Source of the DNA: a virus
Strand: one strand, 5' to 3'
IMG/VR virus record: IMGVR_UViG_3300025118_000050
Span: 1-38,835 of that record
DNA: 38,835 nucleotides
The translations under genes were made by a program, and so were the position numbers. Positions 1-38,835 of the stretch are shown piece by piece. How positions within the stretch are numbered: position 1 is the stretch's first letter; every line of letters begins with the position of its first letter. The notes beneath the pieces were generated by a model. The model made no database searches. It was not told where the DNA came from and was given only the letters and a program-made list of their open reading frames with translations.

Positions 1-313
1 TACAGGTTGCTCCCGCACCAGTAGTTCCAAAATTACCAGTTCCTACAAATAATGCATCACCAGTATTCTGGAGGCAGAATGGAGACGCATATATCTCAAA
101 TTTATCGTTTGAGTTCTTTGCAATATCATTATTATATATTCTATACTCCTCAGCATCACTAGTCCCACCATTAGGAACAAAGTATACCTGAACGCTAGTT
201 GATGCCCCATACCCAGCATGTGCATACACACCATCAATATAAACCTTTCTATTGTCAGTACAAGTAATGATTCCTACAGTACTGCCATATGCGACCTTTA
301 CGGGGTCGGACAT
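1..313 (-). CDS. Hypothetical protein, 3' part cut off by the window edge
   Basis: Reading the minus strand from the ATG at 313 gives an open frame of 104 codons running off the left edge, beginning MSDPVKVAYGSTVGIITC. It contains VYIDGVYAHAGYGAS and VQVYFVPNGGTS, then alternating hydrophobic and polar residues with many Gly, Thr and Asn. This composition resembles a small beta-rich virion protein. I do not recognise the family. It follows the 129-codon hypothetical gene by about 25 bases and continues the late gene series, so a structural or assembly role is the likeliest inference. No signal peptide or membrane segment is visible in the part present. A different frame over 43-237 is also open but begins inside this one and has a much less protein-like composition. 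Confidence 0.6.
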   Translation of the reverse strand, partial: MSDPVKVAYGSTVGIITCTDNRKVYIDGVYAHAGYGASTSVQVYFVPNGGTSDAEEYRIYNNDIAKNSNDKFEIYASPFCLQNTGDALFVGTGNFGTTGAGATC

Positions 314-338
314 TTTTGGATATATTATTGACATATTT

Positions 339-692
339 TTAAACGGTTACGTCAGCACCGGCTCCCTGATTGACTGCCTGCCTTTTCTTCAGTAGAACCA
401 ATTTCTTAATCATAGAGATCCTTTTCTCTGCTTGATCTAATTTCTTCTTCTCTTTGTTATCTTTCGCAGGGTCTTCGTCGGGAGTAGTACCAACTTCTTT
501 ACCAATTTCTTCTGGGAGTCTCACGATTGGTTCTGTCCTATCGATAGGGTGTTCATAATAAGCATTAACTTTAGCACCAGGATATATCTTCTGAATAGAA
601 TCCTGCACTTCTGCTCTAGAAGGTTTCTTCAATGAAGGGAAGAAAATTTGAATGGTATAATACTTTCCGCGCCACACAAGGGAGACGCACAT
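339..692 (-). CDS. Conserved hypothetical phage protein
   Basis: A 117-residue protein starting MCVSLVWRGKYYTIQIFF. A TTG 36 bases upstream (728) would add 12 residues. I prefer the ATG because the strongly protein-like segment begins there and neither start has a clear Shine-Dalgarno site. The first 65 residues look like a compact alpha/beta domain (SLVWRGKYYTI, SRAEVQDSIQKIYPGAKV). The rest is charged, rich in Glu, Asp and Lys, and probably helical. I associate this kind of small protein with the terminase-neck region of cyanophages, but know no function. It is preceded by a late-promoter-like CTAAATA that overlaps the stop of the upstream membrane-protein gene, so it probably heads its own late transcript. 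Confidence 0.7.
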   Translation of the reverse strand: MCVSLVWRGKYYTIQIFFPSLKKPSRAEVQDSIQKIYPGAKVNAYYEHPIDRTEPIVRLPEEIGKEVGTTPDEDPAKDNKEKKKLDQAEKRISMIKKLVLLKKRQAVNQGAGADVTV

Positions 693-751
693 ATTAATAC
701 CATTCTTACGTTCAATAGTAGAAGACAAGATTCTTTAATCGAATACTGTAT

Positions 752-758
752 TATTTAG
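752..758 (-). promoter_or_regulatory. Late-promoter-like motif CTAAATA before the 117-residue gene
   Basis: The minus strand reads CTAAATA, close to the T4 late -10 element TATAAATA. The TAA inside it is the stop codon of the upstream 92-residue gene. The next gene starts 24 (TTG) or 60 (ATG) bases downstream. The assignment rests on similarity to the T4 motif and on recurrence in front of other late genes here. Confidence 0.45.
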
Positions 759-1033
759 AATCCAGGCAATGCTGCTGTAGGAGGAGCAGAAGTACCAGGA
801 GCAGTAGAATCACCACCGCCACCTATACTAGGAGTAGCACCTATTGCAGGAAGATCACTAACACCAGTAGGAATCGATGGAACGCCAAGTCCACCCATTA
901 CTGCTTCCATTGCTTTTTCTTTAACGCTATCTATGATTGCGTCCTTATTAACGAAAACGTAACCAACACTGCCAACAACGGCAAGAGATACAACGCCAGA
1001 CGCAATAGCAAGTACATTAATAATTTTTTGCAT
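755..1033 (-). CDS. Small single-pass membrane protein with Pro/Gly-rich tail
   Basis: A 92-residue protein. Residues about 4-28 form one hydrophobic segment (IINVLAIASGVVSLAVVGSV). A short amphipathic helix follows (residues 30-47, DAIIDSVKEKAMEAVMGG), then a Pro/Gly/Ala/Ser-rich low-complexity tail to the end. The first segment could be a membrane anchor or an uncleaved signal. I have seen this kind of small protein next to neck and terminase genes of cyanophages, but its function is unknown to me. It starts 5 bases after the stop of the two-segment membrane protein gene, so the two are probably co-transcribed and translated together. A role in lysis or in virion membrane contact is possible but not shown. 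Confidence 0.75.
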   Translation of the reverse strand: MQKIINVLAIASGVVSLAVVGSVGYVFVNKDAIIDSVKEKAMEAVMGGLGVPSIPTGVSDLPAIGATPSIGGGGDSTAPGTSAPPTAALPGF

Positions 1034-1038
1034 GATTT

Positions 1039-1470
1039 TTATACCGTAGGTTTTACAGGAGGTTCTTTCTTCTCATCAGCAGCAGTGATAATCTTGAGAG
1101 GGGCTTGTTCAATGTAAATCGTCTGAACAGGACCGCCATTCTTACCACCAACACCATATGATGCTCCACCATTGCCGTTATCGGACATCTTCATAGTACC
1201 ATCTCCTTTTTTAGAAGCAGTTTGAATTCCGAAGCTAGCTAAAACTCCTGTAAAAACTGAAGCTATAAAAGTCGGATCTATTTTTTGCTGTACCAATCCT
1301 GGGACAGTAACATAATTTAATGTTAATATTCCACCGGACCAGACCAACACACCAAGACGTACAAATGTAGAGAAAATTGCTGCACTCTCATCACCATCAG
1401 GTAAGAGGTTCTCCTTTAGTTTACCTAGAGCACTTTTTTCCTTTACGTCCTTCTTAACTTCATCAGGCAT
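1039..1470 (-). CDS. Two-segment membrane protein, holin candidate
   Basis: A 143-residue protein. The N-terminal 28 residues are charged (MPDEVKKDVKEKSALGKLKE). Two hydrophobic stretches follow at about 31-58 (STFVRLGVLVWSGGILTL) and 64-85 (DPTFIASVFTGVLASFGIQ). The C-terminal tail of about 55 residues is Gly/Asn-rich and then charged. A short charged N-terminus, two closely spaced membrane segments and a hydrophilic tail fit small phage holins, and the neighbouring membrane protein would fit a lysis or membrane module. No endolysin is in the window and no holin family motif is recognisable, so this remains a candidate only. A late-promoter-like ATAAATA sits 22 bases before the ATG. Confidence 0.7.
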   Translation of the reverse strand: MPDEVKKDVKEKSALGKLKENLLPDGDESAAIFSTFVRLGVLVWSGGILTLNYVTVPGLVQQKIDPTFIASVFTGVLASFGIQTASKKGDGTMKMSDNGNGGASYGVGGKNGGPVQTIYIEQAPLKIITAADEKKEPPVKPTV

Positions 1471-1492
1471 GAAAATTTAGGCAATTGCAGCC

Positions 1493-1499
1493 TATTTAT
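1493..1499 (-). promoter_or_regulatory. Late-promoter-like motif ATAAATA before the holin-candidate gene
   Basis: The minus strand reads GATAAATAGG, a 7 of 8 match to TATAAATA, in the 42-base gap between the fiber-like gene and the two-segment membrane protein gene. It would drive the small membrane-protein pair. Confidence 0.5.
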
Positions 1500-1512
1500 C
1501 AGTTACGAGTCT

Positions 1513-3168
1513 TTATCCTAATGCTAATACTAAGCCAATGGATGCTTTACCTGATAAATTAGAACCATCTCCATAGTAAGTTACAGCAGCACCAGCAACA
1601 GCAGTGACTATACCACTAACTTCTATATTATTATTTGCCGTAACAATACCAACAGAATCTATATTAGTTACATCTTCATAATAAACTGTACCAGCACAAG
1701 ATATATTACCTTTAACAGTAAGACTCTTAGCGATACCAACACCACCAGATACAATTAATGCTCCATTATTAAATGCAGTTGAATTAGTAGTATTACTGAG
1801 AGAAGTGATACCACTTACATTCATCCCCATTGCAGAGGTATTACCTTGTTTTAATGTCTGATCGAGAGTCTCTGCAGCAGGAGCAAGAGCAGTACTAGCA
1901 ATACCGACCCAACCAGATCCACTGTAAATAAGTAACTTATTTGTTCCTGTTGACTCATCAAAAGTAACATCGTCCAAATCCTTGATGAATCCAGCACCAC
2001 CGCCACCCATGGTAGCAAGTTGAGTCTGAATCCTGTTAATAAAAATCTTATAATGCTTTGCTAAATCTTCATGGGTAGCAAAGTTTTGATCCATTGGAGT
2101 TAATGGATCTTCCCCACTACCAATATTCTCTCCTTGATTTGGAGGTTCACTTAAAAGATAACCTTCCTCAAGTACTTTTTGTTTAGTCTTTATATCATAA
2201 ACAAGAGCCTTCAACTCAGTTAAATTCTTAAGTTCTTTATTAATATTCTTAAGTTCTTGCTCATAATACTTTGGTTTTGGTAGAGTCTTTATTCTTTCTT
2301 GAAGAGACTTAACCTCATTATCCATATAATGAGCAAGAGTTGTAGTAGAATCAGTAAAGGATTCTTGTAACCCTTCTACTGTTTTCTTAGTTACATCTTG
2401 AAATACATCAAATTTCTCACCAAGATTCTCATTGAAAGCAATCTCAAATTCTTTTTGATTTGCCTTTAATTTCTTTTGTAGATTCCAGATAACACTAGAC
2501 TGCTCCTTTAATTGCTTAAAGATATCCTCTCTTACTATATTAACCCTCTCATGAATAGTCTTAAAGTCAGTCTTTGTTTCAAACTCCTTAGTGTTTGACT
2601 CTTCATGTATCTTTTCTAATTCTTGTTCAATACGATTCCCTAAAGTTGATACAGAATCTCTTACAACTCTAAAGTCTTCATCTATAACATTGAATCCTTT
2701 TCCAACCCAAGCAAAATCAGGGACTTCGGTGACTTTGTGAATCCAAGCAGGTAAAGAAGGGATAGACTCTTCAACTTTACTAATAGTTTCTCGTAATGCT
2801 TGTAACTCATCTTCATAATACCTCACCTCAGGAACTATGGGAATCTCTTGCTTTACCTGTTGGATAGTAGCAGAAATCTCTTCTAACTGTGGTTCATAAT
2901 CTTTTATCTCCGGTATCTCTGGGATGTCGTTACGGACATCATTAACCATCCTTACCAATTCACCCCATTCAGGTGCCTTGATTACATCTTCTATCTCTAG
3001 AAAGGAGTTTCCATCAGCATCTTCAATGGTTTGAATGTCAGTTCTCTGAAGAGTATCTTCTTCTACAACTTCCTCTTCAAGGAATTCTGCTATTGAAGGT
3101 AGTTCTTCAGGCTCGACAATAAACTCGTCTATTGACGGTAGATCAGCAAGAGGAGTTTTATTAACCAT
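1513..3168 (-). CDS. Coiled-coil fiber-like virion protein
   Basis: A 551-residue protein starting MVNKTPLADLPSIDEF. This ATG lies 4 bases after the gp16 stop; an in-frame ATG 30 bases upstream would overlap gp16 and is less likely. The N-terminus is acidic, with two copies of a LPSIxEF motif. Residues about 60-345 are heptad-rich and coiled-coil-like, broken by repeats of the type P-x-P-x(3)-YYE-x-(E)L (PEIKDYEPQLEEI, PEVRYYEDELQAL, PKPKYYEQELKNI). The C-terminal third is Gly/Ser/Thr-rich, with GSGWVGIAS, SGGVGIAKSLTVKGNIS and YYGDGSNLSG, like the shaft and tip segments of cyanophage tail-fiber proteins. The position between small terminase and the genes leading to large terminase is typical for such a protein in cyanophages. 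It is probably a trimeric fiber or whisker-like component. The receptor is unknown. Confidence 0.8.
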   Translation of the reverse strand: MVNKTPLADLPSIDEFIVEPEELPSIAEFLEEEVVEEDTLQRTDIQTIEDADGNSFLEIEDVIKAPEWGELVRMVNDVRNDIPEIPEIKDYEPQLEEISATIQQVKQEIPIVPEVRYYEDELQALRETISKVEESIPSLPAWIHKVTEVPDFAWVGKGFNVIDEDFRVVRDSVSTLGNRIEQELEKIHEESNTKEFETKTDFKTIHERVNIVREDIFKQLKEQSSVIWNLQKKLKANQKEFEIAFNENLGEKFDVFQDVTKKTVEGLQESFTDSTTTLAHYMDNEVKSLQERIKTLPKPKYYEQELKNINKELKNLTELKALVYDIKTKQKVLEEGYLLSEPPNQGENIGSGEDPLTPMDQNFATHEDLAKHYKIFINRIQTQLATMGGGGAGFIKDLDDVTFDESTGTNKLLIYSGSGWVGIASTALAPAAETLDQTLKQGNTSAMGMNVSGITSLSNTTNSTAFNNGALIVSGGVGIAKSLTVKGNISCAGTVYYEDVTNIDSVGIVTANNNIEVSGIVTAVAGAAVTYYGDGSNLSGKASIGLVLALG

Positions 3169-3172
3169 ATGT

Positions 3173-3592
3173 CTATTTATTTTGGGCCTTTGTTGCATCT
3201 TTTAGCATCTTTGCTAATTCATTAGTTGAACCAACAAACAATGCATTAGTTACACTAGTAGGCGACCTTTCTTTCTCTTCCTCTACATCTTTAAGTTTCT
3301 TCTGCAGATCCATCAGTTTGTCGGTGGCATCTGAGACTGATTTGACGAGTTGTCCTGCAACTTCGTATGCTCTGGGCATTTCGCTCTCTTGAGCAAGTTC
3401 AAGAATTCCATTAATTGCTTCTTGTCCCTTCTCAATGATAGAGTATAAATTGCCTCTTGTATATTCGTAGTCATTTCTGATATCCGTCTTATCCCTTTCT
3501 AGGGGTGGTTTTTGGATACCAACCTTCTTAACATCTGCAACAACTTCGCTTGCTACATCAAATGTTTTTTCTAATTCAGTGAAGTCTGCCAT
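3173..3592 (-). CDS. 16: Terminase small subunit gp16-like
   Basis: A 139-residue, mostly helical, charged protein. The central block NDYEYTRGNLYSIIEKGQEA followed by AINGILELAQESEMPRAYEV is the recognisable signature of T4-type small terminase, which forms a ring that recognises DNA and activates the large terminase ATPase/nuclease gp17 during head filling. The length is slightly below T4 gp16 (164 residues), as is common in cyanophages. It starts 2 bases after the gp15 stop and is followed by the fiber-like gene. gp17 is not in the window and would be expected further left. The last codons (AQNK, stop TAG) overlap the late-promoter-like ATAAATAG used by the next gene. Confidence 0.9.
   Translation of the reverse strand: MADFTELEKTFDVASEVVADVKKVGIQKPPLERDKTDIRNDYEYTRGNLYSIIEKGQEAINGILELAQESEMPRAYEVAGQLVKSVSDATDKLMDLQKKLKDVEEEKERSPTSVTNALFVGSTNELAKMLKDATKAQNK
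3174..3180 (-). promoter_or_regulatory. Late-promoter-like motif ATAAATA before the fiber-like gene
   Basis: The minus strand reads AATAAATAG, a 7 of 8 match to the T4 late element, and contains the stop codon of gp16. The start codon at 3168 would be only 5 bases past the motif, so a transcript from here would be nearly leaderless for that start. The motif may be fortuitous. Confidence 0.3.
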
Positions 3593-3594
3593 AA

Positions 3595-4647
3595 TTACGC
3601 ATCAACGTCAGCATTTTGAGATGGACTGTACTGCTTGAAGTCTTGGAAGAATGAAGTAGTTTCATTAAATCCGAAGTCATCACCCAATTCAATGAGTGCA
3701 TCATCAGCAGTATCAATAAGATCTACAGTAGAACCTTGTACGTGTTCTGCTGCAGAAGTCCCATCTTCACCACGGAGGACAACAAGGTTATTGCCGTCAA
3801 TCTCCTTAATCTTAATAGTTTCTGTGTCGATGTAAATTCTGTTATCAACTGCAAGTCCGGCAGCACTACCAACTGTAATGAGTGTTTCCTTATCATCAAG
3901 GTTCTCATCCAGATATGTAATGCCATCACCAGTGTAATCTTTAACAGCACGTGGTGTGACGCTATAACGCATCTCTCTTCTAAAGTCCTTACCTTTCCTT
4001 GTACTATAATCAATTGTTGCTTTCTTGATTATTCCACCAGAGGAAGAAGGAACAGGACCGAATAGATATGTTTTAGCGGTAAATGTTAGTGTGTAAATTA
4101 ATGCTCTCCTCTCAGAGAAATCTCCTTCATAATCGTCAGTAAAGGAAACGCCATCTAAAACTATTGGTATATCTCGTTTCTCACCAATAGTAGAGAGTAA
4201 ATTAACAGTTAAGTTGTAAGAAGGTTGGAAGTATGGTAATATTTGTTCAACAATTTGCAGTGCATCGTCGTTTACTTTAGCAACTGCATTTAATTCGAAA
4301 GTCATATTATATGGAACTGGCATATAAACTTTCTTAGCCTTTGTCTTATCTGCACTAGGAGCAGTTAAGAAAGTTTGTGTCTGGGTTACTTTCCTTGTTG
4401 GATCGTAACTTAAACCAGTAAATTCAAAAGACAGTCTAGGAAGCGTCAGAGTTTGTGCTCCCTTTAAGTTAGGTGATTGCTCTATCCTAGCCAAAAACTT
4501 CTGGATTGGACCATAGGCAAGAGGAACCTTCATCACACTGACAGATTTTGCATTGCTGTCTACGTGCTTAATCTGTATGTTATTAAAGAGCGTTCCAAAA
4601 CCAATAACGGTTTTACGCAGTATCTCATGATAGAAATATTCAAACAC
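3595..4647 (-). CDS. 15: Tail terminator / sheath-stabiliser gp15-like with C-terminal extension
   Basis: A 350-residue protein beginning at a GTG (MFEYFYHEILRKTVIGFGTL); no ATG fits. The first ~200 residues match gp15: FYHEILRK...FGTLFNNI, VPLAYGPIQKFLARIEQ, TLPRLSFEFTGLSYDPTRK. gp15 caps the tail tube and sheath and joins the tail to the gp13/gp14 neck. T4 gp15 has 272 residues. The extra length here is a C-terminal extension: residues about 254-311 carry a small module (ITVGSAAGL...IYIDTETIKI...VVLRGEDGTSAAEHVQG) also found in the two giant baseplate proteins, followed by an acidic tail. The gene sits between a small hypothetical gene (19-base gap) and gp16 (2-base gap). Confidence 0.92.
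   Translation of the reverse strand: MFEYFYHEILRKTVIGFGTLFNNIQIKHVDSNAKSVSVMKVPLAYGPIQKFLARIEQSPNLKGAQTLTLPRLSFEFTGLSYDPTRKVTQTQTFLTAPSADKTKAKKVYMPVPYNMTFELNAVAKVNDDALQIVEQILPYFQPSYNLTVNLLSTIGEKRDIPIVLDGVSFTDDYEGDFSERRALIYTLTFTAKTYLFGPVPSSSGGIIKKATIDYSTRKGKDFRREMRYSVTPRAVKDYTGDGITYLDENLDDKETLITVGSAAGLAVDNRIYIDTETIKIKEIDGNNLVVLRGEDGTSAAEHVQGSTVDLIDTADDALIELGDDFGFNETTSFFQDFKQYSPSQNADVDA
3715..3888 (-). repeat. 'IDxExI...RGxxGT...H' module in the gp15 C-terminus
   Basis: Residues about 254-311 of gp15 follow a pattern of a short strand, a Gly turn, IYIDTETIKI, then VVLRGEDGTSAAEHVQG. The same pattern is visible near the N-terminus of the 4083-residue protein (LKIDNEIITYT...CKRAFSA), near its residue 3170 (IKIDDEFMRV...VDRAWLG), and in the 2555-residue protein around residue 2170-2210 (IKIGDELIKYT...ITRAQDST). 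It is probably a small beta unit shared by virion proteins. Confidence 0.5.
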
Positions 4648-4666
4648 AGACCAAATAGCGAATTAA

Positions 4667-4924
4667 CTAATTACTATTTAACAGATTTTCAGATCCACCC
4701 ATTGTAATCGTAGTACCATTCTTTGTGGCCATCCTATACATTTTCTCATGCATAGTAACTACTTCCTCAGCACCTTTCTCACTATCAGGTGTTGACTTAT
4801 GACGTGAAGCATAATTTTCAGTTGATTTATCAGTCGCAAGGGGCATAGAATCTAAGGGGTTTGCTGGAAACCATTCTAAGTCTCCATCAGGGTCATAATA
4901 ACCATGTGTTACTTTTGCTGTCAT
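4667..4924 (-). CDS. Small hypothetical protein between gp14 and gp15
   Basis: An 85-residue hydrophilic protein, MTAKVTHGYYDPDGDLEWFP..., with a conserved-looking aromatic/acidic N-terminus and a basic and acidic middle (HKSTPDSEKGAEEVV). There is no membrane segment or known motif. The ATG directly follows the gp14 stop (TAA then ATG), so the two are translationally coupled. Being wedged between two neck/tail-completion genes suggests a minor assembly factor or head-tail connector accessory protein, but this is inference from position only. Confidence 0.75.
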   Translation of the reverse strand: MTAKVTHGYYDPDGDLEWFPANPLDSMPLATDKSTENYASRHKSTPDSEKGAEEVVTMHEKMYRMATKNGTTITMGGSENLLNSN

Positions 4925-6298
4925 TTATGCTTCTCCAAATGGATTTCCTCTACTCCAATCTATTATATCATCTGATGCTGATTGAATGTTGTCATTATCA
5001 GCATATGGTGTAACTAAATCATCAGTAGTATCCACTGCAAGAGTGTAAACTGCCGCTGATTCGTCACCAGTAATAGACTCTCCTTCGAGGAATGTTCCTG
5101 TCGCAATACCCACCACAAGGGTCTTAGTACTTCCGTCCCAAGACTTGACTCTAGCTTTCGTGCCTGTCGTTCCACCTGTAACCTCCTCATTAAAGTAGAA
5201 ATCACCAGATCCAAGTAAACCTGGATTACTAATAGTGATTGTAGGAACAGTAGTATATCCTGCACCTGCGTTAGACAGTCTAGCAGAGCGTATAGTGCCT
5301 CCTACAGCAACTACTTCACCAAGTGCTGTAGTGCCTGTTACAGGCGCACTGAAGGTGATTGTGGGGGTTGTACCATAATATCCGTCACCACCATCTGTAA
5401 TGGTTACTATACCAACTGTACCTGTAGTAGCAATACCGACTGTTACAGCAATACCTGTTCCACCTCCACCAGCAAAACTAATAAGTGGTGGTTCTGTATA
5501 TCCAGCACCAGGATCAGTTATCCGGATACTTTCAATAGCATAGGAAGTAGTAAGTCCAACCTTACTAGTTGTTATTGCTACAGCAGTAGCTGTAATGCCG
5601 CCACCTGGAGCAGAAGAAATTGCAACTGTGGGGGTTGCCCTGTATCCATTTCCAGGATTAATGAGATCAATGAACTGAATACCGCCGTTTCTAAATGTGG
5701 TGACAGCAGTAGCTGTTGTTCCGACACCAGTAAGTGTGAGAGTTTGTGAGTATCCAATCTCGGTGGTTTCATCATCAATTGTACCAATTCCAGTATCAAT
5801 CGTTTCGTCTTCATAACGGAATACTTCACACTGGAGTTCGTAGACATATAATTCTTTTAACTGATAAAATGGTTTAGCGTGTTCAACAAACTTAATTTCA
5901 TACAGTCTATCATCTAACGGGAACCATATTAAATCTCCTTCCTTCGGTCTGGTGGATAATTTAATTCCCGTTTCATTTCTAATAAGAGGATGGATGTATG
6001 ATTCAAACCTTTCTCTGGAAATAACCAAATTAATATCATCTTGCACTTCCACACCAAACTTTGATAGTATTCTACCATTACCTTGATAGACATCATAGTT
6101 CTGAACGTATGCTTCTAATGGATAAGCATCATCAAACTTTGACTGTACTACCTCTTTAATAATAGTATTTGTCGTCAAGTATTTGCGTGGAATATAATAG
6201 CATTCCACACCATAAACCTTAATCATCTCATTATTGAGAGATTGAATAAGGTCCTGCTCGTTACGAGTACCTTGAGTGAAGAATGGATTTAATGCCAT
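4925..6298 (-). CDS. 14: Neck protein gp14-like with inserted beta repeats
   Basis: A 457-residue protein. The N-terminal ~165 residues (NPFFTQGTRNEQDLIQSLNN, YGVECYYIPRKYL, EGDLIWFPLDDRLYEIKFVE) and the last residues (DIIDWSRGNPFGEA) match T4-type gp14, which with gp13 forms the neck joining the head to the tail. T4 gp14 has 256 residues. The extra ~200 residues lie inside, at about 185-425. They contain four GxGY repeats (NPGNGY 214, DPGAGY 262, DGGDGY 302, NAGAGY 343) and a fifth unit (TGGTTGTKARVKSWD...GTFLEGESITG). The insert is likely a surface-exposed beta domain. The start codon overlaps the gp13 stop by one base (TAATG). Confidence 0.92.
   Translation of the reverse strand: MALNPFFTQGTRNEQDLIQSLNNEMIKVYGVECYYIPRKYLTTNTIIKEVVQSKFDDAYPLEAYVQNYDVYQGNGRILSKFGVEVQDDINLVISRERFESYIHPLIRNETGIKLSTRPKEGDLIWFPLDDRLYEIKFVEHAKPFYQLKELYVYELQCEVFRYEDETIDTGIGTIDDETTEIGYSQTLTLTGVGTTATAVTTFRNGGIQFIDLINPGNGYRATPTVAISSAPGGGITATAVAITTSKVGLTTSYAIESIRITDPGAGYTEPPLISFAGGGGTGIAVTVGIATTGTVGIVTITDGGDGYYGTTPTITFSAPVTGTTALGEVVAVGGTIRSARLSNAGAGYTTVPTITISNPGLLGSGDFYFNEEVTGGTTGTKARVKSWDGSTKTLVVGIATGTFLEGESITGDESAAVYTLAVDTTDDLVTPYADNDNIQSASDDIIDWSRGNPFGEA
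5213..5677 (-). repeat. Four tandem GxGY beta repeats inside gp14
   Basis: Residues about 208-362 of gp14 consist of four units of roughly 40-45 residues. Each has the pattern 'hydrophobic strand - (N/D)(P/G/A)G-x-GY - two to four residues - P - strand - Gly-rich turn - strand'. Equivalent units occur in gp8, the 2555-residue protein and at least a dozen times in the 4083-residue protein. The units are too diverged at DNA level to be recent copies. Confidence 0.6.
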
Positions 6299-7134
6299 TA
6301 CGCTATCATATCAAGAGGTGGAATCTCATAACTACGCATCATTTCTTCAGCAATCTTATCTATTTCAAGTTGAGCATCGTCATACATCTGACGGCCGTTC
6401 AACTCAATACCACCAGGGAGTTTGACACCTTGGAACTTAATAAGATTTTGTCCCCACTGCCTCTTCATAAGAGCAGTATAATATCTCTTCACAAACCTAT
6501 CATTATAGACTTTAGTGAAATCATCAGGATCTAAAATTCTATAACAGTCAATGATTAAAAAATCATCCTTTGTTAATTCTGCCCAATCAATATCAAGATA
6601 TAATCTCTCTTGTCTAATATTAAATCTAATCTGCTTCTCTGTGTTCAATAAGAAATCAATATCTGATAATTTAGTCTTAACCATTGAATAGGTTAAGAGT
6701 TCCATTGAATCAAAGTAGTAAACATCATTTAAGAATAACTGATATTTCACACTGAACATATTATTCGTCATCGTGTTCGAACCATCGAACCGATAAATCT
6801 TCTCTACACCAACTACTGAAGATGGTAACTTAATATAATTTTGATTCTCCTCATAATCAAAAGTGCCTAGAGTAGAATCAGTTACTGTAGTAGTTACAAT
6901 ACCTACTGGATCAGTAGCACCAGGGCCCTTTCCCCTATCAATATCATCTTGAGTAACTCTATATTTTAACGGCATCCGCAAAACGCCATCATAATGCCTT
7001 TCCTGGAACATCTGGAAAGCATCGTCTAATAGATCTTCACATTGTTCGTCAGCAATATTAATTTCGACAACAGGAGCACCTAATTGCCGTTTAGCGTAAT
7101 CTATTAATCCGGATCTGGAGCTAGGCTTCGCCAT
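6298..7134 (-). CDS. 13: Neck protein gp13-like
   Basis: A 278-residue protein. MAKPSSRSGLIDYAKRQLGA, VVEINIADEQCEDLLDDAFQ and FQERHYDGVLRM at the N-terminus, and RYYTALMKRQWGQNL with FQGVKLPGGIELNGRQMYDD near the C-terminus, are hallmarks of T4-type gp13. This protein binds the portal side of the filled head with gp14 and makes it competent for tail attachment. The length is close to T4 gp13 (309 residues), with no insert, unlike gp14. It is the first gene after a late-promoter-like ATAAATA, and overlaps gp14 by one base, so gp13, gp14, the 85-residue gene, gp15 and gp16 probably form one late transcript. Confidence 0.94.
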   Translation of the reverse strand: MAKPSSRSGLIDYAKRQLGAPVVEINIADEQCEDLLDDAFQMFQERHYDGVLRMPLKYRVTQDDIDRGKGPGATDPVGIVTTTVTDSTLGTFDYEENQNYIKLPSSVVGVEKIYRFDGSNTMTNNMFSVKYQLFLNDVYYFDSMELLTYSMVKTKLSDIDFLLNTEKQIRFNIRQERLYLDIDWAELTKDDFLIIDCYRILDPDDFTKVYNDRFVKRYYTALMKRQWGQNLIKFQGVKLPGGIELNGRQMYDDAQLEIDKIAEEMMRSYEIPPLDMIA

Positions 7135-7151
7135 ATTACCAAGTTTTTATC

Positions 7152-7158
7152 TATTTAT
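7152..7158 (-). promoter_or_regulatory. Late-promoter-like motif ATAAATA before gp13
   Basis: The minus strand reads TAATAAATAG in the 23-base gap upstream of gp13, 7 of 8 to TATAAATA. The first TAA is the stop of the preceding 125-residue gene. The start codon is 17 bases downstream. It would drive the neck, tail-terminator and small-terminase group. Confidence 0.5.
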
Positions 7159-7535
7159 TAAAGGGTAGAAGATATACCACCTCTAACTATAATTTGTCCT
7201 TCTACTATTCTATTTACCGTTGTTCCAGTCTTCGCGTTTACATCGTAAAAATATCTACCTTCTTTTAAATCTGATGTCTGTGTGGTATTTAAACCAATAT
7301 GGAATTTACCATCATAAGCACTAGTAAATCCAACTGTAAAAGTAGCAGTCGCTGCAGCACCAACGTGCTTTGCCAGTTGTCCTGATAAATGTGTATGATT
7401 TGTGAAATCATATGCACTACCTGCAGTAGTATTAACAGTGTAAGTGCAAGTAAATGAAGCACCGACATTTATCACCAAGTCAGAAACTGGTGGATAGTCA
7501 GATGTGCTATCGAATGTGAATGTTCTAGTTGCCAT
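7158..7535 (-). CDS. Small beta-sandwich-like virion protein
   Basis: A 125-residue protein, MATRTFTFDSTSDYPPVSDL. It is almost entirely alternating hydrophobic/polar beta sequence: VGASFTCTYTV, HLSGQLAKHVGA, ATFTVGFTSAYDGKFHIGLN, then DLKEGRYFYDVNAK and VEGQIIVRGGIS. The 'strand - D-G-x-F - strand - KEGxYxYDV - VEGxxxV' layout resembles the small Ig-like N-terminal domains of phage baseplate/upper-fiber (BppU-like) proteins. It sits after the giant DUF4815-type gene and overlaps the coiled-coil gene before it by 11 bases, which suggests a minor tail or baseplate-rim component. The assignment is structural inference, not family recognition. Confidence 0.75.
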   Translation of the reverse strand: MATRTFTFDSTSDYPPVSDLVINVGASFTCTYTVNTTAGSAYDFTNHTHLSGQLAKHVGAAATATFTVGFTSAYDGKFHIGLNTTQTSDLKEGRYFYDVNAKTGTTVNRIVEGQIIVRGGISSTL

Positions 7536-7728
7536 TTACTAAAGCCTTTAGCATGTCTTTGATTTCTTTAAGTTCACCTTTAAGACTGTCTAATTCAGCC
7601 TTTTCACTATCTTTACGCTTACGCGATTCAAGATACTTTTGATGTTCATTCATATCAGTGGAAACAATTGCGTTTGATTCTTCATCTCTATAAAGAGCAT
7701 GAGTATTTTCAACAGGGATTAAAGTCAT
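7525..7728 (-). CDS. Small coiled-coil protein
   Basis: A 67-residue protein, MTLIPVENTHALYRDEESNA. Residues 1-25 form a short motif (PVENTHALYRDEESNAIVST) that I associate with a small conserved cyanophage protein next to structural genes. Residues 28-65 form one long charged helix with heptad spacing (LDSLKGELKEIKDMLKALV), so it probably oligomerises. The start overlaps the stop of the 2555-residue gene (ATGA), implying coupled translation. The function is unknown. It may be a chaperone or trimerising partner for the neighbouring tail protein, since small coiled-coil proteins beside fiber genes sometimes act that way. Confidence 0.75.
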   Translation of the reverse strand: MTLIPVENTHALYRDEESNAIVSTDMNEHQKYLESRKRKDSEKAELDSLKGELKEIKDMLKALVNGN

Positions 7729-10700
7729 GAAAGAGCAATTGTCCTGAATTCTCTAATAACAGGAGGTTTCGCCTGATTAGTTCCAGTCATCATAATCTTA
7801 ATCTTGAACCCAGTAAATTCAGACAAATCATCAATAGTAAATTCATAATCACGGTAGTCACCCCTTCCTTGGGAAGGTGGAACAAACCTATCTGGTAATC
7901 CAGAATTATTCTTAGTATCTATAATGTTCCCGTTCTCAATATTATCATACCCTGGGAAGAGTTCATAACGTATTTCATTTTCTGAAGAATCCTGTCTGAA
8001 TAATGAGTATGCTACTCTAATATCAGAGGTGCTTGCTCTATTAGCAGCAAACATAACCTTAATACCCTTAGCAGGAACTTGAAGTCCAACAGTTTTAGTT
8101 ACATAAGTTGCTGAGTTAGGATCCTTTCCAGGAGTCTTAACCAAAGCACTACTAGAGAACTTATCAACAGGATCGTCTATCCTATTAGTGGTAAGTATTG
8201 CACTAACCCTATCAATATCAATAACAGGTGATATGTTAGTATCAGTGCTATCTAAATCACATTGTAAGTTGAATGACTTATTACCAGGTAATGAAGTTAA
8301 CTTACTATCTTCATTGACTTTAGAAGCAATCATCCGAGGAGAATTAAGATAGTTTGAATTATTTAATTCTATGGATTCATATCCTTTATCATCAAATGAT
8401 GTCTCAATACCACTTACACTTCTAGCAGTAACTGTTCTTATTCTAGAAACAATAGATGTTCCTTTAGGTTGTAATGTTTGAATATTAGGTGTTATAACCT
8501 CATACTGGATATTCTGTGAAGCAAGAATATTCATCTCACCACCATTCTTAGTCTGGTTGAAGTATAGACTTGGGAATCCACCGCCACTAGCACTTCTATT
8601 AGTACCAATTGAAACACTATCCGAAGAAGTCTGTCCCATATCAACACCAACATAATAACTATCCATAGTATTAGGATGTGAACCCTGATTAGCCACTTCA
8701 GACATATTATGAGTCTTATTAATTCTCCTTAGAGACACTCCATCAAACTCATACTTATATACGAGTTCATTTATTGGGTGTGTAAATGCAAGAGTTGAAT
8801 CTTGTGCTCTTGTAATTCCACTTAAAGTAGTACCACTAACTGAAGTATACTTAATAAGTTCATCACCAATCTTAATATAACCTGGATTAGTAGTACCAAC
8901 TCCAACATTCTCAAAGGACGTGAATGCAGCACCTGCACTTACAACCAAGTCTCCTGTATTATCTCTACCATAAGCAGCAGTAAGAGAAGATGGAGCAGCA
9001 TCACTTTCAACACCGTCTATCTTAACAAGGTTGTTAGATTCATGCATTGCATGATTCCTATGATTAATCTTTATAGTCTTACCATCATAAGTAGGATCGA
9101 CAATAGCCTGTCCACTCAAAATAGTTACATTAGAACCTGATCCATTAACCTCAGATCTGATACCAGTGTTGGTAACATATACCATACTAGAACCAGCAGC
9201 AACAAAGTCGCCCTGAACTTGATCCAAGAATAAAGTATTAGTAAATCCAATAGAAACAATAGAGAGTTGTGCTCCTGTTCCTATACCATTCATAGAAGCA
9301 GTTGGAATACCAACCACATCACCAACTTTATATCCTCTACCTCCATCAGTAACACTAACAAGTCCAACTAAACCAGCCTTATTATTAGGATCCTGATAAA
9401 CAGAACCACCAATTCCACTAATAGATACCTGAACAGTAACTTCAAGTCCAGAACCACTACCACTAACTGTGAATGGTTGAATGCCTTCTGTTGTTGCAAC
9501 TGTATATCCAGTACCAGGATTAACTGCTAATAAACTTTCTGTAGAACCACTACTTACAACTGAACCACCAATTGCAATAATACGTCCTTCACCACTAGAC
9601 AAACCAGAACCAGTTTGAGCAATAGCAACTCCTGTACTAATACCAAGTGTAGTAATACTATCAGCAATAGAAGAAGTTAAACCAAGAGTAACTCTCTTAG
9701 ACAATGCTGTAAGTGGATTAGGAGAAAGTCCTACGAGTTCATTGTTACCAATGTTCAATTCTGGGTTAAAGAAATTAACTGTTCCAGTTGTTCCAGCAGT
9801 AAATTCTGCTTTATTCAATGTAAACTTCAAATCTTCAAACTGTGAAGCAGTCCAAGTAGAAGCATTCTGTGACTTGAACAATGAACCAAGATATGGTTGC
9901 TGTGTAATAATAACTTTTTGAGATTCACCTAATCCAGTAGTTGTTATATCTTCATCACCAAGTCTAGAAATCCAAATATTGTATTCTGTTGATGGTGAGA
10001 TAACAACTAATGCATATTCTCCACCACCTTCAAGATATACTGGTGAATGGAATGTGAACCTTGTAGCAGCGGTAGCATCAGTTGATGTTGTAACATCAGC
10101 AGCTGGTACATCTACCTTACTGAAAGGTAAAATAGTAGTAGTTGGATAACCAGTTTCTACAGTTCTAATTTCAACCCCACAAGGAAGTTCTTCATCCTTA
10201 GTAAGGAAGAATAAATCTACACTAGTAAGGAACATACCATTTGGTTCTGGTACACTAAATGTCTCAGCAAGAGGGTCACTCCATCTAGTAATAACTCTCT
10301 GTTCAACCATTGTGGTTGTTCTACTAAGAACAACACCATCTCTTACATCAATAATTCTTCTTTGTTGATCGTTGAGAGTTCTATTATCTGTTAGGTTTTC
10401 AACTACAACATCAGCATTTCTCGTATTAATGATAGTTTCTTGAAGAGTTTCAAGAACACCAGACGATTCATAATTTCTCTCTACAGCAGTAGTAAGTGTT
10501 CCAGGAACAAGAGAGTTAACAGGAGATGATGTAAATCTTAAACTCTTATTACCAGCAGTAAATTGAGGATTCTCTGCATACTTTCCATCTGGAATAAAGA
10601 ATGAACCAATTAATGTACCAACATTATCCGTTATCAGACGACTAGCAGTAATAGTTGCTTCAGCACCACTTGTTTGCCCTCTTATCTTCATCCCAGCACC

Positions 10701-13700
10701 ACCAGCGATATAACCGTAGAAATCGCCTTGTGGTTGATTCTGTAAACTAAATGTATCTACATTTATAATTGTTGATGTAGACGTATATAATTCAGGGATA
10801 CCTTGATTGTCGTCATATGGATTTGCAGTAAAGATATCAGATGGAGCATTATATGGTCCATACTTATGATTTGGAGTTGCAACTCTAAATCTTAAATCTC
10901 CACCAGAGTTACCAATAAATCCAGCACCATTACCCCAAACAGTTTCACCAACTTGGAATGTACCATTTGTCATGGTAATTTCTAGAAGTTTGGGGAAGAC
11001 AAAACCAGATATATCTTCACCTTCGAAGAAACCAAACAATTGAGTTCTTGGTTTGCATCCTCGAATTACAAATTCAAGGTTACGAGCCCTCATATATGGA
11101 AGATTATCACGTTGAACTACACGATCACCTAAAGATTCGGAATCAATTCTCTCAACTACTCTAGTACCAAGTCCTGTTCTAGACTGTTCAGTTGTTGTAG
11201 TAGTTACATCAGAATCTACCTGAACTTGAACATTTGCTGCAGTAACAGCAACCATCCTTGTGTCCCATCTATCTGGTGATCCAAATCCACGGTTACCTGC
11301 TTCATCAACCATCCTAGGAACTTCATCTGCTACAACTCTCATCTCAGTTGTAGTTACCCTAGTAACATCAACACCAACCCAATCGGTCTGCCATGAATTC
11401 CATACTGTAGAAACTAGTCCTGTATTTTCATCAGCACCCATTTCTTCAATAGTATCTTCATAATCACCTTCAATATTAACAACTTGAGCATCAAGTCTTC
11501 TGGTATCAATCCAGACATCTGAAGATGGATTCAATTCCATACTTCCACGCCAGAATATTACAGCGAATGGTTGAACGTTCTCTGTTCTAGAAGCAAATGA
11601 GTTCTTAACAAATTCTGTTTCTGTATAATCAAGAGTAACTAAATCTCCTGTTCTACGGCAACCACTTCCAATCAAATCAGTAGCAAAACCATAGTCTTGA
11701 GAAGGATCTGCAGTTTGTCCAACACCAATAATAGCGTTAGTTCCTAAAAGTAAATCAACAGCAGTTGTATAGTGTGAAGGACGTAATTCGCCTTTATCTT
11801 TATCAAGAGAAGCATTAAAGTCTGGATCTAATTTACTAGAAGCATTAAATGACTTAAAGTTATCAACTAAGAATCCACACTTAAACCTATCCATTCCATC
11901 AGCATCTTTGATGGACATGTTCTTAGTATCACTTTCAAGCATAGAAAGTGCAGTATAATACTCAAGGTTTTTAACTCTCTGGTCAATCCTACCAATATCG
12001 GACATCCGATATCTCTTATATGACTTAGTAAGTGTCTTTACTTGTGCAGCTTCATATGTGTAAGGAGGAACTTGAATCGTTCCAACATCTAAAGCACCAC
12101 TTACTGTCTCCGGAGGAACAGGTACATCATCAGGATTTCCTACCTGAATCTGGAAAGAACCATTAGTTGTTAAGAATATCCTATCAATTCTAGGAAGATA
12201 ATAGTTATAGGTTAGATTTATAGTCTCATCATTCGAAAGAATGTTAGGTGGTGTTTGTCCAAGTCCTGTATATGTCCTTGAATCAAATTCAAATGGTGAT
12301 ATTGTTGCAGTTGCTGGATCGTAAGTTGATACCCTAGGACGAATATCAATATAATCAGTCAACCTATCAGTCATCCTTGAATCAAGATAATAGATATCAT
12401 TATCAAATCTCTCACTACCATAACTGTCTATACTGAATATATCTCCTTCATCAGTCTCTGGGACAACATAGTGTTGATAAACAACCTTCAACTTAGTTGA
12501 TGGTGCTGTCTCATCTCTTCTTCTTATGAGTCTACTATAATCATAGTAAGAAGCACGTTGTCCTGTATCTAATCTATACTTACTAAGAATTTCTCTATCA
12601 CCAACAGTGAAAGCAGTTACAGTTGCTTGAAGTCCAGATGTTTGGAAAGTAGCTACATCACCAGGTTGGAATCTTGTACTGTTTCTGTATGTTAGTCCAA
12701 TAGTACTAGCATTAGTTATTTCAGCGACAATAGCAACAGCACCATTTGTTGAAACTACTTCTTCACCAACAAGGATGTCTGATGTTGTTCCACTAGGTCC
12801 TGTTATTGAGGACATTGTAATGGATGGCAGATCAGGATCCGTCATATCATTGGATTCATAAACCCCAAGAACCCTGACAACATCAGGAACATTCAAACAA
12901 ATCTCTTCATCCTCTACACGAGTACCATAGAGATTGCTGTATGTTAATCCATTTTGAAGACTCTGAGTAGAAGTTCCGGAACCTACTTTACTAGAATTAG
13001 TAACAATATTATTCCCTAAAGTCCAACGCTTCTCTTTAGAAGAAGGATTATTTTTCTTAAGAGTTACATCAACTCTAGTTTGACTATCAGCAGCAACAGA
13101 GAGATTTACGAACTTAAGGTTCTTCATCCCACCACTGAACTGTATCTGATCCGCAGTTAATGCTTCACGTCTACCATCACCATAGGTAATCATATACCTT
13201 TGTGGTGTAAATGGTTCATAAGTGAACTCAGCACCTATATTAAATTGTCCAATAGCAATTTCATTACCTGCTACAGTTATGTTCCTAAACTGTTTCTCAA
13301 TAATAAGATAAGAATTAAGTATATCAATATCGCTAACATTGTTGTTCGGTATCTTAGTGATAAAGGAATTATTATTCTTAATCCTATTCTTAAGAGAACG
13401 AAGACCTAATCCCTGTGTGTTTACCTCTGCAACTGGAAGAGCACCATCAGCAACTCCAACAACATTTATTGCAGCAACAACTGTAAGATTGGTACCATCA
13501 TCAGAAACAGCACTAACTCTATTGAAAGTTTCAGTACTTAATCCAGAAGCAGAATAACCAATATAATTACCAACAGTTACAATACCAGCAAAATTATTTC
13601 CAGGACTTGTTACAGTCGAAATTCCCTGATTTGCAGCAGTAACAACAAATGTTGGATTATTACCAACAAAGCTATTTGCAATTGGAGTAGTAACTTTTGT

Positions 13701-15392
13701 TAAATTAAAGTCAGCATTAAATGTTTGTCCAACACCAGGATTTGAATAAACAGAGAATACATCATTCAAACCATAATCTCTAACAGTTTTAACAATAGGA
13801 CCTACATCAATACCGTTAACTTTAAATGACTCATCTCTTACAAAATTACCAGTATTACAATAAACAGTTAACTCATCACCATTAGCCACTGCGCTTGTTA
13901 GATACCCCTCAGCGCCACTAGAATCGCCTGTAATACGAGCGGGTAGGGAAATGGTAATATTTGTACTTATTCCTATTTTTGTATATGTTTGGATATCAAA
14001 TAGACGCAAATCCCACTGGTTAGCATCTTGCTTATCCCAACTCAAATTAACTGATTCTGCTGAGAAATTATATACCTTCGCTTTACCAATTTCTGAACCA
14101 CTAGCAGCATCTACTACTCCACCAATTCTTTGATCTCTCAAAGAGACAAAAGAAGTAGTTCCTAAACCAACATTAGGAGTACCAAATACCCTGTTTACAA
14201 CAAACTGAGATCCTGTATTATAATCTAATCCAATATCTTTTACTTCTTTTGTAGTCCTTGCTTTAGGAACATCTAGATTAGTATTACTAATCGTCTCGAT
14301 ATCATATCCACGAACATAGGCTTTACCAGGACTAATCTGGTATACCATTAAATCTGCGGAAGGAGTATTACCATCTGCTGTTGTCTGTCCAGACAGATAA
14401 AGTCCTTTATTACCTTTTCTATTGTTTAAAGACTCTTTAACCTTAAGTCTAAATGGTTTTACATAATAATTACCAGATTCATCAAATGTTCTCTTAGCAA
14501 GAGCATCTCTAATTAAAGAATATTGTGAATCATCCTGGAAAAACTGCTTTTGGCCATCAACCAAACGCATAATCTCAACAAAATTCTCATCATTAAGTTC
14601 ATCAACCTCTTTCTTTGCTAAAATAGCAGAGATTTTAAGTCTATCGGCACCAGGAGCAGCATAATTACTGAATCCTTGAGCATTATCATAAAGAGATTCA
14701 TCAGCACCAGCAGTGATTACTTCTTCAACAACACTTAATCCAACTCTATAAGAAGGAGAATTTGTGTATTGATCAAGAATAAGAGTCTGTTTTGCAACTC
14801 TTACAAAGTTCCCTCTAAGGAAATAGACACCTTCTGTAATCTGTACGGCACTTCCTGTAGAAGTAGCACTTGTAGGAATAGTATTAGCAAATCCCTCATC
14901 CACAGATATAACAGTATTTGCATAGGTAAATGCAGATAAAGTTAAAAGAGTCTCTCCATCTTGGAATGTTTGTCCACTAAAAGTAGTAGATGACTTCTCA
15001 TACTGAAGATAGAACGTTAAATTACCATTATCTGATTCACTTTCTTCAATATAATCAACAATCTTTGCAGTAACTCCAGAAGTATCTCCCTTAATCCTCT
15101 TACCAATTAACTTTTCAGCATAAAAAGATACTGGAATACCAAAATACGCCGCTTCAACCTCAACAGCATAATACGAATCCTGATATGAAAGTTGTCCAGG
15201 GATTACTTTAGAACCCTCCCTAAACATATGATCTCCAAACTGTTCTACCTGGTTTTGGAGAATAGATTGTAAAGTTGTTAGTTCTCTTGCCTGAACAGGA
15301 TATCCAGGTTTAAATAACACCCGATGAAAATCATTGGACGCACTAAAGTCATCAAAATAAGGACTAACGTTTAGATTCGTTTGTTGTGGCAT
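7725..15392 (-). CDS. Giant virion protein with DUF4815-type N-terminus, likely peripheral baseplate
   Basis: A 2555-residue protein. The N-terminus NLNVSPYFDDFSASNDFHRV, LFKPGYPVQARELTTLQSIL and QVEQFGDHMFREGSKV is the signature of the DUF4815 structural proteins of T4-like cyanophages. The middle (SKYRLDTGQRASYYDYSRL, YYLPRIDRIFLTTNGSFQI, YKRYRMSDIGRIDQRVKNLE) and the C-terminal end (FTGFKIKIMMTGTNQAKPPV) are also typical. Two GxGY units (around 1965 and 2017) and an IKIGDELIKYT...RAQDST module (around 2170-2210) are shared with its neighbours. In T4 this position holds gp9-gp12; no homologues of those are visible, so this protein probably supplies baseplate periphery or fiber attachment. 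It starts 4 bases after the gp8 stop. No frameshift was seen over 7.7 kb. Confidence 0.88.
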   Translation of the reverse strand: MPQQTNLNVSPYFDDFSASNDFHRVLFKPGYPVQARELTTLQSILQNQVEQFGDHMFREGSKVIPGQLSYQDSYYAVEVEAAYFGIPVSFYAEKLIGKRIKGDTSGVTAKIVDYIEESESDNGNLTFYLQYEKSSTTFSGQTFQDGETLLTLSAFTYANTVISVDEGFANTIPTSATSTGSAVQITEGVYFLRGNFVRVAKQTLILDQYTNSPSYRVGLSVVEEVITAGADESLYDNAQGFSNYAAPGADRLKISAILAKKEVDELNDENFVEIMRLVDGQKQFFQDDSQYSLIRDALAKRTFDESGNYYVKPFRLKVKESLNNRKGNKGLYLSGQTTADGNTPSADLMVYQISPGKAYVRGYDIETISNTNLDVPKARTTKEVKDIGLDYNTGSQFVVNRVFGTPNVGLGTTSFVSLRDQRIGGVVDAASGSEIGKAKVYNFSAESVNLSWDKQDANQWDLRLFDIQTYTKIGISTNITISLPARITGDSSGAEGYLTSAVANGDELTVYCNTGNFVRDESFKVNGIDVGPIVKTVRDYGLNDVFSVYSNPGVGQTFNADFNLTKVTTPIANSFVGNNPTFVVTAANQGISTVTSPGNNFAGIVTVGNYIGYSASGLSTETFNRVSAVSDDGTNLTVVAAINVVGVADGALPVAEVNTQGLGLRSLKNRIKNNNSFITKIPNNNVSDIDILNSYLIIEKQFRNITVAGNEIAIGQFNIGAEFTYEPFTPQRYMITYGDGRREALTADQIQFSGGMKNLKFVNLSVAADSQTRVDVTLKKNNPSSKEKRWTLGNNIVTNSSKVGSGTSTQSLQNGLTYSNLYGTRVEDEEICLNVPDVVRVLGVYESNDMTDPDLPSITMSSITGPSGTTSDILVGEEVVSTNGAVAIVAEITNASTIGLTYRNSTRFQPGDVATFQTSGLQATVTAFTVGDREILSKYRLDTGQRASYYDYSRLIRRRDETAPSTKLKVVYQHYVVPETDEGDIFSIDSYGSERFDNDIYYLDSRMTDRLTDYIDIRPRVSTYDPATATISPFEFDSRTYTGLGQTPPNILSNDETINLTYNYYLPRIDRIFLTTNGSFQIQVGNPDDVPVPPETVSGALDVGTIQVPPYTYEAAQVKTLTKSYKRYRMSDIGRIDQRVKNLEYYTALSMLESDTKNMSIKDADGMDRFKCGFLVDNFKSFNASSKLDPDFNASLDKDKGELRPSHYTTAVDLLLGTNAIIGVGQTADPSQDYGFATDLIGSGCRRTGDLVTLDYTETEFVKNSFASRTENVQPFAVIFWRGSMELNPSSDVWIDTRRLDAQVVNIEGDYEDTIEEMGADENTGLVSTVWNSWQTDWVGVDVTRVTTTEMRVVADEVPRMVDEAGNRGFGSPDRWDTRMVAVTAANVQVQVDSDVTTTTTEQSRTGLGTRVVERIDSESLGDRVVQRDNLPYMRARNLEFVIRGCKPRTQLFGFFEGEDISGFVFPKLLEITMTNGTFQVGETVWGNGAGFIGNSGGDLRFRVATPNHKYGPYNAPSDIFTANPYDDNQGIPELYTSTSTIINVDTFSLQNQPQGDFYGYIAGGAGMKIRGQTSGAEATITASRLITDNVGTLIGSFFIPDGKYAENPQFTAGNKSLRFTSSPVNSLVPGTLTTAVERNYESSGVLETLQETIINTRNADVVVENLTDNRTLNDQQRRIIDVRDGVVLSRTTTMVEQRVITRWSDPLAETFSVPEPNGMFLTSVDLFFLTKDEELPCGVEIRTVETGYPTTTILPFSKVDVPAADVTTSTDATAATRFTFHSPVYLEGGGEYALVVISPSTEYNIWISRLGDEDITTTGLGESQKVIITQQPYLGSLFKSQNASTWTASQFEDLKFTLNKAEFTAGTTGTVNFFNPELNIGNNELVGLSPNPLTALSKRVTLGLTSSIADSITTLGISTGVAIAQTGSGLSSGEGRIIAIGGSVVSSGSTESLLAVNPGTGYTVATTEGIQPFTVSGSGSGLEVTVQVSISGIGGSVYQDPNNKAGLVGLVSVTDGGRGYKVGDVVGIPTASMNGIGTGAQLSIVSIGFTNTLFLDQVQGDFVAAGSSMVYVTNTGIRSEVNGSGSNVTILSGQAIVDPTYDGKTIKINHRNHAMHESNNLVKIDGVESDAAPSSLTAAYGRDNTGDLVVSAGAAFTSFENVGVGTTNPGYIKIGDELIKYTSVSGTTLSGITRAQDSTLAFTHPINELVYKYEFDGVSLRRINKTHNMSEVANQGSHPNTMDSYYVGVDMGQTSSDSVSIGTNRSASGGGFPSLYFNQTKNGGEMNILASQNIQYEVITPNIQTLQPKGTSIVSRIRTVTARSVSGIETSFDDKGYESIELNNSNYLNSPRMIASKVNEDSKLTSLPGNKSFNLQCDLDSTDTNISPVIDIDRVSAILTTNRIDDPVDKFSSSALVKTPGKDPNSATYVTKTVGLQVPAKGIKVMFAANRASTSDIRVAYSLFRQDSSENEIRYELFPGYDNIENGNIIDTKNNSGLPDRFVPPSQGRGDYRDYEFTIDDLSEFTGFKIKIMMTGTNQAKPPVIREFRTIALS

Positions 15393-15396
15393 CGAT

Positions 15397-16962
15397 TTAG
15401 AACTCTACAATGATTTTGATGTCTTCTTTCTGATTAGTGGATCTAGTGATAGATGCCCTATTATCAACGTAAATAATCTCTCCAGAGTATTTTTTAACTT
15501 CTGGTGGCGCAACACCTTCAGTAAATGCCTGACCAAGATTATATGTCTTACTATTTATTACAGTGGTTATACCGCTGTAGTCTAGATCAATTTGTAAATC
15601 AACCGAACCACCACTAATAATAGTAGTTCCTCCAGTTGCTACAGTAGAAGAAAAGTCATATAATTCAAATCCATAATCAGGATTTGTTTTTGCTATACCA
15701 GCAGTAGTAAATCCAGCAAGAGCACTAGACTGCCAATACTTCAAGACTCTTGTATTAGCATCCCAAGAAACAACTTGTCCAACAGCAGTTGAACCAACAC
15801 CAACAGTCTGACGAACTCTAGAATCTGTAGTAAATGTTGCTGCAGTTACACCAGCACCAGTCAATCTAAGAGCATAAACTCCACTAGCTTGAGTAGTAGT
15901 AATTACAGTAGAAGAAGAAGTCTCTTCTGGATTCTTAATAAGTCCAACCCTTGCAAACTGGTTACCAGTTACAAAGTCTGGGTTTGAATCATCATTCTCA
16001 ATACGAGAATAAATTAAAACTCTTGTTGCGCCTAACTCACGATAAACATCAGCACCATGTCCACCTTGAGGAGGAATAATAACAACAAATGTAGCATCAG
16101 TACTACCAGAAGTGTTAGTAACACCTCCTGTTGCTAAATCAACAGTACCATATGTGTAATTATCACCACCCTGTGTAATACTTACAGATTCAATAGAACC
16201 TGATGCATTAACAGTTACAGAGCATCTTCCACCGGTTCCATTTCCATTAATAGGAACATTAGTATATGTGGCAGCATTACCATAACCAGCACCTCTATTA
16301 TTAATAATAACGTTCTTTAACTGGTTACCAGCAAGAGCAGCATTACCTCTTACAGAAGTGATGTTTGCATCAGTTGTTGTTTCCCAATCATCAGGAACTG
16401 GGATGAAATTAGTTGATTCAAACTTAACAAGATCTCCTGGATTAATAGTATAGAGATACTTCCAAAGATAACCATCACCACTAGTACCAGCAGCTTTTGG
16501 TTCCAAATCTGTGTGAAGAGGTTCGTCAAGAGAAGGTTTACCTAGTAAGTTATCTGGGTCGTAACCATTAGCAATACAGATATAAACTCTGTAATCACTA
16601 TTCATTACATAATAGTTCGCACCATATAAGTTAGATGAACCAGTCTGTCCAGCAGTATTGTTTCTACTATAATCGTGCCTATAATAATCGTAAGTTGTAC
16701 CAGAAGTCCAACTAAGTTTTCTTATAACCTTTTTTACATCACCAGCATTAACTTTTTTCAATGCAATCATAGTATCCCAATACCTATCTTCCTCTAAAAA
16801 GGAATCAATAGGATCAGGTACATTAGAATCCCAATCTGATTGTACATCAGATGCATTGGGTAAATTAATGAAACTATAATAACTGTTAGTAGTAGTCTTA
16901 ATGCCTGCTGCAAAATTGGCGGCATTCAAGACCCTTAATTGATCTGTTATAATCGCAGACAT
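15397..16962 (-). CDS. 8: Baseplate wedge protein gp8-like
   Basis: A 521-residue protein. The N-terminal ~200 residues match gp8: DPIDSFLEEDRYWDTMIALK, WTSGTTYDYYRHDYSRN, NYYVMNSDYRVYICIANG, then SGDGYLWKYLYTINPGDLVK and FIPVPDDW. gp8 is a core wedge subunit binding gp7, gp10 and gp6 in the T4 baseplate. T4 gp8 has 334 residues. The excess here begins around residue 205 and includes two GxGY-like units (NRGAGYG, QGGDNYTYG) and, around 378-410, a VGSTAVGQVVSWDANTRVLK unit of the type also found in gp14. The C-terminus SGEIIYVDNRASITRSTNQK with IKIIVEF again looks like canonical gp8. It follows the giant gene by 27 bases with a late-promoter-like motif between. Confidence 0.92.
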   Translation of the reverse strand: MSAIITDQLRVLNAANFAAGIKTTTNSYYSFINLPNASDVQSDWDSNVPDPIDSFLEEDRYWDTMIALKKVNAGDVKKVIRKLSWTSGTTYDYYRHDYSRNNTAGQTGSSNLYGANYYVMNSDYRVYICIANGYDPDNLLGKPSLDEPLHTDLEPKAAGTSGDGYLWKYLYTINPGDLVKFESTNFIPVPDDWETTTDANITSVRGNAALAGNQLKNVIINNRGAGYGNAATYTNVPINGNGTGGRCSVTVNASGSIESVSITQGGDNYTYGTVDLATGGVTNTSGSTDATFVVIIPPQGGHGADVYRELGATRVLIYSRIENDDSNPDFVTGNQFARVGLIKNPEETSSSTVITTTQASGVYALRLTGAGVTAATFTTDSRVRQTVGVGSTAVGQVVSWDANTRVLKYWQSSALAGFTTAGIAKTNPDYGFELYDFSSTVATGGTTIISGGSVDLQIDLDYSGITTVINSKTYNLGQAFTEGVAPPEVKKYSGEIIYVDNRASITRSTNQKEDIKIIVEF

Positions 16963-16986
16963 TTAATTAGTTAGACTTTTTTTCTT

Positions 16987-16993
16987 TATTTAG
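16987..16993 (-). promoter_or_regulatory. Late-promoter-like motif CTAAATA before gp8
   Basis: The minus strand reads ACTAAATAAAG; the embedded TAA is the stop codon of the 4083-residue gene. gp8 starts 24 bases downstream. It would drive gp8, the 2555-residue gene and the two small genes after it. Confidence 0.5.
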
Positions 16994-19900
16994 TAAGAAC
17001 GTTTAATGTTTTTAATTCTGCGTACCACAGGTGCTGTAGAAAGCCCCGTAATACCATCATTTGTTACTACATTAAACACACCAGGATTACTATCTCTGGT
17101 TACTCCAGTTAATTTACCAAAACTATATCTTCCAAAGAAGGTATTAATTCCAGCCTCAACACTTTCGGTAGAAGAGACACTAACTGTGACTCTTTGAACT
17201 CCAGTTGTACCAATACCAAGAACAACACTTTCACCATACTCAACTGCTTGACAGCGATATATGTTATCCATAAACACTGTACCAGTACCTACAACACTAG
17301 TTCCTTCAGAATCTTCATAAGAAGTGGAACCAGTACCAGTATTGGTATCGTGAACATAGAAGAAGTCACCTGCCTCAATCTGTGTAAGAGATACAGCAGT
17401 TCCAACTCTTTGAGCAACCCTCATAAGAGGATCCACAAACATATCAAATACAAGTCCAGTAACCGCAACACCAATAACTGTTGTAGCGGCAACACCAGAT
17501 ATAATACCAAAATCACCCGTCATTACAGGAGTACCAAGAGTATCAGCAAATCCTGTTGGTTGTCCTAAAAGAACCAAAGGAACAGATGTATTAGTGTATC
17601 CAACACCAGCGTTATCTACAGTCAATGCATTAACTACTCCCCCAGCACTTATAGTTGCTGTTGCAGTTGCAAGTGTACTTACACCAAAGTAAGTACTAAT
17701 AGAAACTGTAGGTGCAACAGTATATCCCATTCCTGAACTTGTTAAATCTAGACTGATGGTTCCAGTATCTGAAACAATAGCAGTAGCAGCAGCAGAAATC
17801 TTAGGAGTATCTTCATCAACAATAACCAAGTTCAAATCAGCACCAGCATATGCTTCCTGCTTATCGTCAAATAATGGACGAACACTTTGAACAAATAGAG
17901 TAGTTGAACCAATACCAACATTCTGAATAATACGTGTTGTTGGAGTAATAGAAGATTCATTAATAATTCTTCCTTTACCAACATATACACCATCAACCAC
18001 AATATCATCTTTCTGCTTAGTCCATGACATAGAACGTTCAAGTGCAGTATCAGTTGTAATTCCAGGTCCAAAGTATTGAATAGTTTTAAATGTATCAGAT
18101 GTCTGAATACCACTAACAATACGTTGAGTTTGATCTAACCCAAATGTTACAGATTTAGTTGCATCATCACGCAATTTAACTTTATCACCCTTCTTAATAG
18201 TTTCTATAGTGTCAACGAATACGGAGTCAGTTATAGAACCCTTGAAGTAGTATATCTTCAGTGTATCACCTGCTTTAGGTGCTTCGAAGAAGTCAATAAC
18301 ACTACCACCCTTGAATTCGAAGGAAACGCCAGGATCTTGTAAAATATCATTAATAAAGATAATCAAGTTATCTTGAATTCTGATTGGAGAACCTTTAGCA
18401 GAACGAAGTGAAACAATAACACCTGCTTTAGTAATGGTAAATGATTTTTTAACCCCATCAAAGAATGGACTGAAATTATCTAAAACTTCTAGTTGTCCAA
18501 ATGTCCAACCAGTAAATTTATCATCATGAACAGATTCAACAATAATACGGAAATCCTTGAAGTTTGTAGGAGTTCCAGTTGTTGGAATACCAGTAAATGA
18601 TGCTGTATTCGCAGGAACAGTTAATACATCACCAATAGCATAATTACGTCCAGTATTATTAATAATAAACTCAGTTACACTATTACCTAATCCAACTGTA
18701 ACATCAACCGTTGCATTGACTCCACTTGTGGTAGAACCACCTGCAGCAACTAAAGGAATGTTTTCATATCCTGTAGGAGCGTCAATAAAGACTTTAGGTG
18801 GATTAGCAAAGGTAAATCCAGTACCAGGAGAGGTTACATTAATACTTGTAATATATCCAGCATCAACAATTGCAGTACCAATAGCAGTTCTATTTGGATA
18901 TCCAGTAGGTCCAGAAGTTCCAACTCCTACGTATACTGTCTGAATACCGATTCTATAACCACTACCACTGTTTCCAATAGATATGGAAGCAACAGTTCCT
19001 GTATCAGATATAACAGCAGTACCACCAGCAGAAACTAATGGTTGATACCCCATTCCTTCTGAAGAACCAACATTAACAAGAACACCACCTCTAGGTAAAT
19101 CTCCTACATTCAAATCTGCTGTTACAGAAGAACCAGTACCAGTAAATGATATTTCAGTAGTTGTAGAACCTTCTGCAAGACTATAATCAACACCTGGACC
19201 TTGGAATATCTCATTCAGAAGGATTATACCATTATTAGTAGAGAATCCAACAACATTAGACTCATCTTGAGTCATAGTGAATGTTTTAGCAATACCAGTG
19301 AAATCCTTAGAAAGTGAATCGAACAAATAGTTGTCCTCATAAGCAACAATGTCATCAGATTCTGCTGTTCTAATAAAGACTCTTCCTTGGAAAGTAGAAC
19401 GAGTAGTTAATCCACTATAACCTTCTGCACCATAAGGAGGTTCAACAAAGTTAAGTGAATTATCAAGGATAGTATAATTTCCTTCATACTTAGTAATAAC
19501 AGCAGGACTTGCTGATGTTCCAGTATGAACACCACCAGCACTTCCTAACCATGCTCTATCAACAAGAAGTTGATTTGCAACTCCACCATATCCAGTTGAT
19601 TTAACTCTCATGAATTCATCATCAATCTTAATTAAATCACCACCAATCATAGAACCAATGCCTGTAATACGAGCATTGACCTGGGAAGCATTCATAGTGC
19701 TAACCAATCCAACAGTAACACCGGTGGATACAATAGGTGATTGAATATTATTATCAAGAGCAATTAATACCTTAGTGTTCTGCTTATGGGATGTAATTGA
19801 ATGTGAATTACCTGTTCCAACTGTACTAAATCCAAGAATTACTGGAGGGTTAGCAAGAGCATCAGATGCTGTAGGTGATAACCTAATTAAATCTTCACTT

Positions 19901-22900
19901 AGTTTTACAGCATACACATCAGTACCAATTGTTCCGCCAGCAGTTCCTATACCAGTACCATCATATGCATATGTAAGTTTCTCACCAGTAATTAAGAAAT
20001 GATCTGCAAGTTGAATGGTATTTGCGTTAATATCAACGACTGTAGTATCTTCCTCAGCATCCCAAACCTTTCTAAAGATGGGGCGATTTCTATGTGTGAG
20101 ATTAAAATTACGTTTAACAACAGCAAGAGTACCAGTGTAAGTGCCCTCGCCATTACGTAATTGTCCAACCGAATCACCATCTCCAATACCTATAGTGTTG
20201 ATACCAACTAAAGTCCTTTGATTCTCTACAGCCTGTCCAAATACTCTAACCTTCGTAGCAATATTTGCGTTAGGAGTGTAATACAGTCCAAATGTAGAAC
20301 CAGAGAATCCAGCACCAACTGTACCTAATCCAACGTCCTGCATATTATTACCATCATCATATGATAGGACTTCTCCATATAATGTCTCATAAGTTTGAGC
20401 AATAATACCATCACTTGCCTGCATTACAAGAACTTCTTGTATTGCCATCTTACTATTTGTAGTATCCTCTATAGAAACAAAGAAATAAGCACTTTCATAC
20501 TCACTAGTCTGGAATCCACAAATCTTATTCTCTCCAGGAGTTGCAGAAGAAGAAATCGTTGTATAGAATGACTCCATCATTGATTCTACCATCGTGGTAG
20601 TACCAACTCCAGTAGCAGTCTTATTAAACTGATAATCAACTACCTTAACAGCACAATTGGTATTAATTCCTGCATTTGGATAGAAATTGAGATTAGTCTG
20701 TCCTGCAGTTTGAACACCGAACGTTCCAATGAAACCACCGGTGGATAAAGTACCATAATCTATAAACCCTGTAGCAGCATCAGTTGCACCAGGTACAATA
20801 TTAACTTCTGTTAACTGATGGGTATTAATTCCAGCAGTTGTCTGCATGACCTCAACAATTACTTTATTACCAGCGGAATTGGTCGGATTAATACCAAGAA
20901 TAGTAGTTCCAGCACCAATTGCAGTAGTTGTCGTAAATCCAGAAACTGTAACTAAATCACCTATAGTTGTTGATCCAGTACCAGTAGTAGCACCTGTTTG
21001 TATTCCAGGCATTCTGTTAAAGTCAACAGAGATGAAATCTATAACATAATTGTTTAATTCATACTTAGTTGGGTGGAAATTAACGTTTGCGTATGCACCA
21101 CTAAAGACATAATCAAAGGAACCCAAGAACCCTTGAGTATCAACACTATACTGGTTCATATATGCATAAGTACCATCCTGAACAACATTAAAGAATCCAC
21201 ACTGATTCTCACCAACATAACGAGTGTCTCTTACGTTATAGAAGTATCTGTGACTTGTAAAGGATTCTTTATTAATAAAATCAAACTTCTCAAATGGGTC
21301 AGTTCTAGGCTTACTATCAAATAAGTTACCAACATCATCAATTGAAAGAACCCTATTAGTTCTTGCTTCTTCATAATCAGTAAGAACCCTGTTCTCAAGA
21401 ACAATTTCCTTAGATACTGTTGTTTGATTAACAGTGCTTATACCAGCAACCTCAACAGTTAATTCTGTCGCATTATCAAAATCTAGTCTAGTATCAACAT
21501 CAGATACAGAAACTAAATCAACTTTAACTGATACTTCCTGTCCAGAAGCAGCATTTGCAGCAGCAGCACCGATACCAGCATTAGGGAATCCTGTCCCACC
21601 ATTTCCATAAACACCAGCACCCTGTTCATCAGCATCATTAGGTCTACCATCAAAAGATTCAAGTTCCATATCAGAGAACTTCTTAAATCCACTAGTATGT
21701 GTAATCTCACCAACTACATCTTTCCAACTAGCATATTGAACTGGTGATTTAATTGAATATGCAAATGCCTGATAATAGTTATTATCATGAAGTCTCTGCC
21801 TTGAATCATTTAAAAATCCAGTAACTTGTTGGAATCCTTTCTTCTGTTCTACAAGAGGCCCTACATCAAAAGTAGAATCAAATCTTTCAATTGTTTGAAT
21901 AAATCCAACTTGATTAGAAGATGAACCTTCAATTTGCTTATTAGGTTCAAATACATCACTAGTAGATACTCTTAAAGTGTTATTATTTCTATTCCACCCA
22001 ACTACGGTACCAGTCTTAGTACCAGTAAGTGTTTCTTGAGTAATTTTCTCTTTAATACTAAAATCACCCTTTTTAGTAACAGGAACAAATCCAGGGAAAT
22101 GTTTTTCTGGTATTATTCGTCCGGCAGATGCATCTGGACTGTATTCACCAGGATTGTCATTTTCTAATACAAATGTAACTTTAGGATTAGCACCACCAAT
22201 ATTTGGAGTAATTGAATTTAAAGTAAAGAGGTTATAATCATATTCACTAGAATTATATCCAAATCCAGTAGTAGCAATACCAACACCTTCAACTAAAACC
22301 TTATCACCAATAGCAAATGGGAATTCTTGTCCTGTAGAGAAATCAGTGTCAAGAGTAAGTTCAACAGTTGCATTTGAAGTAGTAAAACCAACTGTTTCAA
22401 TACCAACTCCATTAGAGTTATGAATAGGTATTATAGTGGGATAAGAATCTTGAAGTCTCTTAGTATTTTCAACAATAATAACACTAGAAACACCAACTGA
22501 ACCACCAACTTCAGTTTTAATCTCACATTCACTTAATATTAACCCACTAACTCTGTCCTTAACAACCAATTTTGGTGGAGTAGAATAATTACTACCACCA
22601 GAACTTAAACCGATATGATCTAAAGTTCTAAACCTATCAATCTTAAAGAGACTAGGTAATGCACCAGTTGGACGTAATGTCTTATCATATGGGAATTCAT
22701 AACCTGGGTTAATAATATGAGTCGTCTTAACTTGTCCGATAGACTTACTTTCAACTCTTAGAAGAGCACCATTTCCATAAGTTGTAGTAGCAGTACCAAC
22801 ATACTTTCTACTAATTGTAGAAATACCAGGAATACTCTTATACCCATATCCTTGATTGGTTATTTTAATATCCGCTATTGGACCTAGAGCACTAGGAGAA

Positions 22901-25900
22901 TTTGTCGTATATGACATTTTAGATGTCACATCTGTATAGGTAGTACTTTCTGGCTTATCAGGTACATTATATGTAAAAGTAGTACCGCCAATTGCAGAAA
23001 GTTTAAAGTTTCCGTTATATGAAGAATCAGATAGTTTAATTGTACTATAATTCTTAACAGTCTTATCTGTTAAGACTTCAGATTGAACTGTAGTAATTCT
23101 ATCTGGATTAACAGGTTTTAAACTATAATAAAGTAATTCTGGTGTTCTTACATTTGTTTGTAAAAAGACTTTACTACCACTTATACCTACGCTGCCTTCA
23201 GTAGTAACATCAAATTGATCCGGTGTTGCTGTCAGATACTTATGCTTGAAATCCTTATCTTTATAGAAATCAACAGCGAATGCTGAATATGTTGTTCCAC
23301 CAGAAACATTGGATAGTGAACTATCAGCAACGTTGAATTCTAATTTTTGCCCTCTAGTTATATTAAGTAAAGGATTAACTGGAAGTAGTGAATGTGTTAC
23401 TGCACCACCAGTGGATGCTAGAGATACATTAACTGGATATTGAATAGTCGCATTATAATAATTAGACGCTAATTTAATTTTATCATTAGTATCTTTAATA
23501 ATATAGTAACTATTATTAGCAGTTAAACCAGATACTACACTAGTTGATTCGTATATAACTTGATCACCTGTATTCAATCCATGATTTGTGATTGAAAGGG
23601 TGTCATTCGTTATACTGACATCCCCCTGTAGGAAAGTTGACAATCCTACAGTAACCTTTCTATTATAATCATTAAACTTAACTGTATAGGATGATGTAAT
23701 ACCAGGCATTACATTTAAGAATACAGTATCACCAACTCCTAATCCGTGAGCAGTTGTTGCAGTCGCAGTAACAACTACTTTCTCTAAGATACCAGTAAGT
23801 TGTGTATCTGTAGTAGTTAATGTATGAGTTACACCTGTTCCAACAGAATGTAAATAAAGTTGCTCTGCTACGGTAGCGCCAGTACCAACAAATATACCAG
23901 TAGAACCCATTCCAACTGGCATTGATGTCACTCCAACCAAATCTCTTCCAAGATTTAATGCAAAAACTTCACTAGGTAAACTAAAATTATTAATACCTTC
24001 GGTAGATACAGAAACTGCTGTTCCACCACCAGAAGAATAAGTTAATTTTTGTCCAGTAGTAAACTTATGTTCTGGTAAATAAATCGATCGTGTAGGAATA
24101 GCAAGAGAAGTTCCAACTCCAACTGCTGAACCAGGAGCATCAACATATATCGTACTGTTAATACCAACCCCAGAAGTAGTTCCAAGTCCAACTACTTCTC
24201 TAGGATTGAAATAGATGCTTCTTTGTAATTTGATTTCTTTATCTGTGTTTATGCCAACATTTATTGTAAGTCCCCGTGGTTTCTCTTCAATAATAGAACC
24301 AATAGTATGAGCAGTACCTACTGTTCCACCATATTCTCTTATAACTCTAACTCTAGAATTGAACGAATCAACATTAACAACATAAAGTTGTTCTGTCGAA
24401 ATACCAATAACATCATCTGGTTGAAGGATATTTACATCACCATTAATTGAAACAAACGTAACAATACCAGTTGCAGCAGTATTTCCAATAGCAGTTGCTA
24501 CCTTAAACTTTGATGTTGTTACTCCAATATTATAAACTCCATCTATATTAACAATAGACTGTGAAGATATACCAGAAACACTGACAAAATCGCCGTTTTT
24601 GAAGTTATGTGGTTGAACAGTTTTAGCAAGAATCGATTTTTTGTCATTCAATACCTGAAAAGTAACATTATCCTTTCTAGTTGTAGATGAAGTAAGTTTG
24701 ATAATGTCCTTACCACCTATCTTCGTTACTTTTGAAGATGCGTTAATTCCACCAGTTTCAGTATTATCAAATTCTACTCTATCGTTAACTTTATACTCAT
24801 GTCCACCATTCTCGATGAAAACTGATTCTATAACTCCAGGTGAAGCATAAACAACCGTTGCAAAATCATCAATACTCTTATCCGGACGTGCAACATACTC
24901 ATAATCACTCTCTGCAAAGGAGAGTTTATATGGATAGATATTTCTCACATATCCACCATCTTCAAAATTAATCTTATCAGTAATTGAATCTGGACTAAAA
25001 TTAAACTTATCTGGTTTAGACTTAAATGATTCTCCAATTACATATGGGAATACTGGAGTAAAATACTTATCAAATGTGGCATCTTGCTGAGAAGAACTAT
25101 CAATAGTCGCAAAATATGCATAAGTTCCTTCTGGATAATCTGGTGTCTTACAAAAACGTCCATTATATTTGTCTAAATCACCTTTATTAGTAAATGTGTA
25201 GTCATTGGTAAATGAACCCAATGGCCAATCACCAACAGTAGGACCAAGTTGTCTAGTAGCACTAAGTTCGTATCCAGGAATCATTCTCCGGATAACACCA
25301 CCATTTACTCTATCAAATCCATATGGACCGTAAATTGGGTTACCATCATAGGCAAATCCAAGAATTGGTGAATGGTTATCTGATACTTCTTCAGCATTTT
25401 CATATTCTAAGTCATAAGTACCATAATCTTTCTTACCATTCAACTTCAAGGATGGAAGCATCTCTCTTAGTTTCCTAGGAGCATAAAGGTGAGTAAACTG
25501 TGAACCATAGTCCCCAGTGCTATTCTCCATAAATCCATCATCAAGTTTAATCAAAGTACGATAACGATTTACATTATCAATCTCCCATCTCTTAACTTTA
25601 GGATCAACAACAGGAGGTATACCACCAGCATCTACAGCAGTCTCTACAGAGAGGAAAGATCTATCAGTAACAAATCCAACACCACCACTAACAACGTTCA
25701 CAGAGGTGATTACACCACCCTCTATGACTGGTGTGAGAGATGCATATGTACCAATACCAGACGTAATAATTTCTGGAGGTGAATTATATCCAGAACCACC
25801 TCTAGTAACAATAACTTGCTCAATTGCACCATTCCGTACAACTGGACGAAGTTCAGCACCAGAGCCAGCAATTAAATCAATATTTGGAGTTCTATTATAA

Positions 25901-28900
25901 TTAATAATCCCAGCATTACCATATCCACTTCCTTTTTGTGTTAAATCAATAGATGTTACTTCTCCCCTAACAACTGGAATCATAGTTGCATGATAATCAC
26001 CTAAGGAAGAAGAAATTCCAAGTTCTCCACTAATAGAAACCGAAATTGATTGATAATTGAATATATGAGTTCCTACACCAACATTGATTAATTCAACATA
26101 TATACCATTATCATAATCAGACGTAAGAGTACCACCAACGCCAGCTTGAGCAACTCTAAAATTATTATTGTTAATAACAAGTGCTTTATACTGCGCGGTA
26201 TCCGCTAAACCACCAATTGCAGTACCAGTAGTCGAATATGTTAAAATTTCGCCATCTTTATAACCATGATTCTTAATATTGATTGAATTATTAAACGTAC
26301 TGATTCCTGTAGTAGTAACAATACGTTTTTTATATTCATAACCACTTCCTGGATTGGTTATAAAGATTTTATCAACAACATTCTTCTTTTTAACACTTTC
26401 AAACTTTTGAGTACCAGATCCTTTATCAGAAAGGTCTACAGTATTGATTCCAGCAATAGCATCATCAAAATGAGAGTGTAATTGAATATTTGTATTATCA
26501 ACAAGTCCTACAAAGTAAATTGCACCATCACCTAACCCTGTTGTACCTGTTCCAACTGCGGTGCCATTATTCTGACGATAGAATACTCTTTCGCCATTAT
26601 TAAAGAGGTGATAGGTTGTAAACCCAACAGTATTATTAGATGTATTAATACCAACAGAAACGTCAAGGGTAGGAGCATGAACACCCTGCCTCATTTTTGC
26701 TTCTGCAGTTGCTCCACTACCATTACCACCATTGATATTAATTTGTGGTTGTTCTAAGTAATTAAAACCTGCATATGTTACATCAATTCTTTCAAATGCA
26801 CCATTTACATTAACATGTCCAGTCGCACCAATACCAGCAGCATCAGTAATAAGCAATTCTGGTGGATTAATAACATCATGCCCACTTCCACCTTGCAAAA
26901 CTAATATCTCATCTAATTCTCCATAGTAAAGTCCATCTCTTGACTTATAATTAGCAAGTTCAACACCATTAACAAACATACCTGTTTTTTCACCAGGTAT
27001 TGTAGTAAATTCTTCCCCAGAAGAATCAAATACAGGTTCACTAAACCTCCTTACCAATCTTTGAGAATCAATTGCCTTATCTTGTAATCTACTAGCAAAT
27101 TGATGCGTTGTAATACCTGCAGAATTACCTGCGATGGTAATAAATTTACCAGATTCAATATTTGAACGAGAATATGCTAATTTAAAGGATTGGTCATCAA
27201 TCTTCTTAGCAAAATAAGAACCTTCTGATAAAGGGTCAAGTGTAAGTGAAGTTGTAGATGTTGCAACAACACCATCTACTAAAGTAGAGGTTTCAACTGT
27301 TCCTGGAACGTAATAAACTTCATCACCTGTTTTAAAATCATGACTTCTATTGGTTGATATAGTCTCACCGGAGAAAGTCGCAGCAATTTTAATATCAATA
27401 CCTCTTAAGTCAGCATTTAACTGCTGATTAGCATAAAATGGAATAGAAGCAGATGTTATATAAGTTTGATGCTCTGGAGTACCTTCAATAACATCATGAG
27501 GTGCTGCTGTATGCTTCGGACCCACCATCTTCATACCATTGTAAGTATGATATGGACCAGCATAAGGAACACCACTAACAATTCCAACTACATTTAAGTC
27601 ATATGCATTAGAAACGTTAGAACTAAATGTATAGTCTGGTTGTTTAACTGCAGGAAGTACTTCTGCTCTAATAAGTTCCCTTCTTGCTTTAAATTGTGCT
27701 GATAAATCAATAAATCCCAATCCACTAAGAATAGCGATTTTATTAGAAGGTACATCAACTACAGTACCTTGTGTTTCAGCAGAATTTGTTTGATTAACAA
27801 GTGCCACTGGATCACCTAGGAATAATAAGTGAACTTCTGGACATGTAATCTTAATGTTACCATTACCAATATCTTCAACTGTTTCTATATTAAAGATATT
27901 GGTAACATTATAAACCCACTCTGTAAATGTCTTCTCAGTATCTTTTAACGCTCCAAGATTTTGTACATCAATCGCATCACCAGCAACCATCTGATTGGTT
28001 GGACCAGGTAACATGAAATCAGTAACTACACCAGTAATCCTAAGAAGAATTTTATTTCCATCAGGATCATATGCATAAACAGAAGAACTTAATCTAACTA
28101 AAGCATTCCTAGGTATATCAACTGTATTATCAGATAAACCTAAGAACTGTGTGGTAGTTTTGCTAGTATATGTAATTGTCCTATCAACACCGTCTACAAC
28201 GACTTCTAAGGTGCCTGAAGCAGGGAATCCGATAGTAGAGTCAACATAGATTGTATTAACACTAGCAACTTCATTACTTACTGTTCTAGTAGTAGGAGTA
28301 ATGCTAAACTTACCGTAAATAGAACCTACTTCACTAATATCTTTATTAGCACCAGCATCAAGTCCTATTTGATAATAAGTATTACCATCTCTTTCATATT
28401 CAATAATATTATCAATTGAACCATAAGAATAATTAAGTACACCTTCAACTGCGTCTTGATATAATGTTTGTCCCTTTAAAGTTCTAGGGTCATAAGCCTC
28501 ATCTAATGCAACAACTACTAAATCTTCATTAATTCTATAATCAGCATCTGAAGGTTTAATCGTTTGTTCAAATGGTTTTACAACTACTGCCTTAGAACCA
28601 TAGAGAGCACGGAACAAAATCTCAAAAGAATCATCAGTACCTTTTGTTACATAGAGATCTTTTGCTTGCTTAGAAAATAATGCCTGGTTAAGTCCAGAAA
28701 CAAAACTCCTATCCTCTAATCCAGGAACATAAAGTCCTTTATACTTCTTAAAGAACTCAGCAAGGAAAAGATTACTTAAATTATGTACTTCAGCATCATC
28801 ACTATGGTCAGCAGATGTTGAACTACTAAATGTTAGTCTATCTTCTTCCCCAGAAGCAAAGAGAGATGTAATCGCACTAAATGCACGTTTACAATCAAAA

Positions 28901-29241
28901 AACTGCCTCTTATCTTTACTTGTATAAGTTATTATCTCATTATCAATTTTTAAATATCCATATCTATCAGGAAATCCTACAGTAGAATTAACTGCTATAG
29001 TTTTATCAAAAGCAGTAATAGCACCATCCAGATTAGTAGAAGATACGAGATTTTTTTGAAGATATGAATCGTTCTTAATATATTGATCTAAATTTTCAGC
29101 AAGATCAATTGGACCTCCCTGAAATTCTTGTGATTTATAATACTGCTCTAAAAATTCCCCAAACAATGGAGATTCACTTCTAATCTGCTCCGGAATCTGT
29201 TGTGATACAACAGAGTAGGTCTTTGCTCTTGTTTCTATCAT
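16990..29241 (-). CDS. Giant baseplate protein at the gp7 position, with YHYH-type domain
   Basis: A 4083-residue protein, about four times T4 gp7 (1032), encoded between gp6 and gp8 where T4 has gene 7, the wedge initiator. The N-terminus PEQIRSESPLFGEFLEQYYK is typical of the cyanophage proteins at this place. Around residues 1290-1310, HSPILGFAYDGNPIYGPYGF is the signature of the YHYH domain. Much of the rest is module arrays: at least a dozen GxGY units (for example near 962, 1100, 1145, 2127, 3430, 3840), about eight 'H-x-F-x-x-G-E-x-V-x-Y' units (near 637, 884, 997, 1890, 3087) and two 'N-D/E-I-x-Q-x-PG' fiber-like units (near 3320 and 3600). The start overlaps the gp6 stop by one base. 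The role as gp7 analogue is inferred from position. No interruption was seen in 12.2 kb. Confidence 0.88.
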   Translation of the reverse strand: MIETRAKTYSVVSQQIPEQIRSESPLFGEFLEQYYKSQEFQGGPIDLAENLDQYIKNDSYLQKNLVSSTNLDGAITAFDKTIAVNSTVGFPDRYGYLKIDNEIITYTSKDKRQFFDCKRAFSAITSLFASGEEDRLTFSSSTSADHSDDAEVHNLSNLFLAEFFKKYKGLYVPGLEDRSFVSGLNQALFSKQAKDLYVTKGTDDSFEILFRALYGSKAVVVKPFEQTIKPSDADYRINEDLVVVALDEAYDPRTLKGQTLYQDAVEGVLNYSYGSIDNIIEYERDGNTYYQIGLDAGANKDISEVGSIYGKFSITPTTRTVSNEVASVNTIYVDSTIGFPASGTLEVVVDGVDRTITYTSKTTTQFLGLSDNTVDIPRNALVRLSSSVYAYDPDGNKILLRITGVVTDFMLPGPTNQMVAGDAIDVQNLGALKDTEKTFTEWVYNVTNIFNIETVEDIGNGNIKITCPEVHLLFLGDPVALVNQTNSAETQGTVVDVPSNKIAILSGLGFIDLSAQFKARRELIRAEVLPAVKQPDYTFSSNVSNAYDLNVVGIVSGVPYAGPYHTYNGMKMVGPKHTAAPHDVIEGTPEHQTYITSASIPFYANQQLNADLRGIDIKIAATFSGETISTNRSHDFKTGDEVYYVPGTVETSTLVDGVVATSTTSLTLDPLSEGSYFAKKIDDQSFKLAYSRSNIESGKFITIAGNSAGITTHQFASRLQDKAIDSQRLVRRFSEPVFDSSGEEFTTIPGEKTGMFVNGVELANYKSRDGLYYGELDEILVLQGGSGHDVINPPELLITDAAGIGATGHVNVNGAFERIDVTYAGFNYLEQPQININGGNGSGATAEAKMRQGVHAPTLDVSVGINTSNNTVGFTTYHLFNNGERVFYRQNNGTAVGTGTTGLGDGAIYFVGLVDNTNIQLHSHFDDAIAGINTVDLSDKGSGTQKFESVKKKNVVDKIFITNPGSGYEYKKRIVTTTGISTFNNSINIKNHGYKDGEILTYSTTGTAIGGLADTAQYKALVINNNNFRVAQAGVGGTLTSDYDNGIYVELINVGVGTHIFNYQSISVSISGELGISSSLGDYHATMIPVVRGEVTSIDLTQKGSGYGNAGIINYNRTPNIDLIAGSGAELRPVVRNGAIEQVIVTRGGSGYNSPPEIITSGIGTYASLTPVIEGGVITSVNVVSGGVGFVTDRSFLSVETAVDAGGIPPVVDPKVKRWEIDNVNRYRTLIKLDDGFMENSTGDYGSQFTHLYAPRKLREMLPSLKLNGKKDYGTYDLEYENAEEVSDNHSPILGFAYDGNPIYGPYGFDRVNGGVIRRMIPGYELSATRQLGPTVGDWPLGSFTNDYTFTNKGDLDKYNGRFCKTPDYPEGTYAYFATIDSSSQQDATFDKYFTPVFPYVIGESFKSKPDKFNFSPDSITDKINFEDGGYVRNIYPYKLSFAESDYEYVARPDKSIDDFATVVYASPGVIESVFIENGGHEYKVNDRVEFDNTETGGINASSKVTKIGGKDIIKLTSSTTRKDNVTFQVLNDKKSILAKTVQPHNFKNGDFVSVSGISSQSIVNIDGVYNIGVTTSKFKVATAIGNTAATGIVTFVSINGDVNILQPDDVIGISTEQLYVVNVDSFNSRVRVIREYGGTVGTAHTIGSIIEEKPRGLTINVGINTDKEIKLQRSIYFNPREVVGLGTTSGVGINSTIYVDAPGSAVGVGTSLAIPTRSIYLPEHKFTTGQKLTYSSGGGTAVSVSTEGINNFSLPSEVFALNLGRDLVGVTSMPVGMGSTGIFVGTGATVAEQLYLHSVGTGVTHTLTTTDTQLTGILEKVVVTATATTAHGLGVGDTVFLNVMPGITSSYTVKFNDYNRKVTVGLSTFLQGDVSITNDTLSITNHGLNTGDQVIYESTSVVSGLTANNSYYIIKDTNDKIKLASNYYNATIQYPVNVSLASTGGAVTHSLLPVNPLLNITRGQKLEFNVADSSLSNVSGGTTYSAFAVDFYKDKDFKHKYLTATPDQFDVTTEGSVGISGSKVFLQTNVRTPELLYYSLKPVNPDRITTVQSEVLTDKTVKNYSTIKLSDSSYNGNFKLSAIGGTTFTYNVPDKPESTTYTDVTSKMSYTTNSPSALGPIADIKITNQGYGYKSIPGISTISRKYVGTATTTYGNGALLRVESKSIGQVKTTHIINPGYEFPYDKTLRPTGALPSLFKIDRFRTLDHIGLSSGGSNYSTPPKLVVKDRVSGLILSECEIKTEVGGSVGVSSVIIVENTKRLQDSYPTIIPIHNSNGVGIETVGFTTSNATVELTLDTDFSTGQEFPFAIGDKVLVEGVGIATTGFGYNSSEYDYNLFTLNSITPNIGGANPKVTFVLENDNPGEYSPDASAGRIIPEKHFPGFVPVTKKGDFSIKEKITQETLTGTKTGTVVGWNRNNNTLRVSTSDVFEPNKQIEGSSSNQVGFIQTIERFDSTFDVGPLVEQKKGFQQVTGFLNDSRQRLHDNNYYQAFAYSIKSPVQYASWKDVVGEITHTSGFKKFSDMELESFDGRPNDADEQGAGVYGNGGTGFPNAGIGAAAANAASGQEVSVKVDLVSVSDVDTRLDFDNATELTVEVAGISTVNQTTVSKEIVLENRVLTDYEEARTNRVLSIDDVGNLFDSKPRTDPFEKFDFINKESFTSHRYFYNVRDTRYVGENQCGFFNVVQDGTYAYMNQYSVDTQGFLGSFDYVFSGAYANVNFHPTKYELNNYVIDFISVDFNRMPGIQTGATTGTGSTTIGDLVTVSGFTTTTAIGAGTTILGINPTNSAGNKVIVEVMQTTAGINTHQLTEVNIVPGATDAATGFIDYGTLSTGGFIGTFGVQTAGQTNLNFYPNAGINTNCAVKVVDYQFNKTATGVGTTTMVESMMESFYTTISSSATPGENKICGFQTSEYESAYFFVSIEDTTNSKMAIQEVLVMQASDGIIAQTYETLYGEVLSYDDGNNMQDVGLGTVGAGFSGSTFGLYYTPNANIATKVRVFGQAVENQRTLVGINTIGIGDGDSVGQLRNGEGTYTGTLAVVKRNFNLTHRNRPIFRKVWDAEEDTTVVDINANTIQLADHFLITGEKLTYAYDGTGIGTAGGTIGTDVYAVKLSEDLIRLSPTASDALANPPVILGFSTVGTGNSHSITSHKQNTKVLIALDNNIQSPIVSTGVTVGLVSTMNASQVNARITGIGSMIGGDLIKIDDEFMRVKSTGYGGVANQLLVDRAWLGSAGGVHTGTSASPAVITKYEGNYTILDNSLNFVEPPYGAEGYSGLTTRSTFQGRVFIRTAESDDIVAYEDNYLFDSLSKDFTGIAKTFTMTQDESNVVGFSTNNGIILLNEIFQGPGVDYSLAEGSTTTEISFTGTGSSVTADLNVGDLPRGGVLVNVGSSEGMGYQPLVSAGGTAVISDTGTVASISIGNSGSGYRIGIQTVYVGVGTSGPTGYPNRTAIGTAIVDAGYITSINVTSPGTGFTFANPPKVFIDAPTGYENIPLVAAGGSTTSGVNATVDVTVGLGNSVTEFIINNTGRNYAIGDVLTVPANTASFTGIPTTGTPTNFKDFRIIVESVHDDKFTGWTFGQLEVLDNFSPFFDGVKKSFTITKAGVIVSLRSAKGSPIRIQDNLIIFINDILQDPGVSFEFKGGSVIDFFEAPKAGDTLKIYYFKGSITDSVFVDTIETIKKGDKVKLRDDATKSVTFGLDQTQRIVSGIQTSDTFKTIQYFGPGITTDTALERSMSWTKQKDDIVVDGVYVGKGRIINESSITPTTRIIQNVGIGSTTLFVQSVRPLFDDKQEAYAGADLNLVIVDEDTPKISAAATAIVSDTGTISLDLTSSGMGYTVAPTVSISTYFGVSTLATATATISAGGVVNALTVDNAGVGYTNTSVPLVLLGQPTGFADTLGTPVMTGDFGIISGVAATTVIGVAVTGLVFDMFVDPLMRVAQRVGTAVSLTQIEAGDFFYVHDTNTGTGSTSYEDSEGTSVVGTGTVFMDNIYRCQAVEYGESVVLGIGTTGVQRVTVSVSSTESVEAGINTFFGRYSFGKLTGVTRDSNPGVFNVVTNDGITGLSTAPVVRRIKNIKRSY

Positions 29242-31319
29242 TAGTAGGAGTATCCGCCGCTGACTGAATTAGCTGTAACTTCTTGTGAGTTGAATGTTGT
29301 AGAGGTTGTATAAGTGGTTGCATACGATGTATCAACCTCTTGTACATTAGTAGCTTCTGTACCACTAACCGTTGAATACTGTGGGGCTCCCCTCACTAGA
29401 GGCGATTCACGATCGTCTCTTCCATTAGGGAAACTAGAACTAACAATATAATTGGAACCAGAAATGTCTGCTCCTGATGAAATAGTGTCAGACACCATAG
29501 TAACTAGACTGTTATTATTATCTAGTTGCAAATAAAGATCCTGTAATCCAATAACATCATAAGACTTAGGAGTACCACTAATTTGAACAATTGGTTGGTC
29601 TGTACTAAGAATTGTAGAATTAATAATTAACGCATTAATTAAAATCTCACCACGTGTATATTCAATAGAACCAATGTTATTTTTAACAATGGCAACTTGA
29701 TTAGAAGCGAGAAGTTTGAATAATATCAATCTTCCAGTTTTTCTATCAGCATTAGGTATATCAGAAAGATAAACCGTACCACTTACACCACTAACAGAGA
29801 ATCCAGATGATTTAATATTAAACCCATTTAAAGAGTTAACATTAAAGGCATTACCAAAACATAACTCATAGGTTGCTAAGTCTGCTAATGCAGGCCTCAT
29901 ATCCCTCCTCATCGTCACTCTAGTAATGTTAGAAGTGATAGATGATTCAGTTTGATCAATTAAACGCATTGCCTTAGAGAACTTAAATCGCGCTCCAAAG
30001 GTGTTTAACTCACTTGACTTGGAATATGTATTCAAAGTGTTATTAATCGCCGTTTTAAGGGCATCTACGCTATTAACAGCGTTAGCATTATAATATGCAC
30101 TAGTATCCAACTCAATATACAGATACTTAAGATCTATAATGTTTGGAAGGATTCCAGCAACTGTATATCTCTTCAATTTATTCTTAAGTTCAATTTTTTC
30201 AATATTTGACAAATATTTACCGTTTTTGGGTTTTATGCTAATAAAAACTTTTCCGAATTGTGGAGGACTCGTATCTTCACCTCCATAAACAGAAACTGAT
30301 TCAGTATTAGAGTAAATTTTAGTTACAATTGCTTTATAGTCATCTGCAGTCACCGCACGATTCTGAGCAGAGTAAACTAAAGGCGCATATTTCTTAATTG
30401 ACGAAACTGACTCAATATCATCACCATTTTCAGCTGAATTGATGGTTGTTACATCAGAAATGCCGTTTGTAACAGTAGCACCGGAATTATCTTCGACATT
30501 TCCAGTAAATGTAAATGAATTTACGCCATTTGCGTCTTTTCCATTCGTTGCTATGTAACTTACCTTGATAAAATTGGAATCTTCAAGTTTTTTACCAAAT
30601 TTACCATCTCCAAAGATGATTTCATACTTCTCATCAGCAACTTCTTGCAAAAGGAACACTAATGAGGTGTTTGTAACGTCAACAATGTTATTAGTTAACT
30701 TATAAACCGTCTTCAGGTTAGTTGCACTACTATTTGGTGATACAGTTGCTCTAATTGTCGATGTATCAATACCTTCATTAGGTAAAATGAACCTTTCTAT
30801 AGGAATTCCGTCACCAGTCTCTCTATATGTGAAAGTTTTAGTTAAATATGAACCTTCAAAGATATCAATGTTAGTAAATTCTGCAATATTATCTACAACA
30901 GGGACAGTTATGTCGTTCATCACGGCAAAACTGTAATTATTTGAGTTATAAGTGTTAGAAACTGCTACAACACCTGCTTTTAAAGTCAAAGTTAGAGGTT
31001 GAACACCATATGATGATGTATCAACGTAAAAACTTATGATTGATTTTGCTGATCTCTTACTTCTTGGGGTATATCCTACGTTTCTAGCTAAAGCAGAGAC
31101 ATTTTCTCTTAAAGTTGCACTATCAATGAACACCTCATTAGCAACCATGTTACTATTGTAGGCAGTAATGTAAGAATTATATGCTAAAGTGTCGATTAGA
31201 ACCGACATATTCGATCCTTCGAAGTCAAAATCGGTAAAATTAGAATTCGCCCTCAGATAATCTTTAATCTGAGTCTTAATATCCTCAAAATCGAGGTTTG
31301 TAAACTGTGTAAGAGGCAT
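29241..31319 (-). CDS. 6: Baseplate wedge protein gp6-like
   Basis: A 692-residue protein (T4 gp6: 660). The N-terminus MPLTQFTNLDFEDIKTQIKD, then DFDFEGSNMSVLIDTLAYNS, NMVANEVFIDSATLRENVSA and LARNVGYTPRSKRSAKSIIS, are textbook gp6. The baseplate-J-like core is recognisable in YEIIFGDGKFGKKLEDSNFI, SSIKKYAPLVYSAQNRAVTA and ADDYKAIVTKIY. gp6 dimers form the inner iris ring of the baseplate that connects six wedges and opens during sheath contraction. The last ~150 residues are Ser/Thr/Gly-rich and less conserved. The ATG follows the gp25 stop with no gap, and the stop overlaps the giant gene start (TAATG), so the three genes form one translational unit. Confidence 0.95.
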   Translation of the reverse strand: MPLTQFTNLDFEDIKTQIKDYLRANSNFTDFDFEGSNMSVLIDTLAYNSYITAYNSNMVANEVFIDSATLRENVSALARNVGYTPRSKRSAKSIISFYVDTSSYGVQPLTLTLKAGVVAVSNTYNSNNYSFAVMNDITVPVVDNIAEFTNIDIFEGSYLTKTFTYRETGDGIPIERFILPNEGIDTSTIRATVSPNSSATNLKTVYKLTNNIVDVTNTSLVFLLQEVADEKYEIIFGDGKFGKKLEDSNFIKVSYIATNGKDANGVNSFTFTGNVEDNSGATVTNGISDVTTINSAENGDDIESVSSIKKYAPLVYSAQNRAVTADDYKAIVTKIYSNTESVSVYGGEDTSPPQFGKVFISIKPKNGKYLSNIEKIELKNKLKRYTVAGILPNIIDLKYLYIELDTSAYYNANAVNSVDALKTAINNTLNTYSKSSELNTFGARFKFSKAMRLIDQTESSITSNITRVTMRRDMRPALADLATYELCFGNAFNVNSLNGFNIKSSGFSVSGVSGTVYLSDIPNADRKTGRLILFKLLASNQVAIVKNNIGSIEYTRGEILINALIINSTILSTDQPIVQISGTPKSYDVIGLQDLYLQLDNNNSLVTMVSDTISSGADISGSNYIVSSSFPNGRDDRESPLVRGAPQYSTVSGTEATNVQEVDTSYATTYTTSTTFNSQEVTANSVSGGYSY

Positions 31320-31721
31320 TTATCTGAATGATTCTAATACAAAACTAAATTGTTGCTCTGGAACATCAATTCCCACAACTTCATATACTATTAATACGTC
31401 ATATGTGTGAGCATCATAATAAGGAGTGACTTCAACATCGACTAAATTCACTCTAGGTTCAAAATTATCAATAGTAGTACGAATTTCATCTGCAATAATA
31501 GATGCTGAACCTGCATCCATTAGTTCAAAAAGACTTTCTCCTATTCTAGATCCTAGAATAGGGTTAAAAGGACGCTCTTGTAAGTGTGTTAGTACTAAAT
31601 TCTTCACAGCACGTGTTATCGCACTCTCATTTTTGAGAGGAATCACGTCTCTAGTAATAGGATGAGGCCTAAAAGACAATGAAATGTCTTTAAAACCACG
31701 TGATACGCGCTGGACCGGCAT
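31320..31721 (-). CDS. 25: Baseplate wedge protein gp25-like (GPW/gp25 family)
   Basis: A 133-residue protein (T4 gp25: 132). KDISLSFRPHPITRDVIPLK, then AVKNLVLTHLQERPFNPILG and SRIGESLFELMD are diagnostic of the GPW/gp25 family. The family has a lysozyme-like fold without enzymatic activity, and in T4 it links the wedge (gp6-gp53) to the sheath as the platform on which sheath polymerisation starts. The ATG lies 18 bases after the stop of the acidic 55-residue gene, with a late-promoter-like CTAAATA spanning that stop. It heads the gp25-gp6-giant protein unit. gp53 and gp5, often close to gp25 in T4-like phages, are not in the window. Confidence 0.95.
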   Translation of the reverse strand: MPVQRVSRGFKDISLSFRPHPITRDVIPLKNESAITRAVKNLVLTHLQERPFNPILGSRIGESLFELMDAGSASIIADEIRTTIDNFEPRVNLVDVEVTPYYDAHTYDVLIVYEVVGIDVPEQQFSFVLESFR

Positions 31722-31739
31722 TTAACCTAAGTATTTTTA

Positions 31740-31907
31740 TTATTTAGCGCGATTATTTGGATTCCACAACTCACCATCAACACAATAGTCTAAACTATCA
31801 TTTTCTTCAGCATCAAAAAGGTCATTTTCAGCTAAATTGCGGTTAAGAATCTTCTTTTTGGGTGTTAAATCGTCTTCCCAAATCTCCCTAAGTAGTTTTT
31901 CAGTCAT
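31740..31907 (-). CDS. Small acidic hypothetical protein before gp25
   Basis: A 55-residue frame beginning MTEKLLREIWEDDLTPKKKI, very acidic in its second half (ENDLFDAEENDSLDY) and ending LWNPNNRAK. It fills the gap between the FkbM methyltransferase gene (the start is 1 base after that gene's stop) and gp25. Its close packing and normal codon use argue that it is real. There is no cysteine cluster, membrane segment or known domain. A regulatory or assembly-accessory role is possible from position. The stop codon overlaps the late-promoter-like motif of gp25. Confidence 0.6.
   Translation of the reverse strand: MTEKLLREIWEDDLTPKKKILNRNLAENDLFDAEENDSLDYCVDGELWNPNNRAK
31741..31747 (-). promoter_or_regulatory. 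Late-promoter-like motif CTAAATA before gp25
   Basis: The minus strand reads GCTAAATAATAA. The motif starts within the penultimate codon of the 55-residue gene and includes part of its TAA stop. gp25 begins 19 bases downstream. It would allow late expression of gp25, gp6 and the giant protein independently of the upstream modification cassette. Confidence 0.5.
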
Positions 31908-31908
31908 T

Positions 31909-32586
31909 TTAGTTACTATTCCAGCGTGGGCCGGTTGATTCTGCAGTACTATTTACATTTCTATACTCGCAATCAACTAATTTACCATTCCTTTCTGCAA
32001 CATAGATGCGATCATAGCACTCAAAACCCATTTTTTCCATATATTCATCTAACTCTTCACCAGTATTACCACCTTCGTAATCTTCTGATTCATCATATTC
32101 TGCATAAACGAAATCTACCCGCTTTAAATGCTCTCCAGCACTCTTCATAACGTTTAAATCGTTACCTTGAGTGTCAGTTTTAAGTACATCTATCCTATCG
32201 TATTCTATATTATCTAATATTGATGCTAAACTAACTGTTTCGACGGTATATACACGGTCAACGAGGTTTTCAAATCTTCCAATTGGGCGACAAAGAGAAG
32301 AAGTTCCTGGATCTCCTGTAAGTCCGTAGAAATCTTTGTCTGTTTCTTTGGCGACGTTGCTAATAGCAGCTTCAATAAGGTAACATCTATCCCCCGCTGA
32401 GTGATTCTCCACGTGCGAGCAACAAGATTTAAAGTTATCAGGATGTGGTTCGATTCCAATAACATAGGTGTTTGAGTCATCACGTAACCATTTACTAGCA
32501 TTGGGCATATTAAAGGATAGACCAACATCAAAGCGGAGTTTTAATCCGCTTTTCAGTTTCTTATTAATTATATTGTAATCAATCAT
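31909..32586 (-). CDS. FkbM-family methyltransferase
   Basis: A 225-residue protein with an SAM-dependent methyltransferase fold of FkbM type. Motif I is RFDVGLSFNMPNAS (about 18-31), the acidic ribose-binding site is VIGIEPHPDNF (42-52), and the family motif VLKTDTQGNDLNVMKSAGEH is at 134-153. FkbM-like enzymes O-methylate sugars or small molecules. Phage copies are usually thought to modify virion or host surface glycans. The start ATG at 32586 is chosen because it overlaps the stop of the upstream gene (ATGATTGA); an ATG 21 bases earlier is possible. The enzyme lies one short gene group after a glycosyltransferase, suggesting joint glycan modification. Confidence 0.88.
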   Translation of the reverse strand: MIDYNIINKKLKSGLKLRFDVGLSFNMPNASKWLRDDSNTYVIGIEPHPDNFKSCCSHVENHSAGDRCYLIEAAISNVAKETDKDFYGLTGDPGTSSLCRPIGRFENLVDRVYTVETVSLASILDNIEYDRIDVLKTDTQGNDLNVMKSAGEHLKRVDFVYAEYDESEDYEGGNTGEELDEYMEKMGFECYDRIYVAERNGKLVDCEYRNVNSTAESTGPRWNSN

Positions 32587-32764
32587 TGTTAAACTTAACA
32601 CCTTCACAATCAGGTTTGGAACAAAAATAACGCCCTTCCCCTTTATTAGGAGTTAGGTATTCACAATCAGCAGTCCATTCATCCATTGCTTCCCTAACAA
32701 TGGATTTTATTTCTTCTCTTATTTTATCTCTTCTTTTATTACGATACTGCTTAAAATTAAACAT
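32579..32764 (-). CDS. Small Cys-containing hypothetical protein
   Basis: A 61-residue protein. The N-terminal half is strongly basic and probably helical (FKQYRNKRRDKIREEIKSIV). The C-terminal half is acidic, with three cysteines (C34, C48, C53; CEYLTPN and FCSKPDCEGV), which might bind a metal, although a fourth ligand is not obvious. It overlaps both neighbours: TAATG with the 48-residue gene upstream and ATGATTGA with the FkbM gene downstream. It is therefore translated as part of the glycosyltransferase-FkbM cassette. The function is unknown. Confidence 0.7.
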   Translation of the reverse strand: MFNFKQYRNKRRDKIREEIKSIVREAMDEWTADCEYLTPNKGEGRYFCSKPDCEGVKFNND

Positions 32765-32910
32765 TAGCGTCCTTGCCCCCTATATCGTTTAGGTGCTTTG
32801 TTCCGAGAAGAGGGCGCATACTTGGTATGCTTCCCTGTTCCCTGTCGAGTTTTCTTCGGGATAGAGTCAACATAAGTCGTTCCTAGTAATCCTTGTTTTA
32901 CTCGTGCCAT
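32764..32910 (-). CDS. 48-residue basic protein
   Basis: A short frame missed by size cut-offs, beginning MARVKQGLLGTTYVDSIPKK and ending NKAPKRYRGQGR. It contains about 14 Lys or Arg residues and almost no acidic ones. A very short, highly basic protein with the ending (K/R)RYRGQGR is one I associate with conserved cyanophage genes in the structural region. It could bind nucleic acid, but no fold is visible. Start and stop each overlap the neighbouring genes by one base (TAATG on both sides), strong evidence that it is translated. Confidence 0.75.
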   Translation of the reverse strand: MARVKQGLLGTTYVDSIPKKTRQGTGKHTKYAPSSRNKAPKRYRGQGR

Positions 32911-33683
32911 TAAATAACCCTCGTCTTCTCATGTCCTACACGTATCCGAGGATCGCACCATATCTCATATCCTGCTTCGATAGCATCTAAACAGAAACTA
33001 ACGTCCTCTCCACACATGTCCTGTACTGCACCACTTTCAAAGACTTGCATCTTAGGGGCAAACCACGGATAAGTCATCTTCTCATCCTCAAAAACACCAT
33101 TCTTAATCATAACCCAACCAAACCCAGTGTAATCCACAGTGAATGGTTTCTTACGCTTTGAAATACTTTCAACAGTCTCGTGGTTCATAACACCACCGTT
33201 CTTACGAAAGTCGTCCTCTTCTAACCAGTGTGCAACGGAAGTAGTCTTTCCATCCTCAGTGGCATACCATCCACCAGTGATACCTCTCTCTTCACCTTCT
33301 GCAGGAACTGCTAAATCGCATAACTGCCAGAACTTGTTAGAGTCAAAGACAATATCACTATCAATCCACAACTGATAGTCATACTCTAATTTACCATCCC
33401 ATGGTTTTTGTTGTGGTCCTCTTAATACATTTGCACCTAATACCTTACATCGTGCAAAGTTAACCATAGATGAGTAATCTTGACTAATCTGAATACTCAT
33501 CCCGTTTTGAACCATGTCAAAACACAATTGTACGAAGTTCTTCAGGAAGATGTATGAAGTCCCTCTACCAGGTAAACAGAAGACTATCTTCTTACCTTTC
33601 ATTCGTTCTTTAATAGCAGCAATATCCCATTCATCTTCCTTTTTTCTGGGAGCAGCTGCTTTTACAGTAAAACCTTTTGCCAT
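32910..33683 (-). CDS. Glycosyltransferase, GT-A type
   Basis: A 257-residue protein. The core contains KKIVFCLPGRGTSYIFLKNF (31-50), YDYQLWIDSDIVFDSNKFWQ (101-120) with the DxD-type metal/nucleotide-sugar motif D108-S-D110, then ITGGWYATEDGK, VDYTGFGWVMIKNGVFEDEK (183-202), MCGEDVSFCLDAIEAGYEIW (223-242) and a C-terminal DPRIRVGHEK. This matches family-2-like cyanophage glycosyltransferases. The donor and acceptor are unknown, with surface glycan or virion protein as candidates. It is the first gene after a perfect TTGACA-18-TATAAT promoter, and is followed without gaps by the 48-residue, 61-residue and FkbM genes, forming a cassette that reads into gp25. Confidence 0.88.
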   Translation of the reverse strand: MAKGFTVKAAAPRKKEDEWDIAAIKERMKGKKIVFCLPGRGTSYIFLKNFVQLCFDMVQNGMSIQISQDYSSMVNFARCKVLGANVLRGPQQKPWDGKLEYDYQLWIDSDIVFDSNKFWQLCDLAVPAEGEERGITGGWYATEDGKTTSVAHWLEEDDFRKNGGVMNHETVESISKRKKPFTVDYTGFGWVMIKNGVFEDEKMTYPWFAPKMQVFESGAVQDMCGEDVSFCLDAIEAGYEIWCDPRIRVGHEKTRVI

Positions 33684-33705
33684 AAATTAGTAACTCATCA
33701 CTATC

Positions 33706-33735
33706 ATTATACACGCTATGTATGTGTTTTGTCAA
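33706..33735 (-). promoter_or_regulatory. Perfect sigma70-type promoter for the glycosyltransferase cassette
   Basis: The minus strand carries TTGACA (33735-33730), an 18-base spacer and TATAAT (33711-33706). Both hexamers are perfect. Transcription would start near 33699, about 16 bases before the glycosyltransferase ATG. It is the only stretch between two otherwise tightly packed genes. It implies early, host-polymerase transcription of the cassette. Confidence 0.8.
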
Positions 33736-33936
33736 CTAATACGAAGGTTCATCTGTAGTACTTCCCCCACCACCAAGGTTACCACCACTATATTCATTTG
33801 CTAACATTCTTATATACGATACTCCCTCTTTTCCTTGCAACCTATTCCACCTTACTTGAAAGTCCTCTTCACTTAGTGAGTGATAGAGGACATCCTGTTT
33901 CTGATAAATGTGATATTCAAATTCTGTCATAATCAT
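33736..33936 (-). CDS. Small hypothetical protein with Gly-rich tail
   Basis: A 66-residue protein (64 if the second ATG, at 33930, is used). FEYHIYQKQDVLYHSLSEED followed by FQVRWNRLQG resembles a small conserved cyanophage protein with the pattern 'YHxY...LxHSLxExxFxxxWN'. The tail is NLGGGGSTTDEPSY. There is no membrane segment or catalytic motif. It overlaps the end of the cupin gene by about 20 bases and is the last gene of that short transcript before the promoter of the glycosyltransferase. The function is unknown. Confidence 0.7.
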   Translation of the reverse strand: MIMTEFEYHIYQKQDVLYHSLSEEDFQVRWNRLQGKEGVSYIRMLANEYSGGNLGGGGSTTDEPSY

Positions 33937-34270
33937 CTTCTATTCTTACTATGTCTTTCTCTTCGCATTCTTTCCCCATCTGTACTTCTATAATAGTTAG
34001 GCCTGTCTTGCCTGCTATAATTCTGTGGTGCTGCTCTGGTTTGATAAAAAAGGACATCCCTGGTTTTGCTTCTATTGTTTCCTCCCCTATAACTACCTGT
34101 CCCTCACCTTTTACTACTACCCAATGCTCACTTCTATTATAATGATACTGTAAACTCATCTTCTGATTAGCATGCACTACTAACCTCTTTAACTTATACT
34201 TACTATTATCCTCGCGACGTTCTTCAAAGTGGTCTTCGTAAAAACCCCATGGGCGAAAAAATCTGTACAT
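33917..34270 (-). CDS. Cupin of mannose-6-phosphate isomerase / ManC C-terminal type
   Basis: A 117-residue single cupin domain. It begins RPWGFYEDHFEE. The metal-site motif is SLQYHYNRSEHWVVVKGEGQ (39-58; Q41, H43, E48 and H49 as likely ligands), followed by PGMSFFIKPEQHHRIIAG (70-87) and EKDIVRIEDDYDRI at the end. This matches the type II phosphomannose isomerase domain found alone or at the C-terminus of ManC, which interconverts mannose-6-P and fructose-6-P on the way to GDP-mannose. Stand-alone copies occur in cyanophages. With a glycosyltransferase and FkbM methyltransferase close downstream it fits a sugar-modification set. The ATG has no clear Shine-Dalgarno site and follows a ~150-base leader. 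Confidence 0.85.
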   Translation of the reverse strand: MYRFFRPWGFYEDHFEERREDNSKYKLKRLVVHANQKMSLQYHYNRSEHWVVVKGEGQVVIGEETIEAKPGMSFFIKPEQHHRIIAGKTGLTIIEVQMGKECEEKDIVRIEDDYDRI

Positions 34271-34420
34271 AAAAATTGTATGGGGCGACTTTATATAGAG
34301 AAAAAAATTTGCGGAGAAAAATTATATGTCGAAAGCAGACTTTTGTAGGTTAGAGTTAGGTACTTTTTTAGATCGCATCGCGCGCCGCGCCGGCATCAAC
34401 GAAACGCGCCATACTGCCGA
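34271..34420 (-). other. Long leader of the cupin gene containing a GC-rich island
   Basis: The stretch between the predicted transcription start and the cupin ATG is about 150 bases. Its first third (34372-34411) is strikingly GC-rich; 18 of the 20 bases at 34376-34395 are G or C. The leader strand also holds a 14-codon frame (MARFVDAGAARDAI, stop TAA). Short self-complementary pieces (GCGCG/CGCGC) could fold, and CCCCAT...ATGGGG brackets the cupin start codon. No known riboswitch consensus was recognised. Confidence 0.4.
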
Positions 34421-34427
34421 TTACTGA
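34326..34427 (+). CDS. Candidate 33-codon plus-strand gene across a GC-rich island
   Basis: A plus-strand frame from an ATG preceded by GCGGAGAAAAATTAT (GGAG, 9-base spacing), encoding MSKADFCRLELGTFLDRIAR and then RAGINETRHTADY. The second half is built from GC-rich codons (GCG CGC CGC GCC GGC), unlike the rest of the window, and LDRIARRAGINETR could start a helix-turn-helix. It lies opposite the leader of the cupin transcript and would be the only plus-strand gene here. It could be chance coding over a structured GC-rich leader element, so confidence is low. Confidence 0.25.
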   Translation: MSKADFCRLELGTFLDRIARRAGINETRHTADY

Positions 34428-34455
34428 TTATAACATAACACTGCTAATCTGTCAA
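34427..34455 (-). promoter_or_regulatory. Perfect sigma70-type promoter for the cupin gene
   Basis: The minus strand carries TTGACA (34455-34450), a 17-base spacer and TATAAT (34432-34427): a perfect match in both hexamers and spacing. The start would be near 34420. It lies between the 78-residue gene and the cupin gene and would give a transcript with a ~150-base leader. Confidence 0.8.
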
Positions 34456-34476
34456 TCTAAGTGTTACATAGTGTCA

Positions 34477-34713
34477 TTACAGTTGTTTACATTCTGCTGC
34501 ATAAGACTGCTCCCATAAAGTATCAACGTCCACTGACAGATTCTCGACGGTTACTGTTAGTTTCTCTTTCTCCTCATTTATATCAAATAAGGAGTGGTAA
34601 TTTATCTGATGTGGGTTAAAAGAATTCCCATCAACTTCAAAATCCAAAGTAACACGAATCCGCTGCAAATTAGGCGCAGAGTTGTTGTGCATAACCCTTC
34701 GAGAGACTGTCAT
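34477..34713 (-). CDS. Small hypothetical protein next to the putative origin
   Basis: A 78-residue protein, MTVSRRVMHNNSAPNLQRIR. After a basic N-terminus it is beta-like and acidic (RVTLDFEVDGNSF, KLTVTVENLSVDVDTLWEQS), ending AAECKQL. I do not recognise it. A second ATG at 34692 is an alternative, because the TATAAT of the upstream promoter ends only 6 bases before the first ATG, which would make a transcript from it leaderless. It is a single-gene unit isolated between promoters, next to the DnaA-box region, so a role in early takeover or replication control is possible but unproven. Confidence 0.65.
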   Translation of the reverse strand: MTVSRRVMHNNSAPNLQRIRVTLDFEVDGNSFNPHQINYHSLFDINEEKEKLTVTVENLSVDVDTLWEQSYAAECKQL

Positions 34714-34718
34714 ACTTA

Positions 34719-34747
34719 ATTATACACTGAAATTGAGAAAATTGCAA
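34719..34747 (-). promoter_or_regulatory. Sigma70-type promoter for the 78-residue gene
   Basis: The minus strand carries TTGCAA (34747-34742, 4 of 6), a 17-base spacer and TATAAT (34724-34719, perfect). The start would fall at or beside the first ATG (34713), suggesting either a leaderless message or use of the ATG at 34692. Confidence 0.6.
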
Positions 34748-34780
34748 CCCCCTCAGTGTTAATAACCGTAACGCTGATAG

Positions 34781-34809
34781 TTGACAACAATCCGCTCTTA
34801 TGTTATGCT
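34781..34809 (+). promoter_or_regulatory. Plus-strand sigma70-type promoter pointing into the DnaA-box region
   Basis: The plus strand carries TTGACA (34781-34786, perfect), a 17-base spacer and TATGCT (34804-34809, 4 of 6). Transcription would start near 34816 and run into the box cluster. No plus-strand gene follows, so the product would be an untranslated RNA, possibly an origin transcript or primer. Confidence 0.4.
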
Positions 34810-34871
34810 CGCTAAGATAACAACAAAACCAGACAATTATAAGACTTAAAGTAACTCTAACTCTCTCATAC

Positions 34872-35017
34872 TTTTCCACACATTATTATTACTTTTCAAC
34901 ACACTTGTGGAAAACGTTATAATTAAGCATTTCCTATTTATATTACTATTTAATACCTTATTTTCAATAGTTTTCCACAGAAAGTGTTAGTTTTCCACAA
35001 GCAATCTCTGTGGATAG
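34872..35017. other. Putative replication origin: DnaA-box cluster around an AT-rich core
   Basis: Four exact copies of TTTTCCACA, the DnaA box known from cyanobacteria, lie at 34872-34880 (+), 34906-34914 (-), 34971-34979 (+) and 34991-34999 (+). Near matches lie at 34893-34901 (TTTTCAACA) and 35009-35017 (CTATCCACA on the minus strand). Between the second and third box, 34915-34970 is about 80% A+T, like a DNA unwinding element. No other exact copy was noticed in the window. The 34714-34986 stretch has no convincing gene. The arrangement resembles oriC of bacteria. That it is used as an origin is inference. Confidence 0.5.
34935..34942 (-). promoter_or_regulatory. Exact T4-type late promoter element TATAAATA in the putative origin
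   Basis: The minus strand reads TATAAATAGG, an 8 of 8 match to the T4 late -10 element and the only exact one noticed. The nearest gene downstream (78 residues) starts over 200 bases away, so it may produce a long-leader late message or a non-coding transcript across the origin region. Confidence 0.5.
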
Positions 35018-35211
35018 GTTGTTACATAGGGGGATTCAATCCCATCATTCCAGTGTCTAATAACTCCTGCAATTATCACCGTGTTTGTTGTTAGATAAGT
35101 CGCTAATATAAACGTTCTAATGATACAAACTGTGTTATCGTATTTGTGTGTTTTATCATCAGAAAATGCGCCTATAGCATACATCCAAGTTTTTGCAATC
35201 TCTTTAAGCAT
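34987..35211 (-). CDS. Small single-pass membrane protein
   Basis: A 74-residue protein, MLKEIAKTWMYAIGAFSDDK. An N-terminal amphipathic part is followed by one hydrophobic segment (about 29-50, CIIRTFILATYLTTNTVIIA) and a C-terminal tail HWNDGIESPYVTTYPQR. I associate this short membrane protein (KTWMYAIGAFSDDK start) with cyanophage genomes, without a known function. Its 3' end overlaps two DnaA-type boxes. The start overlaps the upstream gene stop by 8 bases. Confidence 0.75.
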   Translation of the reverse strand: MLKEIAKTWMYAIGAFSDDKTHKYDNTVCIIRTFILATYLTTNTVIIAGVIRHWNDGIESPYVTTYPQRLLVEN

Positions 35212-35455
35212 TGTTGATAAATTGTGGTTCTAATTTGTGTTCTCTGCATGTTATATTATAATTGTAATCTTCGAACATTTCCATTAACATTACCGTGTTC
35301 TTTTTACCCCATGATTCTATACAATATTCTGGTATAAATCCATTCACTATGTTATCATGTGCCTTCCAACAAAAAGTATAAATTAACCCGTCCCAATCAC
35401 CCATGACATTGTTAACATTGAACTCGTTGTTATTTGAATCGGTTAAAGTATTCAT
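35204..35455 (-). CDS. Hypothetical protein
   Basis: An 83-residue protein, MNTLTDSNNNEFNVNNVMGD, then WDGLIYTFCWKAHDNIVNGF. It is rich in Asn and aromatic residues, with three Cys. There is no recognised domain or membrane segment. It overlaps the upstream 107-residue gene by about 26 bases and the downstream membrane-protein gene by 8, so all three are probably one transcript from the promoter at 35777-35805. Confidence 0.65.
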   Translation of the reverse strand: MNTLTDSNNNEFNVNNVMGDWDGLIYTFCWKAHDNIVNGFIPEYCIESWGKKNTVMLMEMFEDYNYNITCREHKLEPQFINNA

Positions 35456-35753
35456 TTGATTTGCAATTAGGGCGAGAATGGATATACTTTAATTTGTCCC
35501 AATCTGGTTGAAAACATAACAACAATGTATGGACATATTTGTGTCTTGGGGATCTCATTTTAGGGTTTAATTTCTCTTCAGTTTCACATATCGGACGTGG
35601 ACGGATTGCAGTCTCTATTGTAATATATCTCTGTAAACCTTCTTTTACATTTTCTATCATTTCTGGACATTTAAAATATACCCAACCTTCATCATGTTTA
35701 TCATAGTTGTTTGATTCCCAAATGACATAATCTCCAACCTCTGGTTCATACAT
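35430..35753 (-). CDS. Conserved hypothetical protein
   Basis: A 107-residue protein. The N-terminal half looks like a small beta barrel (EPEVGDYVIWESNNY, HDEGWVYFKCPEM, RYITIETAIRPRP). The C-terminal half has HKYVHTLLLCFQPDWDKLKY, a pattern I have seen in small proteins of cyanophages. No catalytic motif is visible. It is the first gene after a TTGACT-17-TATAAT promoter, with the start about 17 bases downstream of the expected transcription start. It probably heads an early three-gene unit. Confidence 0.7.
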   Translation of the reverse strand: MYEPEVGDYVIWESNNYDKHDEGWVYFKCPEMIENVKEGLQRYITIETAIRPRPICETEEKLNPKMRSPRHKYVHTLLLCFQPDWDKLKYIHSRPNCKSNEYFNRFK

Positions 35754-35776
35754 AACGAAATGAATTGGATATCTAA

Positions 35777-35805
35777 ATTATATATCAATACGGTGCAAAA
35801 GTCAA
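35777..35805 (-). promoter_or_regulatory. Sigma70-type promoter for the 107-residue gene unit
   Basis: The minus strand carries TTGACT (35805-35800, 5 of 6), a 17-base spacer and TATAAT (35782-35777, perfect). It lies in the 48-base gap between the 99- and 107-residue genes, with the -35 reaching into the last codon of the former. Confidence 0.7.
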
Positions 35806-36101
35806 TAGTGATTCTCTTCCCAAGTCTCGCAATTTACTTCCTTATCATCTATATTACATGTAACATCTTTAGCATCAAAAGTATTAAGATGTTGGAGTAT
35901 ATTATCTAATGATTGTATACATTTAGCACCTGCTAATTTCAAGTCTTCTAGTTGCTCTTCTAGCGGTTTCTTTGCTTGGGTTTCTATCTCTTTAAGGATT
36001 GAACTTAATTCAGTTGGTTGTGACATTGTGGGGGATGATTGAGAGGGCATTGTTGATACTAAGTAGTCTACACATTCAGCATAGTTGTTATCATTCTTCA
36101 T
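35802..36101 (-). CDS. Hypothetical helical protein
   Basis: A 99-residue protein, MKNDNNYAECVDYLVSTMPS. A Ser/Pro linker (PSQSSPTMSQPTELSS) is followed by a charged helical stretch (ILKEIETQAKKPLEEQLEDL) and an acidic end with several Cys. It is not recognised. It overlaps the 74-residue gene before it by 11 bases. A plus-strand frame over 35999-36235 covers part of it but has no start signal or context. Confidence 0.65.
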   Translation of the reverse strand: MKNDNNYAECVDYLVSTMPSQSSPTMSQPTELSSILKEIETQAKKPLEEQLEDLKLAGAKCIQSLDNILQHLNTFDAKDVTCNIDDKEVNCETWEENHY

Positions 36102-36315
36102 CAGGAAAGTTTGCTAGGTTTACATCAGCAAGTGCTCTAATCATTACCCATGCTTTCTCACCGGACATGAAATGTTCGTCGCATAAGTATGAAACAGAGT
36201 CCTCTAATAATTCCATTACTTCTGTTGCTTGGTAATGAAGGATTGCAGCGTCTTCGTTGTTCATTTGTTTGGAGTAATTAGCAAGGTTTTCGTAGAAACT
36301 AGATGGAAATATCAT
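36091..36315 (-). CDS. Hypothetical helical protein
   Basis: A 74-residue protein, MIFPSSFYENLANYSKQMNN. It is all-helical in appearance (DAAILHYQATEVMELLEDSV, HFMSGEKAWVMIRALADVNL), with an acidic C-terminus. No known family. The ATG lies 25 bases after the stop of the 63-residue gene and its end overlaps the next gene. It is one of a run of small, probably early, genes. Confidence 0.65.
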   Translation of the reverse strand: MIFPSSFYENLANYSKQMNNEDAAILHYQATEVMELLEDSVSYLCDEHFMSGEKAWVMIRALADVNLANFPDEE

Positions 36316-36340
36316 TTTAAAGTTTTATATTTTAGGGGCG

Positions 36341-36532
36341 CTAACTCGGAAAATACTCGTTAATATTCTCCCAATATTCGAGGATGTCCGTATACATTGA
36401 AGAAGAATAAACTTTCATGTGCTCGTTAATAACATTGGATTTCACTTTTGATTCCGATTGTGTTAAAGTATTCGATTTGTTTGAGGGCAAGTTCATAAGT
36501 TTTGAAGGAGAGTTTGCGGGCAAATTGTTCAT
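36341..36532 (-). CDS. Short hypothetical protein
   Basis: A 63-residue protein. The N-terminal half is Asn/Ser/Pro/Lys-rich and probably unstructured (NNLPANSPSKLMNLPSNK). The second half is Tyr-rich (YSSSMYTDILEYWENINEYF). There is no recognised motif. It is in line with its neighbours, with a 27-base gap upstream and a 25-base gap downstream. The composition is weaker evidence of coding than for adjacent genes. Confidence 0.5.
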   Translation of the reverse strand: MNNLPANSPSKLMNLPSNKSNTLTQSESKVKSNVINEHMKVYSSSMYTDILEYWENINEYFPS

Positions 36533-36559
36533 GTGGAAACCAATATCGTAAAATAGTGT

Positions 36560-36754
36560 TCATTGATTAGCAAGGATTAAAAGTTTACCTAATAACTTAG
36601 AATAAAATCTTGATGTCTCATCATCACTATATTCTTTGCATTTCTCCTGAGTTTGTTGAATTAATTCCTCATATTCATCTGTTGTTAGTTTAACATCAAC
36701 TTGAGGAATTCCTGCGGTTTGTTCTTCACCCCAGGCATATTGTATTGTGCTCAT
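36560..36754 (-). CDS. Short hypothetical protein
   Basis: A 64-residue protein, MSTIQYAWGEEQTAGIPQVD. After a short N-terminal strand it is helical and acidic (TTDEYEELIQQTQEKCKEYS, SRFYSKLLGKLLILANQ). It is not recognised. The ATG lies 2 bases after the stop of the preceding 66-residue gene, whose last codons are AAC TAA-like, giving coupled translation. Confidence 0.6.
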   Translation of the reverse strand: MSTIQYAWGEEQTAGIPQVDVKLTTDEYEELIQQTQEKCKEYSDDETSRFYSKLLGKLLILANQ

Positions 36755-36756
36755 TG

Positions 36757-36957
36757 TTAATTAACCTCCTGAATTGTGTTCCATACATTGATATAACATG
36801 ATAACCATTCTTCTTGCTCTGATGTTAACTTAGTATGGCAATCCATATCTGAATTGTTATCACTTTCATAGAGTAATTCATCTGCTGAAATATACTCTAA
36901 TTTGTGTAATGTGCAATAATCACGTAACACATTAGATAGAAAATCTATATTATTCAT
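36757..36957 (-). CDS. Short hypothetical protein
   Basis: A 66-residue protein, MNNIDFLSNVLRDYCTLHKL. I choose the ATG at 36957 over a TTG six bases earlier because a GGAG lies 10 bases before it (overlapping the end of the previous gene). The protein is acidic and helical, with SADELLYESDNNSDMD and LTSEQEEWLSCYINVW. There is no known domain. It is tightly coupled with both neighbours. Confidence 0.6.
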   Translation of the reverse strand: MNNIDFLSNVLRDYCTLHKLEYISADELLYESDNNSDMDCHTKLTSEQEEWLSCYINVWNTIQEVN

Positions 36958-36959
36958 TA

Positions 36960-37193
36960 TCAATTATCTCCTGATAGTTGTACTAGAAACTCTTCACTTA
37001 CTTGTGGAACATCTTTAGTTGGTAGGTACTTATTAATGTGCCTAGATGTAGTAACAGAGTAAAACTTCTCTGTCTTAACATAACCTTTTTCAGGTAAATA
37101 TGCGGCGACTGGTGTTTTATAACTAAAAAAAACTTCGGTGCCGTCGTTAAACGTAACCGAAGTCTGATTTGCTGCGATTGGTGTTAGTTGCAT
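36960..37193 (-). CDS. Conserved small phage protein
   Basis: A 77-residue protein, MQLTPIAANQTSVTFNDGTE, then VFFSYKTPVAAYLPEKGYVK and TTSRHINKYLP. The pattern 'LTPIAxN...FSYKTPVA...TTxRHINKxL' matches a small protein I associate with T4-like cyanophages, of unknown function. It is a compact beta-rich N-terminus followed by an acidic tail. The start has AAGGA 8 bases upstream. It is the first gene after the terminator at 37236-37258, with a TATAAT at 37227-37222 but no clear -35, so it may start a new transcript. Confidence 0.75.
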   Translation of the reverse strand: MQLTPIAANQTSVTFNDGTEVFFSYKTPVAAYLPEKGYVKTEKFYSVTTSRHINKYLPTKDVPQVSEEFLVQLSGDN

Positions 37194-37235
37194 GAGGATG
37201 ATTCCTTTGCTTGTTTATACTATTATAATACCATG

Positions 37236-37258
37236 AAAAAAACCCCTTGTGGGGGTTT
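37236..37258 (-). terminator. Rho-independent terminator after the nucleotidyltransferase-like gene
   Basis: On the minus strand AAACCCC-CACAA-GGGGTTTTTTT forms a GC stem of four pairs extended by A-T pairs, with a tight loop and a run of seven T. It lies 26 bases after the stop of the 325-residue gene and separates that transcript from the run of small genes. Confidence 0.8.
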
Positions 37259-37283
37259 GGTGTGCACTTTGCAAACTGTCTAC

Positions 37284-38261
37284 CTATGCTGCCATTGCAA
37301 ACTTTTTATTGTTAAAATTAGCACGTGAAAACTCATATCTATCTATTAACTTAATCATCATAACATGCTCTATGTTAGTAACAACTATGCCTTCATGATT
37401 AACAGGACTATTGTTAACAAAGCATTCTACATTTGATGAAGGAACGAATCTATTAAGCAACACCATTTTAGCGTTTGCTATTAACTCCCACAACTCAAAT
37501 ACATCAAATTTAATACCAGTTTCCTTGCTTAAATCTTCTGCATTAAGTATTCTTCCATCACGGATATATGAGTTGATAAGTGTCATCAACCGTGTCTTTG
37601 CTATCTTAGTCTTAAACACGGGGAAATCATCATCATTCATGCACTCTAACTTATCAACGATTGCATCCATTGAATATTTAAATGCTTCCTCAAAGTAGAA
37701 ATGTTCATTGATACTAACTGTACCATCAACCCATTTTACATTTAGTCCCCACATAGTTAGTGATGATTGAGGTACTGCAATCATATCATCAAAATCAGAT
37801 CCTACGTAGCAAGTATGCACTGCCATGATGATATTTTCAGTCGGAGCATTATCAAACTTATATGTTATCGTATTAGGTGTAAATGTGGTTGTGTCGCCAT
37901 CACCTTGCCCTATAAAGTCTGCTTGGTAAATACCAGCAACTCTAGGCAAATACTTGAGGCAAAGTCTTAAGATATTACGTAAATTTGTCTTCTCTGAGTA
38001 ATAGTAATCAATACAATCATTTGTATAACATATCTTCTTAATTCCTTTGTTGAAAACTGATTTCGTGCCGACAAAGAATCTGCCATTAGTTACATCTTTT
38101 CCAAAGACAATTGCAGGTGCTCCATCATACTTAACAGAGATAACATTCTCTTCTTGATTATAATCATTGAATGCAGAACGCATGACTTCAATAACATTTT
38201 GTACGGACTCTTTGCCGTCAAATGTTAAGTCTTCAGGGTGTGTGATGTGTAAGTTTTTCAT
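37284..38261 (-). CDS. Nucleotidyltransferase-like protein (ligase/capping-enzyme motif layout)
   Basis: A 325-residue protein. ENVISVKYDGAPAIVFGKDV (38-57) contains K44-x-D-G, the motif I lysine site of covalent nucleotidyltransferases (DNA/RNA ligases, capping enzymes). It is followed by GRFFVGTKSVFNK (60-72), GIYQADFIGQGD (110-121, motif III place), HEGIVVTN (289-296, motif IV-like EGhhh) and MMIKLIDRYEF (301-311, motif V-like lysine). The order and the I-to-IV spacing of about 245 residues fit the superfamily, although motif III has D instead of the usual GE. I associate the block with an uncharacterised phage family (DUF6267-like). It overlaps the upstream 67-residue gene (TAATG), with RBS AGAGGTG, and ends before a strong terminator. 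Substrate unknown. Confidence 0.8.
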   Translation of the reverse strand: MKNLHITHPEDLTFDGKESVQNVIEVMRSAFNDYNQEENVISVKYDGAPAIVFGKDVTNGRFFVGTKSVFNKGIKKICYTNDCIDYYYSEKTNLRNILRLCLKYLPRVAGIYQADFIGQGDGDTTTFTPNTITYKFDNAPTENIIMAVHTCYVGSDFDDMIAVPQSSLTMWGLNVKWVDGTVSINEHFYFEEAFKYSMDAIVDKLECMNDDDFPVFKTKIAKTRLMTLINSYIRDGRILNAEDLSKETGIKFDVFELWELIANAKMVLLNRFVPSSNVECFVNNSPVNHEGIVVTNIEHVMMIKLIDRYEFSRANFNNKKFAMAA

Positions 38262-38464
38262 TAATATGCACCTCTGAATAGTTCAAACATTACCTCACGA
38301 ATGTCTTTGATTGGTTGAACATCAACACCGACAACTTCTCCTGACTGTCTATACTCATCCAGAGCAGAAGTAATGATGTTCCACTGTTCATCAGTGAAGA
38401 AATCATACATGGTGTTTAACTCATTGTGTGAGTAGTCTTTGTTGTTGATTGTGAATTTAGGCAT
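38261..38464 (-). CDS. Small hypothetical protein, paralogue of its upstream neighbour
   Basis: A 67-residue protein, MPKFTINNKDYSHNELNTMY. DFFTDEQWNIITSALDEYRQ and an ending IREVMFELFRG match the 72-residue protein just upstream (FFTDVEWDAIDSSLSDYQD, ISNKMYDLFNP), so the pair is a tandem duplication of an all-helical protein. The ATG has a strong GGAGG 5 bases upstream. The stop overlaps the start of the nucleotidyltransferase-like gene (TAATG). Function unknown. Confidence 0.75.
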   Translation of the reverse strand: MPKFTINNKDYSHNELNTMYDFFTDEQWNIITSALDEYRQSGEVVGVDVQPIKDIREVMFELFRGAY

Positions 38465-38489
38465 AAACCTCCATAATAAAAATGAATAG

Positions 38490-38514
38490 AAAAAAGGCGC
38501 AGTTAGTTTGCGCC
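38490..38514 (-). terminator. Rho-independent terminator overlapping the end of the 72-residue gene
   Basis: On the minus strand GGCGCA-AACTAAC-TGCGCC-TTTTTT: a perfect six-pair GC-rich stem, a seven-base loop containing the TAA stop codon of the upstream gene, and six T. The stop codon is inside the loop, so translation to the end may influence termination. Confidence 0.8.
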
Positions 38515-38721
38515 GGAGTCAGGGTGACGGTTCTCATCCTGATACTTAGGGTTGAACAAATCGTACATCTTGTTTGAGATTGAAACCATTAATTCTGTTG
38601 CTTCGTCTCCATAGTCTTGATAGTCTGAGAGTGAAGAATCAATGGCATCCCATTCAACGTCAGTAAAGAAAGATTTGATAACCTGCTTTTCTGAGTCTGT
38701 GTACTGTCTGATGGTTTGCAT
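38503..38721 (-). CDS. Small hypothetical protein, paralogue of its downstream neighbour
   Basis: A 72-residue protein, MQTIRQYTDSEKQVIKSFFT, ending PKYQDENRHPDSGAN. The frame stays open to a GTG at 38823, which would add 34 residues. I choose the internal ATG because it aligns with the start region of the 67-residue paralogue, although no clear Shine-Dalgarno precedes it. Shared features are FFTDxxW, a following ISxL/DY segment and a terminal (M)YDLF. The terminator overlapping its end makes it the last gene of an upstream transcript, mostly outside the window. Confidence 0.7.
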   Translation of the reverse strand: MQTIRQYTDSEKQVIKSFFTDVEWDAIDSSLSDYQDYGDEATELMVSISNKMYDLFNPKYQDENRHPDSGAN

Positions 38722-38835
38722 AATTGAAATTGAATTGAAATTGCTGGGAGCGTCACATTGCTGTAACTGACTTGCTGGGACAACCCGTTTCGGGAATTTC
38801 CCTCCCATATACCTATAATACACGAAAAACGCCCC

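Follow-up and report, generated by a model that had tools for sequence, protein, structure and literature searches.

In T4-like cyanophages, a conserved element on the 5' side of the baseplate wedge genes is probably the counterpart of the T4 origin oriE, present once per genome. With slightly better than even confidence, we lean towards the explanation that it is an oriE-like replication origin, which an antisense early transcript would prime and which host DnaA would assist in those phages that bear DnaA boxes. We favor this explanation because the element combines features of T4 origins and has the same side and polarity with respect to the wedge genes. The promoter, the leader and an AT-rich stretch are the conserved parts of the element, and the boxes are a variable module.

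With a conserved candidate that is defined by sequence and confined to one locus, the question where cyanomyovirus replication starts can be tested directly in isolates that already exist (S-SM2, Syn9, P-SSM7 and S-SKS1). In the literature on cyanomyovirus origins we found only a single predicted theta origin for Syn9, whose location is not given in the review (PMC2984593), and no prior report of DnaA boxes in cyanophages or T4-like phages was found in the open-licence literature.

Results

Structure of the element in the window

The window, that is, the whole 38,835-bp stretch of DNA that was analysed, is probably a fragment; this viral record of 38.8 kb encodes T4-type tail and baseplate proteins (gp25, gp6, gp8 and others). 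The view of the earlier note that the phage is T4-like, more exactly a T4-like cyanophage, is supported. The window also encodes two giant proteins of 4083 aa (16990–29241) and 2555 aa (7725–15392), for which the assignments were a PHROG baseplate wedge family and phrog_358 of unknown function. The features of the element and its landmarks are the following.

29241–31319: gp6, next after gp25
31320–31721, minus strand: gp25 baseplate wedge gene, landmark 3.06 kb from the promoter
34781–34809, plus strand: sigma70-like promoter TTGACA-N17-TATGCT, directed into the box cluster and antisense to the surrounding genes (sequence; model R1)
34801–34822, no strand: inverted repeat TGTTAT...ATAACA (CGCTAAGATAAC) spanning the -10 box and the probable start site (sequence; 62-element alignment)
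34872–34880, plus strand: DnaA box TTTTCCACA (sequence scan)
34893–34901, plus strand: near-box TTTTCAACA, one mismatch, 21 bp past the first box, retained in relative L008
34906–34914, minus strand: DnaA box TTTTCCACA, reverse (sequence scan)
34915–34970, no strand: AT-rich core, 80% A+T, candidate unwinding region
34935–34942, minus strand: T4-type late promoter TATAAATA inside the core, leftward toward the structural genes (motif match)
34971–34979, plus strand: DnaA box TTTTCCACA, invariant in relatives L008 and L358
34991–34999, plus strand: DnaA box TTTTCCACA, 20 bp past the preceding box, overlapping the end of the ORF at 34987–35211
35009–35017, minus strand: near-box CTATCCACA, one mismatch, not conserved in L008 or L358

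The scan confirmed the four exact and two one-mismatch boxes that the earlier note had reported at 34872–35017 on both strands, and its rough estimate of less than one exact copy expected window-wide, with none elsewhere, also held: dinucleotide shuffles of the window give 0.70 exact TTTTCCACA (0 of 100 reach four), and all four exact copies lie inside this span. A stretch of 150 bp with more than one TTTTCCACA did not occur in any of 300 third-order Markov copies of the window. The signal is the clustering of exact boxes, one-mismatch boxes not being enriched over the whole window (28 found vs. 30.6 expected). The core of about 56 bases and about 80% A+T is as previously described; since 81 other 56-bp windows in the 38,835 bp are as AT-rich or more so, it is by itself not unusual. 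Of the six sites, relative L008 retains five (with TATTCCACA as the first) and L358 the right-hand box pair, with changed spacers in both.

Neither the sigma70-like promoter nor the minus-strand late promoter was in the earlier note. Model R1, which comprises promoter and leader, matches the window at 34779–34848 with E 1e-13 (next best 0.037), the window being one of its 62 training rows. Transcription from 34781–34809 is predicted from the sequence. The late promoter belongs to the TATAAATA type described for cyanomyoviruses (PMC2984593). In relatives (62-element alignment) the inverted repeat reads GTGAT...ATCAC or CTTATG...CATAAG; depending on the phage, it has the form TTGTGAT/ATCACAA or CTTATG/CATAAG, as if an operator and its regulator had changed together.

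A scan revealed no intrinsic terminator within the element of the window, although S-SM2 and some relatives have hairpins at the right end of theirs. The hairpin of S-SM2 (locus L125, ~6125–6165), which is terminator-like for leftward transcription, as in some relatives, stands between the element and the early small-gene array. A structured-RNA reading was rejected, as no match came near an Rfam gathering score. Elsewhere in the window, a perfect sigma70 consensus promoter (12/12; TTGACA-N17-TATAAT, extended TG) faces leftward on the minus strand at 34427–34455, upstream of a 117-aa cupin/mannose-6-phosphate isomerase-like gene (33917–34270, PF01050), with a short GC-rich stretch (~34375–34411) between the two.

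Occurrence and position in related phages

Many of the box-pair loci from IMG/VR have the same promoter and leader near the boxes, and the promoter model reaches E <= 0.1 in about 43 of 100 such loci. To avoid circularity, we ran a promoter-pattern search free of boxes and left out the loci returned by the box scan; the patterns fix the 17-bp spacer by construction, and the resulting counts are samples, among the matches listed. Searched in this way by promoter sequence alone, the element was found in more than 200 viral contigs and in named T4-like cyanophage genomes.

Its location is constant. In 113 of 113 loci holding both, among the matches listed, the element is on the strand opposite to gp25 and 2.1–10.1 kb on its 5' side. 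The cluster of the earlier note is conserved in relatives and confined to one locus. The element is flanked by an early small-gene array on one side and by the late gp25-gp6 block on the other, and is intergenic in most annotated records. Most matching isolate genomes have one strong match to model R1; outside the training set, these include P-SSM2 (3.5e-7), S-SKS1 (1.1e-5), P-TIM68 (6e-5) and S-B05 (5e-4), with weaker matches in Syn9 and P-SSM7. The match adjoins boxes in Syn9, P-SSM7 and S-SKS1, and a second, much weaker match occurs in four genomes. Approximate genome positions of the element are 58.1 kb in S-SM2, 52.6 kb in Syn9 and 151.3 kb in S-SKS1. Under strict filters the model has no match in T4, HTVC008M, S-PM2, P-SSM4, P-HM1, S-RSM4, S-T4 or ACG-2014f; despite this, S-PM2 has by eye a three-box cluster with a similar leader.

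Beyond the element, minus-strand genes predominate (69 of 89 loci), but in S-BM3 genes on the promoter's own strand begin shortly after it, and driving these genes may be all that the promoter does there. A strictly non-coding plus-strand transcript was therefore rejected as a general description.

Enrichment and spacing of boxes and the AT-rich stretch

Across the listed promoter-found loci, the element spans (125 kb in total) contain 209 copies of TTTTCCACA and the 1.63 Mb outside them 18, a 150-fold enrichment over the rest of the same loci. Eight scrambled words show no such contrast in the same loci, whereas TTATCCACA, the variant of E. coli type, does (22 in the element vs. 7 outside).

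Same-strand boxes are spaced only 9–12, 20–22, 31 or 42 bp apart (39 spacings, non-redundant elements), with a helical phase of R(10.5 bp) = 0.93 (p <= 5e-5), and opposite-strand neighbors are mostly 12–14, 22–24 or 32–34 bp apart. The spacings in the window, 21 bp (34872–34893) and 20 bp (34971–34991), agree with this phasing. Directly repeated sites in helical phase, as in iteron origins, are therefore present, which suggests that bound proteins line up along one side of the helix.

On average, the most AT-rich 50-bp stretch has 84% A+T in elements vs. 70% elsewhere, and a 50-bp stretch of at least 86% A+T is found in half of the elements vs. 0 of 396 control stretches. By sequence, the element thus has a promoter closely followed by an AT-rich region, as in T4-type transcript-primed origins. 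The late promoter TATAAATA is found leftward in 22 of 142 elements and in the other orientation in none of the 142; attributing the AT-rich core to this promoter only is partly correct in the window and fails in general, as just these 22 elements contain it.

Boxes as an exchangeable module

DnaA boxes are present in 62 of the 184 promoter-found elements among the matches listed, and about two thirds are without them. At least two ATTCTCAA/TTGAGAAT repeats are found in 41 of the 184 listed vs. 2 of 561 control stretches, and the remaining elements show a single such repeat, repeats of another kind or no visible repeat. Phages that share a host genus can differ in the repeats at the element. 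At least 25 changes among the three box states are needed on a gp25 tree (88 rows; few columns, and many forks left open), which means that the module was often gained, lost or swapped, or that gp25 and the element recombine. Given the two thirds of elements without boxes and these changes of state, DnaA cannot be required in all of the phages.

Other repeats were seen in individual loci: a leader word (~TCACAAGRYCTGAGCACATTTA) is repeated two to four times in L205, L236 and L279; in S-SKS1 (locus L590) about four 22-bp tandem repeats precede the DnaA boxes as a second iteron-like layer; and downstream of the promoter in L211 the repeat TGTGTTACA stands in place of DnaA boxes.

Relation to the host origin and DnaA

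The earlier note took TTTTCCACA for the DnaA box of unicellular cyanobacteria. It is the established DnaA box of cyanobacteria (PMC4674748), and we found it upstream of dnaN in the host family, where, among 20 genomes, TTTCCACA occurs in 19 and TTTTCCAC in 17. WH7803 has only the degenerate boxes TTTTCCACG and TTTTCCCCA at this place, so host boxes vary. The phage element thus contains a cluster of the host's DnaA boxes, as a bacterial oriC does. The picocyanobacterial oriC (L561–L580) has in addition a box-TTTCCTCAGG-CTACTACTA layout, with a DnaA-trio-like repeat beside a DnaA box, in 18 of 20 genomes. This box-GC-DnaA-trio module was found in 1 of 61 phage elements vs. 1 of 114 controls, so the element is not a bacterial-style oriC, and a copy of the host oriC was rejected. 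A phage-encoded DnaA was rejected as well, since none of the 20 phage genomes searched encodes DnaA domain IV (PF08299). Together with the identity of the boxes to those of the host oriC, this makes host DnaA the likely ligand of box-bearing elements.

Six complete relatives show no GC-skew switch of the kind suggested for the site; skew follows the coding strand throughout, and since this component dominates, we rejected GC skew as an origin marker. Of the DnaA-dependent origin proposed in the earlier note, what stands is a conserved, phased cluster of the host box; the lack of a DnaA-trio speaks against a bacterial-style oriC, the boxes are a variable module, and T4-type priming is likelier than opening by DnaA alone.

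Discussion

Proposed mechanism and alternatives

Since its position matches that of T4 oriE, priming by a transcript of the T4 type is likelier than opening driven purely by DnaA. An early sigma70-type promoter would fire antisense to the baseplate genes, and its transcript would extend as far as the AT-rich stretch; there an R-loop could arise and give the phage replisome a primer for the leading strand. In members with boxes, the window among them, host DnaA would bind the phased TTTTCCACA copies beside the AT-rich core and help to open or mark the site; in others, different repeats or none take the place of these boxes. More tentatively, with confidence somewhat short of even, we propose that a conserved oriE-like site joins T4-style transcript priming to recruitment of host DnaA, with an initiator-binding module that has been repeatedly exchanged.

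Among the alternatives, transcription control is the one that survives best, although we regard it as unlikely. The repeats would be operators for DnaA or for a phage protein of similar specificity, and a ligand bound between the antisense early promoter and the leftward promoters would time the switch to the late baseplate operon. That the element has early small genes on one side and the late gp25-gp6 block on the other is consistent with this, as are the inverted repeat overlapping the -10 box, the late promoter in the core of the window and the exclusively leftward orientation of TATAAATA (22 vs. 0 of 142 elements). But TATAAATA is in only those 22 of 142 elements, and an operator needs neither the extreme AT stretch nor the tandem repeats of some members such as S-SKS1.

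We consider it improbable that the boxes are a sink which titrates host DnaA as phage copies build up and so stops initiation on the host chromosome. They match the host oriC box, and with several phased boxes in each of many genome copies a large amount of DnaA could be bound, in the manner of E. coli datA (PMC5835720); however, the fixed position, the antisense promoter and the AT-rich stretch are all unnecessary for a sink, as is sharing the site with other repeats, and most members are without DnaA boxes.

To a similarly low degree we credit iterons of a phage-encoded initiator with drifting specificity, the likeness to DnaA boxes being convergent or ancestral. The ATTCTCAA/TTGAGAAT repeats at the same place in other phages (at least two copies in 41 of 184 listed; controls 2 of 561), the other words that also occur there and the differing repeats in phages of the same host genus would fit such an initiator. 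Against it, no exact word is commoner than the one from the host oriC, the E. coli-type TTATCCACA shows enrichment too, and a protein with DnaA domain IV, the type searched for, was not found in 20 phages. Chance clustering, which the AT-richness of the genome would favor, is refuted by the shuffles, the relatives, the helical phasing and the fixed position, and has next to no probability.

The sequence evidence suggests that many T4-related viruses of ocean cyanobacteria start copying their DNA with help from host DnaA. If the oriE-like origin is real, T4 oriE gains a wide comparative context, and phage replication is linked to host DnaA in abundant marine viruses.

Comparison with known origins and DnaA-binding loci

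T4 oriE lies 5' of the baseplate wedge genes, at a distance of 1.7 kb from gp6, and its position and polarity relative to these genes are matched by the cyanophage element. Shared as well are repeats, an early-mode promoter and a primer RNA, predicted in our case, antisense to structural genes. The synteny is positional: we examined the repeats and saw no sequence similarity, and homology in sequence was rejected. In T4 the repeats are not DnaA boxes and fall on 24-nt coding repeats of gene 5; most annotated cyanophage elements are intergenic.

In T4 oriF and oriG, an AT-rich unwinding element lies downstream of a promoter, ~100 bp at minimum, and R-loops form in the unwinding region of oriF (PMC3016281). 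The cyanophage element too has a promoter and then an AT-rich region, but the T4 origins use MotA middle promoters and are without iterons; cyanomyoviruses are without motA (PMC2984593). In addition, oriF lies 3' of gene 25 and is primed by the uvsY transcript, whose strand is that of gene 25.

With the cyanobacterial oriC upstream of dnaN, the element shares TTTTCCACA in both orientations; the host origin has the box-TTTCCTCAGG-CTACTACTA trio, while the phage element is without the trio and has an added promoter. Like datA-type titration loci, it is a DnaA-box cluster outside oriC, but it differs from them in its conserved promoter, AT-rich core and fixed location, and in that its boxes are replaceable by other repeats.
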